Origin: Erpobdella octoculata
Lineage: Eukaryota; Annelida; Clitellata; Hirudinida; Erpobdellidae
Reading direction: 5' to 3'
Assembly: GCA_963978895.1 (NCBI GenBank)
Contig: OZ022238.1
Span: 3,241,161 to 3,305,160 of the forward strand
DNA: 64,000 nt
The translations under genes and the position numbers were made by a program. Below are positions 1-64,000 of the stretch, one piece after another (the stretch's first letter is position 1; each line of letters opens with the position of its first letter). The notes beneath the pieces are model-generated. The model was not told the origin of the DNA. It did not search any database and saw nothing but the letters and a program-made list of their open reading frames with translations.

Positions 1-84
1 CAACCTTGAGAGTCAAGGGGAATCAAATATAGAGAAAAAAAATTGAAATCGTCACAAAATGAGCGGAGCGGGTGAGCGAGCGGG

Positions 85-122
<38 letters not shown>

Positions 123-382
123 GAACGTTTGTATATATGTATATATGTTAATGGCGTTTATGCATTGCTACACCATTCATCCGATCGTAATGAAATTTTC
201 ACACAATCTTGAGAGTCAAGGGGAATCAAATATAGAGAAAATTTTTTTGAAATCCGTCACAAAATGAGCGGAGCGGAGCAGGTGAGCGAGCGGGAACTAT
301 ATATATATGTATGTGCGTATGTATGTGTATGTATGTATGTGTATGTGCATGTATGTGTGTCTGTGTCTGTGTTTATGTATGT
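1..382. repeat. Dispersed repeat flanking foldback-like element, partly duplicated
   Basis: A motif beginning CAACCTTGAGAGTCAAGGGG and ending in GAGCGGGAACTATATATA occurs twice here (about 1-115 and 203-310), and again in reverse complement at about 43440-43560. The segment also holds TA and TATG microsatellites. No gene is visible. The reverse-complement copy together with the adjacent foldback-like element shows that flank and element belong to one larger repeat family. Confidence 0.75.
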
Positions 383-1277
383 ACTAGCGGAGATACCCGG
401 CGTTGCCCGGGTTTTTTAGAGGTTCTTCTAATGTTTGTCTCTTTCTCTCCCGTTTCCTTTCCCACCTGCTTTCCCACTCCTGTTCGCTTTCCCGTTTTTG
501 GTCGTTTTCCCGCTGCCGGTCGCATTCCCGCTCCCGCTCGCTGTCCGTTCCGTGTCGCATTCCCGCTCCCACTCGCTGTCCGTTCCGGGTCGCTTCCCCG
601 TTTCTATAATAGACAAACTAACCCACAAACATTCATATATATATATAGTCTTAGCAAATCTATTTTACGTTTTATAGGCTAACAGAAGTTATGAAAGAAT
701 GGAAAAGAGAAAATGAGCGTGAACGGGGACGGGAACGGGAGAGCAACCGTGACCGGGAATGGGAGAGCAAGCATGGCCGGGGACGGGAGAGCAAGCGTGA
801 GCGGGAACGGGAAAGCGAACGGGAACGGGAAAGCGACCGGGAACGGGAAAGCGACCGGGAACGGCAAAGCGACCGGGAACGGCAAAGCGACCGGGAACGG
901 GAAAGCGACCGGGAACGGGAAAGCGACCGGGAACGGGAAAGCGACCGGGAACGGGAAAGCGACCGGGAACGGGAAAGCGACCGGGAACGGGAAAGCGACC
1001 GGGAACGGGAAAGCGACCGGGAACGGGAAAGCGACCGGGAACGCGGAAAGCGACTGGAATCGGGAGAGCAAGCTTGGAAGGAAACGCGAGCAAGAGAGAA
1101 AATCGATAACAAAACTTCTGAGCGGGAAAGCGACCGGGAGCTGGAAAACGACCGAGAGCGGAAAAGCGACCGGGAACGCGACGAAAACGGGAAAGTGGAG
1201 AAGGAAACGGGAGCGAGAGGGACAAACATTAGAAAAACCTCTAAAAACCCCGGGCAACGCCGGGTAACCCCGCTAGT
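383..1277. mobile_element. Foldback-like element with minisatellite-filled inverted arms (FB1 copy 1)
   Basis: The element opens with ACTAGCGGAGATACCCGGCG and closes with CGCCGGGTAACCCCGCTAGT, which is nearly the reverse complement. The left arm (383-600) carries CCCGTTCCC-type runs. The right arm (691-1277) carries about 15 copies of an 18-bp unit (CGGGAACGGGAAAGCGAC and variants) at 780-1050. A short AT-rich centre lies between them. Terminal inverted repeats filled with short direct repeats are the hallmark of foldback elements. No transposase is present, so it is non-autonomous. Open frames across it (RE/SD, GNGKAT and SRSRSL repeats) are by-products of the 18-bp period. A second copy, inverted, is at 42530-43372. 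Confidence 0.7.
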
Positions 1278-1289
1278 ATATATATATAT

Positions 1290-1720
1290 ATACTAGCAGT
1301 GCCCGTAGCGGCTTCGCTCGCATGAAATTAGAGAATTTGAACCGTGCATACATAGTAGAGTACCCACTGCACGGATCAATTTTTTAGGTCTCGGCTCCGC
1401 CCGTCGACAACTTGGCCCAGCCCGTTTCAAAAACCAAAATTCCTGGCCCGGCACGGCCCGTCTAATATGGGCCCGGCCCGTTTTTACAGGCCTAGAAGTT
1501 CTATATACTTGATGAAAAACTTCGGCCCGTCCCACCTTGACTTCAGGTTTTAGCCCGGCCCGTCTGAACACCCTAAAATCACTCAAATGTCTATATACTT
1601 GGTTAAAAATATCGGCCCGTTCCACCTTGATTTAAGGTTTGGGCACGGCCGTATGAAAACCCTAAAATAACGGCTTGGCCCGTCCGTCCGGTGATAAACT
1701 AAACTCATCTACTTTTAACC
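1290..1720. repeat. Dispersed repeat with degenerate GC-rich tandem units
   Basis: Starts with ACTAGCAGTGCCCGTAGCGG, directly after the TA tract that follows the foldback element. GCCCGGCCCGT-like words recur, along with roughly 110-bp imperfect repeats ending in CACCTTGA(C/T)TTAAGGTTT. Base composition is strikingly different from the surrounding AT-rich DNA. No coding sequence is supported. Confidence 0.55.
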
Positions 1721-2724
1721 GGCCCAAAACCTCAAAATACTAATTTTCACATCTGTAGCATTTACAGTTTTTGAGTAGCAGTTATTTTAAAATCAAATAA
1801 CCCCTTTTCCACTTCACATTTGAGGTCCTGGAAACCAAATTTTCAAAAAATATATATCCTTGCTTCTTAATATTTGCTTCCCAGTCTTGCATAATATGAC
1901 CGATTGCGCGTTATTACAAATTATTAAGAGATAGATGGGGCGGGAAAGCGACCTGAATCGGGAAAGTGACCGGGAGCGGGAAATGGGAAAGCGACCGGGA
2001 GTGGGAGAGCAAGCGGGAACGGGAAAGCGACCGGGAGCGGGAAAGAAAACGGGGAATTAAACGGGAGTTAGAGAAAAACGATAAAAAACTCTAAAAACCC
2101 CCGAGCAACGCCGGGTAACCCCGCTAGTTATGGTATAAAATTTTGCCTGGCTTCACGGCACGTACGTTTGTAAAACTTATCTTTACAATTTTAAAGTAAT
2201 GAAAAATTTACTATTTCTGAGTAAAAGACCAGCCTATGCAAGAACCAAGACTGGATAAAGGGGAGGGAATAGGATTGAATTAAAATTTATGACAGAATAA
2301 CTTTAAAAAAGGTAAAAAATAGCAATAAATAGGTAAAATAAATGTCAGACCTCGTCATTTGAGTCATTCTACAAACTGATGTTTTTTGGCCTCCAGTTAA
2401 TAAGCAGGCTTTTGATCAGTTTTTCAACGAAAATGGGTTAGAACTCAATTGACATTTTAGAGAAGGGATTTGTTATACCCCAAACCATAAAAAGATGGCT
2501 GGTCACCTGCAGTGGCACACCCAGAATTTTTTCGGAAAAAGGGGGTTTTGAAAAAATTCAGGAGGCTTGGGATATTTTTTCCATCTTCAATTATTTACCA
2601 TCAGTAAAACCAGATTATTAATATATTTCCATGCAGTAAAAAAATCTGAGTAATTTTGGGGGGTTCTAGTCCTAAACCCCCCCCCCGCTGGGTGCGCCAT
2701 GGTGTACATTTGTACATCTTATGA
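1721..2724. repeat. Non-coding gap with a half foldback arm (about 1936-2128)
   Basis: The segment 1936-2128 has the same GGGAAAGCGACC words and the same terminus (CGCCGGGTAACCCCGCTAGT) as the right arm of FB1, but no left arm. A C-rich patch at 2675-2700 (CCCCCCCCCGCTGGGTGCGC) looks like the end of another dispersed element. I see no gene in the remainder. Confidence 0.5.
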
Positions 2725-5700
2725 CTAAGATAAAGCAACTGTCTGGTGGTAGTTAATAGAGTTATAGCAGATGAAAATAATACACAGAAACCAAAAACTA
2801 ACTGGAAATCTAAAAGATGGCGAAGTGATGTAGGAGTAGAAAACTTTAGAAATCTCCGTCGTCAGATTGCCAATGTAGCCTGTTCTCTGGTAAGTGATTT
2901 GTATGTCCAATCCTGTGACCATATTTGTGCACCCATCCACGTTGTTTGAGAAAACTGTAGGCTAGTATAAATTGAATTTAGTTTATAATTTGAAAGCTTT
3001 TATCAATAAAAACATTTGAAATTAACGTGGCTATGCAATGTCTTCACAAATTTGAATTTATTCAATTGAAAATTTCATGCTAGGATATTTGATTAAAGAT
3101 GACTTTACTAAAGACACTTTAGTTTATAAGTATCTCAAAAAGCTTGATCAAAATTAAATATGTTTACTGTTCCTGTTCATGCTGTATTCATTTTATTTCT
3201 TCACAATATAATAAAAACAAAACTGAAACAAAAAAAATTTTCGTACCAGTGAAGCTGCATTGCTTTCTACCTCTATCCATAATTTCAGATCAGCCAGCTC
3301 GTTTGTCTTCGAATTAGCATAACGAGCAACATGAGCGGGCTGGCTAGGGTCGGGTAGAAATCTATTCAACAAACTGTCGCTAACGTTGGCGCACGTTCTT
3401 GTTATGTTGTCAAGCGAGAAACTGGTCGAGTCACAAAAGAGATAAAGTGAGACGGGTGTGAATTGAACAAACAGAGCAAACCATTAATAATCTTTAACTA
3501 TTCATTTATTTGTGAAGATAATAAAAAGGACTAAAAATATTCTTGGCTGCATAGGTGGTTATCAGTTCAGATCCTTATATCATCGAAGCAGCACTTTGAC
3601 ATATTATCGCTTAATGTCGGTTTTTGTGTGGAGGAATTGTTAAGACAAGAAGCCGTTCTGATAAATAAACTAATGACAATTGATGAAAAAAATAACATAT
3701 TGGAAAGAGATGAGAAGATAAAAGTTATAGGTTAAGTAAATTGCATCAAGAGGCAAATTTAGAGTTTAGGTTTGTGCAGTTTTGACTAATCAGCAAATTG
3801 CATATCATAATTATTTGGCTAAATCTCTGATTGTTTTAGGTAGATGCAAATGTTGCATATAAATGTCTTTAACAAATGAAATTATTTTAAAAATCATAAA
3901 AAAACAATTCAGCCTCTCACATCGTAGAGCAGCCCGATCTTAGATTTACTCCGAATAATATGGACTCTCTCATCTCATCAGAGCACCTGCCATCTGACCC
4001 GGATGTCGCCATCGTAAACATCTTACTGCTGTCACTGTTTACGTCGAGAGAGTATCTGGTTTAATCAATGAATAATTTGTGTTCAATCAATCAATCATAT
4101 ATTTAGTAATTATTCAGTTAGTTGATTATTCATTCGGTTGTACAACTGGACAATTAAATCAGCCATTTATTTTAATAAATCATTTATAAAATTATTATAT
4201 TGTATCTTTCAATTATTTAAATAATAAATCAATCAATTTACTAGATGGGTTTGAAATTTAAATTTTTTGTACTGAATTGTGAGAGACATCACATTAAAAT
4301 AAATAATAAAAAACCATTTTTTTTTTAACACCAAAGAGAAAATCTTCAGGCAACACAAATTTGAAAAATTGGCATCAAAGCTATTTTTAAAGCCTACAAT
4401 ATTTCAAAATTACTTACAAAAATCTACCATCACTCGAGTTGGTTGAAACCATTTCACCTGCCACGATCAGTTGACCGATCTCATAACTGGGATTTTTGGC
4501 AGTCGTCATTGAGGCATTCATTCCATCCTGAAAATGTTATTATTTATAATTTAAATAATTAATGAAAATAAAAAATTTATTAAAAGAAAATAATAATAAA
4601 AACAAATAGACTACTTTTATTTATAAATGGCATTAACTCCTCTAATCTAATAAAATTAAAAATATTACACACAAGATATCTTAAATTAAAATGAATCTTT
4701 TTTAGTTTTCTTCAACCTGAGTGTACTCAACAGAGAACTTCTGTGTAAGAGGTAGATTGGCATTCGTGACATCTTTAAATGTGAAAGAGGCAAACACTCC
4801 CAGTGGATCTCCAATTTCACTGAGCCTGAATTCATACTTGACCTTCAATTGTACAAAATAATAATAAAATAAAATATAAGAATAATAAATAGTGAAGTAA
4901 AATAAAAAAAATAAATAGTAAAATTAAATTAAATAAAAATAAATAGTAAAATAAAATAAAATTAAAAATAAATAAAATAAAAATAAATAGTAAAATTAAA
5001 TAAAATAAAAATAACAACTAGACAATGGATTTGAAATATTTCCAATAAAATACACAATTAAAAGTGAGTTATATCAAATATCAGGATAAAATAATTTGAG
5101 CCTATCTCTCAACAAAATAGTAACCATTTGATTTTAACTAACTTACTTGACTGGCAACATTTGTGCAGCTGTTACCGGCCGCGTTAAGGCTCGGAGAAGG
5201 TATCGAAGCATTGGTGAAAGGACACGGAATCTTCTGGTTGTTTCGGTTCAGACAGATAAGTGAACGTGGGATTACTGGTGTCAGAGTGGGACTGTCAAAT
5301 GGCGGAATGTCTGGCAAAATTAATTAAAACTGTGGGTTGAAACAAACGAATAATAATAATAGTAATGATGATGATGAGATGATGATGATGATGAGATGAT
5401 GATGATGATGAGATGATGATGATGATGATATGACGATGATGATGAGATGATGATGAGATGATGATGATGATGAGATGATGATGATGATAATAAAAATAAT
5501 AATAATAAAATAACCACCTGAGAGTTTTGATGTGGGAATCTGAAATAAAAAATTTTCTTATACAAAGAGTGTTAGCAGCTTACAGGTTTATGCAATCGTG
5601 AAACTCCGAGATAATCTTCAAAAAATAAATATCAATAAAAATGCTCTGATTTATGGTGCTCACCAGCAAGACTTTGAAACCTTTGAAATAACGATTAGCA

Positions 5701-7291
5701 TCCAGCATCGTTCCCCGTCGACAGAACACCTCCAGTTGGTTCTTAACGGCAGACGTGCAGAAGGTTGAACGGTCCTGCCCGTAAACTGGCGATTTCATAA
5801 TTCAGGCATAACTAATTAATTACATGTTATTCAGGAATCGAGATGAAAAAATAAAGGGAAAAAATATTACAAAATAATTAAAGTCAATTTTTATTTTTTG
5901 TTAGGCTATCTAAAAAGAAATACATCTATCAAAAATATGTCAAGTTAAGCGGACCAGACAAAACTACCACCTTTACAAATGTGTCCCCTAGAATAGACTG
6001 TCCCTGTCACCCAGTTCCCTCCCCTTGCTGTGCTACTTTGTATAAGATAATAAAGATATTTTTAAAAAAAATCATTTAATGCTGACCCAGTGGTTGTTCA
6101 TCACAGAAGTCCTTCGATTTTGAAAGGGTTAATAGGCCTAAGGCAACTTTTCCACTTTCATCCTGATAGGCTGTTTGTAAGGTGTCACCAGGCTATTGTG
6201 TAAAATGGGATTGAATCAATATTTACAAATCAATATTACTTTTGTTGTAATTATTGCAATAAATACTTAGTATTACATTACATTACTATCATTGTCATCA
6301 TTGTCAATGTCGTGATGATCATCATCATCACTATTGTTAATAATCTAAGTTGTTCTATAACAAATGAAAACAAAGCAGTTACTCATAATAATATAAATGA
6401 CTTTCTCAATCAAAGTTTCTTAATTCTTACAGCACTACTTCAAAATAACTCAATCAAGAAAAAAATTGTTTAAGAAATTTTTGAATAAATTTTACCTTGT
6501 ATGTGTTATTTCCCAACAAAAATGGAGTCGAAATTGGTTTTGTGAAACCTATGTTTTTGTCAACTCTTGTACCAGCATTGTTGACAGCAATGGAGTTACA
6601 CAATAGCTTTGGAGAGTTGTAAGTAAATGCTGCTGGATCTATAAAAAAAAGTAACATCTTCTGATATTCGGATAATCTGAGCTTGGAATAAAGTCCTAAA
6701 GTAACTATTTATATTATTTTTTAGCTTTTGATAATTTTTAATTTAGTTAAAATTGAATGAGATAACCAATCGGATTTCTAACAATTATTCTTGTGAATGC
6801 AGAACAGTTCAAACTTGTATTCCTCCACCAGGTTGTTGTCGTCCGGCTTAGCTTGAACATATTTCGTGCAAGAATTTGGCAAATTGCTTTTTAAAAAAAC
6901 ATAAAAACCAATAAAACCGACAAAATAATTTAAAATTTGCAGAGGTTTTATTTATTACCTTTGGAAAATCGGTAAGCATTTACTGAAAAGTGAAATGTCA
7001 CATTTGGGATCGCAACAGCAATCTACATCACACACGTCAATTTTTAAATCGCACAAGCATAAGACTTCTACAAAATAAATTTAAGTACTTCTCAATTAAT
7101 TAGATGAACGAGACAAGATGTGAAATGAGAATCTCGTTAAAAAATTCTTTTTCAATTTTTTTACACTAGCCTTTTTGGGTATTTATTGCAGGTATATTAT
7201 TGCATTCTTGAGCAAAATTATTTCTTCCTGCGTTTAAAAGAATAAGAATTATATTCACAAGAATAGAAAACCGACACCACGCCGGCTGCAT
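2725..7291 (-). CDS. TCTN: Tectonic family protein (ciliary transition zone)
   Basis: Tectonics are secreted or membrane proteins of the MKS/B9 complex at the ciliary transition zone and act in ciliogenesis and Hedgehog signalling. Thirteen exons join in phase: 7171-7291, 6959-7067, 6783-6886, 6496-6638, 6087-6192, 5664-5785, 5518-5539, 5147-5310, 4717-4842, 4418-4527, 3921-4025, 3247-3421, 2725-2961, giving about 547 aa. The N-terminus ([20 protein letters not shown]) is a signal peptide. Exon 2 has the family's cysteine cluster ([11 protein letters not shown]). Exon 11 has [11 protein letters not shown], and the last exon has the [16 protein letters not shown] segment with a hydrophobic end ([13 protein letters not shown]) that may be a C-terminal membrane segment. 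Exon 7 is only 22 nt. Intron 1 needs a GC donor (7170-7169). The final donor or stop is less certain. The paralogue (1, 2 or 3) is not resolved. Confidence 0.85.
4857..5012. repeat. AAATAAAAATAAATAGT low-complexity tract in tectonic intron
   Basis: Imperfect tandem AAATAAA/ATAGTAAAAT units fill the intron between two tectonic exons. Purely low-complexity, no gene. Confidence 0.7.
5343..5500. repeat. GAT-type microsatellite/minisatellite in tectonic intron
   Basis: Repeats of GATGATGATGATGAGAT occupy the intron between the 22-nt exon 7 and exon 8 of tectonic. The His/Ser-rich frames across it are not genes. Confidence 0.8.
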
Positions 7292-7972
7292 GATTGCTTT
7301 GGCAACAACTTAGAAACTGAAAAAGACACAAAATAATTAGTTTTTTTAACATTTATTTTTAAATTTTTTTAGTTACTTTTTATTGTACATTTATTTTAAA
7401 TGTTTTAATATAAATTCAAATTAAATTAATTTAAAAAATTAAATTTAATTGCAAAAGCTATAGCAACATCAGCCATAACATAAACAATAAGTACTAAACT
7501 GTGAACAAATCCTATTAATATTGTTCTGCTTTTACTCGTTTGCAAAACAGTGTTTGGCATGAATGTCATACTTTTTACATTATTTGTTAACGGGATTTAT
7601 TCAACGACAACGCTCACTCCGCTTCCCTTATATAATTGTTAAAAAAAATTATGCTTTCTTCTTACAATCTTACTTAATTTATCTGTATGCCATGCTTATG
7701 AACTAATGACTAATCATGTTATAAAAAATAAAGCAACATTTGTAATTGTATTCGGTCAAAAAATAAACTTGTGACTCTTTAAACTATTAATAACTTATAA
7801 TTAAAATTAAATCAGTCCTTATGAATCTCTCCACTTTCTGTACTTTATACTACATTTCTATTCATCTTTCCTACTAGCACTTATCTGACCCTAACTATAT
7901 TATATTCACATGTTTATCACTAATTTTATTTTATTTTATTATTTATTTAAGCAACAATAAGCACATTGAAAA
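7292..7972. promoter_or_regulatory. Candidate shared upstream region of two divergent genes
   Basis: Tectonic starts at 7291 on the minus strand and the KIAA1549-like gene near 7973 on the plus strand, leaving about 680 bp of AT-rich DNA. The head-to-head arrangement suggests a bidirectional control region. No clear TATA, CpG island or X-box could be assigned by eye, so this is inference from position. Confidence 0.25.
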
Positions 7973-10900
7973 ATGAAATGTCAACTGAAAACAGTTCTGT
8001 TTCTAATTTTTTTACAAGTAAATGTTTTTATACTAATAATTAATCATTATTATATCTATCACAATTACAACCAAGATATTATTATTATTAGCAACAGCAA
8101 TTTTGTGGACCAATGACACTGTATCAAAAAATATTTCTCTGACAAGCTACTCAACCTTGATTCAATTCAAAAGTGAGGCATGTAATGAATTTCTACATCC
8201 CATTTTTGTTTTTAATAGTTTCATATCATAATCAGCAGCAACGACAAATTCACCTTTAACAACAACTCCGAAAACTATCAGCCAACGCGATGAAAAATAC
8301 GTCAACATCAGTTGGGACAAATATCTGGTCGCGACCACTATTGAATTGCTTCCAGATGATAATGCAAGTTCTGACGCATTCAGAACGGAGATGCAAAACA
8401 AACTGAGTGCTGTGTACACTGAAGCTTTCAAGCTATTGGAGAAGTTGGGGTTGAATCTTTGGAACGATTCAAACACAGAAAACTTTTCTGTAGACGTAAG
8501 CCGGTTTGTAATGCTTTTTAGAACAAATTATATGTTCAAAGTGTTTAAATCTTTTACAGTTGATGAACATCACTGAAATTAGAACTTCAAACAAAAACTT
8601 GGCTGAAATGTTTTACTTCGCACTAAGAGGGCTGTTCTTCAACAATGGCACAACAAAGACTGATAACAGTTCTATCTCCAGCAATGCCAATGGCACATAT
8701 AACACAAATCTCACTAACACATATAACTTCACAGTCTCTGATATAAACAACTCTACTGTAAACAATTTAACTTTCTCTACAATCAATAATACGAACAGTT
8801 CTACAATCAACACAACTGACAGCTTTACAAACACCAGCAATACAAGAGAAAACTCCATAAAAAACTACACACTGATACCAGCAGTGGAAGCAAAAGCTGC
8901 AATGGAGTATTTAATTGCTACCAAAGGAATTCAATATCTGGCTTTAAAGCTTGGAAGAATTGTAGTTATACCGGCTCAAAGTAGAAATTTATATAAAATT
9001 ATGAATTTTAATATTGTTTAATTATTTAATATTTACAGTATATGACATTGTTGTAATTTAACTCAATTCCACAGATCATTAGTGTTCAACAAACTCTTTC
9101 AGTATCATTCATTACCATATTTAAAGTTGTAAACAAAATTCTTGTGATTTTAAAGTAAATTATAACTTAGTTATAACTAAGTTATAACTTTTGAGTAATA
9201 AATTATATACATAAAATATTCAATTATATGTGTACACTGTTTAATTACAAACAGAATTATAAATCACATTTATATATATACATATAAATATAAATTAGTA
9301 AATTACAAATGTAAAGTATTGAAATACAATTATAAATATTAATTATTTAAATATAATTATTAGTTATTTAATTCTAAATATTTAATTAAAATATACATTT
9401 TTGTTTTCAAAAGCATTTTTTGTTTCCTCCGACCGGCCGCCTGATGACAGCAAAAATTGGATCGCAGGTGCCGTTTTCGGTGCTATTTTTGGCTTACTGT
9501 TTGTGATTTGGTGCATCTTGTATACTTATTTCAAGTGCCAAGTAACCAGAAAAGTCTACTGTAACAGAGGCATATCTTGTGCCATTGATCAGGTACATGT
9601 CGTATTTTTGTATCTGCCAAACAATTCTTTAATTATCTCTCTTTTGATAATAATCCAATAAATTGCATTCAGTATGCAGCTTAATGGTTAAGCATATGAC
9701 GTTTGATCGAGTGATCAGCAGTTTAAATTTGGCTTGTGCGAATAGTTTTTTACAAATCTGCACAGAACAACTGCACTTTTAGAACTGCCTAAAAAATATT
9801 AGACTGGAAGCAAGCCAAATGAACCTGAGGAGAAATATGTCTTTGAATCTCATGTCTTAAATCATTAAAACCTTAAATGCATTTGAATTAATTTTTTCAT
9901 AGCAACGTATGTTTGAAGATGAAGTTAACACAAAAGATGATGTCACCGAGTCTCCGATGGTTTCTGAGGATCTCGAGCCAATGCCAAGGTCTGGTCTGGT
10001 TCGTTGTTGACATTTTCTAAGACATTGATTTTTATGGGATTGCAAAAAAATTTTTTTGCCTCTTGTTTTTTGTCCCTGGAAAAGCTGGGAACTTTCAGCA
10101 GTTTATTTGTATGTAATTGATTATTTAGTAAAGCTTTTAGGAATTTGTTTGTTTTGTTTCATAGATAGAATATAAAATAGTTTGATAGCTTTATTACAGC
10201 AATTAGTACGTTGAATAACGTTATACTTACTAGAGAAAACCCCTAAAAATAGATGGATTTTTTTAAATATCACAATATATTATTTGGCGTCTGGAGCGCA
10301 ACCTAACAGCGTTACGCAAAGTATTAACATACATACATACATACATACATACATACATACATACATACATACATACATACATACATACATACATACATAC
10401 ATACATACACACATACACACACACACACACACACATACATACATACATACATGCATACAGACCTAGAAAATTATGGATTTTGATGAGTTAATTTTATATC
10501 ACCTCAGACGTCCCATGCAGAAAACAAGCAACGGAGATGAGATGGAGAGAAGCAAAAAGAAAAGAAAGAAGAAAACAAAAAGAACAGAGAAGGAAAATGA
10601 CAAGCAGATGATTATTGTAAAATTCTGACTTACTTATCGCCATGTTATGTGCGTGTGCAGAAATGTACTGGCATATTGTGTGGCGTGTGCAGACTTATCC
10701 TACCATATTGTTTGTATACTTGCATCAAACTTATACCACAATGTTTGTGTGTGTGTGTGTGTGTGTACTCTGCCACATAACATCCCAATCAGATTCATAT
10801 TCTCAATGTATATGCATCAACACAAGTTCTCTTGTTGTTTTCTTTTACACGAGACGTAATGTTTCGTAGGCTGTTAAAATGAGCCAGGCCAAACTTTTTT

Positions 10901-12376
10901 TCACAATTAAAAATAACATCTGGCAAACTTTACAAATTATAAATATTATCATAGGAGGAGACGACACCACCGATTTCTAGCCAGTTGAAGGAAAAGTAAG
11001 TTCAAATCAAATTAGTAATTCATTAAAGGTCACAATCTTTTATTTACATGATCAAATAAGTTGTTTAATTAATTACATAAACTTTATTTTTTTTTTAATA
11101 CAAGCACATCACTACAAACGAGCAAGCAGGTGACATTCAGTGATACTCAGTTGGCAACTCAAGCAGGTTGTTTAAAAAATATATTTTTATTATTATTTTT
11201 TATTTTGTTATTAGAGGCTCTGGTGATATATTATAGTGAGTTGTTCACCTGTACTTGTAGTTGACGGTTTGAATCCTCCGGTGTCTCTGGTCTCCTATAT
11301 GTGTGGATGTACCTCAAGGGGTTGCTTTGCTAGTTGTTGTACAGTATCCCCATGAGTGAAAAATAGTAAAGATATCTTTTCTAAGAATGCAGGCATCTCT
11401 GTAATCTGATGTACTAAATTCTAGCAACTTGCTTATCACGAACAAGTGACATTTAAAAAATGATTGTTTATTAATGATTTATTGCGCTAGAAGACGAAGC
11501 CAACATGACTGTGGAAATCAGCGAAGCTCCGAAGCTGTTTTCTGCTCCTGTGCCTTCCATTTCGGCATCCCTGAAGAGTCCGTCGGTCGTTTGGAATCCG
11601 TACAAAGCTGCCGATGAGAGTAGACTGATCATCAATTCGGTCTGTAATTTTTTTTGTGTTTATTTGAAGTTATGTTTTTATTTAATAATGTTATATACAA
11701 ATTAATATTTTTTTTTCTTCATGTTGTGGTCTCCGGTTATATTATTAGTTTATTATTTTAGTTTTGTTTATAACATATAATTTATTATTTTGGTTTATAA
11801 CATATTAATAATTTTTTATTTTCTGTTTATAACATATGCATAATTTATAATTTTTTGTTTATAACATATTCATAATTTATTATTTTCTGTTTATAGCAAG
11901 TTTTTAATTTATTATTTTTGTTTATAACATATTTATAAATTTTCATTTTCATTTTACAACATATTTATAATTTATTTTTTACAGTTACTAATAAAATTAT
12001 TTTTCCATTATCGATAATGGTGTGAATAAACAACTATTTTTTATTAATTTTTCATTTATCCCTACAATTAATAATAATAAACATTGTAAACTCATTTTAC
12101 TATTTCAATCTACTATTCTATTCCAACGTACAGGAAAGTACCCGGATGACAAACGGCCCACCGAAAGATGACGGGCTGACATCCGTCATGACTCCAGCTG
12201 GGCTGCCGAGTGGGGAACCAGTCACACCGGAGAATGAAAGGATCAGTCGCAACAAAACTCCAGTGAGGTCTAAGATAGGAAAGACCATGAGAGGTTACGA
12301 TGGAGACTATAATAGTATCGTTCTGAGTACTTCAAACTTCATCTTGCCACGCTTACAAGTTACAACTGAACGTTGA
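7973..12376 (+). CDS. Type I membrane protein, probable KIAA1549-like family member
   Basis: Exons joining in phase: 8098-8172, 8236-8495, 8560-8980, 9414-9592, 9903-9988, 10508-10616, 10955-10995, 11105-11166, 11491-11639 and 12134-12376. A possible signal-peptide exon at 7973-8017 (MKCQLKTVLFLIFLQ) does not match the phase of the next exon, so the true start is unsure. The ectodomain has a SEA-like block (VATTIELLPDD...FRTEMQNKL), an Asn/Ser/Thr-rich stretch with many N-glycosylation sites, then one TM helix (WIAGAVFGAIFGLLFVIWCI) and a long tail beginning with Cys/Arg/Lys, containing a Lys/Arg-rich exon (10508-10616) and ending in VTTER. The order FR..iE, NIT, FYFALRG, TM resembles the KIAA1549 (DUF3827) family. 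That name rests on pattern memory; the gene itself is well supported. Confidence 0.6.
10328..10455. repeat. (CATA)n microsatellite
   Basis: About 25 consecutive CATA units followed by CACA/CATA, in an intron of the KIAA1549-like gene. The Tyr/Met/Cys and Thr/His/Ile frames are artefacts. Confidence 0.9.
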
Positions 12377-12469
12377 AGATGTTAACAAATTGGTTGAAAA
12401 CTTTAAGATTTTGTTTTTAATAGACGTTTCAGAAGTAAAATCATGAAGCTATCAAAAGGTGCATTTTTT

Positions 12470-12800
12470 ATGTTAATATGAGTTCTGTACAATTTTTATA
12501 TGATTCTATATCTGCATATAATTTCAATGAATTCTGTAAAATTTTTATATGATTCTATATCTGCATATAATTTCAATGAGTTCTGTACAATTTTTATATG
12601 ATTCTATATCTGCATATAATTTCAATGATTGTAAAAGTTTTATATGATTCTACATCTGCATAATATTTCAATGATTGTAAAAGTTTTGTATGATTTTACA
12701 TGTAATTCCAATGATCACATATCTGCATATATTTTAACAGACTTGATATCTTTTAAATTTGAAACGATTTTATATCTACTACATATATTTTAAAGGATTT
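12470..12800. repeat. AT-rich tandem repeat, about 54-58 bp unit
   Basis: Repeated blocks of TATATGATTCTATATCTGCA followed by TATAATTTCAATGA and an AGTTCTGTA spacer, first three nearly identical and later ones decaying. Lies just 3' of the KIAA1549-like stop codon. Confidence 0.75.
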
Positions 12801-15590
12801 TATATTTGCTTAGCACAACTTATTTGGTACGTTTTTTGTACAATTAATTAGTTTTTTGCCGTCGCACAAAAAAAAAACAAAACGAACTTTCATTTTCAAA
12901 TATTTTTATAAAACAAGTTAGTTTACTGATATTTTTCTTCCAGTCGATCGGTTTTTTTCTTTTGCACAACTCTTATTGATGTAAAATAAACAAAATTGAT
13001 CATATGACTCACCAATCCAATATATGAATTTTTCTCAAAACATTTGAACATGTTTATTAATGATTTATTGATAAACGAAAGTTCCATGAAGCATCTACTT
13101 GCAGTACTGCTTTGGCAATTAATAGCTGTCATTTTTTAAATAATTACAAAGTATTTTTTAAATTATTACAAAGTATTTTTTAAATAATTACAAAGTATTT
13201 TTTAAATAATTACAAAGTATTTTTTAAATTATTACAAAGTATTTTTTAAATAACTACAAAGTATTTTTTAAATAATTACAAAGTATTTGTTTGTCAATTA
13301 TTTCACGGCCTAGAAGTCTAACTATGACTGATGCCACATTAAATATTTTCAAATTTTCATTTCATTTTCACTATCTTATGTTTATTCTTGATCATCTAAC
13401 AGCTCTGAAGATGGCAGTTATCGGCGAAACAGTACTGTGAGTCAATGCTTAATGGGACTCGAATTAAAAAATGAAATTGTTCTGAAGCAAGTTCAGAGTT
13501 TTGGAAACAAATGTCAAAACAGCCATATTTTTCAATCGAGTTTGCAGAATAAAACGTTTTGTGCCAAACTATTCAAAAACTAAGACTATATATATAAATA
13601 TATATGGATGAAAAGAAGAGAATAAAAAGAAAGGTAAAAACAATCACCTGTATTGTAAATGTCTAACAATTAAGAAGAAGAAGTAAAAGTCTATTTTCCT
13701 ATTGAGGATTAAAAAGATGAGTGAGGTATGCAAATCAGCTACTAACGAACAATGATTACATATTTTATGTTTATCTAACGTCAATGAAGTGAGAAGAAGA
13801 AATCGGGAATCCGCTGAAAAACATTTTGATGACTGGCCAGTTATGAAAAAAAATGAAAAAGAAGATTGCTGCTCTTATAAAAAAATCCTTTATAGAAATC
13901 AGTAGTAGGAATATGCAAAAAGGTACAATATGTTAATGCAGCTGAGAATTTATGCTATTGCAGCTAGCAAGTTATGCCAATGCAGCTATTAAGTTATGCT
14001 AATGAGTCTATCTAGTTATTTGAATGCAGTTTGCATAATCGAAAAGTTGAGCAAATTAGTGAACGCGCAATGGTAAAAACCTCAAAACCACGAAAGTAGA
14101 AACAACCTCACTGCCGAAATCGAACACGAGTAATGATGTGATCTGTAAATCAATAGAGGTGTTTACGGATATGATAGCTAATACAAATACGATAGTGACT
14201 AGTCTGATAATGATGGCGATGACAAACAATGGTGATGATGAAGATGACGATCACAAACAATGGTGATGATGATGACGATTACAAACAATGGTGATGATGA
14301 TGATAATGATGATCACAAACAATGGCGATGATGATAATGATGATCACAAACAATGGTGATGATGATGGTGGCGATGATGATGACGATCACAATCAATGGT
14401 GATGATGATGACGATCACAAAAAATGGTGATGATGATAATGATAATCACAAAACAATGGTGATGATGATGGTGGCGATGATGATGACGATCACAAACAAT
14501 GGTGATGATGATGACGATCACAAACAATGGTGATGATGATGACGGTCACAAACAATGGTGATGATGATGATAATGATGATCACAAACAATGGCGATGATG
14601 ATAATGATGATCACAAACAATGGTGATGATGATGGTGGCGATGATGATGACGATCACAAACAATGGTGATGATGATGACGATCACAAACAATGGTGATGA
14701 TGATGACGGTCACAAACAATGGTGATGATGATGATGGTCACAAACAATGGCGATGATGATTGCTTCACGGGAAAAAAACATTCATATCATTCAAACAGAA
14801 TCATTAAATTGAAGAAGGATTCAGACATCAGAGATGAGGATGATAACCACCAATACAATTATTGATTAAATTAAACAGATTGATGGGATGATGACTCTTA
14901 ACAAAATTACCACGAAAGACAGTAGAATTGGATCACTCTGACTCAATATGCTACATTAAAAAACAACTAGTTGCAAATTAATTATACTTAACAATCATTT
15001 AACAACTCTGCCTTATTATATTTTCTAAAAGACAGGCAGATAAAGTCACTACTAGAAAAGAATGAAACAAATAATTGCAATCTGAAACAAGAGAGGAAAA
15101 AGATGGAACAATAAGAAACAAATTCCATATCTAACAGGAAAATTACATTTCTGCAAGTTCCATCACGTCGGTATTTGGGTTTAACAAACTTCAAAACAAT
15201 GTTTTAAATTGAATTTGTAAAAAAATAGAAATATTCTTAAAGATCCCTATTAACAAAATGTACAATTGAATGAGATAAACTATTGCAAATAAAAGCAAAG
15301 ATTGTCTACTCGACACGTGAATAATATTATTTATTTTAATATTCTAGTATAATTATATAAATCAACAATCAAATATCAGATTGAAATTCAACAAATTCAA
15401 GAAATATAATTTACAAATAAATAAAATAATTTAAACCGACGATAATCTAAAATTAAAAACAAAATTACTGGAAAATTTTGATATTCGAGTTTGATAAACA
15501 GGAATCTGCGTGGTAATTGGGAATCGGAGATCTCAACCGAAGAAAGAAAAAAAATCGAACAAAGAGAAAATAGAAAGAGAGGGAAGATTT
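12801..15590. repeat. Intergenic region with two tandem arrays
   Basis: Between 13138 and 13290 a 22-bp unit (TTACAAAGTATTTTTTAAAT plus two bases) is repeated about seven times. Between 14200 and 14765 a complex minisatellite is built from GATGATGATGACGATCACAA and CAATGGT blocks of variable length. A dispersed motif (GCTCTGAAGATGGCAGTTAT) sits at 13400. I found no supported exon; short ORFs here have no coding signature. Confidence 0.65.
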
Positions 15591-18295
15591 TCAATATTGC
15601 TCCTGAAATTTTGAACACTTGTGCTTTACTATGAACTCCAGCAGCTCCATTCCGGCCAGGTACCACCAGAAGAAGGCGAGGACGATCAAGACGTGCCAGC
15701 ACTGGTGACTCGACCCGATGAAGTCGAACCGACCTATAAGAATGAACGAATTTGAGTACAACGTGAGACCGGTAGGACTGATAATGATTATAAGGGTGAT
15801 GGTAGAAATAGTTTCAATCATTGTTTAATAATTTTTTTTTTTACAAATCAACAATGGGCTTGAAGTTCAAATTTTATTTCATCATTATCATCATCTCTAT
15901 GAAATCAAATATGATTTTTATATGCTTTTAGACAACCTTTGACTTTCAAAAAAAAAATTCTAAAATATATTCATAGCCATCTGAAATCTGGCAAAAGAAT
16001 TATCTATGAAGTAAAAAAAAAATTTACTCCAGATTCGATAACATAGCTAAGACCAGACAAAATATCTGCTCTTTACACTGACTGCTTGAGAGAAGCATTG
16101 TAATGTAAAAACGAAATTACCTGGGAAACAGCATTCCGGAAATTTTGAAACGTAGAAGACGAAAGCCAAGATCAAGAGAACGTAAAGAATTCCAATTTTT
16201 GGCATGAACGTCTGAAAGAAAAAATTAATAATGACGTTACTAAAAGTAATAACATCAACCGAAATGACTATTTTCAGAAAGACAAAAATGTAATTGTTAA
16301 TATTCTAAGTCACTGCATCTTTTAAATCTTTTATATTAACACATATCCTGTCTGTCTGTCTGTCTGATTGAACACAAACCCATTTCCCTTCGTCCAATCG
16401 ATATGAAACTTGGTCCATAGACTCGTTAGGACCAAAAATTAATTTTCAGATGCTCACGCTCAAAAAAAATTTAAAGAAAAAAATATAAAAAAATAAAACT
16501 TAATTTTGAGATATTCATGATCAGAAAAAATTTAAAAAAAGGAAAAATTATAAAGGATCTTTAAAAAACGAAGTTTTTTACGGTTCACTTGTTTTTACGG
16601 GTCAATAGTGGTCTTGAAGCTCCATGGAACAAACACTACTCAAATTATACTACTTTATTATTGTTATAACAAATAAGAATTTAAAACAAAACTGAAATCT
16701 AACCTGTGCAATGGAAGAATCAATGCCCCCCGTGAGGTGGAGCCAGTGAAAAGCCGGGACAACCCCGAACGAAGAAAGCCCCCCGTAGAAAAGCACAGGT
16801 CCGACGAGACACTTGCTGTTGTCATGCAGCTCCATCTTGTTTTCCATCTCAACGATATCTTTTGTTTTCCAATCATTCGTCGTCGTCGTCATCGCAGCGT
16901 CTATATTTGTTCGTCCAATCGAATCGCTTGTTACTTTTAAACGGTTCAGCTTTGCTGTAGATTGGCCGGCCGTCGTCTTAGTAGGAGTTTGATTGCATTC
17001 CGTATCAGCAGCTGCTGCATAGTCGATCGAGTTGCTGGTAGTCTTTTGCTTCGTGCAGCTGTGCCAGCAGACTATTAGAAAGAAGATGATGATGATGACA
17101 AGAGTGTAAAACTTGTACCATGTCTGTTTTGGATCAAACATTGAAAATAATGTCAATATAAAAAGACTAGCTTAAACAATTCTTACTAGCTTATTTATTT
17201 ATTTATTAAAAAATTGTACTTTTAGAACATTCAATTATACATTAGATTATACCTAGTATTACACATTCGCAAGCACACGTTTGATAAACCACAATATCTA
17301 AAGACATTCAGCAAATACAATATAAATTACTATTGAAGAAACTTTTTGTTTGAAAGTAACCTTCTATGCCTGTGAATAAAAAGCAACAACTAAAACCTCA
17401 AAACAGTAGAAACCAAGATGGAAGCCCGGCAGGAAGCAGCCGACGAGACCTAGGGAAATCCCAAAGAAGTCCACGTGGAGCCACTTCCTGTACGACTGTG
17501 CTGAGTGACATTTAAAGATGTGGTAACTGGTTGAGCATAGGAGGCAGATCTTGAAAATGTTATCAATTATGACTAATATGATTATAAATATAAAAAAAAA
17601 CTAAAATAGCTGTTTTACTTATTCTGATTGATATTGCTGCAAACAATAGCTTTAACTTTAACTTTATTTGAATAAAACAGACAGACCGATGCTATTTACG
17701 CAGAACGAAGAATCAAATGTTATGCACACAAATAAACAAATAAGTAAACAAATAAAAAAAATAAATAAGAAAATAATAATAAAATAAATAAATATAACTA
17801 GGCTTTGACCAACACCTGAAAGCATATCAGACCGAGGCAGAGGATGACTTTGTCGAAGAATCCAATGGCTGAATCATTTGATGTGGTTGTAGAAATGAAG
17901 AGATGGTGGACCATGAGAAGAAAAAAGAATAAAAAACCGAGAAGATGTGACCAGATGTTCAGAGTTTCATTTGACCAGAGAAACATACTAGAATTGATAA
18001 TTGTCTTTTATGAGTTTTATGTGAATAAAATAAATAAAACATATATTATCATCCTTATTTTTAATAGGAACTGTTATGTTTCAAAACAATATAACAAAAA
18101 CCTTCTTAGACATGACGGTATAGAAAGTACGGGCCTATATCCGTGAATAATGTATGGATTTTCACGCAAAAAGGTTGGTGCATCGTAATACTTGCACAAG
18201 GATATTTCATTGGAACAGCCATTGCTACAACAACTGCATTTATTGCACTTTAGATCTAAATGAACAGCACCACGAGTTGACATTTTTTCATTCAT
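15591..18295 (-). CDS. PAQR3: PAQR family seven-TM protein, PAQR3-like
   Basis: PAQR3 (RKTG) is a Golgi seven-TM protein of the progestin/adipoQ receptor family that tethers Raf kinase. Six exons join in phase: 18102-18295, 17816-17987, 17397-17549, 16704-17123, 16121-16211, 15591-15733 (about 390 aa). Visible family signatures are ENPYIIHGYRPVL, then SNETLNIWSHLLGF, the YHIFKCHS histidine/serine motif, the GISLGLVG helix, and FPECCFPGRFD next to GSSHQCWHVLIVLAFFWW. The SNET...NIWSH and GSSHQ motifs carry the conserved metal-site and core residues of the family. Exon 4 carries roughly 80 extra residues (Thr/Ser/Asn/Lys-rich) between two TM helices, which lengthens the protein beyond the usual 310 or so. 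It is divergent from the canopy gene, with 378 bp between starts. The start could also be the second Met of MNEKM. Confidence 0.87.
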
Positions 18296-18673
18296 TCCGA
18301 TTTAAATATGAAGACTATGGCAAGTTTGGTGTTAATTTAAAAAGAGAAAAAAACGTCCTAAAACAGATAAACACAAACACAACAGCTGCTGAGCGTTTTT
18401 CTGCTTTACTATGCTGTCTGCAAATAAAACAAATAAATTTTAAATTGCAAATTATTATTGAACAAATTTTTTTTTATAAATAACAAACAATAAATTTACT
18501 GAAACAAAATAATGCATTTTAAAGTTTTAAATTGTTTACACCATACAAAATTAAATTTATTATTAAACAAATTATTTTTAATTTAAAATAAATTAATAAA
18601 CTTTGAATTGATTCTGCTTATTACTCCATTCAGCTTTTAGTTTTTTCTTGCAGTCAATCCAAATCCAGCGAAG
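18296..18673. promoter_or_regulatory. Candidate bidirectional promoter, PAQR3-like / canopy
   Basis: Two protein-coding genes start head to head 378 bp apart. The interval is AT-rich, with no obvious core motif. A shared promoter is inferred from spacing only. Confidence 0.3.
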
Positions 18674-21600
18674 ATGACATCTGACAAAACTTTGATTATT
18701 TTCTTAACTATTTTTGTCGCTTTAGCGGTTTTACCTGCTACGCGGTCTGCGGAAGAAAATGAAGACGATCCTTTCAAAACGACTGATCCAAGAAAGCGGG
18801 AACCGTCGCCCTGCGAAAGTAAAATATTTCTGTCTTACTTAGCAAACCACTGTTGTTACCGTTACCACCGGTCCTATTTAATTTAAATAATTTAAATATC
18901 CTGATTCTTTTTCGCTATATAAGTTAAGCTATTGTTTTGTAAAAATCACATATTTTGTTATGTTGACGAATTATAACTTTTGAAAATATTTATTTGATAA
19001 GTGTTAGTCATTATTTAATCATCAGTGATTAGTTTTTAGTTTTTAGGCTAAAACTCTACAGTCTTTATAGTATAATAGTATATATACTATACCATATATT
19101 TACACATACTATTTAGTTTTAAATTTTTAACCATAGCGCTATTGTTAAACTGTTTCACAAAAAAGGTGCTGTAGTTGGCATCCCCTAAACCCCACAGTAT
19201 CCACTCTACCTAACTAATTTAATAAGAAACCCTATGAGTTTAGTCTTCGATCTTCTCTTCTTCTCTTGATCACTTTTGTATCTTTGCTATTAAGCATTCC
19301 TTTGCTAAACACTCTTTCTACTACTCTGGTCCCATTCTCTGGAACTCTCTATCTCCATCACTTACTAACTCTACATTAGTCTACATCACTCACTGCTTTC
19401 CGTGGAGTGTTTTGATCAGCTCATGACTAAGCGTTATTGCACACCACGGAAACAGTGCTATACAAATACTAAGTGATTGATTGGGGGGCACCAAAAATGG
19501 GTGACTTAATTAAATCTTAAATCTTTTATATTAACTTTACTTGCTTTAAAGAATGTTTAGTTCTAATTTGAAAAAAAAAGAATCCTCAATCAGCAAAAGC
19601 CTAAAAAGTTGTGCTGATAATTTAAAACTGAATGCTAGAATCACTGGTGAAGAGCTTATAAATTATAGTTTATAAATTTAGAGTTATCCTGAAAGATATT
19701 ATTTTAAACACTTGAATGTTTTTCATGATTTTTTTAGAACATTTTTATTTAGCGAATTTATTGGAGAGCAAGCTCTTTTAAATTTAAGAAAAGGCGCTTT
19801 ATAAGTTTATTTGATTGATTATATTTTTGATTGTTTAATTTTATTTCCATCTTGATTGCAGTTTGCAAATTTTTCGCCAAGGAGCTCATGTCGAGATTGG
19901 ACGAATCTTCTAAGTCAAAAGAAGTCATTGAAACTGGTCACGGATTGGACAAGAGGAAACGTTTCAAATATCTAACTTCGTTGGTTCATTTTTCAGTTTA
20001 TTTTCAATGTTAATTATTTTATTTTTAAATGTAATAATGTTTTGTTTATCGTAGTAATTATTATTTAACTAAAAACGTCAGAAATTTTACTTTTCAATTC
20101 AACATATATTTGAAATATAATTGTTAATTTTATGTCTTGTTAGAAATATTTTTTATATTTTCCAGCAAATTTAAACCATGTATGTTAATTAAATGGAAGG
20201 ATAGATTTCAAAGTGGTGTCTTTATAATGGTTCAAAATATTCGCAGTGTTCTTAAAGACAAACGTTTTAATATTTTACTCGATGATAAATTACTTTCTTC
20301 TATCAAATTTTTACGTGAATTTTTTTCCTCTCTTGTTTTTTCCTCGTTGCACGTAGAGAGCTGCGACTGACGGAGGCACTGCACGAGCCGCACATCTGCG
20401 AGAAAATCCTCGAGTACAACGTCCACGCAGAGAGGAAGGGCAGCCTGAGGTACGCTAAAGGAATGAGCGAAACCATGCAGACTCTTCACGGACTGGTGTA
20501 TGTTGTCGTTACTCTTGTATTGATCATCATCACTATCATGACCATCACTGTCACGACCATCACTATCATCATTATCATAACCGTCACTATCATCACCATC
20601 ATGACTATCACTATCACTATCATGAATATCAATATCATATATATCACTGTATTCTTTGAAAGAATGTTTGAACTATTTAGAACTTCAATCAGTTTTTCCA
20701 CTTGTAAAGATGCGGCCTATTTCTGTACCTTCCACGCACACACAACTAACACATGCACACAGACAATTCTACTACATCTGTTTATCTTGTTATCAATATT
20801 AACAGAAATTAGCATGTTTATTTTTATTCCTTTAAAAAAATTAATTTATTTTTAAATATTACATGATAACTTAATAGTTTTAATAATTCCGGATCAAAAG
20901 TCATTTGTATGCGTTCAATTATTAAGTGGCATCACAAGGGTTAGTGTCAGCCAGTGGGTTAACCCATGGTGTCTCACCTCCTGACTGACCCCGTGGGAAC
21001 TTTTCCTCCAAAACATTAGATGACTGAGGAGGGATTGAACCTAGTAAAAACATTTTTATCAAAACAAAATATTTTCATAATGACCTATAATCTTGGGCAT
21101 TAATTTTTTCATTTTGGTGTCACTTGGCATGGCCCAAACCATCAATTAATGCCAACTGCATTATTCATTGATTTGTATTAAAAACAGTAACAAAGGTGTC
21201 AAAGTTGAACTCGGAATTCCCTACGAACTCTGGGATAAACCATCTGCTGAAGTTTCAAAGATGCACAGGGCTGTACGTTTTTTATAGTTTTTTTTAATTA
21301 TTTTATATCTATCGATTATGATTAAACAGTTGATAATGCAACATGTGGTAATCACACTAAATTTTTGTAATAATTACAAAATCGCAGTTGCGGAATGATC
21401 GTGGTGGTATATTTATTGTTTTATGTTATAGTATTTATCTAGATTTGTTTCTACTATTGTAACTTGCTTGGTGTGTTTTTATTGTTAATTTATCTATTTA
21501 TTTTTTTTAAATGGTATGATTTTGTAAGATAAAAGATTTCACTTTTCATAGACTGAAATAGATTTGGCGCATTTAATTTATTTGCTTGGCCAAAGAAATC

Positions 21601-22611
21601 ATTTATTCTTAATCTTGCATGAACCGCTGTGGTGGAAGTTTTCATTTCACAATGGTTTAAATTTTATAATCACGGTAGCCTATATAATACACATACGGTG
21701 GTAATTTATTATTTAAAGAATCTGTTTATTCGATGATGTGCAGTTAATAATATTAAATTAAATAATGATTTAAAATAATTATTAATAATGAATAAATTAA
21801 TATTAATACTGATTATGCTGAAAAACCAAACAAAATTAAAACCATTGTTTTCTTGGTAACATATGTGTGTCGAAAAAGTATTTCCTTGTACGCGAGGGAA
21901 ACATTGTACTGTTAAAGTCGTACTTTCTTTTCCAGTGTTTCACGTTTGCAGAGCAATATGAGGAAGTGATAGAGAGCTGGTACTATGAACATCAGGAGGA
22001 AGATAACCTCATCAGCTACCTCTGTGCCCAAAGGTTTCTCAAAGGAAAAGATCAACGTCAGTAAGAGCAGAGTTTCCTGATTTAATTCTAAGACGTCGGC
22101 AGATTTAAATTTGTTATTATGACATTTTTATTTATTATTATTATTATTATGGGTAGTTGTTGATTGGATCTCTTTAAAATGTTGTTGTTTCTTTCTGTTT
22201 TCAGCATGGGCGTGTACTCCAATAATTTAGTTACGGGTACAGTGTTAGCTTTGTCCTTTCAATCAATTTTTTTTTAGAAAGTTTCCAGGTTTTCTACCCT
22301 TCCACCAGTCATTGACTATGTCTCCAATATTGAACATAAATCTTCACCCCTTGTTTTCAGTGCATGATATGCATCTGTTCCTTGCTACTTTATTATGTTC
22401 AGTGTAATAATAATAATAACAATAATTGTGTGACCTCACTAAATGTTGATGACATCATTTTTTAGAATGTCTTCAAGAGATCTTCTTTCCTAAAGGTGAC
22501 ACAGGAAGTTCTGAAGAAGAAGAAGACAAACAGGAGTCCAAAAAGAAAAGTAAATTTTTATTTGTATTACTTAACATCTATTTATAGTTTAAATTTGGAG
22601 TTTTTCTTGTC

Positions 22612-22659
<48 letters not shown>

Positions 22660-23240
22660 TACTTGGCATCTATTTGGAGTTTGTTTACATGTTTTCAGTT
22701 ATATGTAGCTTTAATGCAATTTTTTTAACCCAGTATTGGATTTATTGCCCCAGTATTTTAATTCCATTGCTCAGGTATATACTTTCTAATTATACATAGT
22801 ATGCAAATTTTAATCTTTAAATTTTTTTTATTGTTCCAAAGATGAAATCTAGTTTCAGAGCTGCAAGATTTAAATAAAACTTTAAATTATAAGGAAACAC
22901 CTCCCGAAAATGAAAGTTTGACCAGTTTTTCGATTTTTACTTTTCATAAGAGAAAGCAGTGCCAAAACCTAAAGGCGACAAAAGTGGTGCAAAAAGAGAA
23001 TCAACGACAACCAATGAAGAGCAACGAAGTTCCAATCCTCAACGAGATGATCGAATGAAAGATGAAGATAAAGAAAGAAGGTTGAAGAAAGGAGACAATT
23101 CGAAATTGGACGACGAGATGTTTACGGGAGATCATGTGACTCCCGAGCCAGAAATCGTTTCCGGTGAGATACCGAGACCTGACCACGTTCCAGTGACGTC
23201 ACCTTTGCCAAAGACGGGTAGGATCGACGGGGATTTATAA
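18674..23240 (+). CDS. CNPY3: Canopy family ER protein, CNPY3/CNPY4-like
   Basis: CNPY3/4 are saposin-like ER co-chaperones that, with gp96, help fold Toll-like receptors. Seven exons join in phase: 18674-18818, 19862-19983, 20361-20497, 21188-21272, 21936-22056, 22466-22549, 22960-23240 (about 324 aa). The start exon is a signal peptide ([20 protein letters not shown]). It is followed by [60 protein letters not shown] and [15 protein letters not shown], the ordered canopy motifs. The tail is acidic then Lys/Arg-rich, longer than in vertebrates. The last three exons are duplicated at 34712-36079 and exon 4 has a broken copy at 61676-61950. The choice between CNPY3 and CNPY4 is not resolved. 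Confidence 0.88.
20518..20645. repeat. ATCAC/ATCATC microsatellite in canopy intron
   Basis: CATCACTATCATGACC-type imperfect repeats immediately 3' of canopy exon 3. Ile/Thr/Met-rich frames on both strands are not genes. Confidence 0.8.
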
Positions 23241-24575
23241 GACGAAGAAAGACTTCTTTTTGGACCGCAATGTATTTTTGTTTCATTTTTTTTATTAATT
23301 TTGTATTTAATCGTTTTACGTTTAAGCGGAAAACTCAGTCATAGTCAGCAGTTTCATTACTCTTTGAACTTTTGTCTGTTCATTACCTTTTTGATGCAAA
23401 AGTTCTACTATACTGAAGTCGTCTTTTATATTGGTGTGAGGACACTAGCTTGTATTCAAGAATGTTAGGTTATCTACTTTTAAATTCATTTGACAGAAGG
23501 TTGCCTAGTCATCCCCAGGTAACTGCATGAATATTCATTCATGAGGTTAGTTCATCCAGGTAACTTCATGAATATTCATTCATTCATGAAGTTAATGTAA
23601 TTTCATTTTTTGTAATATTTTGATTTAAATTTACTTTGACTATCGTACTAAAACTACGAATGTCTGTGTTCGAATTTTCGCTAACTGCTGTTAATTCTAT
23701 TTTCTAAATATCTGTACCCTAACAATACATTCATACTCAAGAAAATATTTAACCTTGGACTTACCTATTTTTAATATTCACTTCATCTATTTAACAACAA
23801 TTCCCATTTACTCTGTCTACACTCATCTAATCGAGCAGAGGTTGAGTCTGTAAATTAATAAAAAGGAGTAGATAATAGAAATCAATATGGTAGGGTTTGT
23901 AAGTGAATCAAAAGCTTTGTAGTAGATCAGCAAAGCACTAAGCTGATGCCATCACAATAATCTAGTCTAAATTATCTTTTTTCATCAATAATCATCATCA
24001 TAAACTCATCTTCAAATATTTTTTGTCGGCCTTTGTAACAAATAAAAAGGAGGTTTGAGAAAATCTTCGGAAAACATTTTTTAAATTGGTAATTTTTTAT
24101 CAATCAAATTAACTCATACAGCATAAATCGTAAGCTAGTGAATGAAAAATGCGCCCACTATATGCTTCACTTCAACTTTCTCTTGCAATTTATTTAGTGA
24201 ATTATATAGTAAACAATAACTATTTAAACCATGAGGAAATGTGTAAATAAATTCAGAAGCCTGTTCAATATGACACATAATAACCCCCTTTTGAACCATT
24301 CAGTTAGCATTCCCACCTGAAATCTTCCTCAGGGTATTTCCTTCTATACAAATTACTGGTTTCTTGTTAAATACTGTAAAGTTACACTTGTATACAATGA
24401 ACATTTTATAAGAAGAGAAAGACAGAGAGAGAGAGAGAACATTTTTAACAATAATAAAATTCTACAAGTTTAAAGATTTGGAAGAATCTCAATGGTAGTA
24501 AGTAAAAAAATGCCCTTATGACCAACTTGCACATAACAGAAACCTGTCTAAACAAAGAAAACATTCACTTCATCA
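23241..24575. other. Non-coding stretch between CNPY and the coiled-coil exon
   Basis: It begins with the CNPY 3' UTR. At 23525-23600 are GAATATTCATTCATGA near-palindromes, which are expanded in copy B (36365-36470). A GAGA run lies at 24420-24440. About 23795-24150 is present in copy A but absent from copy B. No gene is visible. Confidence 0.5.
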
Positions 24576-24722
24576 TTAATGAATTCGTTCAAAAGCAACA
24601 AAACATTTCCTAATCTTATGTTTTAGAGTTATTTTCATCTTTTCAATTTCTTGATCTTTTTGTACCAGGAGGGCCTTTAAATATTCTATCTCCTGCTGTT
24701 GCTTTGAATATTCTTGTTGAAG
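24576..24722 (-). CDS. Coiled-coil 3' exon (copy A), gene unidentified
   Basis: A good acceptor (TTTATTCAG) precedes an open exon reading LQQEYSKQQQEIEYLKALLV and then KDQEIEKMKITLKHKIRK, ending in a stop at 24576. Heptad-like Leu/Ile/Met spacing predicts a coiled coil. Copy B (37104-37250) is nearly identical and also open. It may be the last exon of the STPR gene upstream on the same strand, but phases do not prove this. Confidence 0.4.
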   Translation of the reverse strand, partial: LQQEYSKQQQEIEYLKALLVQKDQEIEKMKITLKHKIRKCFVAFERIH

Positions 24723-25356
24723 CTGAATAAACAAGAAAAAACTTAAAGTAATATTACTTTTATCACCATTTAACATCTCAAAACCCAATGCCTCAGATCA
24801 TAAGTAGGGAACATAACTTACACGGCTACCTCTTCCATGTCAATTTTATTCAAGCCCAAAAAGCCATCGATTGTTGTAAACTCAGTGCAGGCTATCCCTT
24901 TTGCCATGAAAAAATTAAGCTAAAGCCCGCTCCAAATCAACAAACTTGGGTCAAAATGACCCGAACAAACATGTCATATTCGGTACTGTCGGAGCTTGTA
25001 AATGATTATAGATTTGCGACTCTGAATGCCTGGAATTTGACTCGATTGTGCGTATTTCCCTGTTAAACAGTTCGTGCCATAATCTTGTACAACTTCGGAC
25101 AGGGCCAACACGTCGACATAGGCACACCATTGTGGTCGCCATTGCACAGGCACTTATAAACAGCTTAAAAGTTCCTTCACTTTCTGATCATTCTGTCATT
25201 ACATTCTCAAAAGTTGAACGTCACTGCTATAAAGCATTCAACTGGACAGCTTTCGTAACTGATTCAAGACAAATCCAAGCAAAAAAACAAAGTTTTTAAA
25301 AAACACGCTTTTATATTTTACAAAATGCAAAACGATTTCTATATGCAATAATAGTC

Positions 25357-25650
25357 TTACCATTGTTTATAGTAATATCGAGTATGGCGCTCTCGATCTA
25401 GCGTCAATCGACGTTCGCGCTGCTCAGACGTCTCCTTTTCGCGAGCGGCGGCGTGCCGTACCCGATCGCGAAGACGTCTCAATTCACGCTGCTCTTCTGT
25501 TTCGTTTGTCCTCTGCTTGAAACGATCTTGGCTGTCTTTGGCTAGTCTCGCTTGTTCCGAAGGTGGGCTCTCACTCGTTATCTTCTCGAGCCGCTTTTGA
25601 CGTGCCTTTTCTAGACGGCGTTCTCTCTGCTGCGGAGTTTCTCTAGTCAT
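25357..25650 (-). pseudogene. STPR-repeat ORF, truncated copy A
   Basis: Starts MTRETPQQRERRLEKARQKR and keeps about three 23-residue repeats. Compared with copy B (37880-38299) it lacks the fourth repeat and the tail, then runs into YYYKQW and a stop. STPR (score-and-three-peptide) repeats are a basic helical DNA-binding element described in silkworm FMBP-1 and relatives. A shared splice donor (ATG|GTAAGAC) follows both copies, so the ORF may be a first coding exon. Confidence 0.5.
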
Positions 25651-26185
25651 TTTCTAACATAAAAAGTATATAAAATTGAACAGGATCATTAAGACAGAAT
25701 ATATTGTATTATCCTAAGATGAAGTCCTGTTTCGAAGTTTGATACCAACTTTGATTAAATTTCTGTGTGGGTACAATTTTATAAGGTTGCACTGATGATG
25801 AAATGGCAAAATACAGTGTGCAAATATTTACAATTATTTCAATGTTATTAATAAAAATTGCATACGCTGCATACTACAATGCAATAAATATTGAAATCGC
25901 TTAGAAAATGATTGAATATTGTTTTTGTAGGTGGGTAAAGTCTAACATTAAGTCAAACAAGCAAACTTATCAAAATTTTGACTAAAGTATAAATATAAGC
26001 AATGGTCAAACTATTATTGTATTTAGAAATCGATTTGCATAATGTAAAAATATAAAAGTGTGTTTTTAAACTTTGTATTTTTATTTATAATAGTTCGTAG
26101 TCCTTTACACCAGATGTTTTAAGACTGAAATGGCTATATGTAGGAAGCACCTAAGTACTTCCTGTCGTGGATCATAAAGGAAGAT

Positions 26186-26874
26186 ATGGCGACTTCCGAA
26201 GATGTCAAAACTCTTTTGAAAAAGTCGGAAGTGGTTGATGAAGCCCTCAAATTGCAGAGATGTCAAATGGAGAAATTAATGGTAAATTTGCTCGAGATAA
26301 ATAAAGAATCTGCTGCTAGACACGAAGAAAGTAGTAAATCAACTAAAACTTGGTCTGACTTGTTCAAAGATAAAATTGAACTGTTGGCTACAGACATGAA
26401 AATTGTCCAGAGAACTGTGGATGTTGCTAAGACTTCAATTGATGTCAACAGTGATAGACAAAGAAGAAAAAATAATATTGTGGCTTTCAATGTGCCAGAG
26501 ATAAAGACATTGTTCTGAAAATCATTTTGGAAATCACTGGACAGGATATGGAGAAAGATGTGGGTTATGTGTTTAGGATAGGTAAAAAACTTGATGGGGA
26601 TCAGAAGCCAAGACCAGTTCTTATCAAGTTGATTGGAATGAATGCTAAAAACATGATTCTAGAGAACAGTTTCAAGGTTAAAAAATCTGAATTATACAGG
26701 AAGGTTATTTTGAGCCACGACTTGTCCAAAGAGGACAGAGAGGAGTGCAGGAAGCTGATAGGAGAGAAGAAAAAGGAAATCAGTACAAAAGATGATATTG
26801 ATAAATGGGTTTTCAGATTGAGAGGGCAGCCAGGCGGTTTCTATGTGGTAACCCACAGAAGACAAAATTTATAA
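26186..26874 (+). pseudogene. LINE ORF1 (coiled coil plus RRM-like), interrupted
   Basis: First part, 26186-26518, begins MATSEDVKTLLKKSEVVDEA, is coiled-coil-like and ends with RRKNNIVAFNVPE, the typical start of the ORF1 RNA-binding domain. A stop or frameshift at 26518 separates it from 26527-26874 (VGYVFRIGKK, PRPVLIKL, ILSHDLSKEDRE). ORF1 proteins chaperone LINE RNA. The break suggests this copy is dead. Confidence 0.6.
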
Positions 26875-27214
26875 AATTGTCCTGTTCAAGTTTAAATGCT
26901 CCAAAAGACATTGTTTCAATTCTTTTTAATAATGTTGACTGCTTAACAAATAAGTTTACGGAGTTTTTGTTTGTTTTAAAGTCATTGATTGAAGTTCCAG
27001 ATGTAATTGTTTTGTTGGAGGCCAATCCTAAGCACTTTACCAAGCCATTGAGTATTTCAGAGTTTCAGATTGATGGGTACCAGGTCTTAACGAGTGGGTT
27101 TGCTAGTCAGTCCTGCAGAGGTATTGTGGCATATTACAAGGAAGAACTCCATATCTCAGAAGTGACATTGTGTACACCATTTAAGGAGGCTTTGTGCATA
27201 AAGCTGGCCCTAAC
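26805..27214 (+). pseudogene. LINE ORF2 endonuclease N-terminus, 5' of the hAT insertion
   Basis: The frame has ILFNNVDCLTNKFTEF and DVIVLLEANP, endonuclease-like motifs, and reaches CIKLALT, where the hAT element interrupts. It resumes after 28655 at LLSVYRSPNSSG. Confidence 0.6.
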
Positions 27215-28647
27215 TAGGGTTGTTACAGTTACTGAATCTAAAACTGAAACATTCAGTTAACTGAATCTTTTTAGATTCAGTAACTTCAACTGAAACTGAA
27301 ACTGAATCTTTTTTAAAAACTGTAACTGAAACTGAATCTATTGAGAAAACTGAATATAACTGAATCTTTTAGAATGAATATTTTTTATCATTTTATTATA
27401 TTATTTTTATGTTTGCGGTTAAATGTTTTGATTCTATGGCACGGACGATAACTCGGTCGAAGTTAGGAATAGTTCTTTCTTTTTGTTTCGTGTTAGTGTT
27501 CTGTTGCTTGCGTTTTTTTTCGAAGATTTTCAAGTTTTTAGAATTACCAGAATGGAAGATACTTGTGTTAGTAGTAACATTGTTATGGACGAATCTACCG
27601 AGGAAGAAGTATCGTTTATTCAACAAAATGAGTCGGAATCTGCTTTAGGACCTCCAACGAAAAAAGCTAGATTCAACAAAACAAGGCCTATACTAACCCG
27701 GTACATAAAATGTTTACAGGAGTTGGAGCCGATATTAAGTGCAATATTTGTTCTGTAATTTTGAAAGGTAAAAATGTCAAAAATTTAGAGTCTCACTTGA
27801 GGAAGCATGAAACAGAATACGCAGAGTATTTAGAGGAAAAAAATAGCTATGATATCAAAAACACAAAGTAAGTCTATTAAACGACCCTTTTCATATTTGA
27901 AAAACCAGGCAACAATTGAAAACTGTTTTGTTGTTAAAGAACGCAAAAATGACATTAAAAAAGGCTCCAATGCCTATAATAAGGCTGCCCATGCTATCGC
28001 CTCAGCATTTGCTGCAAACAGTTCGCCATTTCTTTTGATCGAAGACCTTCTATTAAAAATATGTTTGCAGTTGTGTCGGAAGGTCGTTTACTAACCTTGC
28101 CGAACAAACACGATATATCCACAAAAGTGTCCGAATTAGTAAAAGAATTAAAAAGATCTGTTGAATTATCATTGAATTCAGCGAAGTATGTGTCAATCAC
28201 AACAGATGGTCTCGGCCATGTTATTCATCGGTAAGGATGGGAATAACTTGCCATTATTTTGATCGAAACATCAATAAAATAAGAAGAGCTCTTCTGACTT
28301 GTAGAACAATTACGCAACCCCATACAGGCTTTGCTCTTAGCAGATGTTGGCATAATTTGGGTGACGACAAGCTGGAAGCTGAAGTCTTTTATAAATTCAA
28401 GAAGGAATTTTTAGGCTAAATACATTTTTTAAACATGTCTGTGTTGCAAAATGTTTTTTATAGTAAATTTCTTCTTGGTAGTTTACCTAAAAAAATTGAA
28501 AAAAAAAACTGAATCTAACTGTAACTGAAACTGAAACTGAATCTTTAAAGATTCAGTTTACTGAAACTGAAACTGAATCTTTGTAAAGTTTCAGTTACTT
28601 TAACTGAAACTGAAACTGAATCTTTTTTCAAAACTGTAACAACCCTA
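27215..28647. mobile_element. hAT DNA transposon, internally deleted, nested in the LINE
   Basis: 14-bp terminal inverted repeats TAGGGTTGTTACAG / CTGTAACAACCCTA are flanked by a perfect 8-bp target duplication GCCCTAAC (27207-27214 and 28648-28655), diagnostic of hAT. Subterminal AACTGAAACTGAATCT repeats occur at both ends. Inside are remnants of a BED zinc finger (CNICSVILKG...HLRKHE, about 27735-27815) and of a hAT transposase in several frames. The transposase is broken, so the copy is non-autonomous. Confidence 0.9.
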
Positions 28648-28665
28648 GCCCTAACCAACAAGACG

Positions 28666-31170
28666 ATGAATTTATTGTCAGTATACAGAAGTCCCAATTC
28701 CAGTGGTGCGAATAATGACCTTCTCATCCAGTTACTTGAGGAGTTCATTTTATTGAGAGGTGAACATGTTATTATTGGTGATTTCAACTTCCCGGACATT
28801 AACTGGAATACCTTTAGTTGCAACGGTTCAGCTGAGAAGATTGAAAATAAATTTCTTAATTTCTTAAATGACAGTTTTTTGCTTCAACATGTTGATGAGC
28901 CTACTAGGAGGGCTGCCAATCAAACTTCAAGCGTCCTGGATCTGGTGATTACCTCTGGCGACAACATCACTGACATTCAATATTACTCTCCGCTGGGGAA
29001 TGGTGATCATTCAATCTTGGGGTTTAAATTGGTTGGTTTCACAAAGAATTTGAGGCCGGACGAAAAGAGATTTTGTTATGAACTGGGTGATTATGGTGGT
29101 CTTAGCATGGCTCTGGATGAGTGTTTGTCTAACACTGACAGACCTCTGGAGTCCTCTGTGGATTCCGAATGGAGGTTTTTTCGCAATACTCTAAATGAAC
29201 TCACAAGTCGATTTGTGCCTAAAAAGCAGATTTACAAGAAGTTTACCTTTCGGATGACACCTGAGCTGAAATGTCTCATTGAATTAAAACATCAGCTTTG
29301 GAGAAGGATTTACAAATATGGAGATGACATAATGACTGAGTTCCGAGTAACCAGAGATAAAGTCAAGAGATTGTCAAAACAGCTCAACATCGAGAGTCAG
29401 AGCCGTATTGCCTCAGAGTATAGAACCTGTCCGAAGTTGTTTTGGAGCCGTGTTAAAAAAATTACCAAGGTTAAAGAGAGTATTGGTGTTCTAAATGTTG
29501 ATGGTACTGACTTAATGTGTGACAGAGATAAAGCAGAAGCACTCGCTAAATTCTTCTCGTCGGTTTATGTACGGGAAGATCTCTTTGAAGGCGATGATAC
29601 ATTTCACCCAATTGTGCCGGCTTGTGGAATGACAGAATTGAAAATTGATAGTGGCATTGTTGAGAAAAAATTGATGGCCTTGAACAGGGGAAAGTCTGCG
29701 GGGCCGGATGGCATACATTCAAGAATCTTGAGCGAAACAAGACTGGTTTTAAATGAACATTTGTTGAGGATTTTCAGAACATCATTGGCTTCGGGGGTGG
29801 TTCCATGTGATTGGAAGTCAAGTGTTGTGGTTCCGTTGTATAAAAAAGGTAGCAAAGCTAAGGTCGAGAACTACAGGCCAATAGCTTTGACATCAGTATG
29901 TTGCAAAATTCTCGAGTCAATTATTAAAGACCACATTATGAGCTACTTTTTGCAATATGATATCTTCACTCATAGACAGTTTGGATTTCTTCCTTCACGC
30001 TCTACGGTCCTGCAGTTGCTGAAGTTCCTGGACGAAGTTACTCTCTCGGTTGACTCTGGGTTGGAGGTGCATACAATCTACACCGACTTAGAAAAAGCTT
30101 TTGACAGAATTCCACACAAGAGACTCTTGTTTAAGATGAAGGAGTATGGAGTTCATCCAATATTGATAGAATGGATCAGAAGTTACTTGACGGAGAGATC
30201 ATTCAGAGTTCAGTTGAGGGGCGGACTCTCTGATTCCTTTCCCGTGTTGAGTGGTGTTCCTCAGGGAAGCGTGTTAGGTCCATTGTTATTTGTGATCTAT
30301 ATCAATGACATTTGTGGTGTTAGCGAAAACATCTACCTTTTCGCGGACGACGCCAAGTTGTTTAGACCGATCGCGGACTTCAAAGACACTCGGAAACTGC
30401 AGTCCGACATTTATAAATTGCAGCAGTGGTTCACAAGATGGCAAATGACAGTGAATCCATCTAAATGTTGTGTTTTAAAGGTTGGAGGTAATCGTTTTGC
30501 AGCGGATTACTATATGCAAGATACATCAGGTTTGTCTGTTGTGGTTCTTGAAGTTAGCTCGGTTACTGATCTAGGAATCATACTGGATTCAAAATTGAAA
30601 TTCAGAGACCATGTGTTCTCTAGAATCAAAAAGGCCAATTCCTTGTTGGGTATAGTTGGAAGAACTTTAAAATATCTGCCTGATGATGCTTTTGTAACAT
30701 TGTACAAATCTCTGATTAGATCTCAATTGGAGTACGGAGTTCAGATTTGGAGTCCTCACGGGCGTGGTCTGATTGAAGAACTCGAAAGGGTTCAGCGAAG
30801 GTTTACCAGAATGGTCAGGTCATGCAAAGGTCTCATTTATACGGAGAGGTTGAAGAAACTCAGATTGCCTTCCCTGACATATAGAAGAAAGCGAGCCGAC
30901 CTAATTCTTCTGTATAAAATGAAGTCTGGTCAGTTGATGGATTGCCACTGTCCGGGGTTGACCCTTTGCCCTGACGAAAGAACTAGGGGACATGAGTTCA
31001 AGTTGGCTACTAGGTTGGCTCATAAAGATTGCAGGATGTATTACTTCAGTAACAGAGTGGTGGACGACTGGAATCGGCTCCCTGGGCCGGTGGTGTCTGC
31101 TGAATCGTTGTCTTTGTTCAAATCACTTTTGGATGATTTTTTTGGTGATATTCAATTTGATTTTGCTTAG
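28666..31170 (+). CDS. LINE ORF2: endonuclease C-terminal part and reverse transcriptase
   Basis: An 834-codon open frame. The N-terminal part has GDFNFPDINW and SDHSILGFKL-type endonuclease ends (here GDHSILGFKLVG). The RT follows with KSAGPDGIHSRIL, ENYRPIALTSVCCKILE, RQFGFLPSRST, YTDLEKAFDRIPH, SGVPQGSVLGPLLFVIYIND and the catalytic FADD box (LFADDAKLF), then SQLEYGVQIWSPH. These are the RT blocks of CR1/Jockey-type LINEs. It is uninterrupted, but its 5' part is cut off by the hAT insertion, so the element cannot make full ORF2 protein. The long intact frame suggests the LINE is young. Confidence 0.85.
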   Translation: MNLLSVYRSPNSSGANNDLLIQLLEEFILLRGEHVIIGDFNFPDINWNTFSCNGSAEKIENKFLNFLNDSFLLQHVDEPTRRAANQTSSVLDLVITSGDNITDIQYYSPLGNGDHSILGFKLVGFTKNLRPDEKRFCYELGDYGGLSMALDECLSNTDRPLESSVDSEWRFFRNTLNELTSRFVPKKQIYKKFTFRMTPELKCLIELKHQLWRRIYKYGDDIMTEFRVTRDKVKRLSKQLNIESQSRIASEYRTCPKLFWSRVKKITKVKESIGVLNVDGTDLMCDRDKAEALAKFFSSVYVREDLFEGDDTFHPIVPACGMTELKIDSGIVEKKLMALNRGKSAGPDGIHSRILSETRLVLNEHLLRIFRTSLASGVVPCDWKSSVVVPLYKKGSKAKVENYRPIALTSVCCKILESIIKDHIMSYFLQYDIFTHRQFGFLPSRSTVLQLLKFLDEVTLSVDSGLEVHTIYTDLEKAFDRIPHKRLLFKMKEYGVHPILIEWIRSYLTERSFRVQLRGGLSDSFPVLSGVPQGSVLGPLLFVIYINDICGVSENIYLFADDAKLFRPIADFKDTRKLQSDIYKLQQWFTRWQMTVNPSKCCVLKVGGNRFAADYYMQDTSGLSVVVLEVSSVTDLGIILDSKLKFRDHVFSRIKKANSLLGIVGRTLKYLPDDAFVTLYKSLIRSQLEYGVQIWSPHGRGLIEELERVQRRFTRMVRSCKGLIYTERLKKLRLPSLTYRRKRADLILLYKMKSGQLMDCHCPGLTLCPDERTRGHEFKLATRLAHKDCRMYYFSNRVVDDWNRLPGPVVSAESLSLFKSLLDDFFGDIQFDFA

Positions 31171-31506
31171 GATTTTTATTTTGCTCTGTTTGTTTTTCGT
31201 TATTTTTTGTTGTATTTGTTTGCGCGTTCAGTTTGTGTTTATATTGTTCGGCGAGGGGCTTGCCCGTGCCTGGTTTATAATAATATAATGCCCAAAACTA
31301 CATCAGAGGGGCCCACTCAAAACCCCAAATTAACGTCTCTGCTAGCGCATGCAGTTTTTTGCATTTGACGAGGTCACAGTTGGTGTGGCTAATTAAAGAA
31401 TTCAGAAGTAAGTTTACGCTTCCAGTTACTAATCTCATGAATACGTTTATTCGTTGCTCTACGCTACCTGTTCAACACAAGAGAACCGTCGAATGACGTC
31501 CTCAAA

Positions 31507-33253
31507 TCAAGAAAGTAGAACTTGATTCCTCTGTTCAAAGAAATTACTGCTCAATAACTCCTTCATATAACTTATGTGCTTGTTGGCTTCATTTGTGACT
31601 AGTTCACATTGACCGATTTGATCGTGTTGTGCAGTCGTGTCAGGTTTAGTTTGCCAGTTTGGAGCGGGCTTAATTAAACGAACACGTCTATCTAAAAACC
31701 TATAAAAACTAATTTAAAACAAAAAAAAAGAACTCTCAAATATTATAATGAAATTCAGATTACTACCTCACTAGAGATGAGAGAACTTGCACCATCTTCT
31801 CCAGTTCTACTATTAACAACTTGGGACAAAGGATTGTAAGATTCTTGTGCTATCGATGATTGCTTGAGGTCATTCAAGCTTTGTGTGGGAAACCTTAGTT
31901 TAACCAAAGTAGTTTGAGCGTCTGGAAGAATTTTAGATTTTGGAATGAAGAAGCCATTAGAATTAGACAGCAGACTGGTGGTTCCATCAACCGGAGTTTT
32001 GCTCACAAATGATGAGGACTCGATGTCCATTGGTTTGATTAGATTCTCATTAAAGTCATTGTTTGACATTCTTCCGGTCAGAGTGTCGCTGAAATTCACA
32101 ATGTTTTCGCTATCAGTGATGCTTTGTTGAATTGCATTTTTGTTCTCATAAGACGAGTGTACATCGTCATCTGGAGCATCCCCTGGAATACAATTCAGCA
32201 CGGCACGACCGTCACGCCTTTCTGAATCCTCGTTGTCGGCAAGTTTCAAACCCGATCGATGAGAACTGAGGACATTTCGAACAGGTTCATTAGCGTCAGC
32301 TTGCAGGCACGTTTTTTCGTCTGAAAATTTTTCGACCCGATCGTTGGGTTTTTCGTCAGAGTTACTTTCTTGCCGAGAGTTATCCGATGTGTTTGCCGAT
32401 ATTTTTATATTCTGTTCGTTGATTAAATACGACTCTCTTGAATCATTTCCATCATCATCATCTTCTAGCTCCATTTTTATCTCTGTGTCAAAATAGCCGT
32501 CTTGTGTCTCCTGCCTGCTAGCAAGCGTCTGGCTCAGATCTCCTGCACAGGAAACTGCAAGGTTTGATGAAATAGATGGAGACCCACCACTGTTAGTAAA
32601 CGAGTTGTCAAAATAGCTGTTATCTTCATCTTCACTATCAGTTCTTGGTCTTTTGATGGCATCGAATGCAGATGTTTCAGAATCTCTTGAATCATTTTCA
32701 TCATCATTTTCTGGCTCCACTTTTATCAACGTGTCACAACAACCACCTTGTGCTCTCTGCTTGCTAGCAAGTGTCCAGCTCAGATTACCTGCCCGTGACA
32801 CTGTGAGGTTGGATGAAAAAGACGAAGTCCCATTACTGACGGCCGACGAGTTGTCAAAACAACTTTTGCTATCATCTTCACATGCCTGTTCGTTATATAT
32901 GATGTAGTTGGTAGGTTGTCCTGCTAAGCTTATAATGCCTTTTGAATCCGAAGCGCAGGGGTAGCTCTTGTTTGAACCGTCGGCAGCAAACTTATTAAAG
33001 GTCCAGCTTGGGTCGAGGTCGCTGACCCGGCGAAATTCTCCGAGGTAGCGGGGCTGGGTGCTGTCCGTATTCGAAGAAAGCCGCTTTATGTGAAAGCTCT
33101 TTTGAGCAATGTTGTTGCTGCTGAATGCAAGAACAACCATTTGTTGTTGCTGACACTGCTGCTGTTGGGGTTTTGGGAGAAGTGGCACCAGCTGGTTCGT
33201 TTTCTTGACCTGCTTCTGAACGGGTAGATCACCAAACTTTCCTGCCTGTATTG
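31507..33253 (-). CDS. Duplicated 3' part of the nuclear receptor (copy A, no DBD)
   Basis: Two exons, 31772-33253 and 31507-31691, match 39440-40906 and 39175-39359 of the complete receptor with the same phases and splice sites. The large exon encodes the Gln-rich start (QQQQCQQQQM), Ser/Asn/Asp-rich low complexity and two diverged internal repeats, each containing a sumoylation-like IKxE motif (IKVEPE, IKMELE). Both exons remain fully open despite many substitutions and a 15-nt length difference. No DNA-binding exon lies upstream, because the duplication breakpoint is at 33332. Either a recent pseudogene or a DBD-less isoform with its own start. Confidence 0.55.
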
Positions 33254-33421
33254 CTTTGAACCAAACATAATGGAATTATAACCATTAAATGTTTTTGTAT
33301 CTAAAACTTTAATTAAACTTCAAATTTAACAAGTAAACTAAAAACGAATTTTGCAATCAATTTTTTCTTATATTACTCTTTTATTTTATATTAAAGTCGC
33401 AATATACAAAAAGAATAGGCT

Positions 33422-34042
33422 TTAACCTATTCTCATTTGTTGATAACGTTGCTGGTGGCGAATTCGATCTTGTCGTAAGCGGTATTCTCGTTGTTCAATC
33501 GTTTCAATTTCACGTAGATGTGACATGCTGATGCGAACACTTTTCAAGCGTTGTGTGCGTTGCTCAGGAGTTTCATTTTCGCGTCGTTGAGAGTGACTTA
33601 AGCAGTCCAGTTGAAGTCGTTGCGTGCGTTGCTCTGGTGTTTCATTTTCGCGCAGTTGTGACATGCTGATGCGAATGCGTTCCAATCGTTGTAAGCGTTG
33701 TTCAGAAGTTTCATTTTCGTATCGCTGTGAGTGTCGAATACGATCCTGATCCAATCGATATTCACGTTCTTCTGATGTTTCATTACCGCGCTGTTGTGAG
33801 TGTCGAATACGATCCTTCATTAGTCGTTGATCACGTTGCTCTGATGTTTCTTGACTACGTAGTATGTGCAATTTATCCAATTTGATTCGCTTTTCCTCCT
33901 CAGTCTCATTTTGACGCTTCTCATGATACTTTTCTCTTGCTTTCACCAATCTGCTCTTCCTTTGAGTAGAGGTTTCCACTCGTTGAGTTCCACTACCGTT
34001 CGATTGCTGACTACTACCGTTCGATTGCATAGGCAGTCGCAC
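33422..34042 (-). CDS. STPR-domain protein with six 23-residue repeats
   Basis: A 206-residue ORF beginning MRLPMQSNGSSQQSNGSGTQ. After a basic linker come six repeats of exactly 23 residues, each starting ET(S/P/I)EQR or ETSEER and holding RL....R at fixed positions (for example ETSEQRDQRLMKDRIRHSQQ). STPR repeats form a basic helical DNA-binding array, and the Gln/Ser start may be an activation segment. It lies exactly between the two copies of the segmental duplication (33333-34294) and is in neither. It could be a host gene or a domesticated transposon piece, since Helitron-like proteins carry similar repeats. Confidence 0.6.
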   Translation of the reverse strand: MRLPMQSNGSSQQSNGSGTQRVETSTQRKSRLVKAREKYHEKRQNETEEEKRIKLDKLHILRSQETSEQRDQRLMKDRIRHSQQRGNETSEEREYRLDQDRIRHSQRYENETSEQRLQRLERIRISMSQLRENETPEQRTQRLQLDCLSHSQRRENETPEQRTQRLKSVRISMSHLREIETIEQREYRLRQDRIRHQQRYQQMRIG

Positions 34043-34711
34043 GAAATTTTCAAAATTAAAATTTCAATTTTTTTTTATTTATTTTAAAAGAAGTAAAGAA
34101 TAAAAACTCAAATCTGCAAAAATTTTTAAAGTACGACTTATATTTTTTGAGTTATAACAATTTTAAAGTCGCGAATCACGACACAAGACCTACCACGCTA
34201 GGCACTGAAAACAGTGCATATAGCTAACGTGAAGCTGAGAGATGAGTAAGCGTTATATTAATGCTGTCTAATTTATCAGAGCTATGAATTGGTTTTATAT
34301 TATAGTAATTATCTAGATTTGTTTCTACTATTGTAACTTGCTTGGTGTGTTTTTATTGTTAATTCATCTATTTATTTTTTTTAAATGGTATGATTTTTTA
34401 AGATAAAATAGAAATATAAAGAATTCACTTTTCATAGACTGAAATAGATTTGGCGCATTTAATTTATTTGCTTGGCCAAAGAAATCAATTAATTTTAATC
34501 TTGCATAAACCGCTGTGGTAATTTTTTATTTAAAGAATCTGTTTATTCGATGATGTGCATTTAATAATATTAATACTGATTAAGCTGAAAAATCAAACAA
34601 AATTAAAACCATTGTTTTCTTGGTGACATATGTGTGTTGAAAAAGTATTTTCTTGTACACTATGTACACGAGGGAAACATTGTACTGTTAAAGTCGTACT
34701 TTCTTTTCCAG

Positions 34712-35363
34712 TGTTTCACGTTTGCAGGGCAATATGAGGAAGTGATAGAGAGCTGGTACTATGAACATCAGGAGGAAGATAACCTCATCAGCTACCTCTG
34801 TGCCCAGAGGTTTCTCAAAGGAAAAGATCAACGTCAGTAAGAGCAGAGTTTCCCGATTTAAATTTTTTATTATGACATTTTTATTTATTATTATTATTAT
34901 TATGGGTAGTTGTTGATTGGATCTTTTTAAAATGTTGTTGTTTATTTCTATTTTCAGCATGGGCGTGTACTCCAATAATTTAGTTACGGGTACAGTGTTA
35001 GCTTTGTCCTTTTAATCAACTTTTTTGAGAAATTTTCCAGGTTTTGTACCCTTCTACCAGTCATTGACTATGTCTCCAATATTGAACATAAATCTTCACC
35101 CCTTGCTTTCAGTGCATGATATGCATCTGTTCCTTGCTACTTTATTATGTTCAGTGTGATAATAATAATAATAACAATAATTGTGTGACCTCACTAAATG
35201 TTGACGACACCATTTTTTAGAATGTCTTCAAGAGATCTTCTTTCCTAAAGGTGACACAGGAAGTTCTGAAGAAGAAGAAGACAAACAGGAGTCCAAAAAG
35301 CAAAGTAAATTTTTATTTTTATTACTTAACATCTATTTATAGTTTAAATTTAGAGTTTTCTTG

Positions 35364-35421
<58 letters not shown>

Positions 35422-36079
35422 GTATGTATATGTATGTGTGTGTATTACTTGGCATTTATTTATAGTTTGTTTTGTCAAATGTATATTACTTGACATCTAT
35501 TTAGAGTTTGTTTACATGTTTTCAGTTATATGTAGCTTTAATGCAATTTTTTTAACCCTGTATTGGATTTTTTGCCCCAGTATTTTAATTCCATTGCTCA
35601 GGTATATACTTTCTAATCATACATAGTATGCAAATTTTGATCTTAAAAATTTTTTTTTTATTGTACCAAAGATGAAATCTAGTTTCAGAGCTGCAAGAAT
35701 TAAATATAACCTTAAATTATAAGAAATCACTACCTCCCGAAAATTAAAGTTTTACCAGTTTTACGATTTTTACTTTTCATAAGAGAACGCAGTGCCAAAA
35801 CCTAAAGGCGACAAAAGTGGCGCAAAAAGAGAATCGACTTTATCGACAACAACCAATGAAGAGCAACGAAGTTCCGATCCTCAACGAGATGATCGAATGA
35901 AAGATGAAGATAAAGAAAGAAGGTTCAAGAAAGGAGACAGTTCGAAATCGGACGAGATGTTTACCGGAGATCACGTGACTCCCGAGCCGGAAATCGTTTC
36001 CGGTGAGATACCGAGACCTTACCACGTTCCAGTGACGTCACCTTTGCCAAAGACGGGTAGGATCGACGGGGATTTATAA
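34712..36079 (+). pseudogene. Orphan CNPY 3' exons (copy B)
   Basis: Exons 34712-34832, 35221-35304 and 35793-36079 duplicate CNPY exons 5-7, with intact frames, splice sites and stop, but no exons 1-4 upstream. The first exon reads [20 protein letters not shown]. The tail adds TLS residues absent from the parent. Without a signal peptide or the saposin-like first half, a functional product is unlikely; preserved frames indicate recent origin. Confidence 0.7.
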
Positions 36080-37103
36080 GACGAAGAAAGACGTCTTTTT
36101 GGACCGCAATGTATTTTTGTTCCATTTTTTTATTATTAATTTTGTATTTAATCCTTTTGCGTTTCAGCGGAAAACTCAGTCATAGTCAGCAGTTTCATTA
36201 CTCTTTGAACTTTTGTCTGTTCATTACCTTTTTGATGCAAAAGTTCAACTATCTGAAGTCGTCTTTTGCATTGGTGTGAGGACACTAGCTCGTATTCAAG
36301 AATGTTAGGTTATCTAATTTTAAATTCATTTGACAGAAGGTTGCCTAGTCATCCCCAGGTAACTGCATGAATATTCATTCATGAAGTTAGTTCATCCAGG
36401 TAACTTCATGAATATTCATTCATGAACATTCATTCATGAACATTCATTCATGAACATTCATTCATGAAGTTAATGTAATTTCATTTTTTGTAATATTTTG
36501 ATTTAAATTTACTTTGACCATCGTACAAATACTACGAATGTCTGTGTCCGAATTTTCGCTAACTGCTGTTAATTCTATTTTCTAAATATCTGTACCCTAA
36601 CCATACATTCATACTCAAGAAAATATTTAACCTTGGACTTGCCTATTTTTAATATTCACTCCATCAAAAACGCGCCCACTATATGGTTCTCTTCAACTTT
36701 TTCTTGTAATTTATTCAGTGAATTATATAGTAAACAATAACTATTTAAACCATGAGGAAATATGTAAATAAATTCAGAAGCCTGTTCAATATGACACATA
36801 ATAACCCCCTTTTGAACCATTCAGTTAGCATTCCCACCATGAAATCTTCCTCGGGGTATTTCCTTCTATACAAATTACTAGTTTCTTGTTAAATACTGTA
36901 AAGTTACACTTGTATACAATGAACATTTTATAAGAAGAGAAAGACAGAGAGAGAGAGAGAGAACATTTTATAACAATAATAAAATTCTACAAATTTAAAG
37001 ACTTGGAAAAATCTCAATGGTAGTAAGTAAAAAAATGCCCTTATGACCAACTTGCACATAACAGAAACCTGTCTAAACGAAGAAAACATTCACTTCATCG
37101 TCA

Positions 37104-37250
37104 TTAATGAATTCGCTCTAAGGTAACAAAACATTTCCTAATCTTATGTTTTAGAGTGATTTTCATCTTTTCAATTTCTTGATCTTTTTGTACCAGGAGG
37201 GCCTTTAAATATTCTATCTCCTGTTGTTGCTTTGAATATTCTTGTTGAAG
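37104..37250 (-). CDS. Coiled-coil 3' exon (copy B), gene unidentified
   Basis: Near-identical counterpart of 24576-24722, with the same acceptor, frame and stop. LQQEYSKQQQEIEYLKALLV forms the coiled-coil start. Its parent transcript is unknown. Confidence 0.4.
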   Translation of the reverse strand, partial: LQQEYSKQQQEIEYLKALLVQKDQEIEKMKITLKHKIRKCFVTLERIH

Positions 37251-37879
37251 CTGAATAAACAAGAAAAAACTTAAAGTAATATTACTTTTATCACCATTTA
37301 ACATCTCAAAACCCAATGCCTCAGATCATAAGTAGGGGACATAACTTACACGGCCCAAAAAGCCATCGATTATTGTAAACTCAGTGCAGGCTAGCCCTTT
37401 TGCCATGAACAAATGAAGCTAAAGCCCACTCCAAATCAACAAACTTGGGTCAAAATGACCCGAACAAACATGTCATATTCGGTACTGTCGGAGCTTGTAA
37501 ATGGGATATTATAGATTTGCGACTCCAAATGCCTGGAATTTGACTCGATTGTGCGTATTTCCCTGTTAAACGGTTTGTGCCATAATCTTGTACAACTTCG
37601 GACAGGGCCAACACATCGACATAGGCACACCATTGTGGTCGCCATTACACAGGCACTTATTAACAGCTTAAAAGTTCCTTCACTTTCTGATCATTCTGTC
37701 ATTACATTCTCAACTTGTCCTAAAAAGTTGAACGTCACTGCTATAAAGCATTCAAGTGGACAGCTTTCGTAACTGATTCGAAACAAGTCCAAGCAAAAAA
37801 CAAAGTTTTTAAAATACACGCTTTTATATTTTACATAATGCAAAACGATTTCTATATGCAATAATAGTCTTACCATTGT

Positions 37880-38299
37880 TTATAGTAATATTTTAGTCAA
37901 AATTTTAACACATTTTTGACTATCTTTTGTTTTTTGAGAAGGTGAAGTATGTTGTCGTTGTGTGTGACGATCTCGATCCTTTCGCATACGGTCGTGTCGT
38001 TGTTGCCGTGACTCGTTGACTCGCACTCGAGTGTGGCGCTCTCGATCTAGCGTCAATCGACGTTCGCGCTTCTCAGACGTCTCTCTTTCGCGAGCGGCAG
38101 CGTGCCGTACGCGATCGCGGAGACGTCTCAATTCGCGCTGCTCTTCTGTTTCGTTTGCCCTCTGCTTGGAACGATCTTGGCTGTCTTTGGCTAGTCTTGC
38201 TCGTTCAGAAGGTGGGCTCTCGTTCGCTATCTTCTCGAGCCGCTTTTGACGTGCCTTTTCTAGACGGCGTTCTCTCTGCTGCGGAGTTTCTCTAGTCAT
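37880..38299 (-). CDS. STPR-repeat protein, copy B
   Basis: 139 residues starting MTRETPQQRERRLEKARQKR. About four 23-residue repeats follow (ESPPSERARL, ETEEQRELRRL, ETSEKRERRL, ESRQQRHDRM), then a Gln/Ser/Lys tail. This is the longer version of 25357-25650, which has lost the last repeat. It sits downstream of the receptor on the same strand. A function in sequence-specific DNA binding is inferred from the STPR class. Confidence 0.5.
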   Translation of the reverse strand: MTRETPQQRERRLEKARQKRLEKIANESPPSERARLAKDSQDRSKQRANETEEQRELRRLRDRVRHAAARERETSEKRERRLTLDRERHTRVRVNESRQQRHDRMRKDRDRHTQRQHTSPSQKTKDSQKCVKILTKILL

Positions 38300-39174
38300 T
38301 TTCTAACATGAAAAGTATATAAAATTGAACAAGATCATTAGGACAGAATATATTGTATTATCCTAAGATGAAGTCCTGTTTCGAAGTTTGGTACCAACTT
38401 TGATTATATTGCTGTGTGGGTACAATTTTTTAAGGCTGCACTGATGATGAAATGGCAAAATACAGTGTGCAAATATTTACAATTATTTCAATGTTTTTAA
38501 TAAAAATCAATAAATTTCATACGCTGCATACTACAATGCAATAAATATTGAAATCGCTTAGAAAATGATTGAATATTGTTTTTGTAGGTGGCTAAAGTCT
38601 AACATTAAGTCAAACAAGCAAACTTATCAAAATTTTGACTAAAGTATTAATATAAGCAATGGTCAAACTATTATTGTATTTAGAAATCGATTTGCATAAT
38701 GTAAAAATATAAAGTGTGTTTTTAAACTTTGTATTTTTATTTATAATAGTTCGTAGTCCTTTACATCAGATGTTTAAGACTGAAATGGCTATATGTAGGA
38801 AGCACCTAAGTACTTCCTGTCGTGGATCATAATTTGATCCTTTTAACTTCAAGGGGCCATCATACATAAAAAGAACCCACTCAAACCTTAAAAGCTTCCA
38901 CTTAACACTTCCGAGGGCATTTCAGGGATCCAATTTCTATGTTTTAGGTGCCCAAAACTACATCAGAGGGGCCCACTCAAAACCCCGAATTAACGTCTCT
39001 GCTAGCGCATGCAGTTTTTTGCATTTGACGAGGTCACAGTTGGTGTGGCTAATTAAAGAATTCAGAAGTTCAGAAGTAAGTTTAGGCTTCTCGTTATTAA
39101 TCTCATGAATACGTTTATTCGTTGCTCTAGGAAACCTGTTCAACACAAGAGAACCGTCGAATGACGTCCTCAAA

Positions 39175-42100
39175 TCAAGAAAGTAGAACTTGATTCCTCT
39201 GTTCAAGGAAATTACCGCTCAATAACTTCTTCATATAACTTATGTACTTGTTGGCTTCATTTGTGACTAGTTCGCATCGACCGATTTGATCGTGTTGCGC
39301 AGTCGTTTCAGGTTTAGTTTGCCAGTTTGGAGCGGGCTTAATTAAATGAACACGTCTATCTAAAAACCTATAAAAACTAATTTAAAACACAAAAAAAGAA
39401 CTGTCAAATATTATAATGAAATTCAGATTACTACCTCACTAGAGATGAGAGAACTTGCACCATCTTCTCCAGTTCTACTATTAACAACTTGGGACAAAGG
39501 ATTGTAAGATTCTTGTGCTATCGATGATTGCTTGAGGTCATTCAAGCTTTGTGTGGGAAACCTTAGTTTAACCAAAGTAGTTTGAGCGTCTGGAAGAATT
39601 TTAGAGTTTGGAATGAAGAAGCCATTAGAATTAGACAGCAGACTGGTTGTTCCATCAACCGGAGTTCTGCTCACAAATGATGAGGACTCGATGTCCATTG
39701 GTTTGATTAGATTCTCATTAAAGTCATTGTTTGACATTCTTCCGGTCAGAGTGTCGCTGTAATTCACAATGTTTTCGTTATCAGTGATGCTTTGTTGAAT
39801 TGCATTTTTGTTCTCATAAGACGAGTGTACATCGTCATCTGGAGCATCCCCTGGAATACAATTCAGCACGGCACGACCGTCACGCCTTTCTGAATCCTCA
39901 TTGTCCGCAAGTTTCAAACCCGATCGATGAGAACTGAGGACATTTTGAACAGGTTCATTAGCGTCAGTTCCCAGGCACGTTTTTTCGTTTGAAAATTTTT
40001 CGACCCAATCGTTGGTTTTTTCGTCAGAGTTACTTTCTGATGTGTTTGCCGATATTTTTATATTCTGTTCGTTAATTAAATACGACTCTCTTGAATCATT
40101 TCCATCATCATCTTCTTCTAGCTCCATTTTTATCTCTGTGTCAAAATAGCCGTCTTGTGTTTCCTGCCTGCTAGCAAGCGTCTGGCTCAGATCTCCTGCA
40201 CACGAAACTGCAAGGTTTGATGAAATAGATGGAGACCCACCACTGTTAGTAAACGAGTTGTCAAAATAGCTGTTATCTTCATCTTCACTATCAGTTCTTG
40301 GTCTTTTGATTGTATCGAATGCAGATGTTTCAGAATCTCTTGAATCATTTTCATCATCATTTTCTGGCTCTATTTTTATCAACGTGTCACAACAACCACC
40401 TTGTGCTCTCTGCTTGCTAGCAAGTGTCCGGCTCAGATTACCTGCCCGTGACACTGTGAGGTTGGATGAAAAAGACGAAGTCCCATTACTGATGGCAGAC
40501 GAGTTGTTGAAACAACTTTTACTATCATCTTCACATGCCTGTTCGTTATATATGATGTAGTTGGTAGGTTGTCCTGCTAAGCTTATAATGCCTTTTGAAT
40601 CCGAAGCGCAGGGGTAGCTCGTGTTTGAACCGTCGGCAGCAAACTTATTAAAGGTCCAGCTTGGGTCGAGGTCGCTGATCCGGCGAAATTCTCCGAGGTA
40701 GCGGGGCTGGGTGCTGTCCGTGTTCGGAGAAAGCCGCTTTATGTGAAAGCTCTTTTGAGCAATGTTGTTGCTGCTGAATGCAAGAACAACCATTTGTTGT
40801 TGCTGACACTGCTGCTGTTGGGGTTTTGGGAGAAGTGGCACCAGCTGGTTCGTTTTCTTGACCTGCTTCTGAACGGGTAGATCACCAAACTTTCCTGCCT
40901 GTATTGCTTTGAACCAAACATAATGGAATTAAAACCATTAAATGTTTTTGTGTCTAAAACTTTAATTAAACTTCAAATTTTAAAAAAACGACATTATATA
41001 CCATTTCTGGACATGTTATGTGCGAGACATTTCTGGTACCTGCAGTAACCACACGAAGTCTTTGTATCGACATTGATGGTGCAAGTTTTGTTGTTCTTGC
41101 AAACAAAAATACGACTTTTGCTCATTACCTGACTGAAGAAGGTCTACAATGAAGAGAATTGATTTCAGAGATGTCAAAATCAATTAGAAGATTTCTAGGC
41201 CATCAATCCATAAACACTTTTTATCTTCATACTCACTTAATTTAATGCCATACGATTTTAAAGCAGCATTTATTAGCTGTCTTAAAATAAATATTTAAGA
41301 AAATAATTAAAATTTACATTGACTAATTTATTTAAAAAGTTGATGAATACCTGGCAACTTTTACACGTGGGCACACCGTAATGAATTCCATGGGCAGCGT
41401 CAGAGCAAATAACGCATTTTTGTTGTTCGTCCCGCGAAAGAACTATCGGGGGCCTTCCCAGCTGTATCGCTTTAACCAAACACAATCAAATTACAAACAT
41501 TTAATTTTTTTTATTTCGAAAACATCCTTAAACTCCACACACATTAAAAAAAAAATTATACCATAAAAGTTAATAAAACTCCATACTAAAAAATAATTAT
41601 TAGGGCTGGGCCGGTTATTGGCAATACCGGCAAATACCGGTTCCGCCGGTATTGAACAATCGGCATTCAGCACATCACGCATAAAATACAAAAAAGTAAA
41701 AGACCTACAGTAGCATTATGGGCAGTGCAATTTACCTGTATGCCCATTGTTTGTTACACTTCAATTACGGACAACGGTTCTTAGCAAAAGCATAGCACTA
41801 ACGGTCTAGCACCGTTTAGCTTTGTTAACTCAACCATGACTAATTGTAGTTTAGTTTAGTTTTATCGTCAGAGTTTGCGACCGACTGCGGACGGTAACAC
41901 TAACGCAGTTTAAAACACTATTTCTAGCCATTTTCAGGCTTTCGACATTATACCGGTACCGGTAATACCGGTTTTTGGCCCGGAAATACCGGTACCGGCA
42001 GAAAAAAACCATACCGGCACAGCCCTGATAATTATATACCTTGTTTGGACATGTTATGTGCGAGACATTTCTGGTACCTGCAGTATCTACAGACTTTCCT

Positions 42101-45100
42101 TGTTACAACATTGATAGTGCAAGGTGTGCTACTATTGCAAACGTAAGTGCGGTATTCATGCATTCCTCTTTTGAAGAAGTTCTACAATGAAGATAACTGA
42201 TATCTGATATGTCAAAATTAATTACAAATACTTATTTATTTTATTTATTTATTAATTATTATTATTATATTATTACTAGCTGACCCAGCAAACATTGTTT
42301 TGCCTTTTAAATTATTTTGGTCTTTTTTATTAAGTTTAATGTACAAAATTATGACAATTTAAAAAAATCAATCTCGAAAAGCAATCGAATGTACAATGCC
42401 CGGGTTTTTGAAAGTTTTTTTATCGTTCTTCTTTCTTGCTCCCGTTTCCTTCCCTGCTTGCTCTCCCGTTTGCTCTCTCGTTCCCGTTTACTCTCCCGTT
42501 TCCGCTTCTTTTCCCGTATATATATATATACTAGCGGGGTTACCCGGCGTTGCCCGGAGTTTTTAGAGGTTTTTCTAATGTTTGTCTCTCTCGCTCCCGT
42601 TTCCTTCTCCACTTTCCCGTTTTCGTCGCGTTCCCGGTAGCTTTTCCGCTCTCGGTCGTTTTCCAGCTCCCGATCGCTTTCCCGCTCAGAAGATTTGTTA
42701 TCGATTTTCTCTCTTGCTCGCGTTTCCTTCCAAGCTTGCTCTCCCGATTCCAGTCGCTTTCCGCGTTCCCGGTCGCTTTCTGCTTTCCCGTTCCCGGTCG
42801 CTTTCCCGTTCCCGGTCGCTTTTCCGTTCCCGGTCGCTTTTCCGTTCCCGGTCGCTTTTCCGTTCCCGGTCGCTTTCCCGTTCCCGCTCACGCTTGCTCT
42901 CCCGTTCCCGGTCATGCTTGCTCTCCCATTCCCGGTCACGGTTGCTCTCCTGTTCCCGTTCCCGTTCGCGCTCATTTTCTCTTTTCCATTCTTTCATAAC
43001 TTCTGTTAGACTATAAAACGTAAAATAGATTTGCTAAGACTATATATATATATGAATGTTTGTGGGTTAGTTTGTCTATTATAGAAACGGGAAAGCGACC
43101 CGGAACGGACAGCGAGCGGGAACGGAAAAGCAAGCGTGAGCGGGAATGGGAGAGCAAACGTGAGCGGGAACGGGACAGCGACCGGGAACGGGAAAACGAC
43201 CGGGAGCGGGAAAGCGACCGGCAGCGGTAAAGCGACCGGCAGCGGGAAAAGGACCGAAAACGGGAAAGCGAACAGGAGTGGGAAAGCAGGTGGGAAAGGA
43301 AACGGGAGAGAAAGAGACAAACATTAGAAAAACCTCTAAAAAACCCGGGCAACGCCGGGTATCTCCGCTAGTACATACATAAACACACACACACAGACAC
43401 ACATACACATACATACATACACACATACATACGCATATACATATATATATAGTTCCCGCTCGCTCACCCGCTCCGCTCATTTTGTGACGGATTTCAAAAA
43501 AAATTTCTCTATATTTGATTCCCCTTGACTCTCAAGGTTGTGTGAAAATTTCATTACGATCGAATGAATGGTGTAGCAATGCATGAATACAATACCTATA
43601 TACATACATACATACAAACATTCATTTTTATATATATAGATATATATATATATATATATATGAGTTTCTGTTTGTTTGTTTGTCTCTCTGTCTGTCTGTT
43701 TGTCCTTTGTTTTTCTAAAATAACTTTTTTAAATAATTTAAAAAAAATATTCTAAATAGCCATGGACCTATCCTCAGACCTACCAAATGTACACAAAAAA
43801 TTTCATAAAAATCGGTTCAGCCGTTTCGGAGGAGTTCAATTTCAAACACTATGACACGAGATTTATATATATATATATAGATTTATGCTTTTGAGAACAT
43901 TATGAGAAACATGTAAACATTTGTGATAATAACAATTTAATGTGAATATTTCTAGGCCATCAATCCATAAACACTCTCTATTTTCATACGTGCTTAATTT
44001 AATGCCATACAATCTTAAAGTAGGATTTATAAACTTTCTTCAAGAAAAATTGTAGAAAAGAATAAAAATTTACTTTAAATAATATAAAAACAAAAAAACT
44101 TTAAAAATTTAAATATAAAATGTTAATGAGATATATGTTGAAGGATACCTGGCAACTCGTACACGTGATCGCACCGTAATGTAATCCGTCGGCATCGTCA
44201 GAACAAACCACGCATTTCCGTGGCTTTTCCCGTACGGCGGCTTTCATCGGGTGAACTGACGATCCATTCGAAAACGATGTTTCAAAATTTAGCATCACAG
44301 ATAATTTATAAATTAAAAAAAAAGAATTTACATCATAAAAAAAATACATTTTTTAAAAAACAACGTTTTCTTGCCCCCTAAAAAGTATAAAATAATATTC
44401 CTATAATTCGTGTACAATGAAAAACGTTGCGGGCGTATTATTTTTTATAACTATTTGTTTTACTAAAGTTTTTGATGTTGTAGCCTATAATGCGCCTGCA
44501 ACGTTTTTCGTTGTATATAAATTATAGGAATATTATTTTATACTTTTTAGGGAGCAAGAAAAAAGTTATTTAAAAAATGTATTTTTTATGATGCAAAAAT
44601 TAATTTCTACTTTTTCGTTTTTGATGGGTGAAATTTTGTAAGCAATTTGAGTTTTTTTGTTTTTTTCACTAGGTTTTCCAAGACAAACAAAATCTCAAAC
44701 AAATACACAAACAGAAAACTAAGTGACCCAATAAAAACGTTGTAAAAAATAAATATGGCATAAATATCAGCCATCTTGTAAGAATGATGAACTCGAGTGT
44801 TGCCCCCAAAAAATGAATTTTTAAAGTTTTATGAATGAGTGTCTATGTAAAACCACTAAAATATGTCGATGTAAAAACCTCAGTCTTAAAACTCAACGAG
44901 TTGTAATTAAATGGATCGGGACAAATAATCCTCTACTAATGAAAGTTCCCTTCCGACATATTCAAGTTCAGAGCCCTAAAAAAGTTAAAACAAATTTACT
45001 TCAAACCACATTTACTTCTACAACAACAAGCTGGTCCAGAACCGTTTCCACAGCTGCCTTTGGACCCAAACTCCCAACCCAACAACCATGATGCCAGACA

Positions 45101-48100
45101 AATACTGGCAGACGACACCCTGTTTCCTATCTGATTTGACCTAGATCACCAGCAGCAAACCTGAACTGGCTACTCTCCTTTCTTCAGGGCAGAACCGACC
45201 ATCAGACCTTCAAGGCACCTGTTTATCCTCATCAATTTCTCATATTTGTTTTGGATTTCAAACAAGTATGTTTCAGAATCATGTCCTTCGTTTTGAGAGA
45301 TTGCTCTAGTCTTTACACAGTGAGTCTTTCTAGTTTCTCATGTTAAGGTCTTGCTTCATAGGCTGTTATTTCAGCTCAGTGAATTCAAGTCCATACAATG
45401 TGTCCAAAACCAATTTTTAATTGATCTGCTTCTGACACCAATTGTTACAATATTAAGGGTTCTAAAAAATGACTTAGACTTAGGTTTATTGGATAATAAG
45501 CTGCCTAACTTAGACGATAATATTTTTCAACCATTTAACATTTTCATATCTAAAAGTTAATGAAACTTTAAAAAAATTCTATACCTTGTTTGGACATGTT
45601 ATGTGCGAGACATTTCTGGTACCTGCAGTATCGGCATGAATACTTTGTGTCTATATCGATGGTGCAATTTTGGTTATTCTTGCAAACATAAGTGTAGCTA
45701 TTTTTCAAACCTCTGTTGAAGAAGTCCTACAATGGAGATAATTGATTTCAGAGATGTCAAAATTACTAACAAATACTTTTTTATTTTATTTAATGTGAAG
45801 ATTTCTAGGCCATCAACCCATAAACACTTTCTATTTTCATGCCCACTTAATTTAAAGCCAAACAATTTCAAAGCAGGATTTATTAGCTTTCTTCAAGAAA
45901 TATTGAGAAAGAAGTAAAATTTACTTATAGTTTAAATAAAAAAAAAAACTTTAAAAAATTAAATAAAAAATGTTGATGGATGATACCTGGCAACCTCTAC
46001 ATGTGAGCGCACCATAACGAATCCCAAGGGCATCGTCAGAGCAAATCACGCATTTTGATCGCCCTTTGGAAATAAAAAAAAAAACAGATGTGGTCCACAT
46101 ATCAGCCATCTTGTTTGAATAAAAAACTTATGTTTTATCCAAAAAAATGTGTTTTATGTCAATGTAAAAACCTCAGTCTTAATAAAATACAAAGCTTATG
46201 TTTACATGTTCACCACATGGTTATACGGTGACCGGATAAAACGAGCCCGGTCAAAACGTCACGATTGAAATGTTCCAAATAAAATGTCCCGGTCAAAATG
46301 TCCCCGGTCAATATATCCCCACTCAATATGTCCTTTGTCAAAATGTCCCTGGTAAAAATTTCCCCAGTCAAAATGTCCCCGGTTAAATGTCCGGAACTTT
46401 CTATCTAAGATATATTCATCTTAGAAATAAATTGGGTAACTGTTTATTTTTTGTTTGTCGAAACCTTTTTAATTTTTTTATGGCTAAAAAACCTATTCCA
46501 GGCCAACAGTGCCTATGTACGAACATAACAAGTTAATTCAGAACGAAATTCAAATTTAATTTGCACAACAAAGTTTAAACAAGTAAGCCGTAAAAACAAG
46601 GTTTTTTAACAAATCCCTTATTTTTCAGGATTTGCCGGCTTTTCATTTATTGCAAATTTCTATCTTGAAACAAAATTTTTTGAATTTATATATGCAAAAC
46701 TCTATGCAATTGTGTTTGATTTGTTTTGGTTTTAAAACATAGATAATTATTATTTTAAATTAAAAATAATATTTTTCAGAAAGTTGTCAAACTTCATGAA
46801 GAGTGAGCCTATGTTTCAAATTTCAGCTCCATTGTTCTTCCCCGGGAAGATAGTAAAATTTCATTTTCAAAATTTTCAAACATTCAAGCAAGCAAGCATT
46901 CACCAGTTTTGTTTGCTTGCTTGAATGTTTGCAAATTTTGAAAATGAAATTTTACTATCTTCCCGGGGAAGAACAATGGAGCTGAAACTGGTGAAGTTAA
47001 TATAAGGGAATTAAAAAAGATTTAAGCATTTTTATCATATCTGCTATTTATTTTACATTTACATTACAGCGGCCCAGGGAGGGCAGGTCAAACACCACCC
47101 CCCCTCCCACAAAAAATTAACAAGGGAAGGGGAAAAAGAAAAGGAGAAAAAAGAAATTGAGAGAGAAAAAGAGAAAAAGTGAGAAAAAGAGAGTGAGGAA
47201 AAGGGAGAAAGAGGAAGAAGGAGGGGAAAAGAAAATAGATAAGGAAAAAAGAAAGAGTGAAAGCAAGAGGGAGAAACCAGAGAAAACCTTAAAAACTCCG
47301 GTCAGAGTCGGGTAAACCTGCTAGTTGAATTATTTTATGAAGCAGAAATATCACAAAAGAATAATATACCACGTTTCCTGGTCATTCCAGCTTCCACGCA
47401 CTTCTTGTACCGGCATTTCTTGCAGCAGGTTCTATGCGCCGGTGTGATCAAGCAGTTGTTTCCATCACACACGAAGGTATCCCCCATGTTGGCATACTTC
47501 CCGAAAAAAACCTGAAAAATGTGTTCAAATAAATACGATTCTTAAATTTAAAGTCAACTATTTTACGAGAATCTAAAGGTTTATCCACTACTGACACTTC
47601 GTTGACACGGCTTAGAATGTCGATAAAATCGTGAAGTAGTTGAAAAACCTGCAAAGCAGTTGATAAGCTTGTGAAACAGTTCAGAAACCTGCAAATCAGT
47701 CGATAAACAGTTGAGTCTTCACGTTAAATTAAAAGAATAAAAGCAGCACAAGAGATGCGAGCACAACGCATCATTCGCAGCCTTTCACGACCCTTGCGTA
47801 TGCGACTTGCTGACAGGATAATCAACTGCTTCAAAGGATAATCAACTGCTTCAAAGGATAATCGACTGCTTCAAAGGATAATCAACTGCTTCAAAGGATA
47901 ATCAACTGCTTCAAAGGATAATCAACTGCTTCAAAGGATAATCAACTGCTTCAAAGGATAATCAACTGCTTCAAAGGATAATCGACTGCTTCAAAGGATA
48001 ATCGACTGCTTCAAAGGATAATCGACTGCTTCGCTATTTCATCGACTGCCTCAGTCGACCCGATAAACCTTTAGGATATCTTATTTTAAATGGCAACCTT

Positions 48101-48570
48101 TAGTCTTTAATTCATTAAAACATTAAATGACATCATTACACAGTGGTGCTCCCCATGAACAAACACCCCGTTTATGACTCTCTCTCTCTCTCTCATTTCC
48201 GACAGTTTTTTCGCTTACAGATTGGTTTTCAAGTCCGACTAACGTCCCCCCCCATTTAAGAACCCCTTTTTTACAACCTGATTTTTGGGCCATTTTCAAG
48301 GTCATAAAAGGGGAGTACCACTGTACATATACGCAATTTTCATACCTTGCAAGAACCGCAAACATCAGCTCCAAAGCATTTTACGGTGGCCAAATTGGGA
48401 CACACGGCACAGAGCTTCACCTCTTTGGCAGCATCTTCAGATGTTTGACTGGTTCTACTGTTTTCGACATTCTGCTGCTGTTGCTGATTTTCTTGGAGTT
48501 GCTGCTGCTGCTGATCTTGTTGAATCTGTTGTTGCTGCTGCGGATCTTGTTGAATCTGTTGTTGCTCCAT
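39175..48570 (-). CDS. Nuclear receptor with four tandem DNA-binding domains
   Basis: Ten exons join in phase: 48346-48570, 47370-47511, 45987-46063, 45585-45726, 44149-44255, 42040-42181, 41351-41469, 41002-41143, 39440-40906, 39175-39359 (about 915 aa). The Gln-rich start (MEQQQIQQDPQQQQQ) is followed by four zinc-finger pairs. First fingers are C-X2-C-X13-C-X2-C in all four. Second fingers are C-X5-C-X9-C-X2-C in DBD2-4 and C-X4-C-X9-C-X2-C in DBD1. P-box sequences are CGSCK, CRGCQ, CTSCQ and CKSCQ, unlike the usual CEGCK. DBD2-4 end in CRYQKCLAHNMS. Then comes a 490-residue Ser/Asn/Asp region with IKxE motifs. The last exon ends FLEQRNQVLLS; no ligand-binding domain is recognised. Exon structure and phase are identical in each DBD. 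Partner and target are unknown. Confidence 0.8.
41601..42027. mobile_element. hAT-type MITE next to a receptor splice donor
   Basis: Ends TAGGGCTGGGCCGG and CCGGCACAGCCCTG are imperfect inverted repeats flanked by the 8-bp duplication ATAATTAT (41593-41600 and 42028-42035). Subterminal ACCGGTA words recur at both ends. It lies within the intron, a few bases after the 5' splice site of the DBD3 second-finger exon (donor 42039-42038). Confidence 0.85.
42279..43893. repeat. Composite dispersed repeat carrying the foldback-like element
   Basis: Starts ACTAGCTGACCCAGCAAACA and ends near AAATCGGTTCAGCCGTTTCG, then a TATATATATAGAT tail. Such termini are widespread in invertebrate genomes as ends of short dispersed elements. 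Inside are a partial FB1 left arm (42400-42520), the complete FB1 copy 2, and microsatellites. It occupies the intron between the two exons of DBD3. Confidence 0.6.
42530..43372. mobile_element. Foldback-like element FB1, copy 2 (inverted relative to copy 1)
   Basis: Begins ACTAGCGGGGTTACCCGGCG and ends CGCCGGGTATCTCCGCTAGT. It is the reverse complement of 383-1277, with fewer 18-bp units in the long arm and more in the short arm. The centre again reads TAAAACGTAAAATAGATTTG. The flanking (TA)n and GAGCGGGAACTATATATA motifs are shared with copy 1. Confidence 0.75.
44330..44600. mobile_element. Palindromic MITE in receptor intron
   Basis: Two arms of about 110 bp are near-perfect inverted repeats: CTAAAAAGTATAAAATAATA with CGTTGCGGGCG toward the centre on one side, and CGCCTGCAACGTTTTTCGTT with TATTATTTTATACTTTTTAG on the other. 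It lies just upstream of the DBD3 first-finger exon (44149-44255). No coding content. Confidence 0.75.
44601..45584. other. Receptor intron, no element recognised
   Basis: Between the DBD3 first-finger and DBD2 second-finger exons. A short plus-strand ORF at 44831-45091 lacks any recognisable motif. I see nothing else to support. Confidence 0.4.
46220..46400. repeat. Degenerate tandem repeat of AAAATGTCCCCGGTC
   Basis: About ten imperfect copies of a 15-19 bp unit (CGGTCAAAATGTCCC) in the intron between DBD1 and DBD2. The style resembles the arms of the foldback-like elements in this window, but no matching inverted arm was found. Confidence 0.6.
46821..46987. mobile_element. Near-perfect hairpin of about 75-bp arms
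   Basis: TTTCAGCTCCATTGTTCTTC on the left pairs with GAAGAACAATGGAGCTGAAA on the right, and the match continues inward through TTCCCGGGGAAG-type and AAGCAAGCAAGC sequence to a loop of about 12 bases. No coding sequence. Probably a small MITE or an inverted duplication; in pre-mRNA of the receptor it would fold into a long stem. Confidence 0.85.
47110..47326. repeat. Purine-rich degenerate FB1 arm
   Basis: GAGAAAAAGAG-type purine repeats end in AAACCTTAAAAACTCCGGTC and GGGTAAACCTGCTAGT, the decayed terminus of the FB1 family. Confidence 0.5.
47810..48050. repeat. 20-bp minisatellite, about 12 copies
   Basis: Perfect or near-perfect copies of GGATAATCAACTGCTTCAAA (variants with CGACTG) in the intron between the two exons of DBD1. 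The high identity implies recent expansion. Confidence 0.9.
48139..48323. mobile_element. Short TA-flanked MITE
   Basis: Termini CACAGTGGTGCTCCCC and GGGGAGTACCACTG are inverted repeats flanked by TA on both sides (48137-48138 and 48324-48325), the pattern of Tc1/mariner or pogo MITEs. It contains a short CTCTCT run. About 185 bp, in the first receptor intron. Confidence 0.65.
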
Positions 48571-49410
48571 CCTTTATGTGCTCCCGAAGAACAGCAATCA
48601 ACTCTGAAAATCAATCAAAAACAACCAATTAGTAAACCAACTACACTGAAGTGAAACTAATTTAAAAAGTTTGTTACACTCAGTAATCAGGCATTCCTAT
48701 GCTATTTGTCAGGCCTGCAGCTCATTCTCTCTAATGATAGTTGCCAGTAGGAAGTACCTCAGACAAACGTGACAGGGCCAGGGTCCAGAGTTTCTAAGAA
48801 TATCTTATCTTATCTCGTTATGATCATAAGATAAGATGAGGTAAAAGTTGCCAGTTTTGCTATTTACTAAGAATATTTCTTGTCATCTTAGTATATCGTA
48901 TCTTTACAATCTCTGCAGGGTTGGACAAAACCAGAGAATTACAATTTTGGAAAAACAGATATTTGGTTTTTAATGGTTTTTTGTGGTGTTTAATGTTCTT
49001 TTTTTTAATAATTATTGAAAGTTGTTCAAGTTTATGTGAAAAACAGTTTTATTAAAGACCATAACATAGAACTGTAGCAAAAATTCAAACAATTTCCTCG
49101 TCTGGATCAATTTCTGGTGGTTCTTCGTCTTCCCTAATAAAAAAAAAAATTAATGTGCTTCCATCCCGATAGTGTATTATTGGTCTTCATAAAAACTAAT
49201 TTTTTAATGTTTTTGTGGTCAGCTGATTATGCTATTTAAAGTGGACAAATACAAAAGTTGAAAATTTTCATTCTGAAGATGAGCTAGGCAATGCCAATGA
49301 AAATACTTTTTTATCAATTTTTTTAAGTAATGGCCAACTGGTCCCATTATTCAGCCAAAACTCCAATGCTGTTTTCTGCTCTTGGACTAGCATATAACAT
49401 TGAATTTTTT
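48571..49410. other. Upstream region of the four-DBD receptor; no gene seen
   Basis: AT-rich DNA 5' of the receptor start. ATCTTATCTTATCTCG / GATAAGATGAGG at 48800-48845 form a short inverted GATAAG cluster, a GATA-factor-like motif. A promoter for the receptor should lie here or further upstream if a non-coding first exon exists. Confidence 0.35.
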
Positions 49411-49601
49411 TTATATTTTTGTGACTTTTGGATGAATAAAAAATGCCTTCAGTTGGTGAAAGATTGCGATTTTGTATTCTTGGGGTGGAATTTCAATGTT
49501 CAATGGATAATTCACAATTAATTTGTTCAGCTCCTCGCGAAGTTCTCGATCTAATCCTTCATCAGTATACCTTGCATCAAGCAAATGGCACACACCATAA
49601 A
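49411..49601 (-). CDS. Possible terminal exon, gene unidentified
   Basis: An acceptor (AGATTTCAG) precedes an open stretch reading YGVCHLLDARYTDEGLDREL and continuing REELNKLIVNYPLNIEIPPQ to a stop at 49411. The composition looks like a real globular protein rather than a random frame. It might be the end of the unidentified minus-strand gene at 55.3-61.6 kb, but the phase (1) differs from the last exon found there, so at least one exon would be missing. Confidence 0.3.
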
Positions 49602-50550
49602 CTGAAATCTTGATTTGATTAGGTCTTTAATGAAGCTACTTTTAATTTCAACCAAAACCAATCTGACTGCTTTATGTTTCCAATTGGAATAGTAAATAAG
49701 GAAGATTACACAAATAACTGACACTGCGACACAATCAGACTGGAATTTTACAACCAATTCATTTATAGGAAATAAAATGAATTACCCCATTCAACAAAAA
49801 GTTTAAAAAAACAAGCAAACAAAAAATATAAGACTTCTTTTGCCTCCTTTTGGTTTGTCGGAGCTTTATTGATGAAATCTCATTTATTCGCCATAGACAG
49901 TAATACCTTTTCTAATGCTATTAATTTTTAATAGCATTGATTTAGTGATTCCCAACAAGTTGCAGTTAGCATAGCTAATTATTGTAGTTTTGTTGTTGTT
50001 GATTTTATTCAGATAATGTAAATACGTAAAATGTAATTTCAATACTTTATATAATACATATTTTACCAATCAAAGTGTGTCTATTTATAAAGCCACATCT
50101 TTTTAACCCCTTTCCAAGCCTTCAGAGATGCGCATTGTATGCGAAAAATACAGTAGTAATAATAAGGTTTACTTTGTGGGAAAACGAGAAGCAATAAGAA
50201 TAAGAATAAGTCAATATTAACTGAGTGATGTTTGATTTGCACATTAAAGCTGTGTTTAATTTGGGTTGACACATTCTAGTTTTTTGTAAATGATTATGCA
50301 TTTTAATGTACATTTCATCAGTAAGTTTAATTTAATTGCAGTTTAACTGGTTAAGTTCCAGCCAATGCAAAGTATATACTTATTATTGAACAGTGCTACA
50401 CATATTAATGAATAAACACGTTTTATTGGTAAATTCTGATTAACGGGATTAACCAAACAAATTTTGGAACCATACAAAACTAAAAAATCATGAAAAACCA
50501 TTCTCAGCCAACTCTGGATCTTTACTATAAAATTTCAGATTCTTTTTGGT
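49602..50550. other. AT-rich gap, nothing recognised
   Basis: Short ORFs on the minus strand only, none with recognisable motifs. No repeat structure stands out. Confidence 0.4.
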
Positions 50551-51183
50551 AATCATGGAGAATAGGTGCAGAAATTATTTTTGGTGTTTTTAATTATTTT
50601 TTTAATATAAAATTAATATAATTAGAAACAGAATAAAATTACCAATCGGATGATCCAAATAATTTATTGAAAATATAATTAAAGAAGAAGTTAATGACAG
50701 AAAACGGCAAGGTAGTAGGAAAAACTAGGTTCATAAACAGTGAACTAAGTAAAGGTGAAGCGAAATGAAATGTCAAATAAATTTGTGTGTCTTAATTGAA
50801 AACTATCGCGTTTAACATTCTATGAAGAACAGTTCGGACTTAAATAAACTTACAATTTTTTTGTAAATAATGTTCTTTTGACTGCATGAATACTATTTTT
50901 CGTGTTACTTTTGCTAATAATTTTTTTTTAAGCGCTGTAAATATTTCTTGTCTGCGCTATAAATAGTCATTTCTGTTTGACTTCGCTATTCATAGTTTTT
51001 GTTGCTGTTCTCTTGCGCGTTTCGTGAGTTTTCCGAGAGAATTTTATTATCAAAAATTAATAAACTGCTTGGATCATTAAATTGGAATTATTATTGTGAT
51101 TACAAATATATAATTATTATTACGGAAAAATAATTAAAAACACCGAAAATAATTTCTGCACCTATTCTCCATGATTACCAGTT
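50551..51183. mobile_element. MITE with about 60-bp terminal inverted repeats
   Basis: The left end TGGTAATCATGGAGAATAGG (then TGCAGAAATTATTTT) is matched in reverse complement by the right end ending CCTATTCTCCATGATTACCA. The interior is AT-rich and non-coding. The target duplication could not be set with certainty. Confidence 0.8.
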
Positions 51184-51749
51184 TTTATAAAATAGAAAAA
51201 CATTGGCCAGTTTTATACATACTTGATATGTGAAGTATGTGAGGATTGTTGAAATATAAGAAACTTTCGAATCAATAGTAAAAAAGCAAAGTTTTCATTA
51301 TAAGTTTTTAAATGTAAAAATTGGTAATCTTTCCCACGAAATCCGTGTGGCGGATTAATACGTATAGTAATTATCGGCTATAATTAACTATAAACACGAT
51401 GAAAAGTAAACACTAGTTTAAACATTATGATAATTAGTATAAATAATTTATTTAAAATGGGAAAATGTTATATAAAATTATTTTAATTAATTGAATAATG
51501 TAATTATAATTTAAAAAATTTTACATAGACAAAATTTGAGTTTTAGAAGAAGTGTAAACGAAGGAATCGCGTAGCGTGCTATATAACGTTATAACTATTA
51601 CCATGGCGGTAGGCGCTGGTATGCGACTTTGATTCGCTATATCTTTATTAATTTTATTTTTTTACACTTTATGGTATATTCAAACTCAGAATTTGAATAA
51701 ACCATTCAAATTCAAAAAAAAAATTATTTTGAAACTTTTTATGCGACTA

Positions 51750-51915
51750 CCTAGGATAGGGTTAGGGGTAGGGTAAGGGGTAGTGTTAGGGGTATGGGTA
51801 GGGTTAGGAGTATGGGTAGTGTTAAGAGTAAGGGTAGGGGTATGGGTAGGGTTAGGGGTATGGGTAGGGGTATGGGTATGGGTAGGGTTAGGGTTAGGGG
51901 TATGGGTATGGTTAG
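51750..51915. repeat. Degenerate telomere-like G-rich tract
   Basis: About 165 bp of GGGTTAGGGGTATGGGTAGG-type repeats containing several exact TTAGGG words among GGTATG and GGTAAG variants. The G-rich strand is plus. It could be interstitial telomeric sequence or an unrelated G-rich minisatellite. Confidence 0.6.
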
Positions 51916-52450
51916 TGATATTCATTCATACGATCATCGTATCTCACCACTCACAACTACGATGTAAATAGTGCTTAGTACTTACCGTTTCCAAAGTCTC
52001 TCAAATTACGATAAATTGTTTTTTTTTTAAATTAAATTTGGTATAAAATTTGTTTTTTCATGTTATTGTAACAAAATAATCAAAATACGACTATTTTTTC
52101 GGCACGGGCCGTCCGTAGGAAAGATATCGCCTTCTTTGAATAAACTACAAACTGAACTGATAAGTGATAGTTAATCTATCTACAGAAAATCTGTAATTTT
52201 TTTCAGTTTCAATTAATTTTTTAAGATTAATTGTTAATCGATCTGAAAATTTAATTTAATAGAATGTGAAGCCCTTAACGACAAATAATAAATCCAGCAT
52301 ATTTCATTTCAGCTCGATTGGACGACCGGATGACGGCGCCTGAGCAGAAGTTTCTATTTTTAAACATCAAAGGGTCCCAACGCATATGGCACAAGCAAGC
52401 AAGCAATCGCGGTGAAGTTAATATATAATACATGGCTTAAAAGGGTTTAC

Positions 52451-54161
52451 TATCAAAAGGGCGAAAACAAAAGGGCGAAAACAAAAGGGCGAACACAAAA
52501 GAGCGAAACTAAAAAGAGCGAAACTAAAAAGGGCGAATCAAATCAAATCAAAGAATCATTTGATTAGGCGCTCCCTTATCGACAAAGTCCATTACGGGAG
52601 CGCCAATTTAGCGAATGCTAAAAAGAACACATGATAATAAGAGCGAAAATGAAAAGGGCGAAACTTAAAAAGGCGAACAATAAAAAAAGCGAACTTCAAA
52701 AAGGCGAAAATAAGTTTGTATTATCTATGTTTCAAGCAATTTTCAAGAAATTTATTTAAAGTTTTATGGGGAAAAAAATTAGAAAAAGAATGAAGCGGAA
52801 GAGCAAGTGGCATTTGGCAAGCGAATGAGAGTGTGAGCAGGAACGGGAGAGCGAGTGGCAGCGGGGCATTCACCGGCCGTGTGTGCGAGAACGGGAAAAC
52901 AAATAGGAAAGGAAAGGAAACAGAGGGAAGGAAAAGGTGAGAAAAAATGATGAGAAAACCTCTAAAAACTCCGAGCAACCCCGTTAGTAATTTTAGATTA
53001 AGCCATTTGAGATATTCGCCATTACCGGGTTCTCTTTCTATCACACACCCACACGCACGAATTAAGCCTCTCTTTTACCCTCTTTTTCATTCAGGCACGC
53101 ACACAAGCAAATAAAGTTTTATCTATCATTCTCTCGGTTCCATGATCAACAGAACAGTGATAAAACGTACATTTTATTTGCGTTTCTTTTTTCAATTCTT
53201 AGCGGTATGTAAAATGTCCGCGATCAAATTGTTCCTAGTTAAAATGTTCAAAGTTATTTCAACCCATTATTGTATAATTGTATAATTAAAGTTTAATTTA
53301 ACAATGTAATTTATTATATTATTTTTCTTGGTTGATAACTCTCTACGGCTGGGTATAATTTGTGCATTACTTTTTGTACAGAAACTGTAGAGTTAAATAG
53401 GTTTTTACATGAGCAAACTTTCCTATAACCAATTTGGTACCAAAAATACTTATCTATAAATTCAAGTTTGAACTATAATTAAGTAGGCAGTTTCTTGACC
53501 GTGACATTGGCATCTGGCACTAATGTGTTTTTAATGTGTCCGCAACATACACGTGAGTGAATCTTCATGAGAAGCTATGAGAGAGAAAGAGAGAGGAAAA
53601 GAAAGAGAAAAATAAAAAGAAGAAAAAGTGAAGGAGACGATTAACTGTTATAATATTTACTAAACATTTAAAACACCCGCGCCACAATATCATCATCATT
53701 TAGGAAAAGGGAGAGAAGAAAAACACAAATAGAAAAAAGAAAGGAAAAGAGAGACAAACAAAACAAAAAAAGACAATAGATAAAGAAATATAACGAGAAA
53801 AACATTAAAAAGAAAGAATGTGAAAAAAGAAACATGCATTTTACTAAGGACAAAGAGCGAGCGAGATAGAAAGTGAGAGAAAAAAAGAGAGAGGAACAAA
53901 AAATAAAGTACCATGCGTTTCACTAGGGAGAGAGAGAAAAGAGAGAAAGCGAAATAGCAGATGAAAGAAAGTTGGTTTGTGCTGCTAGTGTGTGGGTAAA
54001 ATTATAAATTATAATATTTCATGTTTTCGCTTTTTTGACATTCGCCTTTTTAATTGTGCGCTCTTTTTAGTTTCGCCCTTTACATTTTTGCTCTTATTAT
54101 CGTGCGATCTTTTTAGCATTCGCCCTTTTATGTTTGCCCTTTTGTTTTCGCTCTTTTGATA
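52451..54161. mobile_element. Foldback-like element FB2 with AAAGGGCGAA tandem arms
   Basis: The left arm (52451-52700) starts TATCAAAAGGGCGAAAACAA and repeats AAAAGGGCGAAA(C/A). The right arm (about 54025-54161) carries the reverse complement, TTTTCGCTCTTTTGATA at its end. Between them lie an FB1 fragment (52790-52988, ending in CAACCCCGTTAGT), a dispersed repeat (53205-53560) and purine-rich GAGAGAAA tracts (53580-53960). A small inverted pair, GGCGCTCCC / GGGAGCGCC, sits in the left arm at 52565-52602. No transposase was found. Confidence 0.65.
53205..53560 (+). repeat. Dispersed repeat, copy 1
   Basis: From AAAATGTCCGCGATCAAATT to CGCAACATACACGTGAGTGA. It aligns over its length with 56350-56715. 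No coding sequence. Both copies lie inside foldback-like elements. Confidence 0.7.
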
Positions 54162-54179
54162 GGATACCTTAAAAAAGAC

Positions 54180-54500
54180 ATGCGACAATTAAAATAAGGT
54201 CGCTGCTATTGCCCCGGCGGTTAACGTGGAAATAATCGGTAAAATTGCTACTGAGCCGGCAGTCTCGCCGTATGTCTACTTAAAATTAAACCCTAACCCT
54301 TTAGAAAATATGTACATCTTTATCAATTAAGAATCAATTGTTTTAGCAAAACCGCCGGCTCCGTAGCAATTGTACCCCTTATTGCTCCGGCTACCGGCGC
54401 CTACTGCCTTGGTAATAGTTATCAAGTAAAATAACAAATGCCGATAGCTCCGCCTACCAATTTAAAATTAAACACAACATAGACCATTTAGAAATATTAA
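54180..54500. other. Intergenic segment with CCGGC-rich patches
   Basis: GGCGCCTACTGCCTTGGTAATAGTTAT near 54395 is the approximate reverse complement of ATAACTATTACCATGGCGGT at 51590, so the 2.8 kb between may be one larger inverted-repeat unit. Also contains AAACCCTAACCC at 54290. No gene. Confidence 0.35.
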
Positions 54501-54519
54501 TTATAGAAAATCCATGCAA

Positions 54520-54950
54520 ATCTATAAAAATGACTGTTTGTTTGTTTGTCTGTCTGTCTATCTTGTATGCAAATCCAAACCACCGGACTAATTTAAACGA
54601 AATTTGCCATGGTAGTATATCTCAAAGAGTAGAAAGTAATAGGGTATTTTTTATTGTTGTTTTAAGTTTTTATGACCAAAAAACTTGTTCAGGCCAAAAG
54701 TGCTTATGTACGAACATCAAAGGTTAATGCCATATCTATGGTTAATGCGTAAACAATTCAAATTTTGTTTACGTAACAACGCATATATATCTATGTAACA
54801 ACCTTTGAAAGTTTCAAGCAACTTTTAGCAAGTCTATTTTACGTTTTATGAGCTGAAAGAAGTTAGGAGCGAGTTGAAGAAAGAAAATGAGCGGGAGTGG
54901 GAGCGCGAGCGGAAACGAGAGAATGAGCGGGAAGGGGAAATCATCAGTTC
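54520..54950. repeat. Dispersed repeat end plus FB1 fragment
   Basis: TGTTTGTTTGTCTGTCTGTC followed by a conserved segment (ACCGGACTAATTTAAACGAA), similar in type to 16345-16450. At about 54825-54945 the FB1 centre (TTTTACGTTTTATGAGCTGA) and the start of its right arm (GAGCGGGAGTGGGAGCGCGA) are recognisable. Confidence 0.55.
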
Positions 54951-55307
54951 TTTACAAATACCGGGAAGAAGAATCATTTTATTGAACAGTTTGGCCAATG
55001 TCCACTGAACCTCTTCTAAAAACTGCCGTCAGTCAAACATCAAATCGATTAATATAAATAGCAGTTAATCAAGAATATATGTCTTTCTTCCACCATTTTA
55101 TCCCTCTGCCTGCCTCCATATCTATCTATTTAAAATAAATTTTTTTTTAAAGTTAGTGAAAGAAGTCTATTTACAAAACAGTCAAAAATAATACCGTCAA
55201 TCAATATAACAATAAATCAAATGGCCAACCAATTAATATGTCCATTATATTTTGCAAACAAAAACATTTAAACTGAAATATGCGTTATTAATAATCTCTT
55301 AACCAAC

Positions 55308-55987
55308 CATTTGTACTTCCTTCTCGAGGCCGTCAATGCTCCCCTGGTTCAAATATCTCGGGTCGTACAAATTGTCGGTCAGGAGTTGGAAGAAGTGCGG
55401 TCGCGAACCGAGAGACAGAAGTCCTCCGAGGAGAGATCTTTCAACGGAACGTTGATTGTTGATAATCTCTCTATCGAATTTCAGCAATGCCTTGAGAGAG
55501 ACAAAAGAAGAAACGGTTTGGTAAAAATAAAGAATAGTAACTCATTGTCTTCAATAAATGTATAAATAAAATAAGATATATAGATAAACATATATATATT
55601 AATGTAAAATCGCTGATTTTACGATATGTTTTCCCATTGATAAACGTTAAAGGACTTGGAATAACTATTATGGACATTATTAATAGACCAGAAGGTATAA
55701 CTAGCCTTAACAAAGCTTCATTTATTATTTTCCAATAAAACTGCAAAACCATTCTATTGAGCCCGGTATACTATTTGGTAATATCGTAACAATATATATA
55801 AAAGTTACATACTGATACATTTATTAAGGTTGTTATTTTATATGTTGCATACCAATACACTTAATAATAATAATAATAATATGGATAATTTATATAGCGC
55901 AGTACAAAGTACAATGGAATAGTCATCACAAGAGCGCTGTACAAAACATCAAAAACCTCGGATAAACACAAAAAAAAAAAAAAAAAA

Positions 55988-56081
<94 letters not shown>

Positions 56082-59000
56082 CAAAAAAACAAAAAAGGTT
56101 TAGTTATAAGACTTAATGAACAGATGAGTTTTAAGAGCTTTTTTAAGGTTCCATGATGAAACAGAACATGATAAAACAGAACATGACAAAACAGAACATG
56201 ATGAAACAGAACATGATAAAACAGAACAGTGAAGAAACAGAACAGTGAAGAAACAGAACAGTGAGAAAACAGATCAGTGAAGAAACAGAACATTGATTAA
56301 ACAGAACAGTGATAAAACAGAACATTGCGTATATTTTTTCAACTTTTTCGTGATATACAAAATGTCCGAGATCAAATTGCTCCAAGTTAAAACGCCCGGA
56401 GATATTTTAAACTATTATCATAAAATTAAAATTTCATTTAACAATGTAGTTAATAATATTATTTTTCGATGTTTGAAGCTCCTCACTGCTGGATATAACT
56501 TGCTCAACCTGTTTGCACAGAAATTGTAGATGTAAATACATATTTTTATATGAGCAAACTCTTTTATAACCAACGTGGTACCAAGAATATATATCTAGAA
56601 GTCCAAGTTTGAACTATAATTTGGTAAGAAGTCTTTCAACTGTGACACTGGTATCTGGCATTAATGTGTTTTTAATGTGTTCGCAACATTTGCATGAGTG
56701 AATTTTCACGGGAAAATTATATTGATCAATTAATAAGAAATGAACTAGAATAGGCCCAGCTTAAAAAGTTGGCTCTTTTGTCAAAATAGTTTTTTAATAT
56801 TCAATCAAACAAAAGAGTTATCAGCGAACAACCGTCAGCGCACCGCAACAAATATATAAAGCAAACACAAATTAATCTGTTGTAGGATGATTCCTACATT
56901 TCCTCTGGATCAATAGCTGACAACGGAAACATACAAAGAAGTAGATGAAAGTTATATAAAACCGATTTGTAGTTATTATTGCGAAAAATTTAAAAAAATA
57001 AACGCGATGTTCTGTTTTATCACTGTTCTGTTTGTTCAATGTTCTGTTTTTTTACTGTTCTGTTTTCTCACTGTTCTGTTTCTTCACTGTTCTGTTTTTT
57101 CACTGTTCTGTTTTATCATGTTCTGTTTTATCATGTTCTGTTTTATCATGTTCTGTTTCATCATGTTCTGTTTTATCCGGTTACCCTTTTTTAAAAGCCT
57201 CAACAGAACAAGATAAACGAATAGATATGGGAAGACAGTTCCATGCTTTAATAGCAGCGACAGAAAAGGCCCGTTGTCCAAACTTGGTAGTCGTCGCAGG
57301 CACGACCAGGTCTCCAGCGGTCGCAGAACGCAATCGCCGACGAGATTCAACTGAACTGACGGGCAAGCACATTGACGTGATGTATTCAGGCGCGAGTCCA
57401 TGCATGGCCTTGAAAACCAGCAGACACAGTTTAAATTCGACACGCTCTCAAGCCCTTAACCAATGAAGTTTGTCACGCATGATATCTGAGATGTGGTCAA
57501 ATTTCTTCAGACCAAAAACAAGTCTCGCTGCAGTGTTGAGTACTGACTGAAAGCGACAGAGGACATAGTCAGGCTGATCAGCGAGCAGAGCGTTGCAATA
57601 GTCGATTTTTGAAACAACAAAGCTATTAACCAGTGACAACGCAACCGATACTGGTATGCATCGTCTGCATGTCTTGAGTTGTCGCAGCTTGTAATAGCAC
57701 TCTCCGACCACCTTGCCCACGTGACCAGTCATGGACATGTCTGAACTGAGCAGCACACCAAGGTCCCGCACCATAACAGATGGAGTGACAGTTGAACCAC
57801 CTAGGTCAATTGGGCAGCAGTCAAGAATGAGCTGTCGACGCGTCGTGGCACACCACATACATTCAGTTTTGCCAGCATTCAGTTGAAGCCTGTTGGATGC
57901 CATCCACTGTGCCACCTGTACTGTTGAGTGTCATCGGCGTATAAATGTACAGATAAGCCAAATGACTGAATTATTTTTTCAATGTCAGCAGTATATAAAA
58001 TGAAAAGTAGTGGTCCAAGGACAGATCCTTGTGGTACACCACAATAGACATTGTCAACTTGTGACCTTGCCCCGCAAAAACTGACAGTGTAAGATCGTTC
58101 TGACAAATATGATTTTATCCAGGATAAAGGCGTTGATTGAACGCCAAAGGATAGCTTAAGTCTCTCCAGCAGTATATCATGATCGACTGTATCGAATGCC
58201 GATGAGAGGTCTAACAACGACAGTAACGCAATGTCGCCAGAGTCAATGGCCAGGATAATGTCATTGACAACTTTCACGAGTGCACTTTCGGTTGAGCGAT
58301 GTTGGCGGTAGGCAGACTGAAGCTCCGGAAATAACTTGTTGAGATTTAGATAAGATGTAAGTTGACCAGCAACTACGCGTTCGAGAAGTTTTCCCAGTGT
58401 GGCCAAGTTGGAGATTGGTCGGTAGTTTCTTGGGTCAGACTCGTCTAGGCCGGTCTTTTTAAGAATCGGTGTCACAATGGCTGTTTTGAATGTGGCCGGG
58501 ACAACACTGCTAGACATCGACAGGTTGAACAGGTCCGTGATGAAAGGGGCCACTACGTAAGCACATTCTTTCAACAGCCACATTGGCAGCGGATCGATTG
58601 GTGACGAGACGGCTGGTGCGGCGCTAATTAGTTTAATCACGGAATTAATATTAGTTCCTTCAAAGCCTGTAAAAAAACTACCGCAAGAAACAATACTATA
58701 AGTTGGGTCACCGGCATCAACGGTAGAAGCACGAATGTCATCGACTTTTTTTTTTAAGAACGTCGCTATCGAATCAGCATCGATCGAATCAAGAATCGGT
58801 GCAGACGCTTTCTGACGGCCAAGGAGTCGGTCGATAGATCTCCACATCTCACGTGGGCTGCCTTTTTTTGACTCAATATATCGGCACCAGAACCGACTGC
58901 GCATGGAATCGTTAAGCTTGTGCATCGATCGAAGTGATGAAAGCCATATGGCACGATCAGACTCATTAAGAGTTCGTTTAAAACGGCGCTCAAGTCGACG

Positions 59001-61635
59001 AATGCAACGTTTTTGTTGCCGACATTCATCATCAAACCATGCGTCTGAGGATCGCCGACGACGTGAAATAGTTTTCTCAGGAACATGTTGATCCAGTACA
59101 GACCGAGTAATGTTATCGAAAACGCCGATCATTTCGTCAACGGATGTTGGTACCTATTTCATCGCAGTATTCAATGACTGATGTAGGTCAATACGAAACT
59201 GGTTGAGGTCTAGTTTACGCCAGGGTCGTGAGAGAACTTTGGTGTAGCAGGTGGCAGGCGATTCTAAATTGATGTTGAACTGTAGCAGCAGGTGATCTGA
59301 CAGGCCAGTTTCAAAAGTGTTGACTTGGGAGACGACGTCAGCAGAGCGAGTAACGATGATGTCGATCGTCCCACCCATCTTGTGTGTTGGCTGGTGAACG
59401 TGCTGAACCAAACCGAACGACGACAGTGTGCTTTGCAGTTGAATCGTGTGCGAGTCGCTTTGACGTTCAATGTGCATGTTGATGTCACCTGTGATCAGTA
59501 TTGGGTTCTGGAATGATGTCAAGTATTCTAGGAGTAAACCGAACTCTTTATGAAACATCGTGCACACTTCTTTGGAACCAGGGCGATAGATCACGACGAC
59601 GATGTAGGAGTTGCTCATGACTGAAGCACGTGCACAGATATATTCAAATTTAGTGAACACAGTTGCTAGCTGTAGTCTAACCAGTCTGACTCCAGAGCGA
59701 GCTATAATCGCTACGCCACCATGGTTGACATAATTTGTATGATTTCGGTCTGACTTTGGCTCAATTTTGCGAGCACATTCAAGGACGGAGAGGCCCTCTG
59801 ATTTTAAACGACGAATGCATACTGAGTCGGAGTCTTCATGCCACGTTTCGCACAGTGTTAGAATGTCTAAGTCATGATCGGTCAACAGTTGACGTGCAGC
59901 ATCGACCTTGTTGTTAATGGAGCGGATGTTAAGAGATCCAAGATTCAGTTTTTTTATCGAGGGGTTAGAGTGTCTTTGAAAGCGTGGACGAATGAGATTT
60001 GTGCTCGAGCGTCTATCATCAGGAACGATAAGTCGCGGGCAAGTAGTACGTCTCGTTTTTATTATTTAAATTTTTCTCTGTTTGTATTTGCCGGCGCGAA
60101 TGCCACGATGGCGTCGCAAACCAAGCTCAGATATGTTGAAAATTGTAGATGGTGAGAGCGAACACCAGAGGCTTCTTCTAGCCAGCAGTAGTTCGTCACG
60201 TGTATATGAATAACGTGCGGCGATTGGACGTAGCAACGCAGTTGGAACCAAGGAAACCATGGCGTTCTTTCAAGAAAATAACGCCAACAAATTATAACGG
60301 CAATAGTTGTTAAACAGAAGTTAGTTTCTAAAAATCAGCAGCTTAAACAGCAATCCATTAGAATCCATTAGTGCAGAAAAGTAAAAACAAAACAAAATCA
60401 GTAGTTAGCAGAAAGCAGCGTTTGCACGGCTGATGTATAAATAGCTTCAAGTACGAAGATTAAATCAATTTATTATAAGCAAACTAGATATCGATTTAAA
60501 CGACTTTAATTAAAAAAAAGTTTAACTGACAAATGAAAAATAATAAAATGTATTATCCGAGGTTAAATTCGATAAAAACGTGCCACATAAACTGACGCGT
60601 CCGGCAGCTACAAGAGCGCCATAGTAATTAGGGATGTACCTTTTATGAACAGAATAAAAATTCAAATGGTTCCCGGATCTCCAGAATAATAATAATAATT
60701 GATTGAAATTTAGTTACCTTAATCAACTAAACATTTTTTTGTTCTTAAATATAATAAATGCCATTTTCTGACAATTAACATCTCAAACGTTAAAAAAAGT
60801 CATCATTTTGACTAAGATTGAAAATAAAAATAAATACATATTCTAATAACAACCATAGCCAAGCAGGGCTTCTTAGCAAATAATTGTAATACAGGGGGAA
60901 TCCTGAAATTCGGAGTTAAACCGGACTCCTGGGCAGACCTTGTCCATTCAAGCAGTTTCTGCAGGGCGGGTCGAACGATTTCAAGTACCTTGTCAGTGTC
61001 CGTTCCCATGTGTGAGATCAGGAGGGCGTAGAAGGCTGGAAAATATATACACGTTTCGTTGTTAGCATTCAATTTTTATATAACACTTCTATACGCCAGG
61101 TTTTGATTGGACGTTGCTTAAACCAATAGAATGAGAACTTGTATTGTTTTAACTAAAATCTTGATAATTCTGATTTGTAAAATGCATGGTTCTGACATGT
61201 CAGAAAAAGCAAATAAAATAATATTTTCAAAGAATAAAAATATTAAAAAAATTATACAACCAGGAGTCAAGGCACTTATTAAAACCTTCAATTGATTGGC
61301 CAGAGGGTTTTTAATCCCGTAGTACTATCATTGTTATTAGAAAATAAAACATTCTCAATTACGAAATGAACAATTTAAAAATAAAAATAATAAAAAAACA
61401 ACTTAAAAACGGGCGTGTTGTACATACTAAATTGGTCGGTTGTATCGAGGAAGGTGATTTGCATGACCAAGTGCAGGAAGTGCTTCATTGGATCGAAGTC
61501 TTGAATGAGATTCGGCATTTCGAAAAAAAGTATCGCCTGATCCCTTATGGCATCCCAGCATTTTCTCCAGACTCTCAATTCCATTACATTTTCATCGTCG
61601 TACGAATTGCAGTAAACGACATCCTGTTCAAAGGG
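55308..61635 (-). CDS. Unidentified protein, three phase-compatible exons (partial)
   Basis: Exons 61428-61635, 60854-61035 and 55308-55490 join in phase (1, then 0). They read FEQDVVYCNSYDDENVMELR with WRKCWDAIRDQAILFFEMPN, then LLISHMGTDTDKVLEIVRPA and LQKLLEWTRSAQESG, then LLKFDREIINNQRSVERSLL and GGLLSLGSRPHFFQLLTDNL. The helical, Leu-rich composition could fit an ARM/HEAT-type protein, but I do not recognise the family. The intron between the last two exons contains an entire CR1-like LINE on the same strand. Upstream and downstream exons are missing; 49411-49601 is a weak candidate for the end. Confidence 0.5.
55978..56082. repeat. (AAT)n microsatellite
   Basis: An A-run followed by about 30 uninterrupted AAT units, located in the 3' UTR of the CR1-like LINE just after its ORF2 stop. 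Confidence 0.95.
56150..57178. mobile_element. Foldback-like element FB3 with AACAGAACATGAT arms
   Basis: The left arm (56150-56325) repeats GATAAAACAGAACAT and AGTGAAGAAACAGAAC units. The right arm (57007-57178) is the reverse complement (ATGTTCTGTTTTATC, TTCTTCACTGTTCTG). The centre carries copy 2 of the dispersed repeat (56350-56715). It interrupts the last codons of the CR1-like ORF2, so it inserted after the LINE. Confidence 0.75.
56350..56715 (+). repeat. Dispersed repeat, copy 2
   Basis: Matches 53205-53560, from AAAATGTCCGAGATCAAATT to CGCAACATTTGCATGAGTGA, with many substitutions. Non-coding, inside FB3. Confidence 0.7.
57181..59953 (-). pseudogene. CR1-like ORF2: endonuclease and reverse transcriptase with stops
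   Basis: The endonuclease has LGSLNIRSINNK, ILTLCETWH, ITGDINMHI and LSDHLLLQFNI. RT blocks include RNYRPISNLATLGKLLERVV, LDLSSAFDTVDHDILL, GVPQGSVLGPLLFILYTADI and the YADD catalytic box. Damage: an in-frame TAG at 59154-59156, a deletion with frameshift just after YADDTQQY (about 57915), and an in-frame TGA at about 57446. The product would act in target-primed reverse transcription; this copy cannot. Confidence 0.8.
60261..60853. other. Intron of the unidentified gene, no element recognised
   Basis: AT-rich DNA between the 5' end of the CR1-like LINE and the middle exon of the unidentified minus-strand gene. Nothing further seen. Confidence 0.4.
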
Positions 61636-61675
61636 CTGCAAAACAAAAAAAATGGAAAACCATGGAATAATATCT

Positions 61676-61950
61676 CACATCCTGAGGAAGGATTAAACCT
61701 AGTAAAAACATTTTTATCAAAACAAAATATTTTCATAATGACCTTGGGCATTAATCTTTTTATTTTGGTGTCACTTGGTACGGCCCACACCCTCAAGGGA
61801 CACCAACTGCAATTATTCATTGATTTGTATTGAAAACAGTAACAAAGGTGTCAACTCGGAATTCCCTACGAACTCTGGGATAAACCGTCTGCTGAAGTTT
61901 CAAAGATGCACAGGGCTGTACGTTTTTTTATAGTTTTTTTTTATTATTTT
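61676..61950 (+). pseudogene. Stray copy of CNPY exon 4 and flanking introns, frameshifted
   Basis: Matches about 21025-21300, including the conserved exon text [14 protein letters not shown] sequence (here GAACTCTGGGATAAACCGTC). A 7-base deletion (AAGTTGA) after AAAGGTGTC breaks the frame. It stops at a (TA)n tract next to the 357-bp array. This is the CNPY segment immediately 5' of the tandem duplication breakpoint. Confidence 0.8.
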
Positions 61951-61964
61951 ATATCTTTTATTAG

Positions 61965-61988
61965 ATATATATATATATATATATATAC

Positions 61989-62042
<54 letters not shown>
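61965..62042. repeat. (TA)n microsatellite
   Basis: TATATA run with a few interruptions, separating the stray CNPY fragment from the tandem array. Confidence 0.95.
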
Positions 62043-62045
<3 letters not shown>

Positions 62046-64000
62046 GGAAACATAGCGTTGATATGTTTTTACGAGCCACATATATCAGAAACTTGGATGG
62101 CGTACAATCCACCACGAAATAACACACAAATATAAATGTCTCAACTTTAGACTCGAACCCACGACTGTCGGATCGGCAACACCGCCTCGCATCATGCCAA
62201 CTACCTTACCATCTGCGCCACTTCCACCGCCAAAAAACAGTGGTTGTTAAGCGCTTTTGTTGGGGTATGTTGAACACAACACTCGACTATGAATGGGTAC
62301 GAATCAATGCTCGATAGTATTATAAGTTGTACGGCGAACAATCCGTCACTAGCTAATTTAATAGCTATCGAGATATATATGTTTTTAAGATATATATTAT
62401 AAGGAAACATAGCGTTGATATGTTTTTACGAGCCACATATATCAGAAACTTGGATGGCGTACAATCCACCACGAAATAACACACAAATATAAATGTCTCA
62501 ACTTTAGACTCGAACCCACGACTGTCGGATCGGCAACACCGCCTCGCATCATGCCAACTACCTTACCATCTGCGCCACTTCCACCGCCAAAAAACAGTGG
62601 TTGTTAAGTGATAGCTATTAAATTAGCTAGTGACGGATTGTTCGCCGTACAACTTATAATACTATCGAGCATTGATTCGTACCCATTCATAGTCGAGTGT
62701 TGTGTTCAACATACCCCAACAAAAGCGCTTAACAACCACTGTTTTTTGGCGGTGGAAGTGGCGCAGATGGTAAGGTAGTTGGCATGATGCGAGGCGGTGT
62801 TGCCGATCCGACAGTCGTGGGTTCGAGTCTAAAGTTGAGACATTTATATTTGTGTGTTATTTCGTGGTGGATTGTACGCCATCCAAGTTTCTGATATATG
62901 TGGCTCGTAAAAACATATCAACGCTATGTTTCCTTATAATATATATCTTAAAAACATATATATCTCGATAGCTATTAAATTAGCTAGTGACGGATTGTTC
63001 GCCGTACAACTTATAATACTATCGAGCATTGATTCGTACCCATTCATAGTCGAGTGTTGTGTTCAACATACCCCAACAAAAGCGCTTAACAACCACTGTT
63101 TTTTGGCGGTGGAAGTGGCGCAGATGGTAAGGTAGTTGGCATGATGCGAGGCGGTGTTGCCGATCCGACAGTCGTGGGTTCGAGTCTAAAGTTGAGACAT
63201 TTATATTTGTGTGTTATTTCGTGGTGGATTGTACGCCATCCAAGTTTCTGATATATGTGGCTCGTAAAAACATATCAACGCTATGTTTCCTTATAATATA
63301 TATCTTAAAAACATATATATCTCGATAGCTATTAAATTAGCTAGTGACGGATTGTTCGCCGTACAACTTATAATACTATCGAGCATTGATTCGTACCCAT
63401 TCATAGTCGAGTGTTGTGTTCAACATACCCCAACAAAAGCGCTTAACAACCACTGTTTTTTGGCGGTGGAAGTGGCGCAGATGGTAAGGTAGTTGGCATG
63501 ATGCGAGGCGGTGTTGCCGATCCGACAGTCGTGGGTTCGAGTCTAAAGTTGAGACATTTATATTTGTGTGTTATTTCGTGGTGGATTGTACGCCATCCAA
63601 GTTTCTGATATATGTGGCTCGTAAAAACATATCAACGCTATGTTTCCTTATAATATATATCTTAAAAACATATATATCTCGATAGCTATTAAATTAGCTA
63701 GTGACGGATTGTTCGCCGTACAACTTATAATACTATCGAGCATTGATTCGTACCCATTCATAGTCGAGTGTTGTGTTCAACATACCCCAACAAAAGCGCT
63801 TAACAACCACTGTTTTTTGGCGGTGGAAGTGGCGCAGATGGTAAGGTAGTTGGCATGATGCGAGGCGGTGTTGCCGATCCGACAGTCGTGGGTTCGAGTC
63901 TAAAGTTGAGACATTTATATTTGTGTGTTATTTCGTGGTGGATTGTACGCCATCCAAGTTTCTGATATATGTGGCTCGTAAAAACATATCAACGCTATGT
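62041..64000. repeat. 357-bp tandem array with internal orientation switch
   Basis: One full minus-oriented unit (62041-62397) and a partial second (62398-62608) are followed at about 62609 by plus-oriented units repeating every 357 bp (starts near 62926, 63283, 63640) to the window end. Units look identical by eye. The 69-codon frame starting MFPYNIYLKN in each unit is a by-product. The array may continue past 64000. Confidence 0.9.
62757..62832 (+). ncRNA. tRNA-like Pol III promoter head in each 357-bp unit (SINE-like)
   Basis: AGTGGCGCAGATGGTAAGG matches an A box, and GTGGGTTCGAGTCT about 55 bases later matches a B box, the spacing of a tRNA with an intermediate or long variable region. 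The same segment recurs at +357 intervals and inverted near 62160-62235. No clean acceptor stem or standard tRNA fold is visible, so this is a tRNA-derived SINE head rather than a tRNA gene. Whether the repeat is a tandemised SINE or a satellite that captured one is open. Confidence 0.6.

Follow-up and report, generated by a model that had tools for sequence, protein, structure and literature searches.

Nuclear receptors are known as factors with a single DNA-binding domain (DBD), rarely two, and with highly conserved recognition helices. The closest described systems are the two-DBD receptors (2DBD-NR) of group B. In the accessible part of PMC10497141, 17-22 residues separate their DBDs, and the P-boxes form the pairs LPCKS-EGCKK or EACKS-EGCKG. 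Homodimer formation is reported for relatives in the accessible parts of PMC10497141 and PMC1810520, and four DBDs are mentioned, within that part of the former, solely for a homodimer. Literature titles and the starts of abstracts, a sample that leaves most subscription papers uncovered, mention neither a receptor with three or more DBDs nor a P-box repertoire. The original prediction for the present locus knew of no nuclear receptor with four DBDs; it is contradicted by the database proteins P0001 (746 aa) and P0019 (615 aa), which carry four zf-C4-like domains each.

The locus lies in a stretch of 64,000 nucleotides from Erpobdella octoculata (GCA_963978895.1, contig OZ022238.1, positions 3,241,161-3,305,160 of the forward strand), called the window here; all feature coordinates are positions within it, and the array region shown spans 39175-48570. 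Four complete C4-type zinc-finger pairs are encoded in a single reading frame on eight minus-strand exons between 48570 and 41002, followed by a terminal exon (a slash marks the splice junction):

48346-48570, minus strand: start exon with ATG, Gln-rich N terminus and DBD1 finger I (P-box CGSCK/V); frame, donor GTATGA
47370-47511, minus strand: DBD1 finger II exon, 142 nt, phase 0-1; acceptor TTTTTCAG, donor GTATAT
45987-46063, minus strand: DBD2 finger I exon, phase 1-0 (P-box CRGCQ/D); acceptor CCAAAG
45585-45726, minus strand: DBD2 finger II exon, 142 nt, phase 0-1; joined DBD2 79.7 bits
44149-44240, minus strand: DBD3 finger I exon, phase 1-0 (P-box CTSCQ/N); AAAG acceptor, longer form from 44255 possible
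42040-42181, minus strand: DBD3 finger II exon, 142 nt, phase 0-1; joined DBD3 82.4 bits
41351-41469, minus strand: DBD4 finger I exon, phase 1-0 (P-box CKSCQ/T); AIQLGRP (CTE-like), then inter-DBD linker
41002-41143, minus strand: DBD4 finger II exon, 142 nt, phase 0-1; joined DBD4 75.3 bits
39423-40906, minus strand: terminal exon A, hinge and 494-aa tail with psi-K-x-E-like motifs IKIE and IKME; Pfam and LBD HMM negative

The joined coding frame is stop-free over 854 aa, terminal exon included, and its junction phases agree from the Gln-rich start exon to the hinge exon, as predicted. It stops at the TGA at 39423, short of the predicted extent to 39175, and an ORF at 39175-39381 lies outside it. 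An in-frame TAA can be read immediately upstream of the start-exon ATG. The Pfam zf-C4 scores, 54 bits for DBD1 and those listed for DBD2-4, all exceed the cut-off of 21.1 bits and together with the joined frame bear out the eight exons and four finger pairs; the scores of DBD2-4 were computed with V at the exon-junction residue, where the spliced residues are D, N and T. A six-frame scan of the window with a purpose-built HMM recovered the eight DBD exons at E 2.7e-6 or better and no further DBD exon at E < 0.8. All eight donors read GTAT, and the finger-II exon is 142 nt long in all four domains. The four zf-C4 matches assign the domains to the superfamily; against the cysteine pattern tested (C-x2-C-x13-C-x2-C, C-x5-C-x9-C-x2-C), finger II of DBD1 has x4, not x5, between its first two cysteines. 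Counted from the last helix Met, 8, 12 and 21 residues lie between successive DBDs, although the borders used in PMC10497141 may differ. DBD2-4 differ pairwise at 22-25% of bases and are therefore not alleles, with dN/dS of 0.38-0.53 (NG86). The recognition helix of DBD4 (CKSCQTFFSQ) lacks the usual K and R, so this domain may not bind classical half-sites.

A neighbouring tandem paralogue, about 42 kb from the window gene, repeats this exon order with one more cassette: DBD1, c2, c3, c4a, c4b and a terminal exon share one frame that stays open for 876 aa between the first DBD1 Cys and the stop, giving five DBDs. Part of the N terminus and DBD1 are conserved between the two genes, the DBD1 finger II exon at 96-98% identity, and the DBD2 finger I acceptor reads CCAAAG in the window gene and CTAAAG in the paralogue. 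Across the four DBD pairs, with c4b rather than c4a as the better-matching partner of the window c4, there are 10 amino acid differences, 3 of them on the 12 P-box sites (p 0.006), or 4 of 10 when site 22 is added to the P-box (p 0.001). The shared order upholds the predicted single gene model with four DBDs, as does the finding that cassette groups elsewhere in the genome, on contig C4, each end in a terminal exon.

In a tree of 58 DBDs, DBD2-4 form one clade (support 100/97) that joins the second DBD of a Paralvinella two-DBD receptor (90/80) inside an open group also holding RXRs; DBD1 falls among first DBDs, where its branch has a length of 4 and the forks are open. Because the DBD2-4 clade adjoins the second DBD of this annelid receptor, the window gene is, judged by its sequence, probably a 2DBD-type receptor with a multiplied second cassette. 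AIQMGRP stands behind the second DBD in the Paralvinella protein (P0002), much like the AIQLGRP that opens the DBD4 finger I exon, so the latter makes sense behind another DBD. The 5' end of the same exon is also similar to the start of the terminal exon.

The family extends well beyond the window. The genome holds 151 zf-C4 matches and 151 matches to the finger-II pattern, while the same pattern reversed gives 4; all of the 100 finger-II matches listed lie on contigs C1, C2 and C4, 88 of them in C4 at 1.27-1.74 Mb. A two-DBD-like locus on contig C5 (8,769,757-8,772,727) may be the founder. By manual count, terminal exons match at 34 loci plus 4 fragments, with 27 terminal exons in that same part of contig C4. 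In 200 kb of contig C4 the cassettes are grouped with a terminal exon after each group, and nothing closely related to DBD1 was seen there. Cysteine spacing, not required for this count, is intact in 56 of 60 finger-I and 58 of 61 finger-II HMM matches; the 4 and 3 others are decayed cassettes. Among contig C4 finger-II exons, AG and GT are each kept in 55 of 56. The patterns used for this splice-site count and for the second sample below required zinc cysteines, the finger-I donor and a frame without stops; the invariance of these features in those sets is by construction. Before counting, 1 of 52 pairs was excluded from the former and 3 of 20 from the latter.

Among the 69 sites of 51 contig C4 cassettes, variation peaks at P-box sites 23 and 19, and 42 different P-box triplets occur. 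Under a model without gene conversion, the 24 disjoint pairs of the first set give a P-box dN/dS of 1.94 (1.45-2.67) and 0.38 at other sites, random pairings give medians of 1.85-2.12, and a second, smaller sample (8 pairs) gives 1.19 (0.70-2.14), alone not above 1. In the main set the C-terminal helix stands at 0.14, and the P-box reaches about 2. The excess of non-synonymous change at DNA-contact sites refers to the contig C4 family; on DBD2-4 of the window gene by themselves, a test of P-box variation is weak (p 0.03). Since related domains differ most at predicted DNA-contact residues, the family is likely a fast-evolving set of DNA readers.

The tail shows no Pfam match to an LBD, and a custom LBD HMM, which detected the domain in 10 of 14 held-out database proteins, was negative across the six frames of the window. 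The motif [IM]K[MLI]E recurs in all 12 aligned contig C4 terminal exons (12 of the 13 loci in those 200 kb; the one omitted is a fragment near 1350 kb) and in the window terminal exon. The window also holds a duplicate of the terminal exon within a segmental duplication:

31755-33253, minus strand: terminal exon B, intact duplicate with acceptor present; 19 of 493 codons differ in amino acid, plus an in-frame indel of 5 codons
34292-40980, no strand assigned: segmental duplication unit A, covering the terminal exon with its 3' flank, 88-96% identical to 21418-33327
21418-33327, no strand assigned: segmental duplication unit B, interrupted at 26178-31288 (about 5 kb)

Terminal exons A and B lie in blocks that share 96% identity, and no DBD belonging to terminal exon B was found in the window. 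The insert in unit B contains LINE-like ORFs, by eye.

The favoured reading, at somewhat better than even confidence, is that of a four-DBD receptor gene, likely spliced in series into one LBD-less protein, in a family whose predicted DNA-contact residues evolve as if positively selected. Weak-looking first-finger acceptors, in-frame ATGs ahead of DBD2 and DBD3, the DBD4 recognition helix, the lower dN/dS of the second sample, the decayed cassettes and the lack of a close DBD1 relative in the 200 kb of contig C4 count against it. Could the cassettes instead be alternatives? A constant DBD1 spliced to one or a few of them at a time would yield several two-DBD receptors with different DNA preferences and preserve the ancestral two-DBD protein. 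This main rival is tentative but considerably stronger than any other. Every cassette is frame-neutral (finger I 1-0, finger II 0-1), so any subset is skippable as exon pairs; the first-finger acceptors of the window gene look weak (AAAG), P-boxes within one contig C4 group are mostly unlike, and the similar stretch that precedes the acceptor of many contig C4 first-finger exons could act as a selector. An alternative DBD3 acceptor at 44255, CAG/TT, adds 5 codons and matches the contig C4 first-finger consensus; it is absent from the paralogue, and the start at 44240 is kept because the paralogue has the AAAG acceptor only. Against this rival, none of it decisive, the stretches upstream of DBD2 and DBD3 share short pieces only (120 of 232 bases in the alignment, with a single match of 28 bp), the CTE-like start of the DBD4 finger I exon would be odd directly after DBD1, and P0001 is a four-DBD protein that exists elsewhere.

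Separate starts, with DBD2-4 made as single-DBD proteins from their own promoters, are very unlikely. The original prediction had seen no good start in DBD2-4, which holds for DBD4, where there is no in-frame ATG, and fails for DBD2 (46109, good context) and DBD3 (44247). The DBD3 ATG is retained in the paralogue, but that of DBD2 is out of frame there, and terminal exon A is the sole terminal exon between the DBDs and terminal exon B. Equally improbable is a decaying array of functionless by-products of tandem or segmental duplication, diversified by drift: terminal exon B without DBDs, the decayed cassettes and the many repeats would suit it, but the dN/dS among DBD2-4, the contrast between C-terminal helix and P-box, and the retention of splice sites on contig C4 speak against it. 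An assembly that joined units of different haplotypes or loci has next to no probability: the identity of the terminal exon A and B blocks falls in the allele range of a polymorphic animal, but the divergence of DBD2-4 rules out a haplotype artefact for the DBDs, which are flanked by different repeats, the paralogue has the same order, and contig C1 is 52.9 Mb long.

On the favoured reading, every recognition helix would recognise a short DNA site of its own, and a longer composite site would be read by the linked DBDs together. The constant tail, with its conserved psi-K-x-E-like (SUMO-type) motifs, would bring in cofactors, most likely repressors. Through unequal exchange, two-exon cassettes would be gained, lost and shuffled, and selection would alter the P-boxes, much as happens with KRAB zinc-finger genes and PRDM9; that mobile elements, for example, are the driving target is a guess. 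Whether the family as a whole is a DNA-reader repertoire is an even bet: about thirty loci, up to seven or eight cassettes per constant tail, P-boxes positively selected and cassettes exchanged would give poly-DBD proteins for long, changing genomic targets.

The likeness to 2DBD-NR group B, from the accessible parts of PMC10497141 and PMC1810520, lies in tandem DBDs, short linkers and a CTE-like AIQ.G behind the second-type DBD. The group has exactly two DBDs, whereas the window gene has four and its neighbour five, and the window P-boxes (GSCKV, RGCQD, TSCQN, KSCQT) are unlike those pairs; no LBD was detected in the window gene either, and the family shows a large tandem expansion. P0001 and P0019 likewise hold four zf-C4-like domains within one protein, but these fall outside the DBD2-4 group in a weakly resolved tree, their linkers and tails differ, and the first DBD of P0019 has His for one finger-II Cys. 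LBD-less receptors of the knirps/NR0 type share a DBD without an LBD, but have one DBD; the tree of 58 DBDs includes no NR0 member. Nematode supplementary receptors show a comparable lineage-specific expansion, typically with one DBD and an LBD per gene and no cassette arrays. KRAB zinc-finger genes and PRDM9 carry tandem DNA-binding modules, concentrate change on DNA-contact residues and form paralogue clusters. The window family resembles them in all three, in mode of evolution only; C2H2 fingers and other effector domains stand there and zf-C4 here, with no homology. Strung DBDs whose P-boxes outpace silent sites would, if true, mean that a C4-type DBD is able to evolve in the manner of C2H2 finger arrays. 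The dozens of natural P-box variants would be a resource for how this domain reads DNA, and their diversity would make one ask what fast-changing target lies behind it. If the repertoire reading is true, nuclear receptors would have in this family a counterpart to the KRAB zinc-finger and PRDM9 systems.

The minus-strand nuclear-receptor gene at 48570-39423 consists of a start exon, seven further finger exons and a terminal exon. Joined at GT-AG sites, these encode 854 amino acids in which Pfam recognizes four zf-C4 domains (E-values 2.4e-14, 2.2e-22, 3.2e-23 and 5.2e-21), and the original prediction of one model with four DNA-binding domains (DBDs) in agreeing phases stands. First-finger exons 2-4 have phase 1-0 and second-finger exons 0-1; every finger-II exon is 142 nt long, a GTAT donor follows all eight finger exons, and an in-frame TAA precedes the start ATG within the start exon. 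Over six frames of the 64-kb window, a custom HMM found no match below E 0.8 beyond the eight known finger exons. The DBD1 intron contains a 60-bp tandem repeat (47815-48053).

No ligand-binding domain was found by Pfam on the tail or by a custom HMM over the window. The terminal exon is present twice, and the gene has a close paralogue:

40906-39423, minus strand: terminal exon A, one of two copies in the window
33253-31755, minus strand: terminal exon B, the second copy
C1:3332132-3323218, same (minus) strand: paralogue, about 42 kb upstream of the window gene

Exons A and B differ by 19 amino acids over 493 codons and an in-frame 5-codon indel. A tandem segmental duplication (21418-33327 versus 34292-40980, 88-96% identical) holds the terminal exon without a DBD, and one copy has received an insertion of about 5 kb with LINE-like ORFs, recognized by eye. 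An [IM]K[MLI]E motif, a putative SUMO-type site, is kept in 12/12 terminal exons from contig C4 of the same genome aligned with that of the window. An STPR-like repeat ORF lies at 37883-38302 (E 0.007 for Pfam STPRs, short of the family's cut-off), with others seen by eye at 25360-25653 and 33425-34063; direct and inverted copies of a satellite of about 357 bp, 98-100% identical, lie in 62015-64000.

Each DBD is encoded by a cassette, a finger-I plus finger-II exon pair (c2-c4 for DBD2-4). The paralogue, 92-96% identical in DNA across the main blocks, has five DBDs in the order DBD1, c2, c3, c4a, c4b, terminal exon, in an open frame of 876 amino acids counted from the first Cys of DBD1. With c4 paired to c4b, 10/275 residues differ across four DBD pairs, and P-box sites, 12 in all, account for three of the differences: V23I in DBD1, and T19R and N23Y in c3 (p 0.006). 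Adding Q22K gives four on 16 sites (p 0.001). Between c4a and c4 there are six residue differences, none in the P-box.

The family extends well beyond this pair. The 386-Mb host genome, in which the window is C1:3241161-3305160, has at least 151 PF00105 matches (150/420 candidates scored), and most of those listed are on C4 at 1.27-1.74 Mb. A finger-II DNA pattern has 151 matches versus 4 for the reversed pattern; among 100 listed, 88 are on C4, 7 on C1 (3 inside the window) and 5 on C2. By our count, terminal-exon matches form 34 loci (C4 27, C1 3, C5 3, C2 1) plus 4 fragments. Across 200 kb of C4, less 5 kb, 60 finger-I and 61 finger-II stretches largely alternate, all on the minus strand, with 12 terminal exons, each behind a group of 1-7 complete cassettes. 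Zinc spacing is intact in 56/60 and 58/61 of these stretches by an HMM that does not demand Cys; among 56 C4 finger-II exons found by pattern, AG precedes 55 and GT follows exactly 142 nt in 55. At C4:1350145 (locus L018) a finger-I exon is joined in frame with terminal-exon-like sequence, apparently a recombination product.

Where do these cassettes differ? Among 69 sites in 51 C4 cassettes, 23 (3.60 bits) and 19 (3.25 bits) vary most, followed by 9, 26, 29, 12 and 30, with 20 at rank 14. Variability averages 2.83 bits in the P-box (19, 20, 23) versus 0.97 at the remaining non-Cys sites (permutation p 0.0015), and the cassettes carry 42 distinct P-box triplets. Sites 19, 20, 23, 26 and 30 presumably correspond to GR 458, 459, 462, 465 and 469, in or beside the recognition helix. 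In 24 disjoint C4 cassette pairs, dN/dS is 1.94 [1.45-2.67] in the P-box, 0.38 everywhere else, 1.78 [1.27-2.51] at sites 9, 12 and 17, and 0.14 in the C-terminal helix; P-box medians are 1.85-2.12 under random pairings and 1.91-2.22 using the P-box's own dS. In a second sample (plus-strand cassettes from five 10-kb stretches, 17/20 kept, 8 pairs), sites 19 and 23 are again the most variable, with 16 triplets in 17 cassettes, and dN/dS is 1.76 [1.09-2.71] at sites 26, 29 and 30. The P-box value there is 1.19 [0.70-2.14], so the excess of non-synonymous change is clear in the main set and no more than suggestive in the small one.

Judged by sequence, DBD2-4 are not alleles: they are 60-64% identical in protein and 75-78% in DNA (dN 0.21-0.25, dS 0.46-0.55, NG86), and an origin of the units in different haplotypes, the would-be refutation of the four-DBD model, is not borne out. 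The cassette-internal introns (45727-45986, 43924-44148, 41144-41350) match at 77-83% of the positions that can be aligned (140/183 to 173/208), better conserved than exon synonymous sites, and have in common an almost identical stretch around TTTATGGATTGATGGCCTAGAAATCTTC; that of DBD3, with repeats inside, is 1967 nt long versus 260 and 207. Gene conversion or nucleotide-level constraint is hinted at in the 3' codons, because the final 15 compared codons lack any synonymous difference (pS 0 versus 0.42-0.47 upstream; Fisher p 0.03-0.075 per pair). Finger-II 3' ends (41003-41047, 42041-42085, 45586-45630) vary little in DNA, also among listed C1, C2 and C4 copies, where the usual sequence is TACTGCAGGTACCAGAAATGT or TACTGCAGATACCAGAAATGT.

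By descent, the four-DBD gene is a variant of two-DBD receptors. In a tree of 58 DBDs, DBD2-4 form a single clade (support 100/97), sister to the second DBD of a protein from the annelid Paralvinella (90/80); the pair belongs to an open group that also includes further second DBDs, RXRs and nhr-142. DBD1 falls among first DBDs on a very long branch, its place unsure. AI(K/Q)MGRP stands behind the second DBD in three relatives (P0002, from Paralvinella, P0011 and P0016), AIQAGK opens the terminal exon and AIQLGRP opens the DBD4 finger-I exon. We infer that this last exon is a fusion of the CTE, the stretch behind a DBD, with a linker, arising from unequal exchange. A minus-strand set on C5 (DBD1-like exon 8772587-8772727, 76%; finger-II match 8770465-8770602; terminal-exon match 8769757-8770236) looks like a two-DBD gene and a possible founder. 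C8 has a further DBD1-like finger-II match at 2235935-2236072 (60%) and a second finger-II match at 2242773-2242910, perhaps another two-DBD relative.

Are all cassettes read into one protein? Each is frame-neutral, so the reading frame survives whether cassettes are included in series or used alternatively. Serial inclusion is the probable outcome, as the CTE-like start of DBD4, c4a and c4b, the existence of a database protein with four DBDs (P0001) and the two-DBD ancestry, where a cassette already stood behind a DBD, all argue for it. That splicing instead chooses among cassettes seems rather unlikely; consistent with such choice are the weak-looking first-finger acceptors, a common stretch upstream of many C4 first-finger exons and the two DBDs of the ancestral protein.

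The belief that no receptor with four DBDs was known gives way to two database proteins, P0001 and P0019, each with four zf-C4-like domains; P0001 comes from a 2.7-kb contig, perhaps a transcript. For 164 database proteins, the best matches listed in searches with length limits, a custom HMM assigns a single DBD to 135, two to 27 and four to 2. A literature search of titles and abstract beginnings found no receptors with more than two. In its mode of evolution, without homology, the window family resembles the KRAB zinc fingers and PRDM9.
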